Assembly: GCA_029932675.1 (NCBI GenBank)
Contig: JAOZPP010000004.1
Span: forward strand, 1 to 64,000
Source: a bacterium
GTDB taxonomy: Bacteria > SM23-81 > DAOVCL01
DNA length: 64,000 nt
Direction: 5' to 3'
Of this stretch, positions 1 to 64,000 are shown piece after piece. Below the pieces are notes generated by a model. It had not been told where the DNA came from. It saw only the letters and a list, made by a program, of their open reading frames with translations, and made no database searches. The stretch's first letter is position 1; each line of letters starts with the position of its first letter. The translations under genes were made by a program, and so were the position numbers.

Positions 1-32
1 TAGTGAAAACTTCAAAACAACCCAATTCTTAA
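1..32 (+). CDS. 3' end of an upstream four-helix-bundle protein gene (partial)
   Basis: The first 32 bases read as the last nine codons plus TAA of a gene whose ending (VKTSKQPNS) is identical to that of the four-helix-bundle gene at 137-499. The rest lies outside the window, so it could be a complete tandem copy or only a repeated 3' end. Confidence 0.55.
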   Translation, partial: VKTSKQPNS

Positions 33-136
33 TTCTTCATTCTTAATTCTCAATTTTCCTTCCCTTAAAACAAGGATTGAAGCGGTCCCGCTTGCAGCGG
101 GAAATTAAGAATTGAGAATGGAGAATTAAAAATGAA

Positions 137-499
137 ATGCCAATGAAGGAAAATGTTATCAAACAAAAATCATATGAGTTTGCGCTGAAGATCATTAGGT
201 TTGTGATGAAACTGCCTAAAGGCGTGGTTGGTTACAGAGTCGGGGGACAACTCCTTGACTCTGGCACATCTGTCGGCGCAAATGTTGAGGAGGCTATAGG
301 CGCCTTTAGTAAGGATGACTTTACCTATAAAATGACCACCGCTTTGAAGGAAGCAAGGGAAAGCAATTACTGGCTAAGACTCATTAGGGACTCAGAATTG
401 ACCCCTGCAGAACAGGTTACGCCTCTCCTGAAAGATTCAGAAGAGCTGATAAGTATCTTGACCTCTATAGTGAAAACTTCAAAACAACCCAATTCTTAA
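137..499 (+). CDS. four-helix-bundle protein (23S rRNA intervening-sequence protein family)
   Basis: A 120-residue, all-helical protein with the family signature of a central G-x-Q-L-x-D-S-G-T-S-V-G-A-N-x-E-E-A stretch (residues 37-54) and a downstream KEARESNYWLRL helix (71-82). Length fits the S23/IVP family (TIGR02436 type). Members were first found inside intervening sequences of 23S rRNA genes, but many, like this one, sit elsewhere in the chromosome and their function is unknown. The start could be the ATG at 137 or the next ATG at 143. There is no clear ribosome-binding site because the upstream DNA is the AT-rich repeat. A short perfect hairpin (90-106) lies upstream. The 3' end is duplicated at the window start. 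Confidence 0.8.
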   Translation: MPMKENVIKQKSYEFALKIIRFVMKLPKGVVGYRVGGQLLDSGTSVGANVEEAIGAFSKDDFTYKMTTALKEARESNYWLRLIRDSELTPAEQVTPLLKDSEELISILTSIVKTSKQPNS

Positions 500-522
500 T
501 TCTTCATTCTTAATTCTCAATT
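468..522 (+). repeat. 55-bp direct repeat, second copy (first copy 1-55)
   Basis: Positions 1-55 and 468-522 match base for base. The repeat covers the last codons of the four-helix-bundle gene and an AT-rich run of AATTCTTAATTCT-like words. The same words occur inverted just ahead of the gene (105-132) and again at 1594-1611 and 2020-2051. Such arrays are commonly seen around genes for 23S intervening-sequence proteins. Confidence 0.75.
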
Positions 523-545
523 CTTTTCCTGGAGACACTATAGAG

Positions 546-1642
546 ATGAACACCGGAATCGTCTATCACGAAGATTACTTAAGGCACAACACTGGTTATC
601 ACCCAGAGAGAGCAGAACGGTTGATTAGCCTTATGAGGAAGCTGGCGGAAGCTGGGATTACCGAAAGAACAAAGGGGATAACCCCTGGAAGGGCTTCCAC
701 AGAGCAGATAGCTTATGTCCATACGGATGGATATATAAAGAAGGTAGAGGCTCTCTGCCACGGAGGGGGAGGAATGCTCGACCCGGACACGCCGTTGTGC
801 AGTGATACTTACGAAATAGCATTGCTCTCGGCTGGTGGAGTAATAAAAGCGGTTGATGAAGTAATGGCTAATAACCTGAAGCAAATCTTTGCATTGATAA
901 GACCACCAGGCCACCACGCTACCCGGGATAGGGGTATGGGTTTCTGCATATTCAACAACGTCGCCATAGCCGCTGAGCATTTGAAGAGAAACTATAACCT
1001 TAACCACATTTTAATTGTTGATCTGGATGTGCATCACGGCAACGGCACCCAGGATATATTCTTTGAGGACCCCACAGTGCTCTATTTCTCCATTCATCAA
1101 TATCCTCATTATCCGGGCACGGGATGGATAGATGAGGTGGGCAAAGGCAAAGGAGAGGGTTTTACAGTAAATGTACCCTTTCCAGCCGGAACCGATGACG
1201 CTGGCTATCTGGGTGCGCTGCATAACATCCTCCTCCCCATAGCTATGGATTTTAAACCAGAGTTCGTGCTTGTGTCCCTGGGATTTGATGCACATCTCGC
1301 TGACCCCTTGGCGGCAATGAAAGTCTCATCTTCTGGTTTCGGATTATTCACGGATGTGATAAAAAGATAGCGGAAAAAAACGGCAAGGGGAGAATTGTGA
1401 TGGCTTTAGAGGGAGGATACAATCTGGAGGCTATCGCAGAATCTGCCTTATCTGTCTTCAATTCACTTTTATCAAATAGGATAGAGACAAAACAAGGCGC
1501 GGTAAGTGAGAATAAAGAGGTGAAGAAAAGAGTGGAAGAGATAAAGGAAGTGCAAAGAAAATATTGGCCCTCCCTTTGTAGGGAAAATGAAAAATGGAGA
1601 ATTAAGAATGGAACTCCAGGAAAAAACTCAAAATCAACCTAA
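546..1642 (+). pseudogene. histone deacetylase/acetoin-utilization family protein, frameshifted
   Basis: Two reading frames together make one arginase-fold deacetylase of the AcuC/HDAC family, which removes acyl groups from amines with a zinc centre. Frame one (546-1370) carries R-P-P-G-H-H near residue 118, the zinc-binding D-L-D-V-H-H-G-N-G near 159 and G-F-D-A-H near 246. It then stops at a TAG just after a run of five A (1361-1365). Reading on in the other frame from about 1367 gives IAEKNGKGRIVMALEGGYN, which carries the GGYN motif with the catalytic tyrosine. A single-base indel at the A run explains this; a sequencing error cannot be excluded. The normal C-terminus (YWPSL) is reached near 1578, and the last 21 codons run into AT-rich repeat, so the native stop seems to have been lost. 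Confidence 0.8.
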
Positions 1643-1644
1643 TT
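1594..1644 (+). repeat. scar of a four-helix-bundle gene cassette, left part (right part 2020-2058)
   Basis: 1594-1611 resembles the 5' flank of the 137-499 gene (ATGGAGAATTAA words). 1624-1644 followed directly by 2025-2058 resembles its last codons and 3' flank (AACTCAAAATCAACC then TAATTCTTAATTCTCC). The protein body is missing. This looks like an internally deleted cassette, later split by the MITE-like insertion at 1645-2019. Confidence 0.5.
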
Positions 1645-2019
1645 CAGAGATCACGGCAAATCCATTAAACCGTGCCTAAGTAGTTGAAATTAGAATACAT
1701 AGATTTCTCAAATAAATGTGTGCAAAAAGGCAATCAAATCTCTTAAATTTTTAGAATTAAAACTGTCATTTAATTTAAAAATAATTCCCGCCTCGGGGGC
1801 TCCTTGTGGATGTTATCATCCACAAGGAAAGTAGAAGACAAGTTCTTGAAATTCAGTAACTTTCGTGAGTTATTATAGACGAGCGCTGTGGATGATAACA
1901 TCCACAGCGAGCAAAAGGTTGCTCAGTGCAAAATCAATAATCTTAAAGAACGAAAGCTGACGGCTTCCACAGGGTACACACTTTAAGTTGAGAAAAATAA
2001 CGATTTACCGTGATCTCTG
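1645..2019. mobile_element. MITE-like element, 375 bp, 18-bp terminal inverted repeats, 5-bp TAATT duplication
   Basis: The left end CAGAGATCACGGCAAATC (1645-1662) is matched by GATTTACCGTGATCTCTG (2002-2019), inverted with one mismatch. TAATT stands immediately outside both ends (1640-1644 and 2020-2024), as expected for a target-site duplication. No transposase is encoded. Inside are two hairpins sharing a GTGGATG/CATCCAC core: 1804-1829 (CCTTGTGGATG, loop TTAT) and 1888-1911 (GCTGTGGATG, loop ATAA). Removing the element restores a sequence that matches the 3' flank of the 137-499 gene. A non-autonomous transposon is the simplest reading; the family is unknown. Confidence 0.8.
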
Positions 2020-2077
2020 TAATTCTTAATTCTCCATTCATAATTCTCAATTTCCTCTGCTCCACCCAGGGAGAACG

Positions 2078-2851
2078 ATGGCCGTAAAAATATTCAGGGA
2101 ATTGTTTGAAACCGAAACTGTCCTTAAGTCAATCTTCCTCATAAGGGCATACCAGGAGGGTTTGACAACATCTGGAGTAGTCTGCATCGGAGCGAGGAGT
2201 GGAATCAATTCCTCAGAGAAGAGAGAAGACTACTGACCGAAATAAATCGGTTCCCCCCAAATGAACTCCTCTGGTTAGCTATGGCTATCTGATCGGGGAA
2301 CACATATATATCCTACGAAAATGGGGATTTTCTCAAAAACTCGGCCAATTATCCGGTAACCACCCTTGCCAATTGTCATTCACCGACTTGAGGGGGTTCG
2401 ATACCACAATCAAAAGAGGCGGACACCTTGCATCTTATTTTTGTACATTGCCTTAAGAAGTAAGATAACATCCGAAAATGTAAAGCGCGCACTGCTGAAG
2501 GAACCTAACCACACGCTTTCAGCAGGACAAAAAGAGCCTGATCTCAAGGAAATCTCTTCATTAGAGCAAACTATCAAAGAAAAAGGGCAAATATCAATTG
2601 AATGTGATATGCCACTTATAGTTGGCTATATTCAAAGGATAACCTCCTACATCCTTCCCTTGATCAAAAAATGGATCTATACCACCTACGCAGAAACCAG
2701 CAAAAATCATAGCTGGGCAATAAAGAGGATGTGCATTAGGTTCTCCATTTTATAGAAAAAAACTTGATGCCTCAGATGGGAATTCAAAAAATAAGGACCT
2801 GGTCAATCATGACACTAAAGTCCTCCAAAGCTTAAAGCCCGAGGGGGGATA
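2078..2851 (+). pseudogene. decayed gene of unknown function
   Basis: No single frame stays open, but coding-like peptides follow one another in shifting frames. From about 2160 one frame gives FDNIWSSLHRSEEW, then QFLREERRLLTEINRF, ending at a TGA near 2290. From about 2460 another frame gives RSKITSENVKRALLKEP and continues to a TAG at 2753-2755. From about 2727 a third gives GCALGSPFYRKKLDASDG and ends at a TAA after KPEGG near 2851. A standalone reading of the 2366-2755 frame is possible, but its start codon and first third look random. I recognise no family. Confidence 0.3.
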
Positions 2852-2894
2852 AGAAAGGGAAGGCAGATAAAGCAAACCAAGAAAGGGGGGTAAA

Positions 2895-3113
2895 ATGGGA
2901 AAGAGAAATATAAAAGTGGCGGTCATAGCACTAATGCTTTTAGCCTTTAGTCTCCTGGCGAAAAGCTCTGCCCAGGTTCAAATCGCCACTTCCTCAAGTC
3001 CATTGGCTACCGCCTATAACAATGGGCGGAGGATGGCGCGAACCTCAGACGGATTCAAAGGGGTTGTCTACCAGGACTTCAAAGAGGATGGTTCTGATCC
3101 GCTGATTTGCTGA
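2895..3113 (+). pseudogene. truncated N-terminus of a secreted protein
   Basis: 72 residues: a clear signal peptide (basic MGKRNIK start, hydrophobic 8-22, cleavage near SSA-QV) followed by about 45 residues containing NNGRRMARTSDGFKGVVYQD. That stretch resembles the first blade of BNR/sialidase-like propeller proteins exported by FCB-type bacteria, which are several hundred residues long. A good ribosome-binding site (GAAAGGGGGG, 2880-2889) precedes the ATG. The frame ends after one blade, so this looks like a gene start left after a deletion. An intact small exported protein is the alternative. Confidence 0.5.
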
Positions 3114-3159
3114 TGTTCCCCTTGTTAATCAACTGGGGAGAGAAAAGCAAAACGAAAAC

Positions 3160-3223
3160 TTGTCCACCGCTTTGAAAACCAGTGGCTACGATGGCCGTAG
3201 GCTAAACGGCAGTCGGCGGACAA
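3160..3223 (+). other. inverted repeat in the leader of the NHL lipoprotein gene
   Basis: TTGTCCACCG (3160-3169) can pair with CGGCGGACAA (3214-3223) with one mismatch. It encloses a smaller CTACG/CGTAG hairpin (3186-3200), and the ribosome-binding AAGGGAG follows directly. The layout suggests a structured mRNA leader; no class could be assigned. Confidence 0.3.
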
Positions 3224-3233
3224 AAGGGAGACA

Positions 3234-4124
3234 ATGCTTAGCAAACTCTTAAAATCAAGCCTGTTTGGTGTTCTTCTCCTCTTCGGCTGTGCGGGGACAA
3301 ACCTAAGGGTGGGTCCCCCACCGCGGCCAGGTGCTCAGGTGGGATGGGAATTTCTTGGCTTTATCGGGGAGGAACACCTAAAGCGCCCCTTGGGGTTGAC
3401 CACAGATCCTTGGGGAAACCTATATGTCGCCGACGGAGGAGATTATCGGATAAAGAAATTCAACCCGGAAGGGGTGCTCATCGGGGAGACAGAGGGTTGG
3501 GGGGAGGAGAAGCTCTTCCACCCGGTTGATCTCTCCTTTGGTTGGGATTTAAAGCTCTATGTCCTTGATGATCTCCACTTAGAAGTTCAGGCGCTGGACA
3601 AGGACCTGGGGTTTCTCTTCTCTTTGGGAGGGGAGCCTACCGAAAACCCCCGTTTGAGCTTTCCCTCCGGTTTAGCCTTAGATGGAAGTGGCAGGATATT
3701 CGTTATAGACTCCCACCAAGATGGTCTCTTCCTCCTCTCCTCAAATGGGGAATTCAAGCAGTTTCACTCTACCCCCCACGTCCTCCTGAAACCGACAGAC
3801 GTGGCCATTGGGCCCGGCTCCCAGATCTGGGTTACAGATGGGACCGGGAGGTTATTGGCCTTCGACCGCTTCGGCACGCTCATCGGAACTATGGGAGAGG
3901 GAACCCTGGCTGAGCCAGTGGGGGTAGCCATAGATGAGGATAACGGTATATGGGTAGCCGATCGATCTCACCACTCCATCTTCCTTTTCTCCCATAGGGG
4001 GTCTATTGAGAGGTTTCCCCTTACCTTTTCCCCCGGGAAATTGGAGATCTCTTCGGTGATAAGGGCGCTCTGGGTTGTGGACCAATCTGAGGCGAAGGTG
4101 GCTAAATACAAGATCGGTCTATAG
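3234..4124 (+). CDS. NHL-repeat beta-propeller lipoprotein
   Basis: 296 residues with a lipoprotein signal (hydrophobic 9-18, then LLFGC with the lipidated Cys at 19), so it should be anchored in a membrane facing the periplasm or outside. The rest is a run of NHL-type propeller blades: RPLGLTTDPWGNLYVADGGDYRIKKF near 51, SFPSGLALDGSGRIFVIDS, KPTDVAIGPGSQIWVTDG and AEPVGVAIDEDNGIWVADRS. Such propellers usually bind proteins or sugars rather than catalyse. The start ATG follows AAGGGAGACA. It ends 8 bases before the next gene, so the two probably share a transcript and may act together at the cell surface. Confidence 0.75.
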   Translation: MLSKLLKSSLFGVLLLFGCAGTNLRVGPPPRPGAQVGWEFLGFIGEEHLKRPLGLTTDPWGNLYVADGGDYRIKKFNPEGVLIGETEGWGEEKLFHPVDLSFGWDLKLYVLDDLHLEVQALDKDLGFLFSLGGEPTENPRLSFPSGLALDGSGRIFVIDSHQDGLFLLSSNGEFKQFHSTPHVLLKPTDVAIGPGSQIWVTDGTGRLLAFDRFGTLIGTMGEGTLAEPVGVAIDEDNGIWVADRSHHSIFLFSHRGSIERFPLTFSPGKLEISSVIRALWVVDQSEAKVAKYKIGL

Positions 4125-4132
4125 GTCGAAAA

Positions 4133-7100
4133 TTGAACAGGTCAGTCCTCATCCTACTCCTCTTCATCATCCCTGCATCCTCGGTAAAGGCCCAAACCTA
4201 TTATATGCGAACATTTTCCCTGAGGCAAAGGTCGATCCTACTTGAGGGAGATGGAAGCAAGGGGCCTTATAGGCTTCCCGATGGATTCCTCCTGCGAGGG
4301 GCGGAAAGGGTTTGGGTGGGTGGAGAGCTGAGGGAAAGGGGAAAGGATTACTCCATCGACTACGGGAGAGGGGAGGTCAGGTTCTTCGACCCCGTGCTGA
4401 GAGGAGAAACTATCCGGGTAGAATATGAGAGGCTGCCTATCGATCTAAAGCCCCTCTATTCCCACAGGGAGTTGGTAAGGAGTGATTTCACCTCGCTGCG
4501 GGGGAACAAGACTATAAAGGAACCACCCCTCCCCTCACCCCTCTCCCTCCAGATAAGGGGGAGTAAGTCCTTCGAGTTAAATTTAGGAACGAATAAGGAC
4601 CTCACCTTCAACCAATCCCTTAGGTTAAACATCACTGGAAAGCTTACCCCTGAAATTAGCTTGTTGGCCAATCTTACCGATGAAAACGTTCCCCTCCAAG
4701 CATCAGGGACAACCCAGAACCTGAGTGCGCTGGATCGACTAATGATAGAGGTGCGGGGACCAAAACTCTCTGCCTCCCTGGGTGACTTCAACCTCGCCCC
4801 CGGGGAAGGGAAGTACTCCCCTCCAGGAAGGAAGCTAAGGGGGGTGAGGGTAGATGGCAACTTAGCCTCCAGTCATTTCATTCTGGCCGGAGCCCTATCC
4901 AGGGGGAAGTTTATGACTAACCGTTTTCTCGGGGAGGAAGGAAAACAGGGCCCTTACCGGTTAACTGGGAGATGGGGGGAGGGAAGGATCTCCATCTTAG
5001 CCGGAACGGATAGGGTTTGGTTGGATGGAATCCCCCTGGAAAGGGGGGAAGGGTACACCATAGACTATCAGGAGGCAACCCTCAGCTTCACCCCTAAGAG
5101 GGTGATCACCTCCCAATCGGTGATCGTGGTAGAATTTCAATACACCCTCAAGGACTACCAGAGGAGCTTCTACATCGGCCAAGGCAGATGGAACCTCTGG
5201 GAGGGGAGGCTGAGGTTCTTTTCCTCCCTTTACCGGGAATCAGACGATGGGGAGGACCCCTTGAGCTTCCCCTTGGGGGAAAGGGAAAAGGAGGTTTTGC
5301 GGAGGGTAGGAGATAAGCCCGACTCCGCCTGGGTTGATGGAGCAAAATTCATGGGAAAGGGAGAGGGGGAGTATATCCAGGCCGTTGACTCCCTGGGCAA
5401 TCCTTACTTCCTTTGGGTGGGACCCGATTCCGGATCATATCAGGTCAACTTCTCTTGGGTGGGAGAGGGGAAGGGAAGTTATATCAAGACTGAGGAGGGG
5501 AACTATCGTTATGTTTATCCAGGTGGAGGAAACTATTCCCCCCGCGTCTTCCTCCCCCTTCCCCAATCCCATCTCCTCTCCAACTGCGGGTTTGAGGCTC
5601 AGCCTGACTCCACAATAAGGTTTGGGGGGGAAGTGGCCCTCAGCCAGGAAGACCGCAACCTCTTCTCCCCTTATGACGACGGGGACAACTTGGGTAGAGC
5701 AACGATTCTCTTCGGTAAGCTAAAACTTAACCGATTCCTGGGAAAAACCCTCCCCAGTTTGGGTATAAAGGGAAGCTATGAAGACCGCCAACCCAACTTC
5801 TCCCCCCTGAGAGGGGATGAGGAAAAAGATTATAGAGGGGAGTGGGGGCTTGACCCCACCCCCTTAGACCAACTCCTTAGAGCTTGGGAGCTATCTGGCT
5901 ATTTCTCCCCCCTGCGTGGTTTAACGATTAGCTCAGAAAGGGGGTGGCTGGAGACTAAGGAGGGGTTGGGCTCCTGGAGAAGAAGATATGGAGGGAGGTT
6001 TCAGGGGTTTAAAATCCTTCAGCTTAGGTACAGCCGGCAACTCACCAAAACCTCTGCTCCCACCGCTCTCCAGAGGGGGGAGTTGATCAAAGACGAGGCA
6101 AAGGGCAACATCTCCCTGGGGAAGACATCTGTAGGGTTGGGATACCTAAGAAGGAAGGGGGAAAGGGGGGAAACTGATTTTCGTATTGAGGAGAGAAGTG
6201 CGTCCCTCTGCTATAAGGGCTGGAGATCCCTTCTCATCTCCTCTGACCTTCTAATAAGGGCAGTTCATAGCCCTCAGTATCCCGATGAGCCCAAAGGAGT
6301 CTCCCGCATCCTCCACACCCAGGTAAAGATTGAAGAATGGAGAAATTGGCGAGGAAGCTTAAGTTACTCCCGGCGAATAGGTCCAGGTCAAGAGGCTCGC
6401 CAGGATTTAGCCAGGCTGGAGCTGGGATATCACCGAGAGGGATGGGCAGGGGAGTTTCGCTATCAGGCCAACAGGATATACTCCTCTAACCTATTAAGGA
6501 CCTATCTCAAAGTTGGGGAAGGGGAGGGGGACTTCCGAAAGGAAGGAGATGACTGGATACCAGATGAGGAGGGCAACTACGTTATGGTCACAGAGGAGGC
6601 TGGGGGGGAACATCCCTCCTCTCGCTTAGATGGGGATCTAACCTTGACTGCCGAACCAAAAACCTTCCTTAGGTCCCAGACCCAAATAAGGTGGGAGGAG
6701 GAAAGGAAGGAGAAGGGGGAAGTTCTTCCTTCCCTTAGGCTTAAAGGAGAATATGGACAACTATCCCTATTGGAAGAGCTGGAGCTTTTTCCCTACTCCC
6801 CGCGGGGGTTTCTTACCCTGAAGTATTCCCTGAACAAGCTCAAGGAGGGGAGATTTGGGCAGGGGGTGGAAGAAGAGACCGAAAACAAGAAAGGCATATC
6901 CCTACTCTATAATCTCACCCCAGATTTGAGCCTCAATTTGAACCTCTCCAGGGGCATAAGGAGGAGGGCAGTTGGCGGCCTTAGCCAGTATGACATTATC
7001 CTCTATCAGTTCGGGTTAGGGAATTCCTTCCGGCTAAATCAAGGATTCACCCTCTCCCTAAGTGGGGGGTATGAATGGGATAAAAACTTTACATCCGGGG

Positions 7101-7390
7101 TGAGGGCGGAGCTCTTCTCCCTGGCTCCAAAGGCGGTCAAGTCCTTCTTAGAGAAGGGAAAGGTAGAATTAGGGGTTGGCTGGAATAGGGTGGTCCAATC
7201 ACCAAAGGGGGTACCCCTAAGTTGGGCAATGGTTGAAGGGGAAAAACCAGGGGATACCATAGGCTGGTCCGTTGCCCTCAGCTACAAGCTCAGTAGCCTG
7301 CTCACCGCTGAGCTAAACTACCAGGCCAAATCCGATCCCCTCTGGGGATGGAGGCGCAGGGGAAGGATGGAGGTAAGGGCGTTGTTTTAA
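4133..7390 (+). CDS. giant exported outer-membrane-type beta protein of unknown function
   Basis: 1085 residues starting at TTG, with a signal peptide (RSVLILLLFIIPASSVKA, cleavage near AQ). A module with ERVWVGG and RGKDYSIDYGRGEVRFF near 55-85 recurs as DRVWLDG and RGEGYTIDYQEATLSF near 293-320, so the N-terminal third carries repeated beta-sandwich units. The remainder is glycine- and aromatic-rich alternating beta sequence, and it ends in ...VRALF, the terminal aromatic typical of outer-membrane barrels. I can assign no function; the general type is frequent in candidate-phylum genomes with complex envelopes. It sits between an NHL lipoprotein and an Omp85-family protein, which suggests a surface or export assembly. 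The start is weakly supported because no strong ribosome-binding site precedes the TTG. Confidence 0.65.
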   Translation: MNRSVLILLLFIIPASSVKAQTYYMRTFSLRQRSILLEGDGSKGPYRLPDGFLLRGAERVWVGGELRERGKDYSIDYGRGEVRFFDPVLRGETIRVEYERLPIDLKPLYSHRELVRSDFTSLRGNKTIKEPPLPSPLSLQIRGSKSFELNLGTNKDLTFNQSLRLNITGKLTPEISLLANLTDENVPLQASGTTQNLSALDRLMIEVRGPKLSASLGDFNLAPGEGKYSPPGRKLRGVRVDGNLASSHFILAGALSRGKFMTNRFLGEEGKQGPYRLTGRWGEGRISILAGTDRVWLDGIPLERGEGYTIDYQEATLSFTPKRVITSQSVIVVEFQYTLKDYQRSFYIGQGRWNLWEGRLRFFSSLYRESDDGEDPLSFPLGEREKEVLRRVGDKPDSAWVDGAKFMGKGEGEYIQAVDSLGNPYFLWVGPDSGSYQVNFSWVGEGKGSYIKTEEGNYRYVYPGGGNYSPRVFLPLPQSHLLSNCGFEAQPDSTIRFGGEVALSQEDRNLFSPYDDGDNLGRATILFGKLKLNRFLGKTLPSLGIKGSYEDRQPNFSPLRGDEEKDYRGEWGLDPTPLDQLLRAWELSGYFSPLRGLTISSERGWLETKEGLGSWRRRYGGRFQGFKILQLRYSRQLTKTSAPTALQRGELIKDEAKGNISLGKTSVGLGYLRRKGERGETDFRIEERSASLCYKGWRSLLISSDLLIRAVHSPQYPDEPKGVSRILHTQVKIEEWRNWRGSLSYSRRIGPGQEARQDLARLELGYHREGWAGEFRYQANRIYSSNLLRTYLKVGEGEGDFRKEGDDWIPDEEGNYVMVTEEAGGEHPSSRLDGDLTLTAEPKTFLRSQTQIRWEEERKEKGEVLPSLRLKGEYGQLSLLEELELFPYSPRGFLTLKYSLNKLKEGRFGQGVEEETENKKGISLLYNLTPDLSLNLNLSRGIRRRAVGGLSQYDIILYQFGLGNSFRLNQGFTLSLSGGYEWDKNFTSGVRAELFSLAPKAVKSFLEKGKVELGVGWNRVVQSPKGVPLSWAMVEGEKPGDTIGWSVALSYKLSSLLTAELNYQAKSDPLWGWRRRGRMEVRALF

Positions 7391-7470
7391 ACCCACCATC
7401 CGCGCTCTAAAAGGTGCCTCCCTTACTCGAAAAAAAGTAAACTACCAAATCTGTAAACAAACCGGGCTAT

Positions 7471-9156
7471 ATGACTAAAATATGCACGAAAAGTCTCTTC
7501 CTTCTTCTCTTCGTTTCTCTTTTTCTCCCCCTTTCCCTCTATGGGATAAAGCTAAGGGGGATTGAGATAAAGGGGGAAAGGGTCATCGGTGAGAAGGAGA
7601 TAAGAAAAGCACTCCCCTGGCAAAGGGGCAGGGACTATAGCCTCCAAGAGATAGAAAAGGGAATAGAGAGGGTCCTTGCCGAGTATAAGGAAAGGGGCTA
7701 CCTCTCAGCAAAGGTGGAGGTAAATATCGATGCCAATGGACTCCTTATCCTGTTTATTAACGAAGGCAATCCCACCCTCGTGGATAAGGTGGGATTTGAT
7801 GGCCAGAATTCCTTCACCTCAGAGGACCTCTTCCCCCTGTTAGAGACCAGGCCAGGAGGGAGGTTCAACCAGGAGATGGTGCGGAGGGATATGGAGAGGA
7901 TCATCGAATTCTATGAAAACCGGGGGTTCCCCTTCTGCGAGGTGGGCCTCTCCCATTGGGAGATGAAAGGGGATAAGATCAATCTCGGTTTTCACATAAT
8001 GGAAGGTCCCAGGGTAAAGATAGAGAAGATCAGGGTCGAGGGGAATAGCAAAACGAAGGACTCATTTATCAAAAGGATAAGCGGGATAAGCCCTGGGGAA
8101 TATTTCGCTCAAAGGAGGCTTACCCTGGCCAGGGCTAGGTTGGAGAAGACTGGATTATTTCTCAAGGTGGGAAGGCCTCTGCTCAGGGTCCTGGACGAGC
8201 CGCAGAGGGGAGAGATCGTCCTCCAGGTAGAGGAGAGGGCACACAACCAAGCAGAAGGCCTCCTCGGCTACTCTTCATCCCCCAAAGGGGGGATAAACGG
8301 GATGATCCACCTCTCCCTGGGGAACATCGCTGGAACGGGCAGGAGGGCGGAGCTAAGATGGCAAAGACTTAGCCGGAAGGAGTCCCAGATAGGTTTTGGC
8401 TATTGGGAACCCTTCCTTCTTAACCTTCCCTTAAGCTTAGGGGGGCAGTTAAAGGAGAGGGAGAAAAGGGGAGAATTCAACCAATTCTCCGCTTCTCTCA
8501 GCACAACCGTCCCCATTGGGGAGTGGATTAACTGGCAGGGGAAGGCTGGGTGGGAGAGGGTGATCTGGGATGACTCCTCGGCAAGTATGTATAGGTATAG
8601 CCTGGGGACCCTGGTCTCTATAGAGACCAGGGATTTCCCTCCCAACCCCAGAAAGGGGATCCTTTATCGCACCTCCTTGGAGTATGGCTGGAGGAGGGAT
8701 TACCTCCCTGACCAGGATTTTCCCCACAAAGGGTGGAACACAAGGATAGAATCAGATCTGGAATCCTCTCTCCTCTCTTTCCCCAATCAGGCCTTAAATT
8801 TAAGCCTCCACCTTGCCCAAATAAGGGGAGACCAACCTTCCATCCCCTTAAGCGATCAATTTGGCTTGGGAGGAGGAAAGTCAATCAGGGGATACGATGA
8901 GGAAGTCGCCCATGGATCGTTCGTGGCCTGGGTGAATCTCGAGTATAGATTCCTCTGGGGAAGGCTATCACGCATCTATCCCTTCCTTGACTATGGATAC
9001 TTCCGCTTTTTAGGAGGAGAGGGGAGGATGTGGGGTTATGGGTTTGGCCTCTCCCTTGGTTCCAAACGAGGGGTTGTGGGGTTGGATGTGGGTTGGGGAA
9101 GAGGAGCCGCCTTAGGCCAGGCTAAGCTCCATCTCAGACTGGTCAACAACTTCTGA
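7471..9156 (+). CDS. Omp85/BamA-TamA family outer-membrane assembly protein
   Basis: 561 residues: signal peptide (hydrophobic 8-24), POTRA-type domains, then a C-terminal barrel. POTRA features include LRGIEIKGERVIGEKEIRKAL (29-49), a KVGFDGQNSFTSEDL unit near 106 and KIRVEGNSKTKDSFIKRI near 187. The barrel has the family hallmark GLGGGKSIRGYDEE near 468, which corresponds to the conserved R-G-Y/F motif of the L6 loop, and ends with Phe. Omp85 proteins insert other barrels or translocate partners. At 561 residues and with about three POTRA domains it is shorter than typical BamA (about 800) and closer to TamA or a dedicated assembly factor. Its partner is probably the adjacent giant beta protein (inference). 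Confidence 0.85.
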   Translation: MTKICTKSLFLLLFVSLFLPLSLYGIKLRGIEIKGERVIGEKEIRKALPWQRGRDYSLQEIEKGIERVLAEYKERGYLSAKVEVNIDANGLLILFINEGNPTLVDKVGFDGQNSFTSEDLFPLLETRPGGRFNQEMVRRDMERIIEFYENRGFPFCEVGLSHWEMKGDKINLGFHIMEGPRVKIEKIRVEGNSKTKDSFIKRISGISPGEYFAQRRLTLARARLEKTGLFLKVGRPLLRVLDEPQRGEIVLQVEERAHNQAEGLLGYSSSPKGGINGMIHLSLGNIAGTGRRAELRWQRLSRKESQIGFGYWEPFLLNLPLSLGGQLKEREKRGEFNQFSASLSTTVPIGEWINWQGKAGWERVIWDDSSASMYRYSLGTLVSIETRDFPPNPRKGILYRTSLEYGWRRDYLPDQDFPHKGWNTRIESDLESSLLSFPNQALNLSLHLAQIRGDQPSIPLSDQFGLGGGKSIRGYDEEVAHGSFVAWVNLEYRFLWGRLSRIYPFLDYGYFRFLGGEGRMWGYGFGLSLGSKRGVVGLDVGWGRGAALGQAKLHLRLVNNF

Positions 9157-9306
9157 GCAGGTCAATGCTTCCTAATAGCACATTGAAAAAATGTTCTTAC
9201 TGAACAGCTCCTTTTCAGCCCAAAGCGGTGCTCCGCCGGTGGTAGATCCATATTCCGACACTCTGATTTCCATTTTATCCGCCGATAGCTGATGTTGGAT
9301 CAATCA

Positions 9307-10062
9307 CTACTTTCCAAATGCCAATGAGGACTGCAAAATCCAATTAGTAAATACCCCCAAAATAACTGCTATTAGAAAACTAATTAGTGTGCCTATTAAT
9401 ATGTACTCAGCCTCCTTTCGCTGGGCTGAGGAGCGGATTTCTCCAAACCGAAAGATCGATTTCGCCGCGATCAGGAACCCCACTGCTTCAAAACGTTTAA
9501 GCATAACAAAGATCAGTATTAAGATACGCTCTAATCGTCCAATCCACAGTCCAGCTTTCTCCAACCCTTGGGAAGAGAAATCTTCTATCTCCTTTCGCCA
9601 CGGTTCGGTAATCTTGTTGATCCACACACTCACTGGCCAGATTACTACAATCAAGGAAAGAACTACAGCCCAGAATTTCAGATTCAATGCTATTGAGTCC
9701 AGAAGTTCTCCGAAATCAACCTGCACCAGTAGTGCCCAAGAGCCCAAGATAACGATTAAATGTCCCAATTGATCCAGAAGGAAAGATCTAGCAGTGTTTT
9801 CCACTTTGGCCTTTAAACCGTCGAGAGCTATGTGGGAAATAAAAATGACCATTGGTAGCCAAATCACCCTCCAGAAACCGGCGAAAATGTAGGCGAGGGA
9901 TCCAGCTAACGCTCCATGCACATAAAGCCAACCAGAAGTCCATTTCTTCTCGAACCGATGTTCCACCCAGGAATCCATTTGAAATAAAAAATCGGCAATC
10001 AAGTGAGCAACAATTAAGCGGAGAAGTAAGGACAAATCGTTTTGACCAATTGGATTAATCAC
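9307..10062 (-). CDS. DUF3307 family membrane protein
   Basis: 251 residues with several hydrophobic segments (for example 16-28, 46-62, 66-80, 103-117, 132-150 and 226-246). The family signs are present: AHLIADFLFQ (19-28), a conserved HGALAGSL, SHIALDGLK and FLLDQLGHL. These polar residues inside membrane helices suggest a transport or enzymatic role, but no function is known for DUF3307. The start is GTG, with AGGGG about eight bases upstream inside a 23-bp repeat. It lies 44 bases after a SatD-family gene; SatD and DUF3307 genes are often neighbours, so they probably work together. Confidence 0.8.
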   Translation of the reverse strand: MINPIGQNDLSLLLRLIVAHLIADFLFQMDSWVEHRFEKKWTSGWLYVHGALAGSLAYIFAGFWRVIWLPMVIFISHIALDGLKAKVENTARSFLLDQLGHLIVILGSWALLVQVDFGELLDSIALNLKFWAVVLSLIVVIWPVSVWINKITEPWRKEIEDFSSQGLEKAGLWIGRLERILILIFVMLKRFEAVGFLIAAKSIFRFGEIRSSAQRKEAEYILIGTLISFLIAVILGVFTNWILQSSLAFGK

Positions 10063-10114
10063 TATAAGCCCCTGGCATTATATTGCCTTAATATAAGCCC
10101 CTGGCATTATATTG
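10063..10114 (-). repeat. two 23-bp direct repeats carrying a ribosome-binding site
   Basis: Copies at 10063-10085 and 10092-10114 are identical (TATAAGCCCC to TTATATTG), with a 29-bp period. On the minus strand each contains AGGGGCTTATA. The copy at 10063-10085 places AGGGG just ahead of the GTG start of the DUF3307 gene. The other copy overlaps the SatD stop codon, so the repeat duplicates the translation-start region. Confidence 0.8.
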
Positions 10115-10799
10115 AACTGTTATTATCCCCTGGTCTTATCCACTTATAAATCAGGTGTTCATATCGACGACACAACTCCTCAATGGCCCACCCTCCGGCG
10201 CTTTTTAAGCGTTGGCGCACCGCTGGTTGGGAAATACCAAATTCCTTAGCAGCCCTTTCTTGGCTTAAACCCCGAATTTGACCAAGTATTGCTTGGGCCT
10301 GTCCTGCTGACCACCTATTCACAAGAGCATCAAGCAAAGCACATTCTACATCAAGTTCAGCATCAACTTCTCTCCAGGGAGTGCGGATAAGTAAGCGCTC
10401 GTCCCCTCTCATCCTATCCAATATGGGCCCAGAGCGGCGGAATGCTTCACCATCTCCCTCGGCTACTCGGCCAGCAGGGAGAAAATCGATCGTTCCAATT
10501 CCCACGGCAATGCGTGCGTCCAACGCATAGCGACGCCGTTTTATTTCAAGGCCGTAGCGGACACTAGCCCGAATAATAATTACTACCCGGAGAGCAACTT
10601 CTGGTTTGGATAACACCCCCTGGAAACTATCTCCCCGATGTATTTCAAAAGGCGCCAATATTTCACCGGGTAGAATATCTCCGATGAGCTGAAATGAGGA
10701 TTTAAGCACTGACAATAAGTGGCTCCGTTGATTGACTTGAAGCTTTGATGAACCAACTATATCCCCTGTTATAACTGCATAGAGTTCCCTATCCCCCAT
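10107..10799 (-). CDS. SatD family protein
   Basis: 230 residues. The N-terminus, YAVITGDIVGSSKL (residues 7-20), is the SatD-family signature, and the middle (HRGDSFQGVL, then ARIAVGIGTID) resembles the cyclase-like fold of that family. The C-terminus has a helix-turn-helix, RAAKEFGISQPAVRQRLKSA, near 185, so the protein probably binds DNA. SatD was named from a streptococcal operon; its biochemical role is not established. It precedes and probably shares a transcript with the DUF3307 membrane gene, which suggests a sensor/regulator plus membrane partner. ATG start at 10799. Confidence 0.8.
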   Translation of the reverse strand: MGDRELYAVITGDIVGSSKLQVNQRSHLLSVLKSSFQLIGDILPGEILAPFEIHRGDSFQGVLSKPEVALRVVIIIRASVRYGLEIKRRRYALDARIAVGIGTIDFLPAGRVAEGDGEAFRRSGPILDRMRGDERLLIRTPWREVDAELDVECALLDALVNRWSAGQAQAILGQIRGLSQERAAKEFGISQPAVRQRLKSAGGWAIEELCRRYEHLIYKWIRPGDNNSSI

Positions 10800-10937
10800 A
10801 ACAGAAGTCTCCTATTTTTCTTTCAACTTAGTGCACTGGTGGCGCAAGCTTGCCGGAACACAGATGAACATAGATATACTAACCTCCTGGGGTTCTTCTA
10901 CCCGGTTTGTCGATTTAGGATGAAGCTTTATAAATTC

Positions 10938-12248
10938 CTATCCAAAGGGGAATTTAGGGATCCCCTTCTTACCCATCCTCTTCACCATCTTATCTATCAT
11001 CAAAAACTCCTTCAGGAGCTTGTTTACATCCTGAACAGAGGTGCCACTACCCCGTGCGATCCTCCTCTTCCTGCTTCCATCGATAAGCTGAGGTTTCCTC
11101 CTCTCTATTGGGGTCATAGAATTGATTATCGCCTCAGCCTTCATTAGTGCCCTCTCATCAAAGGTCGCCCCCCGTAAGGCCCCCCTCCCCCATCCAGGGA
11201 TTAGCTCCACCAGGGACTGAAGAGGACCAAGCCTCTTCACCTGCTTTATCTGATCCAAGAAGTCCTGAAGGGTAAATTCCCGTTTGAGGAGTTTGGCCTC
11301 CAGCTTCTTAGCCTCCTCTTGGCTGATCGACGCCTGGGCCTTCTCCACCAAGGTGACTACATCCCCCATCCCCAAGATCCGGGAGGCCATCCGATCCGGA
11401 TAGAAGATCTCCAAATCCTCCGGCTTCTCCCCTACCCCCACCATTCTGATTGGCCTTCCAGTGGCTGCTCTCATTGAGAGGGCTGCCCCACCCTGAGCAT
11501 CACCATCAAGCTTGGTGAGAATGATTCCATCAATACCTAACTTGGCTTCAAACTCGTCTGCTACCCGCACTGCTTCCTGGCCGGTCATCGCATCGGCCAC
11601 CAGGAGTATCTCCTCCGGCGCGATGGCCTTCTTTATTTGGCGCAGTTCCTCCATCATCTCCTCATCGATGTGTAACCTACCGGCGGTATCTAAGATGAGG
11701 AGGTCAAAACCTGAGCTCTGGACCCAGTTGCACGCCCTCTGGCAGAGCTTGACTGGATCCTCCCCCTTTGTAGGTGAATAGACCTCTACCCCCAAGCTTT
11801 CACCTAAGATCCTCAATTGATCAACTGCTGCTGGTCGATAAGGATCTGCTGGAACAAGAAGGGGCTTGAACCCCTGGGAATTAAACCTCTTGGCTAACTT
11901 TCCCGCAGTCGTTGTCTTCCCCGAACCTTGTAGACCAACCAACATAATCTTTGAGCCCCGCGTAGGCCGAAGAGGAGAAGGTTGCCCCCCCAAAAGCTCG
12001 ACAAGCTGATCATAGACGACCTTGATCACCTCCTGTCCCGGGGTTATGCTCTGGGTAACCTCCCTTCCAATGGCCTCCTCCTCCACCCTCGCGATAAACT
12101 CCTTGGCCACCTTATAATTCACATCGGCCTCCAAGAGCACCTTCCTCACCTCCCTCAGGGAATCGGAGATGTTCCTTTCGGTGAGCTTTCCCCTACCGAG
12201 TATCTTCTTGAAGGCCCCATTTAGCCTATCCCTAAGCTCCTCAAACAT
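10938..12248 (-). CDS. ffh: signal recognition particle protein Ffh (SRP54)
   Basis: 436 residues, standard Ffh length. N-domain helices (1-95) are followed by the GTPase domain with P-loop GLQGSGKTT (105-113), DTAGR near 191 and [14 protein letters not shown] near 248. The methionine-bearing M domain (about 300-430) ends in [11 protein letters not shown]. It binds signal sequences on ribosomes and SRP RNA and delivers them to FtsY at the membrane. Its start overlaps the end of leuD by 8 bases, so it is the last gene of a dadD-like, leuC, leuD, ffh transcript. No SRP RNA gene was recognised nearby. Confidence 0.97.
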
Positions 12249-12735
12249 ATCTCTTCCTCAGGTGAGCTAATAAACCACCATCCCTTAGTATGCCCATCAC
12301 AAATTGGGGAAAAGGGGGGAAATCGAAGACAGAGCCCTCTAAGGTTATCCTATGGGCCTTCAAATCGACCTCAATCCTTTCTCCCCCTTGGGTAACCCTC
12401 ACCAGCTCAGGGAGCACGATGGCGGGGAGCCCTTGGTTTATGGCATTGCGGTAAAAGATGCGGGAGAATGATATGGCAACAACAGCCCCCACCCCTGCGG
12501 CGACGAGACAGGTAGCTGCCTGTTCTCTGGAACTGCCACAGCCGAAGTTTCTTCCGGCCACAATCACATCCCCCTTCTTCACCCTTTGAACAAAATTAGG
12601 GTCTAAATCCTCCAGCGCATGCTTGGCCATCTCTCGGGGATCCTTCAGCGTATAGGTGTATTTCCCAGGGAAGATGACATCTGTGTTTACATCGTCACCA
12701 TACTTAAATACCCTACCTCTAATGATTTCCTCCAT
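12241..12735 (-). CDS. leuD: 3-isopropylmalate dehydratase/homoaconitase small subunit
   Basis: 164 residues from the ATG at 12735. The frame stays open upstream to 12798, but that part does not look like the family. Signature features are [21 protein letters not shown] near the start, [14 protein letters not shown] (the swivel-domain substrate loop) and [20 protein letters not shown]. It swivels onto the iron-sulfur large subunit to complete the active site for hydroxy-acid isomerisation in leucine biosynthesis or a related chain-elongation pathway. AGGAGGG stands 3 bases before the ATG. leuC lies 110 bases upstream, and ffh begins within its last 8 bases. No leuA or leuB is in the window. 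Confidence 0.92.
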
Positions 12736-12845
12736 ATCCCTCCTCAAGGAAAGAACAAGTGAAATGTGAACCGCTCGAGGGACCACTGCCCGGAGCAAAC
12801 GAATTTGTCATCACTTTCCAGCAGTTCCATCTCTTCGCTTAGCTA

Positions 12846-14105
12846 TTATCCGAGAAACTTCCTTGGATCGGTTATCCTCCCCTCCACTGCAGAGGCGGCG
12901 GCAGTGGCTGGACTGGAAAGATAGATCTCCGCCTCCTTACAACCCATCCTCCCTTGAAAGTTGCGGTTGGCAGTGGAGAGACAGACCTCCCCAGGCGCCA
13001 ATGCCCCTTCATGGGCCCCTAAACAGGGGCCACATCCCGGATTCATAACCAGGGCTCCACTTTCCACCAAGGCCTCAACTATCCCCCCTTTCAGGGCCTC
13101 TTTGTAGACCTTCCAAGAGGCAGGGAAGATAAGGAGCCTCGTCCCCTTTTTAACCTTTCTCCCCTGGAGGATGTGGGCGGCAACCTCAAGATCCTCTATC
13201 CTCCCATTAGTGCAGGTACCAATGAGAACTTGATCTAATGGCTTCCCCTCTAATTCCTCTATAGATCGCACATTATCCACAGTGTGGGGACAGGCTACCT
13301 GGGGACTTAAATGGGAGATATCGTAGGTATAGACCTTGGCATAGTGGGCATCTGGATCAGCAGAGATGGATTCATATTCCCCTTTAGCCTTTCCCTTGAG
13401 CCAATCTTTTAGTTTATCATCTGGTTCAACTACCCCATTCTTTGCTCCCATCTCGGCTGCCATATTGCAGAGCACCATCCGGTCGGAGATCCCCATCTCT
13501 CTCACGGCCTCCCCAGCAAACTCCACTGAATGGTAAAGGGCTCCATCTGCCTTTAGATCACCGATTATGTGGAGGATCACATCCTTGGAGTAGACGCCTA
13601 AGGGGAGGGTCCCCTCTATATTGATCCGGATGCTCTCTGGGACCCTGAGCCATATCTCGCCTGAAGCCCAGATGGCTGCCATCTCTGAGCGACCAATGCC
13701 CGTAGAGAAGGCCCCAAACGCCCCATAGGTAGTGGTGTGAGAATCTGCTCCCAAGATGAGCTGGCCAGGAAAGGCAAAACCCTCTTCAGAGAAGACTTGA
13801 TGACATATCCCCCAGTGGAGATCAAAGAAGTTGGTAATCCCCTGATCTTTCACGAACTCCCTAATTACCTTATGGTTTGTGGCATAGCGATAGTCTGCTG
13901 CCGGAACACAGTGGTCTAAAACAATGACGATCTTCTCCCTGTCCCAGACCCTCCCAGCTCCCAGGGAGGTAAACTTCTGGGAGATGTCCGCAGAATTGTC
14001 GTGGGAAAGCACCCTATCCGGGGAAAGGGTCAATATATCTCCAGGAAGGACTTTCTTTCTCTTCCCCTTCTTGGCAAATATCTTTTGGGCAAATGTCTGG
14101 CTCAT
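12846..14105 (-). CDS. leuC: 3-isopropylmalate dehydratase/homoaconitase large subunit
   Basis: 419 residues, the shorter LeuC/HacA type found in archaea and many anaerobes. Aconitase-family features: DHCVPA (65-70), LGADSHTTTYGAFG near 118, LIGTCTNGRIEDL near 293 (first cluster cysteine) and NPGCGPCLGAHEGAL near 351 (two further cysteine ligands of the 4Fe-4S cluster). It isomerises 2-isopropylmalate or a homologous acid together with LeuD. The ATG overlaps the stop of the upstream deaminase gene (ATGA arrangement, 14102-14105), which means translational coupling. Which substrate is used cannot be told from sequence alone. Confidence 0.93.
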   Translation of the reverse strand: MSQTFAQKIFAKKGKRKKVLPGDILTLSPDRVLSHDNSADISQKFTSLGAGRVWDREKIVIVLDHCVPAADYRYATNHKVIREFVKDQGITNFFDLHWGICHQVFSEEGFAFPGQLILGADSHTTTYGAFGAFSTGIGRSEMAAIWASGEIWLRVPESIRINIEGTLPLGVYSKDVILHIIGDLKADGALYHSVEFAGEAVREMGISDRMVLCNMAAEMGAKNGVVEPDDKLKDWLKGKAKGEYESISADPDAHYAKVYTYDISHLSPQVACPHTVDNVRSIEELEGKPLDQVLIGTCTNGRIEDLEVAAHILQGRKVKKGTRLLIFPASWKVYKEALKGGIVEALVESGALVMNPGCGPCLGAHEGALAPGEVCLSTANRNFQGRMGCKEAEIYLSSPATAAASAVEGRITDPRKFLG

Positions 14106-15421
14106 CTCCCCACCTCCTTCTGGAGGAGGGGAACTATCCTCTTCGCCTCCTGTTTAACCCCATCCTCCTCAATATTGAGAACCCTTCCCCCTTGGTAGAG
14201 CACCTCCCCCCCCACTATGACCACTTCCACCTCAGAAGATTGAGTTGCATAGACCAATGTAGAGAAGATCTCTTCAGGGGAAAGGAGGTGGTTAGGGTTA
14301 AGGACTACCAGATCGGCCATTTTCCCTTCCTCAATCGATCCTATCTCCCTCTCCAACCCCAAAGCCTCAGCTCCCCCCAAAGTAGCCATCCGAAAAGCTT
14401 CCTCAGCCCCTAATGCTTGAGGACCCTCTATTACCTTCTGCAAAAGGGCGGCCAACCGCAGTTCCCAAAAGCCATCCAGGCTATTGTTACAGGCAGCTCC
14501 ATCTGCACCAATGGAGATAGAGATCCCCTTTGCCTTCATCTGACAGATACGGGCAATCCCTGAGCCAAGCTTTAGATTTGAGGATGGACAATGGAGGACC
14601 CTGGTCTTCGTGCGGGCCAGAATATCCATCTCCCCCTCATCAAGCCAGATGCAATGGGCCAAAAGTAACCTCTCTCCAGTAAGGCCAAGCTTATCCAAAT
14701 ATTCTATCTCCCCCATTCCCTTAGCCCTCCCCACTGACTCTATCTCCTCCCTGGTTTCCGCAGCATGGGTATGGATGAGGATCCCCTTCTCCCTCGATTC
14801 CTCCCCCACTTTCTCTAAGAGGTTCTCTGAACAAGAAGGGGCAAACCGGGGAGCAAAGCAGCCCCTCAGCCTCCCCTCCCCCCTTCCCCTCCACTCCTCC
14901 CAAAGCTTAAGGCTCTCCTCCAAGGACTCTTCGGCGGTTTCCCTCAATCCTTCTGGAAGGTTATCCCCCGCGTCCATCATTGCCTTGCCGATCACCGCCC
15001 TAATGCCTGATTCCTCCGCTGCCTTGAAGGTCATCTCAGTGTGCCTTACCGTCTCCATAGTTAAGATAGTTGTCGTCCCCCCGCGGATTAACTCTATTAA
15101 CCCCAACAGTGCGGAGATGTAGACAGAATCGGGGAAGTGGGCCGCTTCCAGTGGCCATATCCTCTTCTGCAACCACTGAGAGAGGGGAAGTTCCTCGGCC
15201 ATCCCGCGGAAGATCGTCTGACAGAGGTGGATGTGGGTCTGCACCAACCCAGGGATGACAACCTTGCCCTGGACATCCAAGACCTTCATCTCTGAGGAGG
15301 GAGCTATCTCCCCTATACTGGCGATCCTTCCGTCCTTGATAAAGAGATCCCCTTCTATTACCCCCCTGGGGCCCATCGTCACCAGAAGGCCCCCTCTAAT
15401 CAAAATGGGAACAGAGTTCAT
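14102..15421 (-). CDS. amidohydrolase, 5'-deoxyadenosine/methylthioadenosine/SAH deaminase type
   Basis: 439 residues of the cytosine-deaminase-like amidohydrolase group. Metal-site features are THIHLCQ near 62-68, THAAETREEIES near 218, LLLAHCIWLD near 252 and GADGAACNN near 306; RVLHCPSSNLKL near 274 is typical of the MtaD/DadD/SsnA branch. It should hydrolytically deaminate an adenine nucleoside such as 5'-deoxyadenosine, a by-product of radical SAM enzymes, or S-adenosylhomocysteine. A divergently oriented radical SAM gene begins 354 bases away, which fits a salvage role (inference). It is first in the leuC-leuD-ffh cluster. Confidence 0.85.
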   Translation of the reverse strand: MNSVPILIRGGLLVTMGPRGVIEGDLFIKDGRIASIGEIAPSSEMKVLDVQGKVVIPGLVQTHIHLCQTIFRGMAEELPLSQWLQKRIWPLEAAHFPDSVYISALLGLIELIRGGTTTILTMETVRHTEMTFKAAEESGIRAVIGKAMMDAGDNLPEGLRETAEESLEESLKLWEEWRGRGEGRLRGCFAPRFAPSCSENLLEKVGEESREKGILIHTHAAETREEIESVGRAKGMGEIEYLDKLGLTGERLLLAHCIWLDEGEMDILARTKTRVLHCPSSNLKLGSGIARICQMKAKGISISIGADGAACNNSLDGFWELRLAALLQKVIEGPQALGAEEAFRMATLGGAEALGLEREIGSIEEGKMADLVVLNPNHLLSPEEIFSTLVYATQSSEVEVVIVGGEVLYQGGRVLNIEEDGVKQEAKRIVPLLQKEVGR

Positions 15422-15476
15422 CTTTTAACCATCCCTTCCATACCCTCCTCTTTGCCGGGGGTACAACATCCTCTCA

Positions 15477-15507
15477 CGTTTCGGAGTTTCTCAGAAATTC
15501 CGAAACG
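15477..15507. repeat. 31-bp interspersed palindrome, copy 1
   Basis: Arms CGTTTCGGAGTTTCT and AGAAATTCCGAAACG meet around a single base, with one mismatch. Related palindromes are at 15700-15728 and 20928-20958. All three lie between genes and share the plan TTCGGAATTTCT-n-AGAAATTCCGAA or a G-poor variant. Confidence 0.7.
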
Positions 15508-15699
15508 CATAAATATCAGCATAACAGCAGTAAATTCGATAGCTTCAGCCCAAAATATACCCCCTGTCGGGGAGGAAGTCAAGGCAAAAGGGGATAAACT
15601 ACCCTCTGCGGTTCCCAAATTGCTTCAGCCAAAGGGGGTAGCTCGTTAGGCTCGCTAAATTCTCCAGAGGGGCCATCCCTCCGGCAAACATCCCCTAAC

Positions 15700-15728
15700 C
15701 TTTGGAAATTCCTTAAAAATTCCAAAAG
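15700..15728. repeat. 29-bp interspersed palindrome, copy 2
   Basis: CTTTGGAAATTCC and an imperfect inverted partner AATTCCAAAAG. It lies 10 bases upstream of the -35 box of the radical SAM promoter, so it could also be an operator. It is a more diverged member of the family at 15477-15507. Confidence 0.5.
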
Positions 15729-15738
15729 TTTAAATAGC

Positions 15739-15767
15739 TTGACATTTGGGTAAAAAAGGTGTATCTT
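15739..15767 (+). promoter_or_regulatory. sigma-70-type promoter of the radical SAM gene
   Basis: TTGACA (15739-15744), a 17-base spacer and TATCTT (15762-15767). Transcription would start near 15774, two bases before the ATG at 15776, so the mRNA would be nearly leaderless. Confidence 0.65.
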
Positions 15768-15775
15768 TAGTGCCT

Positions 15776-17260
15776 ATGAAAATACTTCTTCTCTATCCCA
15801 AATATCCTGATACCTTCTGGAGCTTTAAACACGCCCTCCGATTTATCTCCAAGAAGGCATCCTTCCCCCCTTTGGGGCTCCTCACTGTTGCTGCCCTACT
15901 CCCCCAAGGGTGGGAGAAAAGATTGGTAGACATGAACGTAAGTGCTTTAAGCGATAGCGATCTAAAATGGGCCGATTATGTCTTTATTAGCGCTATGTCT
16001 GTACAGAAGGAATCGGTAAAAGGGCTTATCTCCAGGTGTAAAAACTTAGGGGTCAAAATGGTCGCTGGCGGTCCCCTTTTTACTACTGGATGGGAGGATT
16101 TTGCGGCGGAGATAGACCATTTCGTGCTCAATGAAGCGGAAACCACCCTTCCCTTATTTTTAAAGGACCTGAAAGATGGCAAATTGAAAAAGGTTTATAC
16201 TACCCAAGAGTTCCCTGATATAACAAAAACCCCCATCCCCCTTTGGGATCTGATAGATATGAAAAAGTATGCCTCGATGAATATCCAATATTCGAGGGGC
16301 TGTCCTTTCAACTGTGAGTTCTGTGATATCATCATCCTAAATGGACACAAACCAAGGGTTAAAGAAAGGGATCAGATCTTGGCTGAGTTGGATGCACTCT
16401 ATAATCAAGGGTGGAGGGAAGGGGTGTTCTTCGTCGATGACAATTTTATTGGGAACAAGAGGAAGCTAAAAGGAGAGATCTTGCCCGCTCTCATCGAATG
16501 GATGGATAAACATAAACATCCCTTCTCCTTCAACACGGAGGCCTCTATAGACCTCTCCGACGATGAGGAGTTGATGAGGCTTATGGTGAGGGCTGGGTTC
16601 AACACGGTATTTGTGGGGATAGAGACGCCAGACGAGGAGAGCTTGGCTGAATGCGGCAAATTTCAGAACAGAAACCGAGATCTGGTAGCCTCAGTGAAGA
16701 AGATGCAAAGTTATGGCTTAGAGGTACAAGGGGGATTTATCGTTGGCTTTGATAACGATTCCCCCTCCATATTTCAACGCCAGATCAGTTTCATCCAGAA
16801 AAGTGGGATAGTTACGGCGATGGTCGGCCTGCTCAACGCCCCGCGGGGGACAAGGCTCTACCAGAGGTTAAAGAGGGAAAACCGCCTCTTGAAGGACATC
16901 TCTGGTGACAATATGGACTATTCGCTCAATTTCATCCCCAGGATGAACCGCGAACTACTGATCAATGGATACAAAAGTGTACTGCATACAATCTATTCCC
17001 ATAAGGGATATTACGAAAGGATTAGAACGTTCCTAACGGAATTTAAACCTTCCCCAGGAAAGGGGTTCAAGCTCCGTTTTTCCCACCTGAAGGCATTTCT
17101 CAGATCTATCTGGGTCTTAGGCTTAGACGGGGAGGAAAGAAAATATTATTGGAAACTCCTCACCTGGTGCCTCCTCAAACGTCCGCGACTCTTCCCCTTG
17201 GCTATAACCTTCTCCATCTATGGATTTCATTTCCGGAGGGTAATCACAAACACCCTATAG
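15776..17260 (+). CDS. B12-binding-domain radical SAM protein (DUF4070 type)
   Basis: 494 residues from the ATG at 15776. The frame opens ten codons earlier at 15746, but that part overlaps the promoter. The N-terminal cobalamin-binding-like domain (1-140, starting MKILLLYPKYPDTFW) is followed by the radical SAM core with the cluster motif CPFNCEFC (CxxxCxxC, near residue 179), FVDDNFIGNK near 221 and GIETPDEESL near 282. The C-terminal 150 residues match the DUF4070 type. The arrangement is that of B12-dependent methylases such as hopanoid C-2 methylase HpnP, but no hopanoid genes are nearby, so the substrate is unknown. A UspA gene follows 49 bases downstream. Confidence 0.88.
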   Translation: MKILLLYPKYPDTFWSFKHALRFISKKASFPPLGLLTVAALLPQGWEKRLVDMNVSALSDSDLKWADYVFISAMSVQKESVKGLISRCKNLGVKMVAGGPLFTTGWEDFAAEIDHFVLNEAETTLPLFLKDLKDGKLKKVYTTQEFPDITKTPIPLWDLIDMKKYASMNIQYSRGCPFNCEFCDIIILNGHKPRVKERDQILAELDALYNQGWREGVFFVDDNFIGNKRKLKGEILPALIEWMDKHKHPFSFNTEASIDLSDDEELMRLMVRAGFNTVFVGIETPDEESLAECGKFQNRNRDLVASVKKMQSYGLEVQGGFIVGFDNDSPSIFQRQISFIQKSGIVTAMVGLLNAPRGTRLYQRLKRENRLLKDISGDNMDYSLNFIPRMNRELLINGYKSVLHTIYSHKGYYERIRTFLTEFKPSPGKGFKLRFSHLKAFLRSIWVLGLDGEERKYYWKLLTWCLLKRPRLFPLAITFSIYGFHFRRVITNTL

Positions 17261-17309
17261 GATGGGAGTAAGACCGTAATCCATTGCTCACCTCAGCAAG
17301 GGAGGAAAG

Positions 17310-17729
17310 GTGTTCAAGAAGATACTGGTAGCCACCGATGGTTCATCCTATGCCCTAAAGGGAGCCCGATTAGCTGCTCAATTGGCTAGAGAGTGGAAAG
17401 CCCAGGTTCTCCTGGTGACTGTGGCTAACCTTCCAGCGATGTACGAGGTGGACCTCAAGCCCGACTTCATAAATATCCTTTTGGAGGATAGTAAGAGGGC
17501 CCTCCTGGATACAGAGAGGATCTTCTCGGAGAAGGAGGTAAGATGTGAAAAGAGGTTGATCAGGGATGGGAAGCCCTCAGAGGTAATTTGTAAACTGGCT
17601 GAAGATGAGGGCTGCGACCTCATCGTGTTAGGGACCTTAGGGCTACATAGCCCAGACCGCTACGCTTTGGGCAGTCAAACTTACCAGATAATCCACGAAG
17701 CCCCCTGCTCTGTCTGGGTCATCAAGTAG
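17310..17729 (+). CDS. universal stress protein, UspA family
   Basis: 139 residues, typical of a single Usp domain. It opens with FKKILVATDGSSYALKGARLAAQLA and has the ATP-binding-type tail DLIVLGTLGLHSPDRYALGSQTYQIIHEAPCSVWVIK, although the usual G-x2-G-x9-G loop is altered (GTLGLHSPDRYALGS). GTG start with GGGAGGAAAG (17300-17309) as the ribosome-binding site. The family responds to starvation and stress; the exact role is unknown. It is probably transcribed with the radical SAM gene. Confidence 0.9.
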   Translation: MFKKILVATDGSSYALKGARLAAQLAREWKAQVLLVTVANLPAMYEVDLKPDFINILLEDSKRALLDTERIFSEKEVRCEKRLIRDGKPSEVICKLAEDEGCDLIVLGTLGLHSPDRYALGSQTYQIIHEAPCSVWVIK

Positions 17730-17765
17730 AGATAGCCCCAGTTATGTATTAAATTGATGAGGAAT

Positions 17766-17911
17766 TTGCTATTCAGGGGTTCTCTTATCACCCGTAGGGA
17801 CAGACCTTCAGGTCTGTCCGCTCATTTCGGACCCCACTAAAGCGGAATTCCTAAAGGGGGGTAGCCATATAGCAGTTGAGGATAAATAGCGACAGTTTAT
17901 GAACAGATAAG
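17766..17911. repeat. dispersed repeat, copy 1 (copy 2 at 21134-21255)
   Basis: Shared blocks in the same order: AATTTGYTATTCAGG, TTATCACCCGTA, CTAAAGGGG, GCAGTTGAGGATA or GTGGTTGAGGATA, and GACARTTTATGAA. Copy 1 has an extra GGACAGACC/GGTCTGTCC hairpin inside. Both copies lie between genes and encode nothing obvious. Confidence 0.65.
17798..17819. repeat. 22-bp REP-like palindrome
   Basis: GGACAGACCT and AGGTCTGTCC around a TC loop, perfect 10-bp arms. The same design occurs at 21597-21618. It could terminate the uspA transcript, but no T run follows. Confidence 0.6.
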
Positions 17912-17978
17912 CGCCGAAAAGCATTAAGAAATAAGCAATCCTAAGAAAATCCTTCATAATTTTATATACTTCGGGTTT

Positions 17979-20003
<2,025 letters not shown>

Positions 20004-20024
20004 CTATTTACCCGGTTCAAAAAA

Positions 20025-20045
20025 GGGGAGGATATCATCCTCCCC
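20025..20045 (-). terminator. rho-independent terminator ahead of ligA
   Basis: A perfect palindrome (GGGGAGGAT, three-base loop, ATCCTCCCC) followed on the minus strand by six T (20019-20024). It contains the stop codon of the small gene at 20035-20262 and separates that gene from ligA. Confidence 0.85.
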
Positions 20046-20262
20046 TTCTCCCCCTTGTGCCTCCCAGAAACTTCTGCCTTATCTTCCTTTCCCGGAGATG
20101 AGCATCATGCCTCATCCTCTCCTGGCGGTAATCCTTGAACTTCTCTTTCCTCATCGACTCTCTCAGCTCCTCCTTCTCCTTGAACCCCAGTCTCCCCTCC
20201 TCAGAAGGAACTCGCTCCTTCTCCTTCTTCCCCTCCCTTTCCCCTTTCTCCTCTGCAGGCAT
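20035..20262 (-). CDS. small highly charged protein of unknown function
   Basis: 75 residues, rich in Glu, Lys and Arg, with no hydrophobic segment and a GGTRGRRGG tail, so probably cytosolic and possibly RNA- or ribosome-associated. I recognise no family. Reality is supported by a strong ribosome-binding site (GAGGAGGG, 3 bases before the ATG) and by the terminator that overlaps its stop codon. It follows the flavin reductase gene by 41 bases on the same strand. Confidence 0.6.
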   Translation of the reverse strand: MPAEEKGEREGKKEKERVPSEEGRLGFKEKEELRESMRKEKFKDYRQERMRHDAHLRERKIRQKFLGGTRGRRGG

Positions 20263-20303
20263 AAACCCTCCTCGCTCTAAAAGTTAAAAAATAACCCAGG
20301 CTC

Positions 20304-20801
20304 TCAAGAGTGGTATCTCCCTAAAAGCTCTCCCAACCGGTAGTATCCACCCTCATGGAGAAGCAAGGGACTCTTCCCCTTGTTCACCTTGATCTCCAGA
20401 ACCTCCCCCACGAAAAGGGTATGATCACCAGTAGTGAAGCTATCGGCTAACTTACACTCCATGGTAGCAAAACATCCAGCAATGAGAGGAGCTCTAATCT
20501 TTTGGGGAGGTTCAACGGCGAAAATACCCTTAGAGAATTTGTCCTCCTCCCTCCCGCTCGTGGTCCCCGCATATTGGGAAAGCTCCACTTGCTCGGTGGA
20601 GAGTATGTTCAGGCCAAATTCCCTGCTCCTCTCCAAGAACTGGTGGGTGTATCTGAGGGGGGAGATGGCCACCCCAACCAAAGGAGGATTGGAGGAGAGA
20701 GGGATCACCCAAGCTGCAGTCATCAGATTTCTTTCCCTCTCCCATTCCACACTAATCAAGACCACCGTCTCCGCAAAATATCGACTAAATCGCTCTGACA
20801 T
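20304..20801 (-). CDS. flavin reductase family protein (FMN-binding split barrel)
   Basis: 165 residues with the split-barrel flavin reductase pattern: VLISVEWERERNLMTAAWVIPLSSNPPLVGVAISPLRYTHQFLERSREFGLNIL in segments at 14-67, then GCFATMECKLADSF near 110 and GDHTLFVGEVLEI near 123. It should bind FMN and either reduce free flavin or act as a flavoprotein electron carrier; substrate unknown. In anaerobes similar small proteins are often linked to flavoredoxin-like roles. Start ATG at 20801; probably the first gene of a two-gene unit with the small charged protein. Confidence 0.88.
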   Translation of the reverse strand: MSERFSRYFAETVVLISVEWERERNLMTAAWVIPLSSNPPLVGVAISPLRYTHQFLERSREFGLNILSTEQVELSQYAGTTSGREEDKFSKGIFAVEPPQKIRAPLIAGCFATMECKLADSFTTGDHTLFVGEVLEIKVNKGKSPLLLHEGGYYRLGELLGRYHS

Positions 20802-20927
20802 ATTGGTATAATATTACCAATTTTATCCCTTTCAGTCAAACATTTTTTCTCACTTTTTGTCCCCAAAGATCGAATACAAATATAGGAGTTCCCCCTCTCC
20901 CTATTTTTTAATCCCCCTTTAACTAAA

Positions 20928-20958
20928 CATTTCGGAATTTCTAAGAAATTTCGAAATG
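20928..20958. repeat. 31-bp interspersed palindrome, copy 3
   Basis: CATTTCGGAATTTCT and AGAAATTTCGAAATG around a single base, one mismatch. Same family as 15477-15507. Confidence 0.7.
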
Positions 20959-21133
20959 TGGGGGTTGATTGAAGGGGGTATGCCCCCTTCAATCATGACA
21001 GCGAAGCAATCCGAGCTAGCGGAGGATTGCGGAGCGCCATAGGGCCGGTGAGGCCCTCTGGAGAAGTTAGCAACCGAAGGGAGCTAAGTTCGGACAAGGT
21101 CTTCCTATATCCCGAATTATTCATACACGACGA

Positions 21134-21255
21134 ATTTGTTATTCAGGAGCTTCCTTATCACCCGTATGTCCGCCCTTTCTAAAGGGGAGTCCTACAAGAG
21201 GGCAGCCACAGTGGTTGAGGATATGAATAGTGACAATTTATGAATAGATCGGGGA
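21134..21255. repeat. dispersed repeat, copy 2 (copy 1 at 17766-17911)
   Basis: Matches 17766-17911 in the same order of blocks but lacks the internal GGACAGACC hairpin. Non-coding. Confidence 0.65.
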
Positions 21256-21379
21256 CATAGTTTTCTCACCACAGAACGAGAAATGGCTTAACCCGCGAAG
21301 CTGGTCGCAAGAGAAAGAACCTATTGAGGGTGGTTACCATGTGGGGCCATCAGCAACCTCATAAAAAGTAAAAAAATCC

Positions 21380-21407
21380 TTGACTGAGGGAGGGGAATTC
21401 CTATCTT
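21380..21407 (+). promoter_or_regulatory. promoter of the candidate non-coding RNA
   Basis: TTGACT (21380-21385), a 16-base spacer and TATCTT (21402-21407), predicting a start near 21414. The -10 box has the same sequence as that of the radical SAM promoter at 15762-15767. Confidence 0.65.
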
Positions 21408-21413
21408 TAAATG

Positions 21414-21574
21414 GGAGACAAACAGGGTTTACCCCATTTGACCTACGGGAGAGTGTGGCCGAGGGGAGTTAGGGCCCAGAGCCCGGGGTCTGAAGCAAAC
21501 AACAATACAAGCTGGAGTCTAATAAGTGCGGATAGCCGGGCTGCAAGTTTGAGGTAGGCCGGCTTTTGTTTTTT
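21414..21574 (+). ncRNA. candidate structured non-coding RNA, about 160 nt
   Basis: A promoter, a structured body and a terminator occur in the right order with no open frame of note. The 5' end folds as CAAA-(GGGU/ACCC)-UUUG (21418-21439). A GGGC/GCCC hairpin lies near 21468-21484, and the 3' end is AGCCGG...CCGGCT followed by T4GT6 (21534-21574). The unpaired middle (GAAGCAAACAACAATACAAG, near 21492-21511) looks like conserved-loop sequence rather than spacer. The size and the mix of stems and long loops recall large structured RNAs such as the raiA motif, but that is only an impression. It could also be a long 5' leader for the gene at 21902. Confidence 0.55.
21534..21574 (+). terminator. 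rho-independent terminator of the candidate RNA
   Basis: AGCCGG (21534-21539) pairs with CCGGCT (21559-21564) across a 19-base loop, followed by TTTTGTTTTTT. The long loop suggests it also forms part of the RNA fold. Confidence 0.65.
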
Positions 21575-21596
21575 GGATTTTTAGAGGCCTCAGCAG

Positions 21597-21693
21597 GGAC
21601 AGGGCTTCAGCCCTGTCCTAAGTTTCCTTGAGCCGTCAGAACCCCGATTCTGACGGCAAAAAGGAAGGGTGGCGGAAGAGGGCTTCTGCCACC
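21597..21693. repeat. cluster of three REP-like hairpins
   Basis: 21597-21618: GGACAGGGCT/AGCCCTGTCC, perfect. 21632-21657: GCCGTCAGAA/TTCTGACGGC, perfect. 21668-21693: GGTGGCGGAAG/CTTCTGCCACC, one wobble. The second and third share the GTCAGAAC and GGCAGAAC designs of hairpins at 25449-25474 and 25532-25557. Confidence 0.7.
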
Positions 21694-21708
21694 TCAAGGG
21701 AGGAAATT

Positions 21709-21776
21709 GTGGCAAAGAAAATAGGAAGTGTCCCTATTTTCCGTGGCAAAGAAAATAGGAAGTGTCCCTATTTTCC
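21709..21776. repeat. 34-bp perfect tandem repeat, two copies
   Basis: Copies at 21709-21742 and 21743-21776 are identical and each contains AATAGGAAGTGTCCCTATT, itself a near palindrome. A further half copy (CCTATTTTCC) follows. Similar GGAAGTGTCCC words are often found near REP-associated transposases in environmental genomes, but no transposase is present here. Confidence 0.8.
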
Positions 21777-21825
21777 CCTATTTTCCCTATGTGGAGTCAT
21801 CAACCAGTCATCAACCAAAAAGTCC

Positions 21826-21854
21826 TTGACAGCAAATGGTGTTAATGTTATATT
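21826..21854 (+). promoter_or_regulatory. promoter of the small exported protein and sigma-54 activator genes
   Basis: TTGACA (21826-21831), 17-base spacer, TATATT (21849-21854), predicting a start near 21861 and a 40-base leader before the ATG at 21902. Confidence 0.65.
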
Positions 21855-21901
21855 TGGATATAGATTTGCTGGTAGATATTTGCCCTGTGAGGTGAGGGAT
21901 A

Positions 21902-22243
21902 ATGAAAAAATTCGGTATTATCTTGTTGATCATAGCCTTTCTTCTTTCTACAAATAGTTTTCTGCTGATGAAGAGGGTCTCTGCTAACACTGGGGAGGAG
22001 AGACCTATGCTTATGGCCGCCTGGCCATGGGATTTTTATTACCATAACCCCAAGGGGTCCAACCACAATTCTGGCTCTTCGACTATTCAGAATCCAGCCG
22101 AAAATCAAAAGACTCCCCAGCAATCCGCAGGGACAACCATCCAATTTCAGGAGAGCAACAAACCAAAGAACTCTCCTACAGAGAGAAACCTCCGGAGTTG
22201 GCTCCTTAAAATTTCCCTCTTTCTGAGAATACTCCTCCACTAA
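21902..22243 (+). CDS. small exported protein of unknown function
   Basis: 113 residues. Signal peptide or N-terminal anchor (MKKFGIILLIIAFLLSTNSFLL, cleavage perhaps near VSA-NT), then a low-complexity polar region rich in Asn, Ser, Gln and Pro (about 48-95) and a hydrophobic end LLKISLFLRILL (101-112) that could be a second membrane segment. A strong ribosome-binding site, GAGGTGAGG, precedes the ATG. No family recognised. It ends 9 bases before the sigma-54 activator and should be co-transcribed with it, so it may be a sensor input or a target of that regulator (inference). Confidence 0.65.
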   Translation: MKKFGIILLIIAFLLSTNSFLLMKRVSANTGEERPMLMAAWPWDFYYHNPKGSNHNSGSSTIQNPAENQKTPQQSAGTTIQFQESNKPKNSPTERNLRSWLLKISLFLRILLH

Positions 22244-22252
22244 GGGCCGGAG

Positions 22253-25135
22253 ATGACAAAGCAACGGGTAAGAAAAATGGGAGGGTTAAAGGATTCGATT
22301 GAGGAGATAGATAAGCTGCTTCTTCCGGGTGGGGACTTGAAATTGGCCGAGGAGAGGGTTGAGATAGCTCTAAAGGTTCTCTCTCCCTCCCATAGTGAGC
22401 TGGAGAGGGCGAGGGTCTATTCTTTGGCTGCGCGGGTCAAGTTGGAGCTGGGGAAAAATTACGAGGAGGCTGAAGGATATGCCCTCAAAGCTTTTGATCT
22501 ATTGAAAAATACGGCCCTGCACCAAGAAAGGGGGGAAGTCCAATTCTGTTTGGGGCGAATATATGTGTCTTTAGGGAGTTTAGAAAAAGCCCGCTGTTTC
22601 TTCGAGGACTCCTTGAGTACCTACCGGTTAATCGGGGATGCTGATGGAATGCTTGACGCCATCAACGGGTTATCCCATGTCAGTTTTATCCTTTCCGAGA
22701 AAGATGAAGCGATCAAACGATTGGAATATGGATTAGCAGAGAGCAAGAAGGTCGATGACTCACGCAGGATAGCGCTATTCTCAGGCAATTTAGGCGTGGT
22801 GTATTTACTCGCTTCCCGGTGGCAAGAGGCGGAGGAGAAGTTAAATTTTGGATTAAAAATCTATGAATCTATGGGTGATATTTTACAGATAGCCCGCCGG
22901 AGTATCAGCCTTGCCCGCTTGTACCTGATGAAGCATCGATGGTTGGAAGCTTCTCAGCTTATCCAGAAGGCAAAGGAGACGAGCCTAGAGTATAACTTAC
23001 CCCGTGAGTTGGCGATGAGCCTGGAGAGTGAAGGCCAGTTATACTTTAAGCGAAAGGAGTATGCCAAAGCCGAGAAGAGCTATCTAAAAGCCTTAAAAAT
23101 AGGGGAACGGATATCCCCTGAGGGGGACATCGTCTCAGAGGTTTCTCGCAAGTTAGCTGATTTGTATGTAGCTATCAAGGAGTTTGATAAGGCTATTGAA
23201 TATGGCCAAAGGGCTCTGGAGGTCTCCACCAAGCTGGGGGACAGATTTGAGCAAGGCTGTTGTCATCGGGCCTTAGCTGTGGCGTATCATTTAAAGGGGT
23301 TAAGGGATAGATCCCAGGAGGAGTTTGCTAAAGCTATCTCCATTTTACGCTCCATAGGGGACAGGTTTGAGTTGGCGCATACTCTTTTAGCTCATGGGGA
23401 GCTTAGCGGCAAGCTTGAGCTCTTGCAGGAAGCCCAGAGGCTCTTTGCTCAGATCCAGGGGGCAGAGTTTTATCAGGCTTTGGCCCTGCTCCAGATTGCT
23501 AAGTTGGAGCCATCCTACAAGAAAGCGGTTGAAGTCTTAACGGAGGCGGAGAAGCTGCTGCAGGGCAAGGGAGAGACGGAGAAGCTCAAGGAGGTAGAAA
23601 CCCTAAAACTTGAACTTAACCAAAGGCTGAAGAGGTTTCCCTCCAGGAAGTATGAGTTTTTACAAGGATTGCCATCAGGTGATTTGGGGAAGGTTTTTGG
23701 CCAGGTGATTGAGGTTTTGGGAGCCGACAGGGGGTTTGTGGCCTACGCTGCAGATGGAGATAAGAAGATGATGGTAGGGGCAAGCCATAACCTTGGGGAG
23801 GGGGAGGTCAAGGGGCTTCTCTCCCTGTTGGCAGACAGGCCTGCCTGTGCAGACAGGGATGGCTTTGAGGTGGGCAGTCCCTTTATCCTCTATGATAGCT
23901 CCCTGGATGAGCGGTTCTTCGCTGTGGGGGCTGGTAGCCTGATGTTGATCCCCTATGGGAATGGGGAGAGGATAGAGGGTTACCTCTATGTGGATCGGGG
24001 TAAGGGGAAGGAACCTTTCTTGGATAAGGAGCTTGACCTCTTCTATCTTCTCTCCGAGAGGGTAGCCAAGGCGATAGCCGAGCAGAGGCAGAGGGAGTTG
24101 GAGGAAGAGTTGGCCTCCCTGAAGAGACAGCTCAGGCTCTCTGGGGAGATAGTCACCCAGGACCCCCAGATGCTCAGGGTATTGGATGAGGTGGAGAGGA
24201 TCAAAGATACAGACTATCCGATTGTAATTGAGGGGGAGACTGGCACAGGGAAAGAGGTAATAGCCAAGTTCATCCATTCCATTGGGGCGCGGAAGGAGAT
24301 GCCCTTTATGGCCATAAATTGTGCCAATATGTCTGACAACCTCTTGGAGTCGGAGCTTTTTGGCTATGAGAAGGGTGCCTTCACCGATGCCAGGACCCAA
24401 CACAAGGGGTTGTTTGAGGTAGCCGATGGGGGGACGGTATTTCTGGATGAGATAGGGGATATGAGCCCTGCTATGCAGTCAAAGCTCCTTCGTTTTCTGG
24501 AGACCCAGAGCTTTCGCAGGGTAGGGGGGACAGAGGAGGTCAAGGTGGATGTGCGGGTGATAGTGGCCACCAACAAGGATCTCCACCGGGCTATGGTGGA
24601 GGGTTCTTTTCGGAATGATCTTTACTATCGGATAGAGGGGGTAACTTTGAGGCTTCCGCCATTGAGGGAGAGGAAGGGTGACATACCGCTTCTCTGTGAG
24701 CATTTTATGGAGCTGTTTGGGGAGAAGTATAAAAAGAGGGTGGTGGGTATTACTCCTGGTGCTTTAGAGGGGTTGATGGAATACGACTGGCCAGGGAATG
24801 TCAGGGAGTTGAAGCGGGCCATTGAGGTAGCAGTAAGCCATATAAAGGGCGAGGAAGGGGAGATCACTGCAGAGCTGCTACGGGTGGGAGTTCTCCCGAA
24901 GGAACCCCAGGCTCTTTCAGAGGGAATAGCTTCTCTTCCGGAGAAATTGGCCTTTGTTGAGAGGGAGGAGTGTTTAAGGGCATTGAGAGAGAGCAATTGG
25001 AAGATTGCTAAGGCAGCAAGTATGTTAGGAGTTCCGCGCACTACCTTACACAACAAGATGAAAAAGCTTAATATCTCACCGACGAAAGTCAGTGAGGATT
25101 CCAATCTGGAAAGTCATCCAAATTTGGTCAGATAG
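22253..25135 (+). CDS. TPR-GAF sigma-54 interaction domain transcriptional activator
   Basis: 960 residues. Tetratricopeptide helical repeats fill about 15-440 (for example QERGEVQFCLGRIYVSLGSL and KAEKSYLKALKIGE). A GAF-like domain lies at about 475-620. The AAA+ ATPase domain (about 640-880) has Walker A GETGTGKEV near 661, GAFTDA near 708 in place of the sigma-54-contacting GAFTGA, and Walker B FLDEIGD near 729. A Fis-type helix-turn-helix, KIAKAASMLGVPRTTLHNKM, near 917 binds DNA. It should open sigma-54 promoters in response to a ligand or protein sensed by the TPR/GAF half. No receiver domain is present, so it is not a classical two-component response regulator. Confidence 0.92.
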   Translation: MTKQRVRKMGGLKDSIEEIDKLLLPGGDLKLAEERVEIALKVLSPSHSELERARVYSLAARVKLELGKNYEEAEGYALKAFDLLKNTALHQERGEVQFCLGRIYVSLGSLEKARCFFEDSLSTYRLIGDADGMLDAINGLSHVSFILSEKDEAIKRLEYGLAESKKVDDSRRIALFSGNLGVVYLLASRWQEAEEKLNFGLKIYESMGDILQIARRSISLARLYLMKHRWLEASQLIQKAKETSLEYNLPRELAMSLESEGQLYFKRKEYAKAEKSYLKALKIGERISPEGDIVSEVSRKLADLYVAIKEFDKAIEYGQRALEVSTKLGDRFEQGCCHRALAVAYHLKGLRDRSQEEFAKAISILRSIGDRFELAHTLLAHGELSGKLELLQEAQRLFAQIQGAEFYQALALLQIAKLEPSYKKAVEVLTEAEKLLQGKGETEKLKEVETLKLELNQRLKRFPSRKYEFLQGLPSGDLGKVFGQVIEVLGADRGFVAYAADGDKKMMVGASHNLGEGEVKGLLSLLADRPACADRDGFEVGSPFILYDSSLDERFFAVGAGSLMLIPYGNGERIEGYLYVDRGKGKEPFLDKELDLFYLLSERVAKAIAEQRQRELEEELASLKRQLRLSGEIVTQDPQMLRVLDEVERIKDTDYPIVIEGETGTGKEVIAKFIHSIGARKEMPFMAINCANMSDNLLESELFGYEKGAFTDARTQHKGLFEVADGGTVFLDEIGDMSPAMQSKLLRFLETQSFRRVGGTEEVKVDVRVIVATNKDLHRAMVEGSFRNDLYYRIEGVTLRLPPLRERKGDIPLLCEHFMELFGEKYKKRVVGITPGALEGLMEYDWPGNVRELKRAIEVAVSHIKGEEGEITAELLRVGVLPKEPQALSEGIASLPEKLAFVEREECLRALRESNWKIAKAASMLGVPRTTLHNKMKKLNISPTKVSEDSNLESHPNLVR

Positions 25136-25289
25136 CGTCCTTTATTGGTCGCTTTTAACTTCTTGTTCTATAAACAGATATTCAGTTGGCCCCAAAATAT
25201 GTGTCCAAAAATGGACGAATAGCCTTTTGTTCTAACAAGGGCTGATGCAATTATTCTTCTCACAAATTGGATATTTCTTTGTTTTTTTA

Positions 25290-25325
25290 AGCACTTAGTT
25301 AACTAAGTGCTCTTTTATTTTTTTC
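25290..25325 (+). terminator. rho-independent terminator after the sigma-54 activator
   Basis: A perfect 22-bp palindrome (AGCACTTAGTT and AACTAAGTGCT, 25290-25311) followed by CTTTTATTTTTTT. An upstream GTTTTTTTAA gives it some bidirectional character. Confidence 0.85.
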
Positions 25326-25448
25326 TGCCCATTCTGGCATGCTTTTTGCTTTATATCTGAATGTCTCCACTTGTCCGGGGCTTGGGCGAGCAGGGGAAGC
25401 CGGTGCTGCCTTCTTTGGTGGTTGGAGGCAGCATTTGGGAAAGATTGA

Positions 25449-25474
25449 GGTGTCAGAACGCCTGTTCTGACACC
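25449..25474. repeat. REP-like hairpin, GTCAGAAC type
   Basis: GGTGTCAGAAC and GTTCTGACACC, perfect 11-bp arms, 4-base loop. Confidence 0.75.
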
Positions 25475-25531
25475 AAAATAGCGGAGATACCCGTAGGCTT
25501 CCTCCTGCCTGCCCCTCCGATCATATAATGA

Positions 25532-25557
25532 GGTGGCAGAACCCCGGTTCTGCCACC
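25532..25557. repeat. REP-like hairpin, GGCAGAAC type
   Basis: GGTGGCAGAACC and GGTTCTGCCACC, perfect 12-bp arms, 2-base loop. Relative of 25449-25474 and of the cluster at 21632-21693. Confidence 0.75.
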
Positions 25558-25618
25558 CACCTGCCAGAGGGAGGGGGGATTCGCCAGGTTCTGGCTGGAA
25601 GGGCTCTTGCTCTAACAA

Positions 25619-25705
25619 ACCACAAGAGGCAAGCGAGGGCCGGTAGAGTGTGGCCCGATAATCTCCTTGTGGTCCCCCGGGAGATTAGCTGAATATCGAT
25701 TCAGC
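25619..25705 (+). promoter_or_regulatory. structured mRNA leader with two competing helices, riboswitch-like
   Basis: ACCACAAG (25619-25626) pairs with CTTGTGGT (25666-25673), enclosing GGGCC/GGCCC (25637-25641 with 25652-25656). AATCTCC (25660-25666) can instead pair with GGAGATT (25680-25686), which would strand the first helix in a loop or form a pseudoknot. A perfect GCTGAAT/ATTCAGC hairpin (25688-25705) follows, ending 20 bases before the start codon at 25725. No known riboswitch class was recognised. Confidence 0.45.
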
Positions 25706-25724
25706 CAACAGAAAAGAGGAGAAA

Positions 25725-25901
25725 ATGGTTGACTTTGAACCAGAAAACCCCTTAGATTCTGAGGAAGAAAAAGAATGCGAAACTGGTAATCTAAAAGGGA
25801 ATTTGCTGATAAAGACAATAAGAAGAATAGGGAGGTTTGTTAAAGCCTTTTTCTCCGAAGAGGATGAGAAATATTGGAGAAGAGACCTTGACGGATTGTG
25901 A
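25725..25901 (+). CDS. 58-residue microprotein of unknown function
   Basis: Opens MVDFEPENPLDSEEEKECET, then a basic middle (IKTIRRIGRFVKAFF) and an acidic-basic end (SEEDEKYWRRDLDGL). The middle could form an amphipathic helix lying on a membrane. AAGAGGAG ends four bases before the ATG. There is no recognised family. The structured leader directly upstream and the good ribosome-binding site support expression. It ends 70 bases before the YVTN protein gene on the same strand and may be part of its transcript. Confidence 0.55.
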   Translation: MVDFEPENPLDSEEEKECETGNLKGNLLIKTIRRIGRFVKAFFSEEDEKYWRRDLDGL

Positions 25902-25970
25902 ACAAGCTCTTAGATTTAATACACGGGTTGTCCCTTATTTATTCTGTCGGTCCATCAGAGGCTACAATAG

Positions 25971-28457
25971 GTGAAAGGTAAGAGGGTGAAAATCACAATT
26001 TTATTTGTCTTCATTTTGCTTATTTGTAATGCGGTAACAACTAAAGGACAGTGGTTGGAAACTACTATCCTTCTACCGGATAGCACAGGTGGGGTGCTTG
26101 AACCAGATTGTTTCGCTTACAACTCCACTGATAACAAAGTCTATGTCGGGGGGAGATATGGCGATCGTGTCGCTGTTATTGATGGAGCTACTGATCAAAA
26201 AATAGCAAGCATATCCGTGGGAGATGGCCCCAGCACCTTACTTTGGAACGCCAATAGTAACAAACTTTACTGTGCAAATGCAGGCAGTGGCAGAGTTACC
26301 ATCATCGATGGAGAAACGGACAAAGTGATAACTTCTGTCTTAGTTGGCGACAATCCAACTGCCTTGGTTCATAATTCAATTGACAATAAGGTTTACTGTG
26401 CAAATTACAATAGTAATGATATAACTATCATCGATGGGGACGCTGATAGTGTTATCCTCACCATTCAAGTGGGAGACAATCCAACTGCTTTAGCTTATGA
26501 CTTGACTGACAACAAGATCTATTGCGCTAACCAGGGGGATAACAACGTGACAGCCATTGATGGGGAGGCTGATAGCATCATCTCCGTAACCCCTGTGGGA
26601 GCCAGCCCTGTTGCCTTGATTTGGCATCCTTCCGATAACAAAATATACTCTGCAAATTACGGGAGTAATAGTGTAACGGTCATTTCGGGGGAGAATGACA
26701 GTATTATCGCTACAGTTCACGTAGGTAACGGTCCCCGTGCTTTAGTTTGGAGTCAAACCAGCAATAAAATCTACTGCGCCAACTTTTATGGTCGGAACAT
26801 AGCCGTTATCTCTGGGACAACCGATAGCCTCATTACCACCATCCCAACATGGCAATTCCCTTGTGCCCTATCATGGAACCAAATCGATGATAAAATCTAC
26901 TGTGCAAATGCAATGAGCCTTGTAGTTACAATTGTCTGTGGAATATCCGATACCGTTATTGCCAACGTTTCGGTAGGTGGAGATCCCCATGCCCTAATCT
27001 GGAATCCAGTTGATAACAAAGTCTACTCTGCAAATGTGGGCAGTTACGATGTAGCAATTATTGACGGCGTGGCCGATAGCGTTATTACTGCTGTCCCCGT
27101 TGCCTACACTCCCAAAGCTCTAATCTGGAATCAAATCGACAACAAGGTCTATTCTGCAAATTACTGGAGCGACAACTTAACAATTATTAACGGAGCAACA
27201 AACAGAATCATCGCTACCCTCCCCGTGGGGGACGGCCCTCGCACATTGACCTGGAACCCAATCGATGACAAAGTGTATTGTGCAAATTATTGGAGTAATG
27301 ATATAACGGTAATTTCTGGTGAATCCAATGAGGTTATTACCACCATTTCGGTTGGGGACAAACCTATCGCCCTTGTTTACGATTCAATTGACAACGAAAT
27401 ATACTGTGCAAACGAAAGAAGCGGGGATGTAACTGTAATAGACGGGGCCGCCGACAGCGTTATTGCCACCGTCCTTGTAGGAACCGGCCCCTCCGCTTTG
27501 CTCTGGGCATCAACCACCAATAAGATATACTGTGCAAACTGGGGAGTTGGTGAACCCAGTGAGGTAACCGTAATCAACGGGGGGAATAATAGTGTCATTG
27601 CAAATGTCCCCGTTGGAGTCTTTCCCATCGCTCTGGCATGGAACAAAACTGAAAACAAAATCTACTGCGCAGATTACTGGGGCGGAGTGGATGTTATAGA
27701 TGGGAAGGGGGATAGCGTCATCACCGTTATATCAGCCATGACTCTGGAATATCCCACTGCCTTAGTCTGGAATCAAACCGACGATAAGGTTTATTGTACA
27801 TCCACTTTAGGAGATAAAGAACACCATGGCGATGAAAATATAGATGGGGAATGGGTAGTAGTCATTGATGGAGAGAGTGACAGCGTCATCACTACGGTTA
27901 CCGTTGGAACATTTCCTTCCGCTCTGTTTTGGAACTCGATCAATAATAAGGTCTACTGCGTGAATTCGGGCAGTGGTGAATTCGGCGATGTAACAGTCAT
28001 TGATGGGAAGGTAGATAGCGTCATCACTACAATCAAGGTGGGGAAGGGTGCCTCAGATTTGGCCTGGAACTCTCTCCAGAACAGAGCTTACGTCGCTAAC
28101 TTTCTCGGAAGCAGCATTTCGGTAATTAGAGACCGCAAAAACGGCATTCCCGAGGAGCCATCGAAGAACCATTTGCCGGTTGCGTTCTCTCTCTTTCAGA
28201 ACTATCCGAATCCATTTAACTCCACTACAGCTATCGGGTATCAGTTATCAAGATACTCTTTTATTACTCTAAAGATTTACAACATCCTAGGTCAGGAGGT
28301 AAAGACGCTAGTTGATGCTGAAAAGAACCCCGGTAGCTATCATGTTTGCTGGGATGGCACCGATGACTGTGGCAGGCCAGCGGCGAGTGGGGTATACCTT
28401 TATCAAATTAGGGTAGGAACTAACAGCAAAACCAAGAAGTTGGTTCTCCTCAGATAA
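25971..28457 (+). CDS. exported YVTN beta-propeller repeat protein with C-terminal sorting domain
   Basis: 828 residues from GTG 25971; GTG 25986 with AGAG upstream is an equal candidate and would give a neater signal peptide (KITILFVFILLICNAVTTKG). About 16 repeats of roughly 42 residues follow (40-720), each of the form NKxYCANxxSNxVTVIDG, enough for two propellers. The last 90 residues hold FSLFQNYPNPFNSTTAIGY, ILGQEVKTLVDA and the ending KTKKLVLLR, a sorting domain of the T9SS type A or FlgD-Ig kind that anchors or exports proteins through the outer membrane. No catalytic residues are visible. The gene is more AT-rich than the housekeeping genes. A second protein with the same domain follows. 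Confidence 0.85.
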   Translation: MKGKRVKITILFVFILLICNAVTTKGQWLETTILLPDSTGGVLEPDCFAYNSTDNKVYVGGRYGDRVAVIDGATDQKIASISVGDGPSTLLWNANSNKLYCANAGSGRVTIIDGETDKVITSVLVGDNPTALVHNSIDNKVYCANYNSNDITIIDGDADSVILTIQVGDNPTALAYDLTDNKIYCANQGDNNVTAIDGEADSIISVTPVGASPVALIWHPSDNKIYSANYGSNSVTVISGENDSIIATVHVGNGPRALVWSQTSNKIYCANFYGRNIAVISGTTDSLITTIPTWQFPCALSWNQIDDKIYCANAMSLVVTIVCGISDTVIANVSVGGDPHALIWNPVDNKVYSANVGSYDVAIIDGVADSVITAVPVAYTPKALIWNQIDNKVYSANYWSDNLTIINGATNRIIATLPVGDGPRTLTWNPIDDKVYCANYWSNDITVISGESNEVITTISVGDKPIALVYDSIDNEIYCANERSGDVTVIDGAADSVIATVLVGTGPSALLWASTTNKIYCANWGVGEPSEVTVINGGNNSVIANVPVGVFPIALAWNKTENKIYCADYWGGVDVIDGKGDSVITVISAMTLEYPTALVWNQTDDKVYCTSTLGDKEHHGDENIDGEWVVVIDGESDSVITTVTVGTFPSALFWNSINNKVYCVNSGSGEFGDVTVIDGKVDSVITTIKVGKGASDLAWNSLQNRAYVANFLGSSISVIRDRKNGIPEEPSKNHLPVAFSLFQNYPNPFNSTTAIGYQLSRYSFITLKIYNILGQEVKTLVDAEKNPGSYHVCWDGTDDCGRPAASGVYLYQIRVGTNSKTKKLVLLR

Positions 28458-28608
28458 TTAAACCCAAACTGAGAGCGAAGGTAAGGCTATACAGAACATT
28501 AGGAAGAAGTGAACGGTATTAAACATGAACAGGAGGCTGCCTATGGCTTACAAGTTCAGACGGAAGGGGAATAGACCATTGGCTTTCTAATCGAGGGAGG
28601 CGATTGAA

Positions 28609-30210
28609 ATGAGGAAAGTCATATTCATCCTAGCTTTTCTTTTGCTCTGGGGGAGTATAGCCTATACACAGGTTGAAGAGGACTGTGTCCCGGGACAGGT
28701 TATTGTGAAGTTCCGTCATAACATCATCTCTCTTCCAGAGGGTAAAATTAAGGCTCCAATAGATAGCGTTGAGATTAACTCTACAGTGGTGCAGGCTCTT
28801 TGTGACAGCATCGATGTCCAGAGCTTCGAGAAAGTGTTCCCAGATGCAGTGCCCGAGGAAACTCCAGACCTTACTCAGATATTTCTCATCACATTTGGTC
28901 AGGGTGACCTCTTCATCAGTGTATATGAAGCTGTAGAAGCATTTGAAGCTTTATCTGATGTCATATATGCAGATCCTAATATTATAGGTGAGGAGGATGT
29001 AGTCAAGGGTCTTGAGCCCAATGACCCGCATTATGCTAATGGTGACCAATGGGCGCTGTATGACACACCCCAGGGCATTAATGCACCTGAAGGATGGGAG
29101 AAAGCAAATGATGAGGGCACTTTGGGTGAAGGTATTGTCATCGCTATCATCGAACAAGGAGTAGATGTCAGTCATGAGGACTTATCAGCTCATGCTACAG
29201 GCGGAGAGAGTGGATACATAGGTTCACACGGGACAATAGTTGCCGGTGTGGCGGCAGCGGTGACAAACAACTCTAAGGGAATAGCCGGAATGGGATGGAA
29301 GGCCAAATTCATGCCTTTTAAAAATGATTTGACCCTTGGGGGAATTGTGAAAGACATCAAAGCAGCCGCGGACGCAAATGCTGATGTGATAAATATGAGT
29401 TTCTCCTGCTATTCCAGCACAGGTGATACCCTTGAAACCCTTTGTGAAGCCTGTAAATACGCTTACGGCAAGAATTCGATACTGGTCACGAGTGCAGGGA
29501 ATAACCAGCACCCAATCCCTTACAATGCTTATCCTCAAGCCTACGGCGGAAAATTGGTGATCAGCGTGGGGGCAACGACCAACAGCAATCCGCCTAAACG
29601 AGCGGGGTGGTCAAATTACGGACCATGGTTAGATGTTATGGCTTCCGGAGAAAACATTTTCTCAACAGTCCCTGGAAATAAGTATGGGAGTTACAGCGGC
29701 ACCTCACTTTCCTGTCCTCTGACCGCAGGAGTTATTGCTTTAATGCGTTGCAAAAATATAGGTTATACGCTCCCACCAAATGAAGCCTGGGATGTGATCA
29801 CCGGGACTGCCAGGGACATGGCTGTAGCAGGGCGGGATGACTCAACAGGATATGGATTGATCGATGCCAAGGCCGCCTTTGAGCACACCTGGGTCGGTGT
29901 TGAGGAGGAAGCTGAGAACGACACAAAACCTGTTCACTTTCACCTGTTCCAGAACAGTCCAAACCCATTCAATCCAACAACTACGATTGATTATGACTTG
30001 CCTGAGGCCAGCCATATCAACCTTGTCATCTGCAATGTTATCGGGCAAAAGGTCAAAACGCTGGTGAATTCGTATCAAAAGGGAGGTCACCATTCTGCCC
30101 AATGGAATGGAAGAGACATGTCTGGCAACCTGGTTGGCAGTGGCATTTATTTCTACAGGATCAAAGCCGGAAACTTCAGTGAGACTAAGAGAATGTTACT
30201 GCTAAGGTAG
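28609..30210 (+). CDS. exported subtilase-fold (S8) protein with C-terminal sorting domain, catalytic Asp replaced by Glu
   Basis: 533 residues: signal peptide (MRKVIFILAFLLLWGSIAYTQ), a propeptide-like region (22-140), the S8 domain (about 150-430) and a sorting domain (FHLFQNSPNPFNPTTTIDY and the ending ETKRMLLLR). Catalytic positions: the usual D-T/S-G reads IIEQGVD with Glu182; His207 in GSHGTIVAGVAAA; oxyanion Asn in SAGNN near 295; Ser366 in SGTSLSCPLTAG. The Glu in place of Asp is unusual and may mean a weak or inactive protease that serves as a binding module. Good ribosome-binding site (GAGGGAGG). It is followed by a clear terminator, so it ends the transcript. Confidence 0.88.
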   Translation: MRKVIFILAFLLLWGSIAYTQVEEDCVPGQVIVKFRHNIISLPEGKIKAPIDSVEINSTVVQALCDSIDVQSFEKVFPDAVPEETPDLTQIFLITFGQGDLFISVYEAVEAFEALSDVIYADPNIIGEEDVVKGLEPNDPHYANGDQWALYDTPQGINAPEGWEKANDEGTLGEGIVIAIIEQGVDVSHEDLSAHATGGESGYIGSHGTIVAGVAAAVTNNSKGIAGMGWKAKFMPFKNDLTLGGIVKDIKAAADANADVINMSFSCYSSTGDTLETLCEACKYAYGKNSILVTSAGNNQHPIPYNAYPQAYGGKLVISVGATTNSNPPKRAGWSNYGPWLDVMASGENIFSTVPGNKYGSYSGTSLSCPLTAGVIALMRCKNIGYTLPPNEAWDVITGTARDMAVAGRDDSTGYGLIDAKAAFEHTWVGVEEEAENDTKPVHFHLFQNSPNPFNPTTTIDYDLPEASHINLVICNVIGQKVKTLVNSYQKGGHHSAQWNGRDMSGNLVGSGIYFYRIKAGNFSETKRMLLLR

Positions 30211-30234
30211 GGATTGTAGGATGTTGTAAAATTG

Positions 30235-30270
30235 GAGGGTAGAGCAAAGCGACTCTACCCTCTTTGTTTA
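30235..30270 (+). terminator. rho-independent terminator after the subtilase gene
   Basis: GAGGGTAGAG (30235-30244) and CTCTACCCTC (30253-30262), perfect 10-bp stem, then TTTGTTTA. Confidence 0.85.
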
Positions 30271-30367
30271 ATAACCCCTCCTGTGTAAGCAAAAATTGCC
30301 TGAAAGATTGAGGTGGCCGAACCATCGTTGGGGTTGGAATGAATAATCGAGGCTATAAAGATTTTTG

Positions 30368-30396
30368 TTGCTTTCTTTCCTGAGAATTGTTATTAT
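30368..30396 (+). promoter_or_regulatory. promoter of rpmA
   Basis: TTGCTT (30368-30373), 17-base spacer, TATTAT (30391-30396), predicting a start near 30403 and a 20-base leader that contains CGGAGGTG. Confidence 0.55.
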
Positions 30397-30422
30397 ATAG
30401 GGCATTGAAACGGAGGTGAAAG

Positions 30423-30677
30423 ATGGCCCATAAAAAGGGAGTGGGAAGCTCCAGAAATGGAAGGGATAGCAACCCAAAGATGTTGGGGGTGAAGAGGTAC
30501 GGGGGACAATGGGTAACTGCCGGTTCCATCCTGGTCAGACAGCGGGGAAGCAAGATTCACCCAGGGACGAATGTGGGAATGGGGAGGGATGATACCCTCT
30601 TCGCTAAGATAGATGGAACGGTGAAATTCGAGAGAATGGGTAGAAATAGAAAAAGGGTCAGCATCTACGCTCAATAG
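30423..30677 (+). CDS. rpmA: 50S ribosomal protein L27
   Basis: 84 residues, full length. It has the universal [29 protein letters not shown] start, in which the N-terminal tail reaches the peptidyl-transferase centre, then [28 protein letters not shown] and a C-terminal KRVSIYA. CGGAGGTG precedes the ATG. The partner gene rplU (L21), usually immediately upstream, is absent: the preceding gene is the subtilase, with a terminator and a promoter in between. elbB follows after 11 bases and is probably co-transcribed. Confidence 0.97.
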
Positions 30678-30688
30678 GAGATGGAAAG

Positions 30689-31369
30689 ATGAAAGTTGCT
30701 CTCCTCCTCAGCGGCTGTGGGGTTTATGATGGTTCGGAGATCCATGAAGCCACCTTGGCCCTTTATTTCTTGGTACGAGCGGGAGCTCAACCCCTCCCCA
30801 TAGCCCCAAACATTCCTCAAGCGGAGACTATTAACCACCTCAACGGAGGGAAAGTAGAGGAAAAGAGAAATGTTTTAGTTGAATCGGCAAGGATCTCCAG
30901 AGGAGAGATCATGGATATTAGTGAAATCACGGGAGCAGATATCGATGGTCTGATAATTCCCGGTGGCTTTGGGGCAGCAAGAAACCTTTCCAACTTCGCT
31001 GAAGAGGGAGAAAACTGCACCATAAATGAGGAAGTAAAGAGGCTAATCAGGGATATGGTGCGCAGGAGAAAACCAGTGGGGGCGATATGCATAGCCCCAG
31101 TTTTAGTGGCCAAGGCCTTGCAGGGCATGGAAGGGGTAACCCCCACCTTGACCATCGGCAACGATCCAGCCACGGCCAGAAAGTTGGAAAGGTTAGGGGC
31201 TATTCATATCCCTGCCCGCGTGGATGAGGCAATAATCGATGACGAAAACAACATAATTACTACCCCCGCCTATATGATCGGCCCCGGCATTACCGATGTT
31301 GCCAAGGGCATCGAGAACTTGGTTAAAGGGGTAATAGAGTTGATTGAAAAGAGGGAGGAAAGGATTTAA
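30689..31369 (+). CDS. elbB: isoprenoid biosynthesis glyoxalase ElbB (DJ-1/PfpI superfamily)
   Basis: 226 residues, standard for ElbB. It starts MKVALLLSGCGVYDGSEIHEA, the family signature, and has DGLIIPGGFGAARNLSNFA near 88 and the nucleophile region KPVGAICIAPVLVAK near 129 with the elbow Cys in AIC. ElbB enhances lycopene production when overexpressed and has weak glyoxalase activity; its physiological role is uncertain. The ribosome-binding site is AGGAGATGG just before the ATG. Neighbouring rpmA shares the transcript; ispA and dxs, both isoprenoid genes, lie 13-16 kb downstream. Confidence 0.93.
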   Translation: MKVALLLSGCGVYDGSEIHEATLALYFLVRAGAQPLPIAPNIPQAETINHLNGGKVEEKRNVLVESARISRGEIMDISEITGADIDGLIIPGGFGAARNLSNFAEEGENCTINEEVKRLIRDMVRRRKPVGAICIAPVLVAKALQGMEGVTPTLTIGNDPATARKLERLGAIHIPARVDEAIIDDENNIITTPAYMIGPGITDVAKGIENLVKGVIELIEKREERI

Positions 31370-31582
31370 TCAAAATTACTCCCATCTATCATCGGTTCAG
31401 GCCTGATGAGGACCAGCTCAAATTAAATGAAAAGGCTTCTCCCCTTTATAGCCATCTCACTTGGCGGTAAAGGGTATAAATCCCTCCTAAATTAACCTTT
31501 TCCTAACTTATCTCCATAATTTTCAAAGAAATTGGTAGTTTAAAAACAGGACCAGTACACCTCTTCTTGGTTAATTCCAGAG

Positions 31583-31613
31583 AAAATCCCTTGGGAATGG
31601 GGATTTTTTGATT
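31583..31613 (+). terminator. probable rho-independent terminator
   Basis: AAAATCCC (31583-31590) pairs with GGGATTTT (31600-31607), then TT-G-A-TTTTTT. It would end rpmA-elbB transcription before the HU promoter. Confidence 0.6.
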
Positions 31614-31630
31614 TTTTCGCAAAAAAATTG

Positions 31631-31659
31631 TTGACAAAGACTGTTAGGTGGGTTATAGT
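31631..31659 (+). promoter_or_regulatory. promoter of the HU gene
   Basis: TTGACA (31631-31636), 17-base spacer, TATAGT (31654-31659). A near-consensus strong promoter, as expected for an abundant nucleoid protein. Confidence 0.8.
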
Positions 31660-31700
31660 AGCGGTGAATTTCTTAACCCTTATATCAAGGAGGTGTTTTC

Positions 31701-31985
31701 ATGAATAAGGGAGAGCTGATCGCCGAGTTAGCCAGAAGAGCCGATTTTACCCAAAAGCAGGCTCGTACGGCTATTGATGCCATCTTCAACCCTGATGGAA
31801 TAATCGCCTCTGAACTGAAGAGGGGAGGAAGGGTGCAAATTACTGGCTTCGGCACCTTTGAAACAAGGAAGAGGGGGGCCAGAATGGGAAGGAACCCACA
31901 GACTGGCGCTCAACTAAAGATACCTGCGGCCACCTATCCGGCTTTTAAGGCTGGGAAAGGGTTGAAGTCGAAGATAAGGAAGTAG
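31701..31985 (+). CDS. HU family DNA-binding protein
   Basis: 94 residues, standard HU/IHF length. N-terminal helices MNKGELIAELARRADFTQKQARTAIDAIF, then GRVQITGFGTFETRKRGARMGRNPQTG (near 47-73), which includes the conserved DNA-wrapping arm with its RNPQTG turn, and the lysine-rich PAFKAGKGLKSKIRK end. It bends and compacts DNA. AAGGAGGTG (31689-31697) is close to an ideal ribosome-binding site. It is a single-gene unit: near-consensus promoter upstream and terminator downstream. Confidence 0.96.
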   Translation: MNKGELIAELARRADFTQKQARTAIDAIFNPDGIIASELKRGGRVQITGFGTFETRKRGARMGRNPQTGAQLKIPAATYPAFKAGKGLKSKIRK

Positions 31986-32008
31986 ACCCCTCGAAAGGCT
32001 AAACCTTA

Positions 32009-32043
32009 AAGGGCAAAGTTTATTGGCTTTGCCCTTATTCTTT
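32009..32043 (+). terminator. rho-independent terminator of the HU gene
   Basis: AAGGGCAAAG (32009-32018) and CTTTGCCCTT (32027-32036), perfect 10-bp stem, then ATTCTTT. Confidence 0.85.
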
Positions 32044-32170
32044 ATTATCCCAAATTATATCCACAGCCCAGGGTAACTCAAGCATAAAGGTCTATGGAAT
32101 TCAAACCTCCCCATATTTTAACCACAGTTCGGGAAACTCAGAAATGTCTCGTCGAAGAGGAAATTTTTCC

Positions 32171-32199
32171 TTGATTGATGGAGTTAGTGGGCTTATATT
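32171..32199 (+). promoter_or_regulatory. promoter of the thrS-infC-rpmI-rplT-pheS operon
   Basis: TTGATT (32171-32176), 17-base spacer, TATATT (32194-32199). The start would fall near 32206, four bases before GAGGAGG, so the leader would be only about 15 bases. That leaves no room for a T-box or other attenuator. Confidence 0.65.
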
Positions 32200-32220
32200 A
32201 AGGGAAATTGAGGAGGATAT

Positions 32221-34125
32221 TTGAAGGTTAAGATTTCAGCTAAAGAGATAAGGGATTATCCTCCTGGGATAAAGGTGGAAGAGGTAGCCAAGGATCTTGG
32301 CCTCAGGGCAGTCGCTGCCCAGGTTGACTCTCAGATTGTGGATTTGGCGTATAGGTTAAAGGGTGGTGAGGAGGTAAAGATATTGACCTTTGACGATCCG
32401 GAAGGGAAGAAGATCTTCTGGCATTCTACCTCGCACATAATGGCCCAGGCCGTTAAGGAACTTTTCCCTGAGGTTAAGCTTGGTATAGGTCCGCCAATTG
32501 ACCAGGGGTTCTATTACGATTTTGGGGGGAGGACTCCCTTCTCACCTGAGGAGTTGGAGCAGATAGAGAAGAGGATGTTAGAGATAGTGCAGGCGGACCT
32601 TCCTTTCCAGAGGGAAGAGGTGAGCAAAGGGGAAGCATTGAAGATCCTTCAGGGGGAGGATTTTAAGGCCCAACTCCTCAGCGAGATCGATGGGGATAGA
32701 GTCACCCTCTATCGACAGGGTGGATTTGTCGACCTCTGCCGCGGGCCCCATCTTCCCTCCACTGGGATGGTAAAGGCCTTCAAGCTCCTCTCAGTTGCCG
32801 GTGCTTACTGGAAGGGGGATGAAAAAAATGCTGTAATGCAGAGGATATATGGTATTTCATTTCCCACAGAGGAGCAACTTTCCCATTATCTGCAGAACTT
32901 AGAGGAGGCTAAGAGAAGGGATCATCGGCGGCTTGGCCGGGAGCTCGACCTCTTCAGCATCCATGAGGAAGTAGGAGCAGGGCTTGTCTACTGGCATCCA
33001 AAGGGGGCGGTGATCAAAAACATCATTGAGGACTTCTGGAAGGCCGAACACATAAAGCGAGGCTATCAGCTTGTCTACATCCCCCACATCGCCAAGGCCC
33101 ACCTCTGGCGCACCTCTGGCCATTATGAGTTCTATCGGGAAAACATGTATTTCCTCCAGGTAGAGGGCGAGGAGTATGTGCTCAAACCGATGAACTGTCC
33201 AGGTCACATCCTCATCTACAAGTCGAAGAAGAGGAGCTATCGGGATCTGCCCATCAGGTATGCCGAGTTGGGCACCGTATACCGGGCGGAGAGATCGGGT
33301 GTGCTACGCGGGATGCTCAGGGTGAGGGGTTTTACCCAGGATGATGCCCACATCTTCTGCCGGCCTGATCAGTTGGAGGAGGAGATCTTAGGGGTAATCG
33401 ACCTCGCCCAATCTATGCTCCAGACCTTCGGTTACCGGGACTATCAGATCGATCTAAGCGTAAGGGACCCCCAACACAAGGAGAAGTATGCAGGAAGTGA
33501 TCAGGATTGGGAGAGGGCAGAGGAGTCCTTAGTCTCTGCCCTGCAGAGGAGAGGACTTGACTACCGGCGAGCTGAGGGAGAGGCGGTTTTCTACGGCCCC
33601 AAGATAGATATAAAGCTCGTTGACGCCTTGGGGAGGACCTGGCAAGGCTCTACAATCCAATTCGACTTCAACCTCCCGGGGAGGTTTAATGTCACCTATA
33701 CAGACCGGGATAACAGCGAAAAAGAGGTGGTGATGATCCATCGCGCCCTTTTGGGGTCTATGGAGAGGTTCATCGGTGGGTTGATAGAGCTCTACGGGGG
33801 CGCATTTCCCCTCTGGTTGGCCCCTGTTCAGGTAGTGGTTATGCCCATCACCGACTCTGAGAAGGGCTATGCGGAGCAGGTCTTCAATCGGCTCCACGAG
33901 GAGGGGATAAGGGCTGAACTCGATGATCGAAATGAGAAGATAGGCCATAAGATCAGGGAGGCCGAGCTACAGAAGATCCCCTATATGCTCATCTTAGGCA
34001 AGAGAGAGGCTCAGGGGGAGACGGTGGCCGTAAGGCAGAGGAGGGGAGGGGATCTGGGTCAGTTTGACCTCGATTCCTTCATAGGGAGGGTAAGAGAGGA
34101 GATAGAGGAAAGGAAAATTTGGTAA
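32221..34125 (+). CDS. thrS: threonyl-tRNA synthetase
   Basis: 634 residues, full length. TGS domain (1-60), the second additional/editing-type domain with HSTSHIMAQAVKELFP (63-78) and the conserved CRGPH near 174, the class II core with motif 2 around YRAERSGVLRGMLRVRGFTQDDAHIF near 352, motif 3 with HRALLGSMERFIG near 508, and an anticodon-binding C-terminus. It charges tRNA-Thr and edits mischarged serine. The TTG start at 32221 sits four bases after GAGGAGG. infC follows after 16 bases, an order conserved in many bacteria. Confidence 0.97.
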   Translation: MKVKISAKEIRDYPPGIKVEEVAKDLGLRAVAAQVDSQIVDLAYRLKGGEEVKILTFDDPEGKKIFWHSTSHIMAQAVKELFPEVKLGIGPPIDQGFYYDFGGRTPFSPEELEQIEKRMLEIVQADLPFQREEVSKGEALKILQGEDFKAQLLSEIDGDRVTLYRQGGFVDLCRGPHLPSTGMVKAFKLLSVAGAYWKGDEKNAVMQRIYGISFPTEEQLSHYLQNLEEAKRRDHRRLGRELDLFSIHEEVGAGLVYWHPKGAVIKNIIEDFWKAEHIKRGYQLVYIPHIAKAHLWRTSGHYEFYRENMYFLQVEGEEYVLKPMNCPGHILIYKSKKRSYRDLPIRYAELGTVYRAERSGVLRGMLRVRGFTQDDAHIFCRPDQLEEEILGVIDLAQSMLQTFGYRDYQIDLSVRDPQHKEKYAGSDQDWERAEESLVSALQRRGLDYRRAEGEAVFYGPKIDIKLVDALGRTWQGSTIQFDFNLPGRFNVTYTDRDNSEKEVVMIHRALLGSMERFIGGLIELYGGAFPLWLAPVQVVVMPITDSEKGYAEQVFNRLHEEGIRAELDDRNEKIGHKIREAELQKIPYMLILGKREAQGETVAVRQRRGGDLGQFDLDSFIGRVREEIEERKIW

Positions 34126-34141
34126 CCAAGGAGGTGGCGAG

Positions 34142-34717
34142 ATAAAGTTATCGAAGGAACTGAGGGTAAACTCCCAAATAAAGGCTCCACGGGTAAGGGT
34201 AGTGGGGGAAAACGGGGAACAGATAGGGATTATGCCCTCACAGGAGGCCATAGAGATGGCCCAGGAAAGGGGGTACGACCTGGTAGAGGTCGCCCCTCAG
34301 TTAGAACCGCCGGTCTGCAAGTTAATGGACTATGGCAAGTATAGGTATGAAAAGAGCAAAAAGGAGAGAATTAGCAGGAAGAAACAGATAAGCGTTCAAC
34401 TCAAGGAGATAAGACTAAGACCGAAGACAGATGAACACGCCTTTGGTTTTAAGCTTAAACATATCAAGGAGTTCCTCAATCAAGGGAAAAAGGTCAAGGT
34501 CTATGTCCATTTTCGCGGCCGGGAGATGGTTCACCAGGAATTTGGTGAAAAGCTCCTGGAGCAAATCAAAACCGAGGTGGAGGGCCTTGGAGGGGTTGCC
34601 CAGGAGCCAAAGTTAGAGGGTAGGAACCTAATTATGATCTTGAATCCAGTGGCTCAAAAGAAAGGGGAGAAGAGTGCCAAAGTTGAAAAGCAAGAAGGGG
34701 GCAAAGAAGAGGTTTGA
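34142..34717 (+). CDS. infC: translation initiation factor IF-3, probable AUA start codon
   Basis: 191 residues if started at the ATA at 34142. The familiar N-terminus [20 protein letters not shown] is encoded from there, and an AAGGAGG (34128-34134) stands seven bases upstream, an ideal distance. No ATG, GTG or TTG is in frame between the thrS stop and the GTG at 34202, which would cut off about 20 conserved residues. IF-3 discriminates against non-AUG starts, and E. coli infC uses AUU for autoregulation, so a rare start is expected here. Later features: [15 protein letters not shown] (57-71) and [16 protein letters not shown] near 85. rpmI begins inside its last 44 bases. Confidence 0.92.
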
Positions 34718-34868
34718 ACTGACCGGCACGGGGAAGATAAAGAGGCGAAAGGCCTTTTTTTCTCATATCCTCACCAAGAAATCCTCTAAGCGCAAGAGGA
34801 ATCTCAAAAAGTGGGAGATAGTAACCCGGGAAGATCAGGGGAGGATAAAGAGGCTCATTAGCTCATAA
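34674..34868 (+). CDS. rpmI: 50S ribosomal protein L35
   Basis: 64 residues, full length: [28 protein letters not shown] with the L35 signature, then [20 protein letters not shown] start, with GGGGAG four bases upstream, placed within the 3' end of infC (44-base overlap), so translation is probably coupled to infC. rplT follows after 9 bases. In several bacteria rpmI and rplT are autoregulated by L20; no such RNA structure was identified here. Confidence 0.96.
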
Positions 34869-34877
34869 GGAGGAGTT

Positions 34878-35249
34878 ATGCCCAGAGTTACATATAAGGT
34901 TCCCTCTCGCCGACGGAGAAAGAAAGTTCTCAAGGCCACCAGGGGTTATCGGGGGGCAAGAAGCAAGCTCTATCGCACCGCAGTGGAATCCCTACACAGG
35001 GCCTTGGCTTATGCTTACCGAGATCGAAAGAGGAGGAAAAGGGACTTCCGCCGGCTTTGGATAATGAGGATAAATGCCGCCGCAAGGCTTAGCGGCCTCT
35101 CCTATAGCCGATTGCTTAGGGGATTAAAAAAATCTGGAGTGAAGTTAAACAGAAAACTCCTGGCTGAACTGGCAGTTAATGATCCACCGGCCTTTGAAAG
35201 GCTAACTAAGCTGGCTAAGGAGGCTCTTGGGGTTGAAAGCGGAGCTTGA
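34878..35249 (+). CDS. rplT: 50S ribosomal protein L20
   Basis: 123 residues. Starts [35 protein letters not shown] (segments 1-35), then [27 protein letters not shown] (about 49-75), both signatures of L20. It is an early assembly protein of the large subunit. AGGAGTT precedes the ATG. The C-terminus extends a few residues beyond the average and overlaps the pheS start region. Confidence 0.97.
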
Positions 35250-36240
35250 AGAAATAACCAAGGGGGCCTTAAAGAGGATAGAAAACGCACAATCCCCTGA
35301 GGAGATCGAGAGGATTAAACTCGACCTCCTGGGTAGGAAGGGTAGACTCACTCAGCTCCTTCGTCAATTAAAGGACTTGCCTCCGGAGATAAGGCCAGAG
35401 GTGGGCAGAGTTGCCAACCAGGCCAAGGCCAAGTTGGAGGCGGCACTAAAGGAAAGGAGGAACTCCCTCACCCCCCTCCATCAGAAGAGGGAGGTTTTGG
35501 ATGTCACCCTCCCTGGAAAAAGGCCTTGGGAGGGAAGCATTCATCCCCTAACCATCACCCTCCAGCGAATTGTGGAAATCTTCTATGGAATGGGGTTTGA
35601 AGTGGCCGAGGGTCCAGAGGTGGAGACGGACTATTACAACTTCGAGGCCCTTAATATGCCTCCTGATCATCCGGCAAGGGATATGCAGGACACCTATTAT
35701 CTGAGCAAAGACCTCCTTCTCCGCACCCATACCTCCCCAGTGCAGATCAGGGTAATGGAAAGATCCCAGCCTCCGATAAGGATCGTTGTCCCGGGAAGGG
35801 TCTACCGACATGAGGCCATAAATGCACGCAGTTTTACTGTCTTCTATCAACTGGAAGGGCTCTATGTAGATGAAGGGGTGACCTTCGGCCAACTAAAGGG
35901 GGTTTTAACCGCCTTTATCAACGAGTTCTTCGCCGCGGAACTCCCCCTCCGTTTCCGGCCCAGCTTCTTCCCCTTTACCGAACCCAGCGCGGAGGTGGAT
36001 ATCAGATGTGTGATCTGCCGGGGGAAGGGCTGTTCTGTCTGCAAGGGAAGAGGATGGTTAGAAATTTTAGGGGCGGGGATGGTAGATCCAGCGGTCTTCC
36101 AAAGGGTTGGTTATGATCCGGAGAGGTTCAGTGGATATGCCTTTGGCCTGGGCATAGATCGCTTAGCAATGCTTAAATATGGCATCGATGATATCAGGCT
36201 CTTCTACGAGAACGACATCAGGTTTCTCAGCCAGTTTTGA
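35233..36240 (+). CDS. pheS: phenylalanyl-tRNA synthetase alpha subunit
   Basis: 335 residues from TTG 35233. TTG 35227 is also in frame, but AAGGAGG (35217-35223) lies nine bases from 35233 and only three from 35227, so 35233 is favoured. N-terminal coiled coil (1-85), then the class II core: [33 protein letters not shown] (segments near 103-135), [10 protein letters not shown] near 166, motif 2 [23 protein letters not shown] near 187 and motif 3 [19 protein letters not shown] near 306. [17 protein letters not shown] insertion near 256 adds four cysteines. It overlaps rplT and ends the thrS operon; pheT follows after 199 bases. Confidence 0.96.
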
Positions 36241-36439
36241 CCCAATCGGGTGATGGGGTTTATTACTCGATCTCCCTCTTCCGTGCGTAGCGGGATTTTA
36301 AACCTGAGTGGCTGCTTATATCTACTTTTAACCCACTTTAATGGAACCAGAGTTTGCACCTTTCAACCTTAATATTCTAAGCTCCTCATTCTAAATATCT
36401 TGTGATAATCCCCTTGGTTTCCTAAGTCTATTAGAGAAA

Positions 36440-38782
36440 ATGCGGATAAGCTATAATTGGTTAAAGGAATTTGTAAAACTTGATCTTTCTCCGGATGAAT
36501 TAGCTGAAAGGCTTACTCTCACCGGCACAGAGATAGAAAAGGTAGAGCATATCTTTCCCCAGTTTAAGGGGGTAGTTACTGCCAGGATAACCTCCATAGA
36601 GAAGAGAAACAAGCTAACAATTTGCCAGGTGGATGGAGGTGGAGCTTCAGTAACTGTCGTCTGTGGGGCCCCCAATGTGCAGTCCGGCCAGATCGTTCCC
36701 CTGGCCCTCCCGGGGGCACTACTCCCGGGAGGAAGGAAGATCGGAATTAAGACCTTTGATGAAGTTGAATCCCAAGGAATGATCTGTTCAGAAAAGGAGT
36801 TAGGACTCTCTGACTATGGGGAAGGGATTATGGTCCTGGAGGAAGAGCATCCTCTGGGTATCCCCTTGGAGGAAGCTCTCTGTCTAAACGATTATATCTT
36901 GGATGCCGACCTTACCCCTAATCGCCCAGACTGTATGTCCCTTTTAGGTGTGGCCAGGGAAGTTGCCGCTATCCTCCACCTCCCCCTTAATCTTCCCCCA
37001 TTACCATCACCCCCTCAAACCAAGGGGGAAATACCCAGGGTGGAGGTGGAGGATGGGAAAGGGTGCCCCAGATATACGGCGCGCATCATTGGGGGGGTCA
37101 AGATCTCCCCTTCTCCCTTCTGGCTGCGGAGGAAGTTGGAGTCAGCAGGGCTAAGGGCGGTCAACAATGTAGTTGATATAACGAACTTTGTAATGATAGA
37201 GAGGGGACAGCCCCTCCACAGCTTTGACTGGGATAAAATCAGGGATCAGCGGATAATAGTGAGGAGATCCCTCCCTGGCGAGAGCCTAGTCACCTTAGAT
37301 AACCAGGAAAGGCGATTAGAGGAGGGCACCCTCCTCATCTGTGACGGCAAGGGCCCAGTGGCCATAGCTGGGATAATGGGGGGAATGGATACAGAGGTGG
37401 GGGAGGGAACAAAAAACCTCCTCTTGGAAAGCGCCTATTTTGATCCTCACCTTGTGAGAAGGGGAGCCAAGAGCCTGGGATTAGCCTCTGAGTCCTCACA
37501 GAGGTTTGAGAGAGGGGTGGATCCATTTGGCCTCCTCCCCGCCCAGGAGAGGGCAACAGAGCTCTTCTGCCGCTTAGCTGGGGCCAAGGCGGTGGGACCG
37601 ATAGCCGATATCTCCCCCTCCCCTCCCTCCTCTCCCCGGATTAGGCTGAGGGAGAAGAAAGTAAGTCAGGTTTTAGGGGTAACCCTAAACCAAAAGAGGC
37701 TAACAGATCTCCTCTCCCCTTTGGGGTTTGCACCCAAGGGCAAGGGTATCTTTGCTGTTCCCGGATATAGGCCAGATGTAACCCGGGAAATCGATCTCAT
37801 TGAGGAGGTGGCCAGGATTTATGGTTACGACAAAATCCCCTCCGATAACCAGGCCAGGGGGGCTCTTCCGGCAAGGATTACGGAGAGGGAAAGAAGGCTA
37901 AGAAAGGTAAGAGAAATCCTCTCCGGTTTGGGATTGAGGGAGGTAATTACCAACTCCCTGGTAGACCCCCGTTGGATAGAGGCCATCGGATACAAGGGGG
38001 AATTAGTCCGGCTCTTAAACCCCTTGAGCCAGGAACTATCCTGTCTCCGACCTACTCTCCTCCCCTCCCTTCTCTGGGTAGCTGGACTGAACTTAAGGAG
38101 GGGGATAAGGGAGGTGAGGATCTACGAAGTGGGAAAGGTCTTCTCCCCCGAGGAGGGAACAAGATTAAGCGGCCTTATCTTAGGGGATCAATCTCCTCCC
38201 TACTGGGGGGAAAGGGAGAAGGGGATAAATTTCTACTCCCTCAAGGGGATAGTGGAAACATTTCTCGGCTTGCTCAGGTTGGGAAGGGGGAGGTTCATTC
38301 CCCAGAATGATCCTCCCTATGAAGAGGGGAGGACGGCCCTCCTAATGCTTGGGAAGAAGGAGATAGGGATCCTTGGCAAACTTTCTTCTCAGGTGAGCTC
38401 AAGGTTCGATCTGGAGGAAGAGGTATTCTGTTTTGAGCTGGATATGGACTCGGTCTTAGAGCTTGTCCCTACAGGATTTAAGTTTGTCCCCCCTTCCCGT
38501 TTCCCACCGGCAAAGAGGGATTTGGCAATTTTGGTCGATCAGGAGATCCCTGCAGGGGAGATCAGCGAAGCCATCCTCAAGTTAGGCTCTCCACTGGTCA
38601 AGGATGTATCCCTCTTTGACCTCTACCAGGGGAAACAGATACCTCCCGGGGAGAAAAGTTTAGCCTTCTCCCTATGGTTTAGCTCACCCCACTCCACTCT
38701 CACTGACCAGGAGGTGGAAAGGGTTCAGGAGAGAATCCTTCAGGGGTTGCAGGATAAGTTCGGAGCAAGGATAAGATGTTAA
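36440..38782 (+). CDS. pheT: phenylalanyl-tRNA synthetase beta subunit
   Basis: 780 residues, full length. In order: N-terminal [31 protein letters not shown], the tRNA-binding OB domain (about 40-155; [19 protein letters not shown]), the B3/B4 editing domain (about 205-390; [18 protein letters not shown]), B5, the catalytic-like core and the C-terminal anticodon-binding fold ([17 protein letters not shown] near 691). It completes the alpha2-beta2 enzyme and edits Tyr-tRNA-Phe. The 199-base gap after pheS contains no gene and no clear promoter, so whether it is co-transcribed is open. It overlaps the zapB-like gene by 7 bases. Confidence 0.97.
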
Positions 38783-38979
38783 TGGAATCATTGGAGAAAT
38801 TGGAAGGGACGGTGGAGAAACTTCTCCGCGAAATGGAAAATTTAAGGGAGGAGAACCAAAAACTAAAGCAAGAATTGAAGAGAATGAATGGGGCTGGTCC
38901 CTTGCAAAACGAGGAGGCCCTCAACAGACTCAAAAGTGTAATTAAAAAGTTAGAATCGTTATCCATCACGAAATCATAA
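38776..38979 (+). CDS. ZapB-like coiled-coil protein
   Basis: 67 residues, almost wholly coiled coil: [32 protein letters not shown] (segments 5-37) and a second heptad stretch [15 protein letters not shown]. Size and position directly ahead of zapA fit the cell-division factor ZapB, which bundles and works with ZapA at the FtsZ ring. Start at ATG 38776, which overlaps the pheT stop, or ATG 38782. Sequence alone cannot prove the family because coiled coils are of low specificity; synteny carries the call. Confidence 0.7.
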
Positions 38980-38982
38980 AAT

Positions 38983-39270
38983 ATGGCGGAAATCATCAGA
39001 GTTGAGATCTTTGGTACGGAATACCCAATTAAAGGGGATGTTGATTCCGATTACATAGAGAAGGTGGCCAGGTATGTGGATAAAAAGATGAGAGAGGTGG
39101 CCAAGGAACTTTCCTTGGTCTCTCCCTCCAAAGTAGCTATCCTGGCAGCTATGGACATTACTGACGAGCTCTTTAAGGCAAGGGAGGAGGGGAAGAAGTA
39201 TACCATCCAGTTTGAGTCCCGGGTGGAGGAGCTAAATCGTAAGTTAAAGAGGAAATTAAGGGGAGAATAG
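38983..39270 (+). CDS. zapA: cell division protein ZapA
   Basis: 95 residues: IIRVEIFGTEYPIKGDVDSDYIEKVARYVDKKMREVA, the ZapA core fold with the RYVDKKM helix, followed by VAILAAMDITDELFKARE and a basic coiled-coil tail. ZapA binds and cross-links FtsZ filaments at mid-cell. Start ATG 38983, three bases after the zapB-like stop. pheT-zapB-zapA is a conserved order. A large terminator follows. Confidence 0.9.
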   Translation: MAEIIRVEIFGTEYPIKGDVDSDYIEKVARYVDKKMREVAKELSLVSPSKVAILAAMDITDELFKAREEGKKYTIQFESRVEELNRKLKRKLRGE

Positions 39271-39294
39271 CCCCCTTTTCCCCCTTAGGTCAAT

Positions 39295-39361
39295 CCCGCT
39301 GTTTTCGTGATGGTTTCCCGGCGTCTGCGACGCCGGGGGTTACGGATCAGTGGGTTTTTTT
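39295..39361 (+). terminator. large rho-independent terminator after zapA
   Basis: CCCGGCGTC (39317-39325) pairs perfectly with GACGCCGGG (39329-39337). An outer CCCGCTG (39295-39301) pairs with CAGTGGG (39348-39354, one wobble), followed by seven T (39355-39361). Confidence 0.7.
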
Positions 39362-39375
39362 GTAAAATGACAAAT

Positions 39376-39545
39376 GCAGAAAAAGAGGTTGCGGTAACAG
39401 TCCACCAAGTTGAGGGGAAGTAGATTACCCTGCGGGTTTCTTTGCTTAGTTTTTGCGCCAAAAGGCAACCCTTACTTGGGCTTAGAGCCCCCCAAAAATA
39501 TCTGGGTAACCCGATCCGTGGTAGCTGTTACATCCTCTTAAAAAC
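39376..39545 (+). ncRNA. ssrS: candidate 6S RNA
   Basis: The stretch folds into a rod closed by AAGAGG (39383-39388) with CCTCTT (39534-39539) and by TAACAG (39395-39400) with CTGTTA (39525-39530). A central open bubble comes next, then TTACCC/GGGTAA and an apical arm (GGGTTTCTTTGC with GGCAACCC). A small GGGCTTAGAGCCC hairpin sits on the 3' side. A long rod with a central bubble is the 6S RNA plan, where it mimics an open promoter and holds RNA polymerase. 6S genes commonly follow zapA, as here. A weak promoter (TTACGG, 17 bases, TAAAAT at 39364-39369) would start it near 39376. The overlap with the rny leader leaves the 3' end uncertain. Confidence 0.55.
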
Positions 39546-39562
39546 CATGAAGGAGGCCATAG

Positions 39563-41119
39563 ATGGTTCTTGAGCTGATAATAGCTGCGGTGATAGCAAT
39601 TGTATTTCTGGCCTTGGGTTGGTTCTTGAGAAAAGGTATTGGGGAGGGAAAGGTGAGGAGGGCAGAGGAGCTTGCTGCCAAGATTATCTCCGATGCCCAG
39701 AAGGAGGCCGAAATAAAAAAGAAGGAAGCCCTGCTTGAGGCAAGGGATGAATGGTATCGGGCAAAATCAAAGTTTGAAAGGGAAACCAGGGCGAAGAGGG
39801 CAGAGCTAGGAAAGTTGGAGAAACAACTCTCGGAGAGAGAATCAAGTCTTGATCGCAAGGTGGATATACTTTCTCGCAAGGAGAGGGAAATTCAAAGCCG
39901 CGAGAGGGCCCTCTCTGCTAAGGAGAGGGGGGTGAGAAACAAAGAATCGGAGCTCTCCCGCCTGATTGAGGAGGAAAACAAGAGGTTGGAGAGGATCGCG
40001 GGGATGAGCTCTGAGGAAGCAAAGAAACAGCTAATTCAAAACTTAGAATCACAAGCAAAGCATGAGGCAGCCCAGTTAGTGAAGCAGATTAAAGCGGAGG
40101 CCCAAGAGAGAGCGGAGAGGGAGGCACGGGAGATAATCGTCTCCGCGGTGCAGAGATGTGCCGCTGGTCATACGGTGGAAAGCACTGTTTCTGTCGTCTC
40201 CCTTCCCAACGATGAGATGAAGGGAAGAATAATCGGTCGGGAGGGAAGGAACATCCGCTCCTTTGAGACAGCCACAGGAATAGATGTGATAGTAGATGAC
40301 ACCCCTGAGGCAGTAATCCTCTCCGGCTATGATCCAGTAAGGAGGGAGATAGCCAGAATTGCCTTAGAGAAGCTCATCCTCGATGGGAGGATCCATCCAG
40401 GAAGGATAGAGGAGATGGTGGCCAAGGCATCTCAGGAGATGGAGGAGCTAATCAAGCAAGCAGGGGAGGAGGTCTGCTTAGAGACTGGGGTGAGTGGTAT
40501 CCACCCCAAGCTAATGAGATACTTGGGTAAGCTCAAATATAGAACCAGCTATGGACAGAATGTGCTCCAGCACTCCAAGGAGGTTTCCCTCCTTGCTGGA
40601 CTAATGGCCGCCGAGCTTGACCTCGACCCCACTATGGCCAAAAGGGCCGGTCTCCTCCATGACATAGGCAAAGCCATAGATAGGGAGATGGAAGGTCCCC
40701 ACACCCAGGTGGGCTGGGAATTGGCCAAGAGGTTCAATGAACCACCGGAGGTCCTCAATGCCATCTTAGGGCACCATGAGGATGTGGAGCCAACATCCTT
40801 GATCACCGTCTTAGTGGAGGCCGCCGATGCCATCTCTGGGTCCCGCCCAGGCGCCAGACGGGAGACCTTAGAGGGGTATATTAAAAGGTTGGAGAAATTA
40901 GAGGAGATCGCTGACTCCTTTCCCGGTGTCTCCAAGGCCTATGCTATCCAAGCGGGAAGGGAGATAAGGGTAATCGTTGAGCCACAGAAAATAGATGATC
41001 AGAAGGCTAGTGAACTGGTCGATGAAATTGCGGAGAAGATACAATCGGAGATGGAATACCCTGGGCAGATAAAGGTCACTGTAATCAGGGAAACGCGGGC
41101 GGTTGGTTATGCCAAATAA
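39563..41119 (+). CDS. rny: ribonuclease Y
   Basis: 518 residues, standard length. N-terminal membrane helix ([18 protein letters not shown], 4-21), a long charged coiled coil (30-205), KH domain with [15 protein letters not shown] (near 221-235) and HD domain with [17 protein letters not shown] near 368. It is a membrane-tethered endonuclease that starts mRNA turnover. AAGGAGG precedes the ATG. ymdB overlaps its end, the usual pairing. This is the first gene of a tight run reaching to dxs. Confidence 0.97.
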
Positions 41120-41912
41120 AGAAATGAGGATACTCTTTGTCTCCGATGTGGTGGGCAAGGCCGGTCGACGAGTCCTCTCCCAGGTTCTTCCTTCCCTCCG
41201 GAAGGAGAGGAGGGTAGACCTTTGTATAGCCAATGGGGAAAATGCGGCTGGAGGGTTTGGAATTACGGCCAATATAGTAGGGAAGCTCTACTCCTATGGG
41301 GTGGATGTGATCACCTCGGGGAACCACATCTGGGACAGGAAGGAGATTCTGGACTACATCGGCGATGATGAGAGGTTGCTGCGTCCGGCCAACTATCCCC
41401 CCCAGGCTCCGGGGAGGGGTTGGGGGCTCTATCAGCCCCAGGGGGGGGTGAAGGTAGGGGTCCTCAACCTCCAGGGAAGGGTTTATCTGCCTTCCTTGGA
41501 CTGCCCGTTTAGAACAGCCGAACGGGAACTAAAGATCCTCAGCCAGGAGACTAAGGTGATCATAGTGGATATGCATGCTGAGGCCACTTCCGAGAAGCAG
41601 GCTATGGGCTGGTGGCTGGATGGGAAGGTGACTGCCGTGATCGGCACCCACACCCATGTTCCTACAGCCGATGAGACCATCCTCCCCAAGGGCACCGCCT
41701 ATATCACCGATGTGGGGATGTGTGGGGCCTATGACTCAGTTATTGGAATGGATAAATCAATTGTCCTCAAACGATTTACTACTCAGGTCTCCCATCGGTT
41801 TGTCCCGGCAAAAGATGACTTAAGGTTTGCTGGGCTTCTCTTAGATGTTGACCAGGAGACAGGGAAGGCGAAAAGTATAGAGAGGATTAGAATCGACCTG
41901 GAGGAAGGATGA
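41109..41912 (+). CDS. ymdB: YmdB-family metallophosphoesterase (TIGR00282 type)
   Basis: 267 residues from ATG 41109 (frame open from 41103). [16 protein letters not shown] opens the calcineurin-like fold; [15 protein letters not shown] near 38, [10 protein letters not shown] near 75, [20 protein letters not shown] near 155 and [15 protein letters not shown] near 177 supply the metal ligands. In Bacillus YmdB is a phosphodiesterase able to hydrolyse 2',3'-cAMP and is genetically linked to RNase Y. It overlaps rny by 11 bases, and folD starts within its last four bases. Confidence 0.93.
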
Positions 41913-42796
41913 GCGCGCGGATAATAGATGGAAAGGGGATAGCCAGCCAGATAATTGCCGAGCTCACCGCTGAGGTCGCTGACCTGGCCAAGCAGGGGAT
42001 AACCCCCGGATTGGCGGTCATCTTGGTGGGGGAGGATCCCGCCTCCCAGGTGTATGTGCGCAACAAATCGGCTGCCTGTGAGCGGGTTGGTATCTATTCG
42101 GAGACAAAGAGGCTTCCTCAAAAGACAACCACTGAAGAGCTGGTCTCCCTCATCGGGGAACTCAACCAAAGGAGGGACATTCATGGCATCCTCGTCCAAC
42201 TTCCCCTTCCCCCCCAGATGGACACCAGGTTAATCCTCACCTCCCTTTCCCCGATGAAGGATGTCGATGGTTTTTCCCCAGCCAGCCTGGGGATGATGCT
42301 CTGGGGCAGCCCCACATTCATCCCCTGCACCCCGGCGGGGATCTTGGAGCTTCTCCAGAGATCCGGGATAGATCCCCAAGGGAAGAGGGCGGTGATCATC
42401 GGCCGTAGCAGGTTAGTCGGCCTTCCCTTAGCCAACCTCCTGGCCTTAAAGCGCAAAGGAGGAAATGCCACCGTCACCCTTTGCCATAGCTTCACCCCTC
42501 AACTGGCCTCCATCACCAAGAGTGCCGACATACTGGTTGCAGCTATGGGCAAGCCGGGCTTCATCAAGGGAGAGATGATCAAAAGGGGAGCAGTGGTAAT
42601 AGATGTGGGGATAAATAGGGTGGAGGATGCAACGAGGAAGAGGGGATATAGGCTGGTGGGGGATGTCGATTTTGAGCAAGCAAAGATGGTTGCTTCAGCC
42701 ATCACCCCTGTTCCCGGTGGGGTGGGGCCAATGACTGTGGCTATGCTTTTGAAGAACACGGTTCAGGCGGCAAAGTGGAGTTCTCTGCAGAAGTAG
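41909..42796 (+). CDS. folD: bifunctional methylenetetrahydrofolate dehydrogenase/cyclohydrolase FolD
   Basis: 295 residues. Catalytic region GEDPASQVYVRNKSAACERVGI (45-66) with the key Lys, DIHGILVQLPLPPQM near 91, DVDGFSP near 118, the Rossmann motif VIIGRSRLVGLPLANLL near 163 and PVPGGVGPMTVAMLL near 272. It interconverts methylene-, methenyl- and formyl-tetrahydrofolate for one-carbon supply. Its start overlaps the ymdB stop by four bases; xseA begins inside its last 22 bases. Confidence 0.97.
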   Translation: MSARIIDGKGIASQIIAELTAEVADLAKQGITPGLAVILVGEDPASQVYVRNKSAACERVGIYSETKRLPQKTTTEELVSLIGELNQRRDIHGILVQLPLPPQMDTRLILTSLSPMKDVDGFSPASLGMMLWGSPTFIPCTPAGILELLQRSGIDPQGKRAVIIGRSRLVGLPLANLLALKRKGGNATVTLCHSFTPQLASITKSADILVAAMGKPGFIKGEMIKRGAVVIDVGINRVEDATRKRGYRLVGDVDFEQAKMVASAITPVPGGVGPMTVAMLLKNTVQAAKWSSLQK

Positions 42797-44016
42797 AAAA
42801 TCAACCCATCTACTCGGTTAGCCAGCTCAACCGCGAGATAAGGTTCATCTTGGAAGATAGCCTGCCCCCCCTCTGGGTGGAGGGGGAGGTCTCCAACTGG
42901 CATTCCCATCCTTCGGGCCACTGTTACTTCTCCCTGAAGGACGCCAGTTCCCAACTGAGATGTGTTCTCTGGAGGGATCAGGCCCGCGGTCTCAGCTTCA
43001 CCCCCCAGGATGGAATGAAGGTCTTGGCCTATGGGCAGATCACCGTTTATGAGAGAGGTGGACAATACCAGCTCACCATCCTCAGGCTCAAGCCCTCCGG
43101 GATTGGCGAATTGGGGTTGGCCTTTGAGAAGTTGAAGAGGAGGTTAGAGAAGGAGGGGCTCTTCGATCCCGCACACAAGCTCCCCCTCCCCCCTTTCCCC
43201 CAGCGAATCGGAGTTGTCACCTCCCCCTCCGGTGCGGCCATCAGGGACATAATCAAGGTGGTAGGCAAGCGCTCCCCCTGGGTCGAGATCATCCTTGCCC
43301 CCGTGCGGGTACAGGGCCCGGGGGCAGCGGAAGAGATAGCCCAAGCGATCAAGGAGATCAACCTCTTCGGGGGGGTAGACCTAATTATCGTAGGAAGGGG
43401 AGGGGGATCGGTTGAGGATCTCTGGGCCTTCAATGAGGAGGTAGTGGCCAGGGCCATCTATTCCTCCCGACTGCCCATCATCTCGGCGGTGGGCCATGAG
43501 ATCGACTTCACCATCTCCGATTTTGTTGCCGATGCCCGTGCCCCCACCCCATCGGCAGCAGCGGAGCTGGCCACCCAAGACAGGGAGGAACTGCGGCGAA
43601 GGGTGGAGGGGATGGGCCAGAGGATGGAAAGGGTACTGAGCAACAAACTTACGGGTCTCCAGAGGAGGCTCGACCATATCGGTCAGAGCTATGCTTTCCG
43701 CCGTCCTGGTGACCTGGTAGCCCAATTGGTCCAGCGGAATGATGAACTGGAGAGGAGGTTGAGACAAACCGTCGGTCACCTCCTCGACCTTCGGGGGGCA
43801 GAGCTCTCCAGCCTAAAGGGAAGGCTTTTCTCCTTGGGTCCTCAAGCCATCCTCCGCAGGGGATATAGCATCTGTAGGAGGCTTCCGGGAAGGGAGGTGG
43901 TGCGGAGGGCCTCCCAACTTGGGATTGGGGAAGGAATAGAGGTGACCTTCTCGGTAGGCAGGATAGCTGGAAGGGTGGAAACCGTGGAGGAGAACTATGG
44001 AGAAGAAGGGATTTGA
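42775..44016 (+). CDS. xseA: exodeoxyribonuclease VII large subunit
   Basis: 413 residues. OB-fold domain with YSVSQLNREIRFILEDSLPPLWVEGEVSNWHSHPSGHCYFSLKD (segments 13-57), the catalytic region with GVVTSPSGAAIRDI near 143, DLIIVGRGGGSVEDLWAFNEE near 203 and SAVGHEIDFTISDFVADARAPTPSAAAELA near 239, then a coiled-coil tail. With XseB it degrades single-stranded DNA. GTG start, overlapping folD by 22 bases. xseB overlaps its end. Confidence 0.96.
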   Translation: MEFSAEVENQPIYSVSQLNREIRFILEDSLPPLWVEGEVSNWHSHPSGHCYFSLKDASSQLRCVLWRDQARGLSFTPQDGMKVLAYGQITVYERGGQYQLTILRLKPSGIGELGLAFEKLKRRLEKEGLFDPAHKLPLPPFPQRIGVVTSPSGAAIRDIIKVVGKRSPWVEIILAPVRVQGPGAAEEIAQAIKEINLFGGVDLIIVGRGGGSVEDLWAFNEEVVARAIYSSRLPIISAVGHEIDFTISDFVADARAPTPSAAAELATQDREELRRRVEGMGQRMERVLSNKLTGLQRRLDHIGQSYAFRRPGDLVAQLVQRNDELERRLRQTVGHLLDLRGAELSSLKGRLFSLGPQAILRRGYSICRRLPGREVVRRASQLGIGEGIEVTFSVGRIAGRVETVEENYGEEGI

Positions 44017-44230
44017 GGAACTCATGGGGAGGTTGGAGGAGATCGTGGAGAAGTTGGAGTCTGGGGACCTTCCCCTGGAGGAATCGATGGACCTCTTCGA
44101 GGAAGGGATAAAGATATTCAAGCTTTGTAACAAGAAGTTGGAGGGGGCACAGGCGCGGGTGCAGAGGTTAGTAAAGGACCTAAAAGGGGATTTCCACCTC
44201 GTTCCCCTGGAGGAGGAAGATGGACCCTAA
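43997..44230 (+). CDS. xseB: exodeoxyribonuclease VII small subunit
   Basis: 77 residues: FEELMGRLEEIVEKLESGDLPLEESMDLFEEGIKIFKLCNKKLEGAQARVQ, the standard two-helix XseB pattern with the conserved LESGDLPLEES. It coats the XseA coiled coil. ATG start within the 3' end of xseA (20-base overlap); ispA starts within its last 11 bases. Confidence 0.95.
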   Translation: MEKKGFEELMGRLEEIVEKLESGDLPLEESMDLFEEGIKIFKLCNKKLEGAQARVQRLVKDLKGDFHLVPLEEEDGP

Positions 44231-45083
44231 GGCATATTTAGAGGAGAAGAGAAAGATCGTCAACCAAGCCTTGGAACAGTATCTTCCCTCCCCGCGGAAG
44301 AGGCCGCGCCGACTCCATCAGGCGATGAGGTATAGTTGTTTTGCTGGTGGAAAGAGGTTGAGACCGATCTTGGCCATAAATTCTTTCGAGCTTGTCGGAG
44401 GAAAGGGAAGGGAGATACTCCCAGCCGCCTGTAGCTTGGAGCTCATTCACACTTACTCCCTCATCCATGATGATCTACCCTGTATGGACGACGATGACCT
44501 CCGGCGGGGTAAGCCCACCCTCCATCGGGCCTTTGACGAAGGTCTAGCCCTCTTGGCTGGAGATGCTCTCCACGCCCTGGCCTTCGAACTTCTGGCCTCC
44601 ACCGGCAACCTAAGGGTTGTTCAGGAGGTCTCCCAGGCCATTGGGAGCCAGGGGATAATCGGGGGCCAGGTCGCTGACCTGGAAGCGGAGAACATAGATG
44701 TATCCCCCAGGGAGGTGAGGTACATCCACCTCCATAAGACCGCTGCCCTCTTCCGGGTCTCCCTGCGCATCGGGGCCATCTTAGGGGGTGGTTCCTCCGA
44801 GGAGCTTATCCAACTCTCCAGGTATGGGGAGAGGTTGGGCCTCCTCTTTCAGATCGTCGACGACATCCTCGATGTGGAGGGGGAGAGCGGGGAGTTAGGG
44901 AAACCTGTGGGCTCTGACCAGAGGCAGGGAAAGGCTACCTATCCATCGGTCTGGGGGATGGAGAGGTCGAAGAGGGAGGCAGAAAGGCTGGCTGGGTTAG
45001 CCAAAAAGGGGGTAGAGAAATTTGGAGCTCGAGCTGAGTTTCTCTATTGGCTTCCCGACTTCATTCTCACCAGAAGGGGCTAA
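44220..45083 (+). CDS. ispA: (2E,6E)-farnesyl diphosphate synthase (short-chain prenyl transferase)
   Basis: 287 residues. The first aspartate-rich motif, SLIHDDLPCMDDDDLRRGKPTLH, has the bacterial DDxxxxD spacing near 81-103; GKRLRPILAINSFELVGG is near 43 and the second Asp motif QIVDDILDVEGESG near 212. It condenses isopentenyl and dimethylallyl diphosphate into farnesyl diphosphate for quinones and undecaprenol. ATG overlaps xseB by 11 bases. dxs, the first step of the same pathway, starts 3 bases after it. Confidence 0.94.
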   Translation: MDPKAYLEEKRKIVNQALEQYLPSPRKRPRRLHQAMRYSCFAGGKRLRPILAINSFELVGGKGREILPAACSLELIHTYSLIHDDLPCMDDDDLRRGKPTLHRAFDEGLALLAGDALHALAFELLASTGNLRVVQEVSQAIGSQGIIGGQVADLEAENIDVSPREVRYIHLHKTAALFRVSLRIGAILGGGSSEELIQLSRYGERLGLLFQIVDDILDVEGESGELGKPVGSDQRQGKATYPSVWGMERSKREAERLAGLAKKGVEKFGARAEFLYWLPDFILTRRG

Positions 45084-45085
45084 AG

Positions 45086-46978
45086 ATGGAAGGAATCCTA
45101 AATCGGATCGACTCTCCCCAGGATCTGAAGGCCCTCTCCTCCGAGGAGTTGGGGGCCCTGGCAGCAGAGATCAGGGAGGAAATAATCTCGGTGGTCTCCC
45201 AAAACGGAGGGCATCTGGCCCCCAACCTCGGGGTGGTGGAACTCAGCTTGGCCCTTCATTACGTATTTAATCCTCCCCGAGATAAGATCATCTGGGATGT
45301 GGGCCATCAGGCATATACCCATAAGCTGATCACCGGAAGACGGAGGAGGTTTCATACCCTGAGGAGATACCGGGGGATAAGCGGTTTCCCGAAGAGGGAA
45401 GAGAGCCCCTATGACTGCTTTGGCACAGGCCACGCCTCCACTGCCATATCTGCCGCCTTGGGGATGGCTAAGGCCAGGAACCTGAAGGGAGAGGATTACA
45501 AGATTGTTGCGGTTGTGGGGGATGGTTCTCTTACCGCCGGACTGGCCTTTGAGGGACTGAACAATGTAGGGGCTTCAGATACGGACATAATCGTGGTCCT
45601 AAATGACAACAAGATGTCCATCTCTCCCAGCGTAGGGGCCTTCTCCAAGTATCTGACCAATGTGCTTACCGTTCCCTCCTACAACCGGCTGCGAGCGGAG
45701 ATCTGGGACTTCATCGGCAGGCTTCCTGAGTTTGGAGGTAAGCTCCAAGCGGCGGTGCGCCGGCTGGACGAGAGCCTCAAGGGTCTGGTCCTGCCCGGGA
45801 TATTCTTTGAGGAGTTGGGGTTCAGGTATATCGGCCCCCTCGATGGCCATGACCTTCCCCTCTTAGTGAAGACCTTAGAGGCCATAAAGGGCCTCAAGGA
45901 GCCCATCCTCTTCCATGCCCTCACCGAGAAAGGAAAGGGCTACAAACTTGCTCAAGAAAACCTCCCCAAGTTCCATGGCTTGGGGGCATTCGACAAGGTC
46001 ACTGGGGAGGTGAAGAAATCGAAGAACCCTTCCTACTCCCAGGTCTTTGGGAAAACCATTGAGGATTTGGCTGAGAGGGAAGAAAGGATTGTGGCCATTA
46101 CCGCGGCGATGTCCCTGGGAACGGGGTTAGAAGGGTTCTCTAAAAGGTTCCCTCAGAGGTTTTATGACGTAGGGATAGCCGAGCAGCATGCGGTGACCTT
46201 TGCCGCCGGGCTGGCCACCCAGGGGCTAAGGCCGGTGGTGGCCATCTACTCCACATTTCTCCAGCGGGCTTATGACCAGATCATCCATGATGTCGCCCTT
46301 CAGAAACTACCCGTTGTCTTTGCTATCGACCGGGGAGGACTGGTAGGGGAGGATGGCCCTACCCATCATGGTAGCTTCGATCTCAGCTACCTAAGGGCAA
46401 TACCCAACCTTATCCTAATGGCCCCCAAGGACGAAGTTGAGCTGAGGCAGATGCTCTACACCGCCATACGGTACGAGAAGGGGCCAGTGGCGGTGAGGTA
46501 CCCCCGGGGGGCCGGGTTTGGCCTCCCCTGGGAAGGCAGATGGAGGAGACTGAAGATAGGAAGTTGGGAGGTGCTCAAGGAGGGGGAAGACCTGGTGATC
46601 TTGGCCGTAGGCTCGATGGTCTATCCGGCGCTCAAGGCTGCAGAGAGCCTCTCCAAATGGAGGGTAGGGGTGGTAAACTGCCGGTTTATTAAACCTATGG
46701 ATACCGCGATCCTGCAGAAGATAGCCGAAAAGGGAATCCCTATCCTCACCGTGGAGGAAAACTCCTCTCTGGGAGGCTTCGGCAGCGGTGTCTTAGAGAC
46801 CTGGGCTGAGTTGGGGCTCCCCCCCACAAGGATCGAACTTATGGGCATCCCGGATAAGTTCATCGAGCATGGGGGAAGGGATAGGCTCCTCTCCAACCTG
46901 GGTTTGGACGAGAAGGGGATAGCCAAAAGGGCAAAGCAGATCTTGGAGGGTTCAGAAGGGAAGGACAAAGTGCCTTGA
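45086..46978 (+). CDS. dxs: 1-deoxy-D-xylulose-5-phosphate synthase
   Basis: 630 residues from ATG 45086 (AAGGGG ten bases upstream); the frame is open to 45047, but that part overlaps ispA. Thiamine diphosphate enzyme with the Dxs hallmarks: NGGHLAPNLGVVELSLALHYVF (36-57), DVGHQAYTHKLITGR near 71, GDGSLTAGLAFEGLNN near 143 (the GDG cofactor motif), RFYDVGIAEQHAVTFAAGLA near 358 and VGEDGPTHHGSFDLSYLR near 420. It makes DXP from pyruvate and glyceraldehyde-3-phosphate, opening the MEP isoprenoid pathway. It is the last gene of the rny-to-dxs run. Confidence 0.97.
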   Translation: MEGILNRIDSPQDLKALSSEELGALAAEIREEIISVVSQNGGHLAPNLGVVELSLALHYVFNPPRDKIIWDVGHQAYTHKLITGRRRRFHTLRRYRGISGFPKREESPYDCFGTGHASTAISAALGMAKARNLKGEDYKIVAVVGDGSLTAGLAFEGLNNVGASDTDIIVVLNDNKMSISPSVGAFSKYLTNVLTVPSYNRLRAEIWDFIGRLPEFGGKLQAAVRRLDESLKGLVLPGIFFEELGFRYIGPLDGHDLPLLVKTLEAIKGLKEPILFHALTEKGKGYKLAQENLPKFHGLGAFDKVTGEVKKSKNPSYSQVFGKTIEDLAEREERIVAITAAMSLGTGLEGFSKRFPQRFYDVGIAEQHAVTFAAGLATQGLRPVVAIYSTFLQRAYDQIIHDVALQKLPVVFAIDRGGLVGEDGPTHHGSFDLSYLRAIPNLILMAPKDEVELRQMLYTAIRYEKGPVAVRYPRGAGFGLPWEGRWRRLKIGSWEVLKEGEDLVILAVGSMVYPALKAAESLSKWRVGVVNCRFIKPMDTAILQKIAEKGIPILTVEENSSLGGFGSGVLETWAELGLPPTRIELMGIPDKFIEHGGRDRLLSNLGLDEKGIAKRAKQILEGSEGKDKVP

Positions 46979-47117
46979 TCTCGTTCTCTCCCCCCTGGCC
47001 AAAGGAGCCATCCTTAAACAATGCATTATAGTGGTGAAAGAAGACCCTTTAGTAACTAAGAACTATTGACTACCTGACTGCCGTTAGAGGTGAATTGATA
47101 GCTGCCCTTGGAGGTGA

Positions 47118-48515
47118 TTGAAATTGCCGCAATTCAACAAGATAACAGATGAGGTTTTGAGGGAGATCTCGGATATATGTGAGGTGACCACAGATACTGG
47201 GGTGACGGAAGCCTATGGGCGGGATGAGACATCTGACCTCTTCTCCCTCCCCGAGGCTGTGGTCAGGCCGACAAAGGCCGAACAGATCTCCCAACTCCTG
47301 AAGCTTGCCTCGCAGAGGCTCTTTCCAGTAACCCCTCGAGGATTGGGGACAGGCGTCTCCGGAGGGGCTATTCCGGTGGAAGGTGGACTGGTCATCTCCT
47401 TAGAGAAGATGAATCGGTTAAAGGATATCGACAAAGAGAATATGATGGCTGTGGTCGAACCAGGGTTGATCACTGGAGAGCTCCAAGGCAAGGTGGAGGA
47501 GTTGGGGCTCTTCTATCCCCCTGATCCGGCAAGCTTGGATTCCTGCAGCTTAGGGGGTAATGTGGCCGAGGGAGCAGGAGGCCCCCGCGCCTTTAAGTAT
47601 GGCACCACCAAGGATTATGTCACTGGCCTGGAGTTGGCCTTAGCCTCTGGGGAACTAATTAGCTTAGGGGGAAAGATCATCAAGGATGTCTCCGGCTATA
47701 ATCTCATTGGCACAATAATTGGCTCCGAGGGAACCTTAGGAATAATTACTTCTATCACCCTAAGGCTCATCCCCCTCCCCCCCCACAAGGTTGACCTCCT
47801 TGTCCCCTTCCCTTCCCTGGAAAAGGCAGGGGAGACCGTCTCCCTCTTAGTGGAGAAGGGGATCGTCCCGGCCACCATCGAGTTTATGGAAAGGGAAGCC
47901 CTCTTAGCCTCAGAGCAGAAGATCAAGAGGGAGGTCCCCTTCAGGGAGAAAGCGGCCCAACTGCTCATTGAGATAGACGGATATAAAAAGGAGGAGCTGG
48001 AGGGGCTCTATGAAACTGTGGGAGAGATATGCCTGGACCAGGGGGCAGAGGATGTCTTAGTGGCCGACAACCGGCCAGACCAGGAGAGGATGTGGGAGGC
48101 CCGCCGGGAGATCCCCGAGGGCTTAGCCCTCCTCAGTCCGGTGATTGACAAGGAGGATGTGGTCGTCCCCCGCAACCAGATAGCCACCTTCCTCAGGGCA
48201 AAAGGGGAGATAGCCAAAAAGTATGGGGTAAAGATCGTCTGCTTTGGCCATGCCGGTGATGGCAACATTCACACCAATGTCCTCAAAGAGGAGATGGCTG
48301 ATGAGCAGTGGAAAAAGGTAAGAAAGGAGATAGACTATGAGCTTATCCGCACCGTCCTCTCCTTGGGAGGAACAATCACCGGGGAACATGGGATAGGGGT
48401 AGTGAAGAGGGAATATCTGAAGAAGTTCACCAATCCCACCACCCTCTCCCTGATGCGGGGGATAAAACAGGCCTTCGACCCCCAAGGCATAATGAACCCC
48501 GGGAAGGTCTTGTGA
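47118..48515 (+). CDS. FAD-linked oxidase GlcD family (glycolate/D-lactate dehydrogenase type)
   Basis: 465 residues. FAD_binding_4 domain (about 40-215) with FPVTPRGLGTGVSGGAIPVEGG near 72 and GGNVAEGAGGPRAFKYGTTKDYVTGLE near 147. The C-terminal oxidase domain (about 225-460) has CFGHAGDGNIHTNVL near 375 and GGTITGEHGIGVVKREYL near 415. It oxidises a 2-hydroxy acid; glycolate, D-lactate and others are possible. TTG start with GGAGGTG upstream. The island starts at its stop codon: the RadC-like gene overlaps by four bases. Confidence 0.88.
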   Translation: MKLPQFNKITDEVLREISDICEVTTDTGVTEAYGRDETSDLFSLPEAVVRPTKAEQISQLLKLASQRLFPVTPRGLGTGVSGGAIPVEGGLVISLEKMNRLKDIDKENMMAVVEPGLITGELQGKVEELGLFYPPDPASLDSCSLGGNVAEGAGGPRAFKYGTTKDYVTGLELALASGELISLGGKIIKDVSGYNLIGTIIGSEGTLGIITSITLRLIPLPPHKVDLLVPFPSLEKAGETVSLLVEKGIVPATIEFMEREALLASEQKIKREVPFREKAAQLLIEIDGYKKEELEGLYETVGEICLDQGAEDVLVADNRPDQERMWEARREIPEGLALLSPVIDKEDVVVPRNQIATFLRAKGEIAKKYGVKIVCFGHAGDGNIHTNVLKEEMADEQWKKVRKEIDYELIRTVLSLGGTITGEHGIGVVKREYLKKFTNPTTLSLMRGIKQAFDPQGIMNPGKVL

Positions 48516-48901
48516 TGGGGAAGAAAGAGGTTAAAAGTGCCTTTACTGAAGAAGGAAGGCAAGTTGAGTGGCGCCACCCCGGGGGTAAATTACGGGATTG
48601 GGGCCCCAAGTCATTAACAAATCAGGAACTTCTAGCGATCCTTATTTCTACAGGAATACCAGGTAAAACTGCGGAAGATATTGCTAAGGAAATACTAGAT
48701 AAATTTGGCTCCTTTAAAGGAATGGCAAACCAGCCGCTAGAAAAATTTCTCCAATTTAAAGGAATGGGAGACGTTAAAATTATTCGCATTGCAGCGGCTT
48801 TTGAGATAGCAAGAAGAATAACAGGGGAGGTTTTAGAAAAATATGAAGAGCAAAAAACCCAAAATTCCGGGAAAAGCCACACGAATATCAAACCCCTTTG
48901 A
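48512..48901 (+). CDS. truncated RadC-like protein (UPF0758 N-terminal helical domain only)
   Basis: 129 residues (GTG 48512 or ATG 48515). GGKLRDWGPKSLTNQELLAILISTGIPGKTAEDIAKEIL (segments 24-62) and FLQFKGMGDVKIIRIAAAFEIARRI near 83 match the helix-hairpin-helix N-terminus of RadC/UPF0758 proteins. The MPN/JAB metalloprotease-like half with its HxHPSG motif is missing, and the frame ends inside the next gene with a 59-base overlap. The overlap makes translational coupling to the restriction-methylase likely, so this may be a DNA-binding partner of that enzyme rather than debris. It marks the border between the housekeeping region and the island. Confidence 0.75.
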   Translation: MMGKKEVKSAFTEEGRQVEWRHPGGKLRDWGPKSLTNQELLAILISTGIPGKTAEDIAKEILDKFGSFKGMANQPLEKFLQFKGMGDVKIIRIAAAFEIARRITGEVLEKYEEQKTQNSGKSHTNIKPL

Positions 48902-51900
48902 CATCACTACTCATAGAACGGAGTGGACTTGTGCTGCCAAGCTTGCTGAGTGGATGAACTCCTACATTAAGGACAAGAATTTACCTTTGGGCACTGCAGA
49001 GGTAGAAACCATCCAGGAAGGTGACCGAAAACGAGTCGATATTATTCTATTTGATAGTCCAGCAAATCAAAAAGTGCTCTGCGTCATTGAAACCAAACAA
49101 CCTTATTTTGATGTCTTTAATGAGAGCGAGCTCAAAGAACCTGCACGTAAAAAAGCCGTTAAGAGAAAAGCTCCGTACTTTGCTACCTGTAATTTCCAGT
49201 GGTTCATTTGGTTCAATACGGAGAGAGTGAACAAGATGGATCCAGAGGAAAGACAAATTCTCGAAAAATATCACCTCTCGGAAATTGAGGATTTAGACTA
49301 CATAGAGGAACCAAGGTTCAAGAATCCCATCATAACTGGGCTCAGTAAGTTCTTACAGGAGCTAGTTGAGGTATCCAAGGGCAAAAAGCCTGAGCCATTA
49401 CTTCCGATTGATGAGTTTCTGATATTTCGTCTCCATGAGAAAGTCAACAGACTTGCTCGCTATTACAGAGTCATAATAAGAGATGCTACTCATAAAGACA
49501 CGAAGTTTCAAAGTAAACTCCAGAAATGGTTTATAGATCAACAATGGCAGTTTACCTGGAAAGATTCTGATTACGATAAGGTGGCGAGACAGACTGCTTA
49601 CCTTCTAATCAACAAAATCCTCTTCTATTACCTACTTAAAGCAAAAAAGACTTACCTTGCTTCTCTAGAGATTCCTGAAGACTTGACAAAAGGTGGGCAA
49701 CTTCAGGCACAATTGCAAGCTTATTTTAGCTATGTTTTGAAAAAGATCGACTATGAGACTATCTACAGCACCGATTTTATTGACCAGACGGCCTTCCCTG
49801 ACAACAAAGAGGTTGTCTGTGAAATCAAAGACCTTGTTAATATCTTAAAAAGATATGACTTTTCTGAAATAGGGTATGAAATCATAGGAAATATCTTCCA
49901 ACGTCTCATCCCTCAGAAAGAACAGCACAAGTTAGGTCAATACTTCACAAATCCTGACATCGTGGATCTCATTTTAAGATTTTGTTTGAAACATGAGAAG
50001 GATAAAATATTGGACCCGTCCTGTGGTGCCGGAACTTTCCTTATGAGGGCATATAAACACAAAAAGATAATGAATAATAGACTCTCGCATAGGGATATTC
50101 TTGAAACTCTTTGGGGAGTAGATATTGCAAAGTTTCCATCTCACCTTGCTACAATAAATCTCGCACTACAAGATTTAGGAGAAGATAAGAATTACCCAAA
50201 TATAGCTCAGGAAGACTTTTTTAATCTGCTTACTAGTCCTGAAGGATTAGAACTCCCTGAAAAATGGAGAAAAATTAGAGCAAAAACCCTCGGGGTGAAG
50301 GAAAGAGAGATCACTTATCCCAGATGGTTTGACTGTATTGTGGGGAACCCCCCATACACAAGACAAGAAGAGATTCCAGATATTACAGGTAAGTTAAGTT
50401 ATAAAAAGAAATTGATTAAAAGTGCTCTTTACAATGTAAATCACAAAAAGATTGCCACTATTTCCAAAAGGGCGGGCATATATGTCTATTTCTTCATTCA
50501 TGGAATGAAATTCTTACGGAATGGGGGAAGATTTGGTTTCATTGTTTCAAATTCTTGGCTTGATGTTGACTATGGGAGGGGACTGCAGGAATTCTTTTTG
50601 AAAAATTATAAAATCGTCGCCATCATTGAATCAAAGGTTGAACGATGGTTTGAAACAGCGGATATAAACACTTGTATAGTAATACTTGAAAAATGTAAAG
50701 ATACAAAACAACGGAATGAGAATTTCGTGAAGTTTGTTTACTTATTCAAACCGCTCCGTCATTTTGTCCCTCCGGCACAAAAGAGATGGGAAGAACAAAT
50801 TAAACGAGTTGATACTATTGATAGTTTAATCAAAACAATCCTTGCCCATAAAGAGTTCTACCAAAATGAAGAAATAAGAATCTATCCTAAATTACAAAAA
50901 GAACTCTGGATGGAGGGCTATGATAAAAGGAATAAAAAATATGCTGGTTCAAAATGGGGTAAATATATTAGAGCACCAGAACCAATTATAAAAAAGATCT
51001 TGATGAATAGAAGATTATCTCTCCTGGGTTCTTTCGTCAAGGCTATTATGGAAGGCGAACCCACAGGTGCAAATGAATTCTTTTTTGTCACAAGAGAAAT
51101 CATAAAGAAATTCAAAATAGAAAATACTTATTTGCATCCTGCGTTTAATAGTCCAAAGGATTCTAAATCAATACTTATTACACAAACAAACAGCTATAGT
51201 TGGAAACTTCTTACGAACGCTTCAAAAGAGGAGTTGAAGGGAACAAATATTTTGAAATACATCAAATGGGGAGAAAGAAAAGGATTCAGGAAACACTATT
51301 TTAAGGAAGATATCTGGTATTCAAGAAGCGATAGAAAGGCAGATTTATTGATTCCGAGAGGGATATACCAGAGGTTTATTTGCTTCTACAATGTTGATGG
51401 TCTTATTGCAAGTGATAGGTTTGTTGAAATTTTCATGCGATCAAAAGAGCTGAGAGAAATTACCGGAGCTTTCCTTAACTCCACTCTGTATTTTCTTTTG
51501 CTTGAACTTTACTGTCGGACAAATTTGGGTCAAGGGGCTTTGGATATTCAACCAACTGATATTAGAAAAATACCAATTCCAGATTTGACGGAACTTGATA
51601 AAAAGCTTGTTCAGCATATTCAAGAAGTCTTTGAGCAAGTTAGCAAAAGAGAGGTGAATGTTATATTTGAAGAACTCGGTGTCAATTCTCCAGGAGAAGT
51701 TTCCCTTGACAAGGTCAAACCTGACCGCAGGGAACTGGATAAGATCGTTATGGGGGATATTTTAGGTTTGACGGAAGAGGAACAACTTGAAGTCTATCGT
51801 GCCGTCGTTGACCTGGTAAGTTCCCGGATTAAGAAGGCAAAGAGTGTAGAGCGGAAAAAGAAAATTAAGGGGGGCATAGATATTGATGCCTTTGTGAAGA

Positions 51901-52325
51901 CAGTAATAGAGGGAATTGGAAAAAAGACTTTGGCAGAATTTTATCAAGAGAAAATACTAACACAAAAACCACTTTACACGAAGAAACTCCCTAAACCCAC
52001 GAATGAGGTGGGGTTTGAAGCGGAGTTGGGTTTGAAATTTGAGAAGGAAATCCACAAATATCGACTAAATTCAGGTAAAAAACATATTTTCTGCAAATCT
52101 GAGCCCGAAGCCCGCTATCTAAAAGTTTGGATAGAAGCGGGATTGGAAAGTGTCAAAGTTCCCAAAGATGAAGATCGTTTAGTTAAGATAGTCCCTCAAT
52201 TGGAAAGATTGATGGAGAAAACCAAAAAGATAATAGAGTCCTATACTGACTCTATCCTCCAACCTAAGCTCCGCCAGAAAATCTTCCACCAAATCTGGCA
52301 GAAATTAACTGAAGGAATTGAATAA
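48843..52325 (+). CDS. type IIG-like restriction enzyme/N6-adenine DNA methyltransferase
   Basis: 1160 residues. The N-terminus holds a PD-(D/E)xK nuclease (RVDIILF near 64 and VIETKQPY near 80) in an HSDR_N-like fold. A helical region follows, then an N6-adenine methylase with GQYFTNPDIVDLILRFC near 364, motif I DPSCGAGTF near 391 and motif IV GNPPY near 500. The C-terminal half carries TaqI-like target-recognition sequence. Cutting and methylating activities in one chain define type IIG. The tail includes PDRRELDK and EEQLEVYRAVVDLV near 960-990, pieces of which recur between later genes. AT-rich compared with flanking housekeeping genes, a sign of transfer. Recognition sequence unknown. 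Confidence 0.88.
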   Translation: MKSKKPKIPGKATRISNPFDITTHRTEWTCAAKLAEWMNSYIKDKNLPLGTAEVETIQEGDRKRVDIILFDSPANQKVLCVIETKQPYFDVFNESELKEPARKKAVKRKAPYFATCNFQWFIWFNTERVNKMDPEERQILEKYHLSEIEDLDYIEEPRFKNPIITGLSKFLQELVEVSKGKKPEPLLPIDEFLIFRLHEKVNRLARYYRVIIRDATHKDTKFQSKLQKWFIDQQWQFTWKDSDYDKVARQTAYLLINKILFYYLLKAKKTYLASLEIPEDLTKGGQLQAQLQAYFSYVLKKIDYETIYSTDFIDQTAFPDNKEVVCEIKDLVNILKRYDFSEIGYEIIGNIFQRLIPQKEQHKLGQYFTNPDIVDLILRFCLKHEKDKILDPSCGAGTFLMRAYKHKKIMNNRLSHRDILETLWGVDIAKFPSHLATINLALQDLGEDKNYPNIAQEDFFNLLTSPEGLELPEKWRKIRAKTLGVKEREITYPRWFDCIVGNPPYTRQEEIPDITGKLSYKKKLIKSALYNVNHKKIATISKRAGIYVYFFIHGMKFLRNGGRFGFIVSNSWLDVDYGRGLQEFFLKNYKIVAIIESKVERWFETADINTCIVILEKCKDTKQRNENFVKFVYLFKPLRHFVPPAQKRWEEQIKRVDTIDSLIKTILAHKEFYQNEEIRIYPKLQKELWMEGYDKRNKKYAGSKWGKYIRAPEPIIKKILMNRRLSLLGSFVKAIMEGEPTGANEFFFVTREIIKKFKIENTYLHPAFNSPKDSKSILITQTNSYSWKLLTNASKEELKGTNILKYIKWGERKGFRKHYFKEDIWYSRSDRKADLLIPRGIYQRFICFYNVDGLIASDRFVEIFMRSKELREITGAFLNSTLYFLLLELYCRTNLGQGALDIQPTDIRKIPIPDLTELDKKLVQHIQEVFEQVSKREVNVIFEELGVNSPGEVSLDKVKPDRRELDKIVMGDILGLTEEEQLEVYRAVVDLVSSRIKKAKSVERKKKIKGGIDIDAFVKTVIEGIGKKTLAEFYQEKILTQKPLYTKKLPKPTNEVGFEAELGLKFEKEIHKYRLNSGKKHIFCKSEPEARYLKVWIEAGLESVKVPKDEDRLVKIVPQLERLMEKTKKIIESYTDSILQPKLRQKIFHQIWQKLTEGIE
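51714..51848 (+). other. parent copy of the recurring methylase-tail module
   Basis: Within the restriction-methylase gene, this 45-codon stretch (VKPDRRELDKIV, LTEEEQLEVYRAVVDLV, then KKAKSV) is the in-frame relative of the fragments at 53245-53379, 59473-59607 and 61648-61722. The leaders at 52484-52519 and 58712-58747 match only its last dozen codons. Confidence 0.7.
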
Positions 52326-52520
52326 GGTGTAAAAGCAGTGGTAAAATTGAAGAAATGGCGGGTTGAATGAAAGCGCTTGACCTACTTACGATGGGGGGTG
52401 GGAGGCTGATCCAAGATCCAGGTATGGGGCTGGGAAAGTCTGGGACGGAGGGTAGAGGACATCAAATCGAGAATAGTAGAGGGCTGAAAAATAGGCTAGT
52501 GAAAGCGAGAAGTGTGTGAG

Positions 52521-53033
52521 ATGAAAGTAACCGCAGACGCATCTATTCTAATCCACCTTGCAGCCATTGGAAGATTTTATCTATTGGAGGAGTTATTCGG
52601 TGAGGTAATGATCCCAGAAAGTGTCTATAAGGAGGTAGTTGTAGAAGGCTGGGGGCTTTCCGGTTCTTTAGAAACGGCGGAAGCCCTAAGAACGGGCCTT
52701 ATAAAAGTAGGTGAAGTAATAGACAAGGAGAAAGTCAGAGAGTTCTCACAAAGATATAGAGTCAGCGCAACCAATGCCGAGGTCATTCAATTATCAAAAG
52801 AGTTGAACTCTAAAATTGTTTTGGCCGATGAGGAAGAAGTTAGAGATGCTGCACAGGAAGCTGGCCTTCAAGTGAAAGGTTGTTTGGGCATACTTGTAGA
52901 TTCAGTGAAAAATAAGATCATCTCTTCTCGACAGGCTGTCCAAGATATCGACAATTTAGTTGCATCAGGTTATCGCATTAGCAATGATATAATTGATGGA
53001 TTGAAAAACACTTTAAGGAGATGGGACAGATGA
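52521..53033 (+). CDS. PIN-domain toxin (DUF3368 family), copy 1
   Basis: 170 residues from ATG 52521 (frame open from GTG 52512). MKVTADASILIHLAAIGR gives the first PIN acidic residue, ESVYKEVVVEGWG the second, and SKIVLADEEEVRDAAQEAG near 101 the DE pair of the C-terminal half; these coordinate metal for RNA cleavage. DUF3368 proteins pair with UPF0175 small proteins as type II toxin-antitoxin systems. The antitoxin overlaps its 3' end. The immediate leader reads as the last twelve codons of a methylase tail (GLKNRLVKARSV stop). Confidence 0.85.
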   Translation: MKVTADASILIHLAAIGRFYLLEELFGEVMIPESVYKEVVVEGWGLSGSLETAEALRTGLIKVGEVIDKEKVREFSQRYRVSATNAEVIQLSKELNSKIVLADEEEVRDAAQEAGLQVKGCLGILVDSVKNKIISSRQAVQDIDNLVASGYRISNDIIDGLKNTLRRWDR

Positions 53034-53248
53034 AAGCCTCCTTGATGATACCAGAAAGGATAAGGGAAAAGTTCCTGGGGGAGATACTGGATATGTATGC
53101 GCAAGGTGAGTTGGCTGCCAGCAAAGCTGCTCAGATGCTTGGCATACCGAGGGCTACTTTCTATAGCCTATTGGCTGAAACAAACACCCCTCTCCCCAAA
53201 AAGCTTAATGATAGCATCAGAAAAGAGTTGGAAGAATTATTAAAGTGA
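53030..53248 (+). CDS. UPF0175 family antitoxin, copy 1
   Basis: 72 residues from ATG 53030; ATG 53021 is in frame, but the AAGGAG (53011-53016) abuts it, whereas it lies at a good distance from 53030. A helix-turn-helix, ASKAAQMLGIPRATFYSLLAE (near 30-50), matches UPF0175, so it should bind its own promoter and block the PIN toxin through its C-terminus. It overlaps the toxin gene by four bases when started at 53030. The toxin-first order is common for this family. The stop overlaps the GTG that opens the next tail fragment. Confidence 0.83.
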   Translation: MKASLMIPERIREKFLGEILDMYAQGELAASKAAQMLGIPRATFYSLLAETNTPLPKKLNDSIRKELEELLK

Positions 53249-53379
53249 CACCTGACCGCCGGGAAGTGGATAGAATCGTCTTTGAAGCCCTGAAATTAAC
53301 TGAAAAGGAACAACTTGAAGTTCACCGGGCAGTGGGGGAGTTGGTGAAGAACAGGCTCGTTAAGGCAAGGAGTGTGTAG
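53245..53379 (+). pseudogene. methylase C-terminal tail module (44 codons)
   Basis: GTG overlapping the antitoxin stop opens VTPDRREVDRIVFEALKLTE, then KEQLEVHRAVGELVKNRLVK and ARSV, stop. This is the last part of an N6-methylase of the 48843-52325 type without its body. It stays open and could be translated as a coupled microprotein, but debris of a methylase 3' end is simpler. Confidence 0.6.
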
Positions 53380-53403
53380 TACGGATACAGTGGATGGTTG
53401 CAG

Positions 53404-54519
53404 ATGAGCGAATTGATGAAGGCAGATTATAAAGAACTTCTTGCAAAGGTTTCGGGTCTGCTTGAGCGGGCAAGACACGAAGCTGTAAGAAGGATTAATA
53501 CGGTTATCGTAGAAACCTATTGGGAAATTGGAAGATTGATTGTAGAAGAGGAACAGAAGGGCAAAAAACGGGCCGAGTATGGTAAAAGGTTGTTACAGAA
53601 ATTATCAATTGATTTGACAAAAAGATATGGACGGGGATTCTCAACCGACAATTTAGAGGCTATGAGAAAGTTTTACTTGATTTATCCTAGTTTTGGCAGG
53701 AAGATTTCCGAGACAATGTCTCGGAAATTAGGAAAGACTCAAGCTGATATCCCAGAGATTGAATTTCTGAAGAATCTTTCATGGTCTCACATTCGTGAAA
53801 TTATAACACTTGAGGAACCTCTTGCAAGGTCTTTTTATGTGATAGAGACAATTAAAAATAACTGGTCAGTGAGGGAATTGAAGAGACAAAAAGGCTCCCT
53901 ACTCTTTGAGAGACTTGCCCTGAGCAAAGAGAAAAAGAAGGTAATGGAGCTGGCAAAGAGAGGGCAGATTATTGAGAAGCCCGAGGATATAGTCAAAGAC
54001 CCCTATGTATTGGAGTTCCTGGGTATCCCTGAGAGACATCACTATACTGAATCACAGTTGGAACAGGCTCTTATTGACCATCTTCAAGAATTTCTTTTAG
54101 AACTCGGTAAAGGCTTCACTTTTGTTGCCCGACAAAAGAGGATTACTATTGACAACGAACATTTTTACATTGACCTGGTCTTTTACAACCGCATCGTGCG
54201 GTGTTTTGTCTTGATTGACCTCAAAGTAGGCAAGTTTACTCCGGCTGATACTGGGCAAATGAATTTTTATCTCAATTACATCAAGGCCAATGAAGTGATG
54301 GAGGATGAAAACCCTCCTGTGGGCATTCTTCTCTGCACTGAGGCTGACAGAAGCAGAGTCTTTGTAGAGTATGCCCTGGGAGGATTGGATAATAAAATTT
54401 TCGTCTCCAAATACAAATTGTATCTCCCGACGAAAAGAGAACTTGAGGCAGAAATCAAGAAAGAGACGGCTCGTTTACAACTTATTTCACCCAGGGAGAT
54501 GAAAAGCAGCAAAGATTAG
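53404..54519 (+). CDS. DUF1016/YhcG-type PD-(D/E)xK nuclease protein
   Basis: 371 residues from ATG 53404 (TTG 53398 also possible). The N-terminal DUF1016 domain reads ARHEAVRRINTVIVETYWEIGRLIVEEEQKGKKRAEYGKRLL in segments near 23-65, followed by LSWSHIREIITLEEPLARSFY near 126. The C-terminal nuclease fold carries HFYIDLVFYN near 254 and FVLIDLKVGKFTPADTGQMNFYL near 269, which supplies the D and DLK catalytic residues. These proteins are frequent in defence and restriction islands, and their target is unproved. It follows toxin-antitoxin copy 1 and is the first gene of the segment enclosed by the 811-bp repeats. Confidence 0.87.
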   Translation: MSELMKADYKELLAKVSGLLERARHEAVRRINTVIVETYWEIGRLIVEEEQKGKKRAEYGKRLLQKLSIDLTKRYGRGFSTDNLEAMRKFYLIYPSFGRKISETMSRKLGKTQADIPEIEFLKNLSWSHIREIITLEEPLARSFYVIETIKNNWSVRELKRQKGSLLFERLALSKEKKKVMELAKRGQIIEKPEDIVKDPYVLEFLGIPERHHYTESQLEQALIDHLQEFLLELGKGFTFVARQKRITIDNEHFYIDLVFYNRIVRCFVLIDLKVGKFTPADTGQMNFYLNYIKANEVMEDENPPVGILLCTEADRSRVFVEYALGGLDNKIFVSKYKLYLPTKRELEAEIKKETARLQLISPREMKSSKD

Positions 54520-54587
54520 GTTTTCTTAAATATAGGAATGATTCATCTTGAAGCTGAGGCATTTCCATTTTATAAAACACCTTAGCA

Positions 54588-55448
54588 GTGGCAATTGAGA
54601 ATCTACTTGATACAGACTGGCGAGAGAAATTGAAATCTCTTGGCCTTGAGGGGTTTCTTGATCTCTTGGGCACAGAAAGGCTCGCACAGAAGAAGGCCCG
54701 GATGGCAAATCTTTTAAGAATTGCCAATCCCGATGAGGCACTTTATCGGGAGATCATGGTTGCCCTGGGCTACAAAAACAATAAGGTTCAGTTTCTGGAG
54801 CTGGCACTAATACTACCCTATTCAGAGATTCGTGCCTTAAAAGATAGTGAAAGAATTGAGAAGGCTTTACTCTATCGGGCAGGATTTCTGCAATCGAAAG
54901 ATGGGCTTCCGGAGAATTTCGATGGTTCCCTGAAGATGGATCGCTCGGTATGGCAACTCCGGGGCACAAGACCGGCAAATTTTCCTGCTACCAGAATAAA
55001 GGGTATCGCACCACTGCTCTCTGAGTCCTGCGAAACAGGGCTGTGCAAGCTAATCGAAGCGAAGATTGCTGACAACTACCTGCCGACCACAAATAGAAGA
55101 TCCGCTGGTAGCTTCTGCAAAGAGCTCACAAAAATCTTTACTACGGGCGAGAGGAAAGCAGTGGGTCAAACAAGAGCTTTGGAAATCCTCTTTAACATAA
55201 TCCTGCCGTTCTTTATGACTTATTTTGAAAGGGAGGGTAAACGAAAATATGCAGAGTTCCTCCTAAGCATTTACGATCAACACCCTATTCTCTCAGAGAA
55301 CTCTGTTATCAGGGCGATGAAGGCTCAACTATTCGGTGAAGATAAAAAGAAAGCCAGGCAAGTGGTCAATTCAGTGAGGCGCTATATGGGGTTAATTCAC
55401 TTGCACAATGTTGTATTGAAGGGAGAAAAGCTCGATGACTATTCCTGA
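54588..55448 (+). CDS. DUF2851 family protein, N-terminally short
   Basis: 286 residues from GTG 54588; most family members exceed 400. Family-like features: ALYREIMVALGYKNNKVQFLELALILP (segments near 51-77), RPANFPATRIKGIAPLL near 127, ILFNIILPFF near 202 and KGEKLDDY at the end. The N-terminal part is absent: an in-frame TAA stands five codons upstream. The stretch 54577-54691, starting just before the GTG, is repeated at 61372-61486, so this start lies at a recombination breakpoint. Function unknown. The last 14 bases overlap the helicase gene, so the two are translationally coupled and probably act together. Confidence 0.75.
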   Translation: MAIENLLDTDWREKLKSLGLEGFLDLLGTERLAQKKARMANLLRIANPDEALYREIMVALGYKNNKVQFLELALILPYSEIRALKDSERIEKALLYRAGFLQSKDGLPENFDGSLKMDRSVWQLRGTRPANFPATRIKGIAPLLSESCETGLCKLIEAKIADNYLPTTNRRSAGSFCKELTKIFTTGERKAVGQTRALEILFNIILPFFMTYFEREGKRKYAEFLLSIYDQHPILSENSVIRAMKAQLFGEDKKKARQVVNSVRRYMGLIHLHNVVLKGEKLDDYS

Positions 55449-58400
55449 CATCATCGATAACAGCGCCGAGGGGCGCAGATTGGCCGATGTCTTGAAGGAA
55501 ATTATTGTCCCCGGCACCAAAGTGTATATCGCTTCAGGCTATTTCAACCTGGAAGGTTTCAGACTCATTAGTGAGAAATTGAAGGAGACGCAAGGAGTGC
55601 GCCTTCTTCTTGGCCGGGCTTTATCCCCCCAGGATGTGCGTTCACCAAAGTTTTTCCTTGAAGAATTAAGAGAAGAGGCAGAGGCAAAGATGGGGACCCC
55701 AGAGGCCGAAGGTCTAATCCGGGAATTCCTCCGCTGGCTTGAGAACCCTGGGGTTGGGGTGAAGATCTACAACAAGGGATTTTATCACGGAAAATTCTAT
55801 ATCGTTGAAGGAGTTCCGGTTTTGGGAGCAGTGGCTATCTCTGGCTCTTCGAACTTCACCCAAGCTGGCCTTACCAGAAATACCGAATTCAACACCGTCT
55901 TAAAGCAGGGGAGCGCGGTAAAAGAAACAAAGCGGGTTTTTGACCGACTATGGAATGAGAGCGAAGACTACAAACAGGACCTGAAATCGCTTTACTCCGA
56001 TTTCACCGCCGCTTACAGTCCTTATGAAATATATATCAAGGCTCTCTACGCCTATTTTAGGGATAAGTTTGCTTCGGTTTCTCCAACTGATGAGGTTCCC
56101 AGCCCTATCGTTCTCACTGATTTTCAGCGCGACGGCTATTTAGCTGCCCTCGATACCCTTGATCGCTATAGCGGTGTTCTGCTCTCCGACTCCGTGGGGT
56201 TAGGTAAAACATATCTTGCCCTGAAGCTTCTGGATGACTTTGCCTATAGGTTGAGAGAAAAGGCTCTGGTCATCTGTCCGGCGCAACTTAAGGGGATTCT
56301 TTGGGAACCCAAACTGAGAGAAGCCGGCATCAGAGCAGATATTGTCCACAGGGAGCGGGTGAGCCGGAAGGACTTCCCAATAGAAGAGTACCAAGATCAC
56401 GACCTTATCGTCGTGGACGAGTCTCACAACTTTCGCAACTCCCAGACAAACTGTTGGAAAAACCTCTCCTTATGTGTGATAAGAGGTAAACCAAAGAAAG
56501 TAATACTTATCACTGCAACTCCTGTAAATAACTCCGTTTTTGACCTTTACAACCAGATTCGCTTGATCACCAAGGACAGGGACAGTTTCTTCGCCGCGGC
56601 TGGTATCCCAAGCCTATGGGGCTATTTTCTTAGAGCAGATAAGGAGAAAGAGACTCTATACGATCTTTTAGAGGAAATAGCTGTTAGGCGCAGCCGGCCT
56701 TTTATCAAGAGGAACTATCCGGATGTAGCAATTGATGGTGAGCCGATAAGATTTCCAGAAAGGGAGCTTCACACAACCCGATACAACCTTGAGCAGACCT
56801 ATCAGGGGCTTTACAAAGAATGCTCTCAAACCATCGAAAACTTGACCCTGGCAAGCTACAACATTGAGTCGTATCGGAAGGAGATCAGACAAGAGCAGCT
56901 TGAGCTTTTCGAGCATATCAACAAGGCCTTTCTTGCCAAAGGGTGGTCTGAAAAAGAGAGCAAGGACTTCTTAATGAAATTGGGTAGGAATGAGGCGGTA
57001 ATTTCGATTTTGAAGGTGCTCTTTTTAAAGCGGCTTGAATCCAGCATTGAGGCCTTTAGAATCAGCATAGAAAGATTGGTTGATTTTCAGAGGAAATTTC
57101 TTCAGGTCTTTAAGGAAGGAAGAATACTGGATAGAGACGCCTATCGCAAGTTCTTCCTTCAAAGCGGTGAGGATGAATCTACAGAGGAAGGTGAGAGCAT
57201 CTCCACTGTCCTAGAGAAGTTGCCACAGATAAATTTGGAAGATTTCGATGTAGAGGCAATCAAACGCTCTGTTCAGAAGGATATCGGTGCTCTTGAGCAA
57301 ATTTACAAAAAGGTCGAGAGAATAAAATCGGGGAAAGATACGAAGCTGCAGATTCTCAAAGAGAAATTAAGCGGTGAACTAAAGGGAAAGAAAGTCATCA
57401 TCTTTACCTATTTTAAGGATACTGCTCGTTACCTTTATCGCTGGCTAGGCGGCAACAGGGAGTGGCTGGAAAGTGTGGTCTCGCCTGAGGAGCGAAGGGC
57501 GGTGGAAAGTTTCTTGAGCCACGCCTCTCTTTCATCCCCGAACATCTCAATCACGGATAGTGGGATAGACCCTGATGAGCGTAAGAACAGAATCATGCGC
57601 TTCTCCCCGATAGCCAACGGTCGCCCTGAGCTAAAAGGAACAGAAAGGGAGATTCAAATCCTCATCTCAACCGATGTCCTCTCGGAAGGCCAGAATCTGC
57701 AGGATGCTGATACGGTAATAAATTATGATCTTCCCTGGAATCCTGTTCGCCTCATTCAGCGAGTGGGAAGGATCGATCGTCTCAAGTCTCCGCACCCTCT
57801 GGTGCATCTTTACAACTTCTTCCCTGAAGACGCATTGGAATCCCTCCTAGGCATTCTGGAGAGGCTTTATCAGAAACTCGATGCCATTAATCGCAGTGTA
57901 GGCTTAGATGTAAGCACCTTAGGGGAGACGCCTACGCCGAAGGATTTTGGCTTCATTCGTGACCTTTTTGCAGGAAAAGCCGAGGTTTTAGAGGAGTTAG
58001 AAGGGATGTCCGAACTGGCCGTCGGTGAGTTCCTTAAACAAGAACTCTTGCAGTTTTTAGAAAAGGTAGGTGAAGAGAAGATAAGGAGAATACCCAATGG
58101 TGTGGGAAGTGGTCTACACAAAGAGGGACAGCATGGACTTTTCGTGGCTTTCAAAGACAAGGAGCGCCATTATTGGTGCTATTACGACTTCAAGACTGGT
58201 AAGGTCCTTGAGAACAAACTCCAGGTCATTCGACTTATCAGATGCGAAGAGAGTGAACCACGGATAGAGCCGGATTTTGATGTCTATGAGGTCATTGAGA
58301 AAGCGAAGAGACATATCCTCGCCCGTTTGCGCACTTCTTCCTTAAAGCCGCCCATGCTTAAGGCACCTCAAAACCAAATCGTAAACTGGTTACAAGGATT

Positions 58401-58629
58401 AGCTTCCAAAGCAACTGATCTTCTTGAATATTTTCGCGAACCTTTGCCAGAGTTATATCTGCGGGAGCTTCGTTCCTTATGGATTAACAGGGCCTCATCA
58501 GAGGAGGTACTCATCCTTAAGCTAAGGGAGTTCAAAGAGTCCCATCCAATTTCACCAGCAATGGAAAGAACTCCACCGCCTGAAGAGCCCAAGGTCAAAG
58601 TTGTTTGCTATCTTGCAGTTATGAGTTAG
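55435..58629 (+). CDS. PLD-nuclease-like/SNF2-type helicase fusion protein
   Basis: 1064 residues. The N-terminal phospholipase-D-like domain (about 15-180) has one HxK motif, YHGKFYIVEG near 116, and GSSNFTQAGL near 137. An SNF2/superfamily 2 helicase follows: DSVGLGKTYLALKLL (Walker A, near 252), VVDESHNFRNSQ (Walker B, near 325) and ITATPVNNS near 361. The C-terminal lobe has DVLSEGQNLQDADTVINYD near 744 and LIQRVGRIDRL near 773 (motif VI). A single HKD-type motif means it would act as a dimer if it cuts DNA. PLD and SNF2 proteins are separate components in DISARM; here they are fused. Coupled to DUF2851 by a 14-base overlap. Confidence 0.88.
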   Translation: MTIPDIIDNSAEGRRLADVLKEIIVPGTKVYIASGYFNLEGFRLISEKLKETQGVRLLLGRALSPQDVRSPKFFLEELREEAEAKMGTPEAEGLIREFLRWLENPGVGVKIYNKGFYHGKFYIVEGVPVLGAVAISGSSNFTQAGLTRNTEFNTVLKQGSAVKETKRVFDRLWNESEDYKQDLKSLYSDFTAAYSPYEIYIKALYAYFRDKFASVSPTDEVPSPIVLTDFQRDGYLAALDTLDRYSGVLLSDSVGLGKTYLALKLLDDFAYRLREKALVICPAQLKGILWEPKLREAGIRADIVHRERVSRKDFPIEEYQDHDLIVVDESHNFRNSQTNCWKNLSLCVIRGKPKKVILITATPVNNSVFDLYNQIRLITKDRDSFFAAAGIPSLWGYFLRADKEKETLYDLLEEIAVRRSRPFIKRNYPDVAIDGEPIRFPERELHTTRYNLEQTYQGLYKECSQTIENLTLASYNIESYRKEIRQEQLELFEHINKAFLAKGWSEKESKDFLMKLGRNEAVISILKVLFLKRLESSIEAFRISIERLVDFQRKFLQVFKEGRILDRDAYRKFFLQSGEDESTEEGESISTVLEKLPQINLEDFDVEAIKRSVQKDIGALEQIYKKVERIKSGKDTKLQILKEKLSGELKGKKVIIFTYFKDTARYLYRWLGGNREWLESVVSPEERRAVESFLSHASLSSPNISITDSGIDPDERKNRIMRFSPIANGRPELKGTEREIQILISTDVLSEGQNLQDADTVINYDLPWNPVRLIQRVGRIDRLKSPHPLVHLYNFFPEDALESLLGILERLYQKLDAINRSVGLDVSTLGETPTPKDFGFIRDLFAGKAEVLEELEGMSELAVGEFLKQELLQFLEKVGEEKIRRIPNGVGSGLHKEGQHGLFVAFKDKERHYWCYYDFKTGKVLENKLQVIRLIRCEESEPRIEPDFDVYEVIEKAKRHILARLRTSSLKPPMLKAPQNQIVNWLQGLASKATDLLEYFREPLPELYLRELRSLWINRASSEEVLILKLREFKESHPISPAMERTPPPEEPKVKVVCYLAVMS

Positions 58630-58748
58630 AAACTAAATGGGTAAACTTAGAAAGGTTATGAAAACCTGGGGATATCAGGGTAGAGGACATCAAATCGAGA
58701 ATAGTAGAGGGCTGAAAAATAGGCTAGTGAAAGCGAGAAGTGTGTGAG

Positions 58749-59261
58749 ATGAAAGTAACCGCAGACGCATCTATTCTAATCCACCTTGCAGCCATTGGAA
58801 GATTTTATCTATTGGAGGAGTTATTCGGTGAGGTAATGATCCCAGAAAGTGTCTATAAGGAGGTAGTTGTAGAAGGCTGGGGGCTTTCCGGTTCTTTAGA
58901 AACGGCGGAAGCCCTAAGAACGGGCCTTATAAAAGTAGGTGAAGTAATAGACAAGGAGAAAGTCAGAGAGTTCTCACAAAGATATAGAGTCAGCGCAACC
59001 AATGCCGAGGTCATTCAATTATCAAAAGAGTTGAACTCTAAAATTGTTTTGGCCGATGAGGAAGAAGTTAGAGATGCTGCACAGGAAGCTGGCCTTCAAG
59101 TGAAAGGTTGTTTGGGCATACTTGTAGATTCAGTGAAAAATAAGATCATCTCTTCTCGACAGGCTGTCCAAGATATCGACAATTTAGTTGCATCAGGTTA
59201 TCGCATTAGCAATGATATAATTGATGGATTGAAAAACACTTTAAGGAGATGGGACAGATGA
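58749..59261 (+). CDS. PIN-domain toxin (DUF3368 family), copy 2
   Basis: The protein is identical to the copy at 52521-53033, including the ATG after a tail fragment (58712-58747) and the overlap with the antitoxin gene. Because the sequence is identical, each antitoxin should neutralise both toxins, and loss of one copy by recombination would still leave the cell protected. Confidence 0.85.
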   Translation: MKVTADASILIHLAAIGRFYLLEELFGEVMIPESVYKEVVVEGWGLSGSLETAEALRTGLIKVGEVIDKEKVREFSQRYRVSATNAEVIQLSKELNSKIVLADEEEVRDAAQEAGLQVKGCLGILVDSVKNKIISSRQAVQDIDNLVASGYRISNDIIDGLKNTLRRWDR

Positions 59262-59476
59262 AAGCCTCCTTGATGATACCAGAAAGGATAAGGGAAAAGT
59301 TCCTGGGGGAGATACTGGATATGTATGCGCAAGGTGAGTTGGCTGCCAGCAAAGCTGCTCAGATGCTTGGCATACCGAGGGCTACTTTCTATAGCCTATT
59401 GGCTGAAACAAACACCCCTCTCCCCAAAAAGCTTAATGATAGCATCAGAAAAGAGTTGGAAGAATTATTAAAGTGA
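59258..59476 (+). CDS. UPF0175 family antitoxin, copy 2
   Basis: Identical to 53030-53248, with the same start choice (ATG 59258 at a proper distance from AAGGAG rather than ATG 59249). Its stop overlaps the GTG of the tail module at 59473. Confidence 0.83.
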   Translation: MKASLMIPERIREKFLGEILDMYAQGELAASKAAQMLGIPRATFYSLLAETNTPLPKKLNDSIRKELEELLK

Positions 59477-59607
59477 CACCTGACCGCAGGGAACTGGATA
59501 GAATCATCTTCGAGGCTCTGGGCTTGACTGAGGGGAAGCAACTTGAGGTCTAGCGGGCGGTGGTGGAGTTGGTGAAGAACAGACTGGTTAAGGCAAGGAG
59601 TGTATAA
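59473..59607 (+). pseudogene. methylase C-terminal tail module with internal stop
   Basis: VTPDRRELDRIIFEALGLTE, then GKQLEV, a TAG at 59551-59553, and RAVVELVKNRLVKARSV, stop. Same module as 53245-53379 but diverged beyond the 811-bp repeat and interrupted, so this copy cannot be a working 44-residue protein. Confidence 0.65.
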
Positions 59608-59625
59608 TTTCACAAAGAGCAAAAC

Positions 59626-61314
59626 ATGACGAGAAAAGAAATACAAAGGCTTATCAAGCAACCTGAAGGACAATTCTTTGAGAAGAAGAGTTGCCTCGAA
59701 AAGAAAGCGGATGGAAGAACAAGAAGCCGTAAGGCGAAAGATGTAGCTAAGGATGTGGCAGAGACTTTATCAGCTATGGCTAATGCTGATGGAGGTTCGC
59801 TAATCCTCGGTGTGGAGGATGATGACACAGTCAGCGGTGTTAACCATCCCAGCGACCGTATCCAAGTTATTGAGAAAGCTCCTTTGAATCTTGTTAGACC
59901 ACCACTGAAAACGACTGTAGCGAGAACATATATTCAAAAGCAAATGTTACTGGTATTCAGTGTTGACTGGAGTCCAAAGGTTCACCAGCTCACCGATGGT
60001 AGATACCTGCTCAGGGTTGGTGACAGCAACATACCATTTCCTGCAAAGGATATTGAGGCCATCAAAAGGTCTAAATTACAAGCACTATGGGAAAACCAAA
60101 TTGTTGAAGGAGCAACTGTTGAAGACCTCGACCATGAGCTTATGAGAGAATTAGCAAGCAAAGTTGGGATAAACGCCAACATAGAGAAATTCCTGCAACA
60201 CTATAAGCTTATTGAGTATTATAACCGCACAATAAAACTAAAACGGGCTGCACTGCTTTTGTTTGGGAAAGACCCACTAAGGTGGCATCCGCGTTGTGGT
60301 ATAGATTTTGTGAAGTTCGAGGGAACAGAAAGGAAGTATGGAGGGGCGCTTAATATTGTGAAAAGAGAAAGAATCGAGACCCCACTTGTTTTACTTATCG
60401 AAGAGACCTACAAGGTAATCGCCCCTCATATCAAGGAAAGGCAGATTCTACACGATCTATTTTTCGTGGAGCAGCTTGAGTATCCATCCTTTGCCTGGCA
60501 GGAGGCAATAGTCAATGCTGTAGCTCATCGAGATTACAGTATATTAGGTCTTTCCATTGAAATATGGATGTTCGATGACCGGATCGAAGTGAGAAGCCCT
60601 GGGCTGCTCCCTGAGCCTGTAACTATTGAAAGACTTCTTAAAAGGGAGCGTATTCATGCAAGCCGCAATCCACTAATTGTCAGAGTCCTGACAGATTTGG
60701 GGTATATGCGTGAGATGGGAGAAGGAATCCCAAGAATGTTTGAAGAGATGGAGAAAAACGGACTCTATTCACCAGAACTAAGGATTGAAGCCGATTCCAT
60801 ATTTACTGTGGTTTTGAAGAATCAACCCGTTTATACTCCGGATGATTTGCGATGGCTTGAAAGGTATTCAACTATCCCTTTGAGTTCGAATCAGAAAAGG
60901 ATTTTGCTCTTTGCAAGAGTTCATGGAATGCGCTTTACGAGTCGAGATTACCAGAAGATTTGTAGTGTAGACATCTATTCAGCATCACGTGATATCAAAG
61001 ATCTTATGAGAAAGGGCATAGTACGCTTACAAAAGAAGGGTGGAAGAATTTATGAGATATTGGAAGGCAAGGAAGATGAGTTTCCTGAATTTCCCGAAGG
61101 GTACCTTGAAGTAAGAATGATTGTCGAAAGAAAGGGATATGTAAAAAACGAAGACTTGAGGGGTGTTTTGAAGCTATCAAGAGTTCAAGCCAAGTGGTTG
61201 TTCCAAAAATACTTAAATTTAGGTCTTTTGAAAATGGAGGGTCAGGGGCGGGGGGCAAGGTATGTTCCGACAGAAAAATTCTGGAAGACGAGAAATGGAC
61301 AATTCAAAAAATAA
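59626..61314 (+). CDS. AlbA/Schlafen-like DNA-binding and HATPase regulator
   Basis: 562 residues. The N-terminal AlbA_2 (Schlafen-like) domain shows QFFEKKSCLEKK (16-27), AETLSAMANADGGSLILGVEDDD near 45 and GRYLLRVGDSN near 124. A HATPase_c_4-type region follows, with PSFAWQEAIVNAVAHRDY near 287 and EVRSPGLLPEPVT near 324. Winged-helix segments occupy the C-terminus (about 415-550). Such proteins are called putative transcriptional regulators or RecG-like ATP-binding proteins; several occur in defence islands. It could control the toxin-antitoxin and helicase genes upstream, but that is inference. Direct ATGGACA words and a hairpin follow the stop (61315-61366). Confidence 0.83.
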   Translation: MTRKEIQRLIKQPEGQFFEKKSCLEKKADGRTRSRKAKDVAKDVAETLSAMANADGGSLILGVEDDDTVSGVNHPSDRIQVIEKAPLNLVRPPLKTTVARTYIQKQMLLVFSVDWSPKVHQLTDGRYLLRVGDSNIPFPAKDIEAIKRSKLQALWENQIVEGATVEDLDHELMRELASKVGINANIEKFLQHYKLIEYYNRTIKLKRAALLLFGKDPLRWHPRCGIDFVKFEGTERKYGGALNIVKRERIETPLVLLIEETYKVIAPHIKERQILHDLFFVEQLEYPSFAWQEAIVNAVAHRDYSILGLSIEIWMFDDRIEVRSPGLLPEPVTIERLLKRERIHASRNPLIVRVLTDLGYMREMGEGIPRMFEEMEKNGLYSPELRIEADSIFTVVLKNQPVYTPDDLRWLERYSTIPLSSNQKRILLFARVHGMRFTSRDYQKICSVDIYSASRDIKDLMRKGIVRLQKKGGRIYEILEGKEDEFPEFPEGYLEVRMIVERKGYVKNEDLRGVLKLSRVQAKWLFQKYLNLGLLKMEGQGRGARYVPTEKFWKTRNGQFKK

Positions 61315-61366
61315 AATGGACAGCTCTGCGTTTCTTAAGATCCATTTTTTAAGATGTCCATTTTAG
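61315..61366 (+). terminator. possible terminator hairpins after the AlbA regulator
   Basis: AATGGACA (61315-61322) pairs with TGTCCATT (61355-61362), enclosing a second CTTAA/TTAAG hairpin with a T-rich loop (61335-61353). TTTT follows in part. Weak as a classical terminator. Confidence 0.4.
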
Positions 61367-61371
61367 GCAAG

Positions 61372-61722
61372 ACACCTTAGCAGTGGCAATTGAGAATCTA
61401 CTTGATACAGATTGGCGAGAGAAATTGAAATCTCTTGGCCTTGAGAGGTTTCTTGATTTCTTGGGCACAGAAAGGTTCGCACAGAGGATTATCCAGACGA
61501 CAAACCTCACCCAAGTGCACTCTTCTTAGGTTGGATTAAAAGCAAGCCCTTGCATGTTTTAGCTGCCTTAGATGAAACCAATGAATGGGCTTACATTATT
61601 ACCGCATATGAACCAAGCCTTGAATACTTTGAGCCTGATTTGAAAACAAAGAACAACTTGAAGTTTACCGGGCAGTGGGGGAGTTGGTAAAGAACAGGCT
61701 CGTTAAGGTGAGGAGTGTGTGA
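61372..61722 (+). pseudogene. mosaic of three gene fragments: DUF2851, DUF4258 and methylase tail
   Basis: 61372-61486 repeats the start of the DUF2851 gene (54577-54691) with a few mismatches. About 61484-61650 then reads DYPDDKPHPSALFLGWIKSK, PLHVLAALDETNEWAYIITA and YEPSLEYFEPDLKT, which matches the middle and end of DUF4258 toxin-like proteins without their start. 61648-61722 is a methylase tail, KEQLEVYRAVGELVKNRLVK then VRSV, stop. The junctions are abrupt, so this is a recombination graveyard rather than a gene. Confidence 0.7.
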
Positions 61723-61749
61723 TATGGATGCAGTAAAAATGATTAACCC

Positions 61750-61947
61750 TTGCTCCGAGTGATGTTATCATCCCCCAGGTACAGATCCTATGATCGAACG
61801 GGGAAGGGAAAAATAACCAGCGGCGAGATACAGAAGATGTTCGATGTTAGTAGGGATACAGCAAACAGGTATTTGAAGAAGTTATCAAAGCTGAAGTTGA
61901 TAGAAAGGCACGGAGAGGGTAGATCCACATATTACGTTCTTAGTTAA
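61750..61947 (+). pseudogene. winged-helix domain fragment
   Basis: 65 residues. From residue 16 it reads RTGKGKITSGEIQKMF, DVSRDTANRYLKKLSKLKLI and ERHGEGRSTYYVLS, the C-terminal winged helix found at the end of AlbA/Fic-type regulators. The first 15 codons (TTG start) look random and there is no ribosome-binding site, so it is probably the last piece of a lost larger gene. Confidence 0.55.
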
Positions 61948-62023
61948 CTTGCGTCAGATTTGCGTCAGATTTTGGCTGGGTTTAAAGGAGTTCCAGCAGA
62001 GGGGAATTGGGAGATCTTAATTT

Positions 62024-62058
62024 CTTAGGTGCAGAAAAACCTAAGAGGTTTCTGCACC
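62024..62058 (+). promoter_or_regulatory. asnA leader with two mutually exclusive hairpins
   Basis: GGTGCAGAAA (62028-62037) pairs perfectly with TTTCTGCACC (62049-62058). The smaller CTTAGG/CCTAAG (62024-62029 with 62040-62045) shares bases with it, so only one can form. The ATG of asnA lies 54 bases downstream behind AAGGAGG. It looks like a simple switch, or a relic terminator without a T run. Direct TGCGTCAGATT words lie just upstream (61949-61971). Confidence 0.4.
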
Positions 62059-62111
62059 ATCATTTCAAATACACAAAAGCTCATTATTAACCTAAAAAGG
62101 AGGTCAACAAA

Positions 62112-63239
62112 ATGGCGACAAAGCAGGCAGATCTGGCTGGACCGGGCATTGGCGATTACAATGAATTGGAGAAGATACTCCCCCAGGATTATAGTTCCCT
62201 GCTCACCCCTAAGGAGACGCAGAAGGCAATCTTTGCCGTGAAGAACTACATCGAAGAAAACCTCTGCAAGGAGCTCAATTTGATGATGGCCACCTGCCCT
62301 CTCATCGTCGATGTGGAAAGCGGAATGAACGACATGCTCGATCGCGATGGCTCAAGAACTCCCATAGAGTTCCCTTGTGGATTGGGGCTCGAAAAGCCAA
62401 TCAGGGCTTCCATAGTTCAGGCGGCAACCAAGTGGAAGAGGTTTGCCTTAAAGGAGTTCGGCTGTAAGGTTGGGGAAGGCATCTGCACTGATATGCGTGC
62501 TGTGCGCAAGGATTATTTCCTTGATCACGACCACAGCGCCTATGTGGACCAATGGGACTGGGAGCTGGTAATCACTGAAGAGCAACGGAACCTCAATTTC
62601 CTGAAGGAAGTGGTCAGGAAGATCTGGAAGGTTCTCAAGGGCGCAGAGACCTATGTGCAAGAGCTCTTCCCCCAGTTAAGGACGGACAGATATCCCGACC
62701 TTCCCGACGAGCTCACCTTCTTGCACGCAGAAGATATCCTTGACTGGTATCCAGATCTACCCCGTAAGGCACGGGAGACGGAGGTCCTGAAGAGGCATCC
62801 AGCGATCTTTATCATCGGTGTGGGTTGGCCCCTCAAGGATGGGTATCCCCATGAGATGAGGGCGGCAGACTATGATGACTGGATCACGGAAACGGTCTCC
62901 GAGGATGGCAGACCGATGCATGGCCTCAACGGGGATATTCTGGTGTGGAATCCAGTGACAAAGCGCCGTCATGAGCTGACATCGATGGGTATCCGCGTTA
63001 ACGCCGAAACGCTGAAGAAGCAATTGGAGATGTCCGGTCAGCTTGATTTCCTCAAGTACCCCTATCACCAGGGGATCATTAACAACGAACTTCCCCTTAC
63101 CATCGGCGGGGGTATAGGACAGTCCCGCACCTACATGCTTCTACTGAGGAAAGCCCACTTGGGAGAGGTAAGCGTCACCGTATGGCCGAGGATACTCAAG
63201 GATATGTGTGCCAGAAAGAACATCCATGTGTTGGAGTGA
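62112..63239 (+). CDS. asnA: aspartate--ammonia ligase (asparagine synthetase A)
   Basis: 375 residues, slightly longer than E. coli AsnA (330). Class II synthetase-like fold: LMMATCPLIVDVESGMND (57-74), PIEFPCGLGLEKPIRASIVQAATKWKR near 88, YVDQWDWELVI near 143, the substrate region NGDILVWNPVTKRRHELTSMGIRVN near 275 and the motif 3-like LPLTIGGGIGQSRTYMLLL near 331. It makes asparagine from aspartate, ammonia and ATP. AAGGAGG lies 10 bases before the ATG. The gene returns to housekeeping composition and marks the right border of the island. Confidence 0.95.
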   Translation: MATKQADLAGPGIGDYNELEKILPQDYSSLLTPKETQKAIFAVKNYIEENLCKELNLMMATCPLIVDVESGMNDMLDRDGSRTPIEFPCGLGLEKPIRASIVQAATKWKRFALKEFGCKVGEGICTDMRAVRKDYFLDHDHSAYVDQWDWELVITEEQRNLNFLKEVVRKIWKVLKGAETYVQELFPQLRTDRYPDLPDELTFLHAEDILDWYPDLPRKARETEVLKRHPAIFIIGVGWPLKDGYPHEMRAADYDDWITETVSEDGRPMHGLNGDILVWNPVTKRRHELTSMGIRVNAETLKKQLEMSGQLDFLKYPYHQGIINNELPLTIGGGIGQSRTYMLLLRKAHLGEVSVTVWPRILKDMCARKNIHVLE

Positions 63240-63265
63240 GGGGAGAGGATTCCTCGTCAAAAGGG

Positions 63266-63307
63266 CAGAGGGAAGGTGGCAGACCTTTTTCCACCACCTT
63301 CCCTCTG
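63266..63307. terminator. hairpin between convergent asnA and DUF192 genes
   Basis: CAGAGGGAAGGTGG (63266-63279) and CCACCTTCCCTCTG (63294-63307), a perfect 14-bp stem with a TTTTT-containing loop. Its position between convergent genes suits transcription end, though no T run follows on either strand. Confidence 0.5.
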
Positions 63308-63382
63308 GGAAACTTAAAGTGGGATCAAACTTTAGGAGGATGGAATTCGGTTAGCTTCCCACCCCTTAAGAGAGGAATTCCA

Positions 63383-63826
63383 TTAAAACCTTATCCGATC
63401 CCCCACCTTTATCCCATTTCTCTTAAACCAACCCTTGTTGGCCTCCAAGGCGTAGAGGATAGGCCCAATAGGCATATGAGGGGTAGTATCCAGGGGATCC
63501 ATCTCATCGATTTGGATTATCTTCAGCTCCCTACTGATGAAGGCAATGCTTAAGGGGATGTAAGTGTTCTTCATCCAAAAGGGATGGTAACCCTCCTGGG
63601 GAAAGACAAAGAGCATTCCCTCATCCTGGGGAAGGTTCTTCCTAAACATCAGGCCCCTCTCCCGGGCCTGCGGGGTTTGACAGACAATCACCCTCAAAGG
63701 GTGGCCAGCAACCATGACCGTTGTCCTCTCCGGAAGGGTCTTCACACCCTCCTCTTCCTTGCCGCATCCGGCAATGAGGAGGAGTGCCAAGAGGCTGAGT
63801 GCAAGAGGCTTCACGATGGTAGCCAT
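63383..63826 (-). CDS. DUF192 family lipoprotein
   Basis: 147 residues. Lipoprotein signal (PLALSLLALLLIAGC, lipidated Cys 21), then the DUF192 domain: VIVCQTPQARERGLMFRKNLPQDEGMLFVFP (segments near 46-76), HPFWMKNTYIPLSIAFIS near 81 and ALEANKGWFKRNGIKVGDRIRF at the end. The family has a small beta fold of unknown function in envelope proteins. Start ATG at 63826; the next gene upstream ends 29 bases before it on the same strand. Confidence 0.87.
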   Translation of the reverse strand: MATIVKPLALSLLALLLIAGCGKEEEGVKTLPERTTVMVAGHPLRVIVCQTPQARERGLMFRKNLPQDEGMLFVFPQEGYHPFWMKNTYIPLSIAFISRELKIIQIDEMDPLDTTPHMPIGPILYALEANKGWFKRNGIKVGDRIRF

Positions 63827-63855
63827 TAACTACGGGGCTCTAAATCACTAAGGTT

Positions 63856-64000
63856 TTACTCGGTCTTCCCGGAGAAGTTGAAGTCCCTGATCAGGAGGGC
63901 GGGGACTACCGCGGCCCCCACCTCCTCCCACCAGGCATTGATGGCCTTTCTTTCCTTAGATACCACCTCCACATTGGAGAAAGCCTTGAGCATGCTCTCC
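63856..64000 (-). CDS. C-terminal end of an unidentified protein (partial)
   Basis: The last 48 codons of a minus-strand gene running off the window: ESMLKAFSNVEVVSKERKAI, NAWWEEVGAAVVPALLIRDF, NFSGKTE, stop. The ending GAAVVPALLIRDFNFSG is compatible with the C-terminal strand of TldD/PmbA-type proteins, but that is a guess. Probably co-transcribed with the DUF192 gene. Confidence 0.5.
   Translation of the reverse strand, partial: ESMLKAFSNVEVVSKERKAINAWWEEVGAAVVPALLIRDFNFSGKTE

Follow-up and report, generated by a model that had tools for sequence, protein, structure and literature searches.

Do three consecutive genes on a bacterial contig make up a defence system of their own, or does each belong to something larger? 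The genes lie in a window of 64,000 nucleotides, the whole stretch of DNA that was analysed, taken from a draft assembly of 116 contigs (genome G000). They encode, in series on the forward strand, a DUF1016/YhcG nuclease, a DUF2851 protein, and a protein in which a PLD domain is fused to an SNF2 helicase. An earlier note on this DNA proposed that they form a distinct DNA-targeting system. The features that matter to the question are these.

48512-48901, forward: UPF0758_N (RadC N-terminal-like) open reading frame (Pfam, 3e-17), directly 5' of the type IIG gene, a position that is kept elsewhere
48843-52325, forward: type IIG-like N6-methylase with an NPPY motif and an N-terminal D..ETK nuclease-like motif, holding the methylase position of the operon
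51711-51848, forward: methylase tail internal to the IIG enzyme
52440-52516, forward: degenerate methylase-tail relic, with the left breakpoint of an 811-bp repeat inside it
52512-53033, forward: PIN-domain toxin, copy 1 (PDC-S70)
53031-53248, forward: small HTH-like antitoxin reading frame, copy 1, its stop overlapping the first bases of the tail scar that follows
53242-53376, forward: orphan methylase tail (scar) of 45 codons, ending 27 nt before the DUF1016 ATG
53404-54519, forward: DUF1016/YhcG PD-(D/E)xK nuclease (Pfam; PADLOC PDC-S02), read as cargo
54588-55448, forward: DUF2851 protein (Pfam), its C-terminal half only, with a predicted HhH-GPD (DNA glycosylase)-like fold in an AlphaFold model
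55435-58629, forward: HKD(PLD)-SNF2 helicase of 1064 residues, PADLOC C3a139 family
58668-58744, forward: degenerate methylase-tail relic, second copy
58740-59261, forward: PIN-domain toxin, copy 2, identical to copy 1
59259-59476, forward: small HTH-like antitoxin reading frame, copy 2
59470-59604, forward: orphan methylase tail (scar) with one internal TAG and the right repeat breakpoint inside it, at 59487
59626-61314, forward: Schlafen/AlbA_2 and HATPase_c_4 protein, read as cargo, as also in L033 and L040
61369-61520, forward: truncated head of a second DUF2851C, 90% identical in nucleotides over 139 nt (61369-61507)
61642-61719, forward: orphan methylase tail (scar), 3' half only

The genes themselves are largely what they were said to be. 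All three reading frames are present and consecutive, with Pfam matches for each. The DUF1016 frame has its ATG at 53404, is open upstream to 53398 and stops at 54519; its product matches DUF1016_N (1.3e-42) and the YhcG_C nuclease domain (2.6e-59). The helicase matches PLDc_2 (4e-12), SNF2 (1e-10) and Helicase_C (5e-18), and carries one H118xK120...GSSN motif, the Walker A motif GLGKT, DESH and QRVGRIDR, so that its description as a 1064-residue fusion of a single-HKD PLD domain to SNF2 stands. The DUF2851 protein is a genuine member of its family (PF11013, 5.4e-20, above the cut-off), but it covers profile positions 136-369 of 375 only; the N-terminal domain is absent. Here, the name DUF2851C is used for this stand-alone C-terminal half. 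The overlap of its gene with that of the helicase, reported as 14 bases, is exactly that (55435-55448), and the identical overlap is found in a Calescibacterium (L036) and a Syntrophaceae (L054), which belong to two other phyla. The coupling of DUF2851C and helicase is therefore conserved. The type IIG restriction-methylase beside the genes is likewise real.

Whether the three genes travel together is a matter for comparison with other genomes. The helicase, DUF2851C and a methylase tail described below were surveyed in 386 genomes; four DUF2851C proteins, used as queries across whole genomes, gave 29 loci from many phyla, one of them in an archaeal MAG. These loci come mostly from metagenome assemblies, and many are cut off by contig ends. 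Throughout, functions are read from domains and context, and structures are predictions.

The PLD-SNF2 fusion is already known as a PADLOC family. Residues 15-886 match the HKD+Snf2 model C3a139 (PDLC01075) with an E value of 1.5e-88; the name C3a139 has no mention in the literature searched, which lay mostly outside subscription papers. Helicases of this HKD-SNF2 family occur in 93 of the 386 genomes, far more commonly than DUF2851C, and their constant partner is an Eco57I-type N6-methylase, not DUF2851C. Such a methylase adjoins the helicase in nearly all contigs, from genomes and plasmids, that are long enough to tell. The window genome itself has a second HKD-SNF2/methylase locus, on contig C87, and pairs are carried on cyanobacterial, Deinococcus, Rhodococcus and haloarchaeal plasmids, the match to the methylase profile being weak in the last two. 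Most of these pairs are without DUF2851C.

Stand-alone DUF2851C was found in nine of the 386 genomes (one copy is a pseudogene and one a fragment). In seven of the nine an HKD-SNF2 helicase is no more than about 10 kb away, for which a simple random-placement model gives a chance of about 5e-13. In the further loci, many of them on short contigs, the two stand together in 10-11 of 28. The co-occurrence that the earlier note had suggested looking for is, then, present. Gene maps show DUF2851C as a constant gene close to the end of an operon, whose genes most often run HKD-SNF2 helicase, Eco57I-type methylase (1100-1300 amino acids), variable genes and DUF2851C; operons whose helicase belongs to the window's subfamily begin instead with the methylase, followed by variable genes, DUF2851C and, last, the helicase. 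Upstream sequence reaches some 3 kb or more in 23 loci, and 22 of these have a methylase, or a relic of its tail, 5' of DUF2851C.

Co-occurrence with the helicase does not, of course, say which gene DUF2851C follows in evolution. When presence of DUF2851C is mapped as a label on the helicase tree, it is scattered, with 11 changes against a shuffled mean of 11.8 (159 of 500 shuffles were as low). The methylase tree shows it clustered, with 6 changes against a mean of 13.1, a value reached in none of 500 shuffles. The co-evolving partner of DUF2851C is therefore the methylase, and the helicase is rejected in that role. The idea of the PLD-SNF2/DUF2851 pair as the unit is thus not supported, the methylase being the constant partner of the helicase and DUF2851C following a clade of methylases.

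That clade is marked by a conserved C-terminal tail of 45 residues (PDRKxLDDIVFDALGLTEEERKEVYWAVAELVKNRLEKARSV), and DUF2851C is found mostly within it. In the helicase-centred loci where the methylase end is visible, six have both tail and DUF2851C, two the tail only, none DUF2851C only, and 20 neither (Fisher P = 7e-5). Methylases that accompany DUF2851C without a tail are known from L050, L053 and L060, and the tail methylases of L040, L041, L049 and L054 are apparently frameshifted. No DUF2851C was found in viral contigs. On plasmids, the one DUF2851 match is a full-length protein, in Thermomicrobium, in a context that is not one of defence; the stand-alone form is therefore the one linked to defence.

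What lies between methylase and DUF2851C varies from locus to locus. By PADLOC and Pfam matches, this slot holds a Lamassu-like LmuA and an SMC-like protein in L032 and L034. Elsewhere it holds a short pAgo with SIR2 (L035), a Hachiman-like pair (PDC-M23; L048), a TIR protein related to Dsr1 (L055), a PDC-S06 ATPase (L053), an ImmA/IrrE peptidase with a PIN protein (L044, L047, L056, L058), DUF3800 (L051, L059), Schlafen (L033, L040) and a DUF4258 protein (L054). Two further kinds are named by sequence features: three-Cys-motif partner-like and DUF5131-like genes (L049) and a gamma-glutamylcyclotransferase-like gene (L039, L041). RAYT-like transposases also occur in the slot at several loci, and may be passengers.

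The idea of a three-gene system, in which DUF1016, DUF2851 and the PLD-SNF2 helicase would target DNA without a methylase, meets its difficulty here. The genes are contiguous in the window, the last two overlap by the same 14 nt in L036 and L054, and DUF1016 stands directly 5' of DUF2851C in L033 and, truncated, in L034 as well. These, however, are the only places where DUF1016 adjoins DUF2851C; other loci carry different cargo at that position, a tail scar splits DUF1016 from the genes that precede it in the window, and helicases of this family nearly always have a methylase beside them. Since DUF2851C is preceded by such varied genes across genomes, DUF1016 is to be regarded as cargo, one of many interchangeable genes in the slot, and its place as a core component is rejected. 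The three-gene unit is largely refuted as a general system, and we consider it very unlikely to account for this locus. What survives of the first proposal is that the genes form part of a DNA-targeting, defence-type operon distinct from DISARM, with DUF2851 and the helicase co-occurring and their coupling conserved; what does not is the self-contained module.

The reading preferred here, which we regard as probable, is that DUF2851C and the HKD-SNF2 helicase are parts of a restriction-like system built, as a rule, on an HKD-SNF2 helicase-nuclease and an N6-adenine methylase, with an add-on (DUF2851C) typical of the tail clade, and swappable cargo. To judge from the domains, the Eco57I-type methylase would mark self DNA, the helicase would travel along DNA that is unmarked or foreign, and the PLD domain of the helicase would do the cutting. 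DUF2851C would have been added in the methylase clade defined by the tail. PIN toxin-antitoxin genes, DUF1016 and Schlafen would be interchangeable cargo inserted after the methylase.

What DUF2851C might do in such a system is suggested by its predicted structure. AlphaFold models of two members, from the window (pLDDT 94) and from L040 (pLDDT 95), are both all-helical. With a second-look aligner, HhH-GPD proteins fill rows 1-12 for the window model (the best at Z 8.4, with 193 residues superposed at 4.4 A) and, for the L040 model, rows 1-49 of the top 50 (Z 8.1-4.6), where the next unrelated row has Z 2.8. The top matches are AGOG, Ogg, AlkA, EndoIII and the phage enzyme PUGT. A Z near 8 carries limited weight when the protein is all-helical, and would alone be weak; the reading as HhH-GPD-like is persuasive because the ranking for L040 is exclusively HhH-GPD. 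That ranking is visible with the second-look aligner only: Foldseek returned nothing significant for DUF2851C against the PDB and viral models. A sequence search of the PDB gave no match, hhalign put the probability of a relationship to EndoIII/MutY profiles at about 1%, and among weak Pfam matches across 23 DUF2851C proteins DUF2851 alone recurs. The predicted models place a conserved hairpin, FKGIGxxRKxEMFFN (G193, R196 and N203 in the window protein), between two helices, where the HhH would be. A fold of this kind makes it most likely that DUF2851C would bind DNA and flip or read a base for the methylase complex, as a specificity factor or modified-base reader and not as a nuclease.

The same fold would suit an active DNA glycosylase that excises hypermodified phage bases, an outcome like that of Brig1 and Brig3 reached with another fold. 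By this route, phages that escape methylation-guided restriction through DNA modification would still be attacked. The resemblance to an HhH-GPD fold in both models extends to PUGT, which modifies bases; DUF2851C has many invariant polar residues (among them D49, E50, R54, K66, R128, N131, R136, R196 and N203); and anti-phage glycosylases are proven (PMC11078745, PMC13160076). The candidate hairpin, however, keeps largely its G-x-G-x-x-R while the position of the catalytic lysine, the lyase position, is Q, T or A, and no clear catalytic Asp follows it. The hairpin therefore lends glycosylase activity no support. Further, the association of DUF2851C with one methylase clade is easier to square with a partner or reader than with an effector acting freely. 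We hold the glycosylase reading to be unlikely, and keep to a DNA-binding partner of the methylase as the working interpretation.

The tail that defines the clade also appears where no methylase is present. Orphan tails stand between cargo genes in the window, at the three places listed above, and in 11 other loci (L032, L033, L034, L042, L043, L047, L053, L055, L056, L057 and L058). Neither these tails nor the truncated DUF2851 head figured in the earlier note. Thirteen of the 14 scars end no more than 62 nt before the start of the next gene on the same strand, against 6.8% expected for random positions (P about 9e-15), and the spacing from scar to gene equals that at true methylase-cargo junctions. 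When whole genomes were scanned independently with a tail profile, the tail was found in 22 of 386, with orphans in the window genome and in G001, G073, G195, G214 and G331; every copy in the window genome falls within one stretch of 10 kb. The ImmA and PIN unit lies 3' of a tail in L044, L056 and L058, and 5' of one in L047 and L058.

Tails are also found at the ends of a repeat. The toxin-antitoxin cassettes noted on both sides of the three genes are real, and are held in a direct repeat of 811 bp with 100% identity (52449-53259 and 58677-59487). Its right breakpoint (53259/59487) is inside full tail copies and its left (52449/58677) inside degenerate ones. A draft genome in many contigs is just where exact long repeats might be mis-joined, and repeats and tail copies could thus both be artefacts of assembly. 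The full or half tail copies of the window, however, differ from one another (64-90% nucleotide identity), tails are present in other assemblies, including G001 of the same genus and the complete chromosome record of Ignavibacteria Ch128a, and the scars do not depend on the repeat being correct. An artefact is accordingly a most improbable explanation.

The simplest reading of these junctions is that units of tail plus cargo have been inserted at the 3' end of the methylase, or copied through tails, with older tails displaced. Every cargo unit would bring along a copied methylase 3' end, and displaced copies persist as scars, so that recombination through the tail seems to have added, duplicated and removed such units. 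A bolder form of this hypothesis makes the methylase 3' end a recombination site at which captures of tail plus cargo accrete, in the manner of an integron but with no recognisable integrase, DUF2851C being the fixed partner of the methylase. Each capture would push older tails downstream, so that defence genes would come to stand in arrays, with tail scars between them and DUF2851C, as a DNA-binding protein of HhH-GPD fold, at the end. This form we offer tentatively, as somewhat less than an even chance. No paper on capture of cassettes at methylase ends was found in the literature, subscription papers being mostly outside the search.

The window genome does not itself show the system in its usual state. 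Its IIG enzyme shares no more than 32% identity with the methylases of the tail clade, is an outlier on the methylase tree, and extends 158 residues beyond the tail. The RadC-N gene and the IIG gene are found as a pair in G001 (L233), G303 (L235) and G264 (L236) as well. In G001, of the same genus, the pair occupies the same chromosomal place, with a flanking gene 82% identical in DNA; there the IIG gene is followed by a scar and then by a RAYT-like gene, where the contig ends. Neither helicase nor DUF2851C was found in genome G001. As G001 has the IIG gene and a scar without the helicase, helicase and DUF2851C probably arrived together as one segment, placed behind a IIG gene already resident there and bringing only the tail of the segment's own methylase. 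With only tails of the likely cognate methylase remaining, that methylase may have been lost here, and the system may be incomplete or re-paired.

It might be argued from this that the region is a junkyard of broken defence systems, in which the helicase no longer works. The truncated DUF2851 head, the tail fragments, the stop within one tail and the lack of a cognate methylase near the helicase are all what decay would leave. Against this, the helicase and DUF2851C are full length with their motifs intact, their gene order and 14-nt overlap match those of distant genomes, and 12 genomes have scars placed exactly at cargo junctions. General decay seems to us an unlikely account.

These observations matter in two ways. 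DUF2851, described at the outset as having no assigned role, indeed has one mention in the literature searched (subscription papers apart), in an unrelated paper; it now gains a genomic partner, the N6-methylase, and a testable fold class. Further, they offer an explanation, readable in sequence, for the growth of one kind of defence island, in which cargo would be captured behind a methylase and a copied 3' end would mark each junction. Should this be true, the tail would be a search handle for new defence genes, since genes between two tails would be candidates, and the capture of defence genes could be reconstructed event by event.

How, then, does the system compare with those already named? 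With DISARM it shares common ingredients, an SNF2 helicase, a PLD nuclease and an adenine methylase, together with weak similarity to DrmD and DrmMI. Membership is rejected. The absence of DUF1998 (DrmB, PF09369), noted at first for the gene set, extends to the whole genome (0 matches), the helicase scores 140.6 bits against DrmD where the curated cut-off is 610, and PLD and SNF2 are fused here.

Type-2 BREX-related (BR) systems also join an HKD-endoDNase to a Swi2/Snf2 helicase, as the window does, with an N6-MTase in an arrangement like that of restriction-modification, and recruit auxiliary effectors; they are centred on a DUF499 ATPase and DUF3780, and DUF2851 is absent from the paper that describes them (Rakesh and Krishnan 2026, PMC12839542). 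At the window locus there is no DUF499, which in this genome is found on contig C19 only and not on C109, and on this ground membership is ruled out; most DUF2851C genomes have none, and DUF3780 matched none of eight proteins of the window region. In the PbeABCD and CxC-ABC systems an HKD nuclease is fused to an SF2 helicase (PMC10853773); the window helicase shows weak similarity to PbeA only, and no ABC ATPase matched among the island proteins tested.

SauUSI-like type IV PLD-helicases are defined by a DUF3427 recognition domain, for which the window helicase has no Pfam match at E up to 0.1. The HhH-GPD glycosylases and phage PUGT resemble DUF2851C in predicted fold, but the position of their catalytic lysine is not conserved in it. 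Brig1, of the uracil-DNA-glycosylase superfamily, and Brig3, which resembles AAG, are the proven anti-phage glycosylases (PMC11078745, PMC13160076); they have other folds, and act alone or with one partner.

With type IIG enzymes there is agreement in that the methylases match IIG models and that of the window has a nuclease-like N-terminus; most loci differ in having a methylase and a separate HKD-SNF2 helicase in one operon. The earlier note had asked, finally, for a search for a named system, and PADLOC supplies one in part: the helicase belongs to C3a139, a single-protein model, whereas the methylase partner, DUF2851C and the cargo slot lie outside it. Taken by its parts, the whole may be likened to an ATP-dependent restriction system, in which a helicase-nuclease would act together with a methylase.

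In the window, the module is flanked on both sides by direct repeats of a cassette that encodes a PIN toxin (PDC-S70) and a small HTH-like antitoxin.

52449-53259 and 58677-59487: toxin-antitoxin cassette, two copies of 811 bp, perfectly identical
61369-61720: truncated head of DUF2851C (the stand-alone C-terminal half of DUF2851), fused to a fragment and followed by a methylase-tail scar

The stretch at 61369-61720 is a collapsed cassette. Judged by eye, the fragment joined to its DUF2851C head looks like a toxin of the DUF4258 type. Full-length DUF2851 proteins carry an extra N-terminal domain; one, in Thermomicrobium (L155:8503-9873), has non-defence surroundings. Their C-terminal half should, by prediction, have the same HhH-GPD-like fold.

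An ORF for an N-terminal RadC fragment lies immediately 5' of the type IIG-like methylase in at least four genomes (window 48512-52325; loci L233, L235 and L236). The methylases of this RadC-N-preceded family are 53-59% identical, and the ORF and the methylase are a conserved pair.

In loci L040, L041, L049 and L054, a frameshift or stop splits the tail-type methylase, whereas the helicase and DUF2851C are intact. Here, the splitting may reflect phase variation, decay or sequencing error.

The cargo slot holds RAYT-like (Y1) transposase genes in L042, L043, L045, L047, L050 and L060, and also in L233 (11667-11993), often directly 5' of DUF2851C or 3' of a tail scar. The gene between methylase and helicase is DUF262 in L154 and sigma-70-like in L153. 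On a Microcystis plasmid (L197, 7505-8972), the cargo between methylase and HKD-SNF2 helicase is a CBASS-like pair of nucleotidyltransferase and SLATT genes.

The window's genome has a second HKD-SNF2 helicase (C87:1099-4374, L114), of a different subfamily from that in the window, with a methylase fragment 3' of it at the contig end. On contig C19 of this genome, a DUF499 protein (16855-18477; L202, L204) is encoded close to an SNF2-helicase match (9345-9641); together these are possibly a separate BREX-related system.
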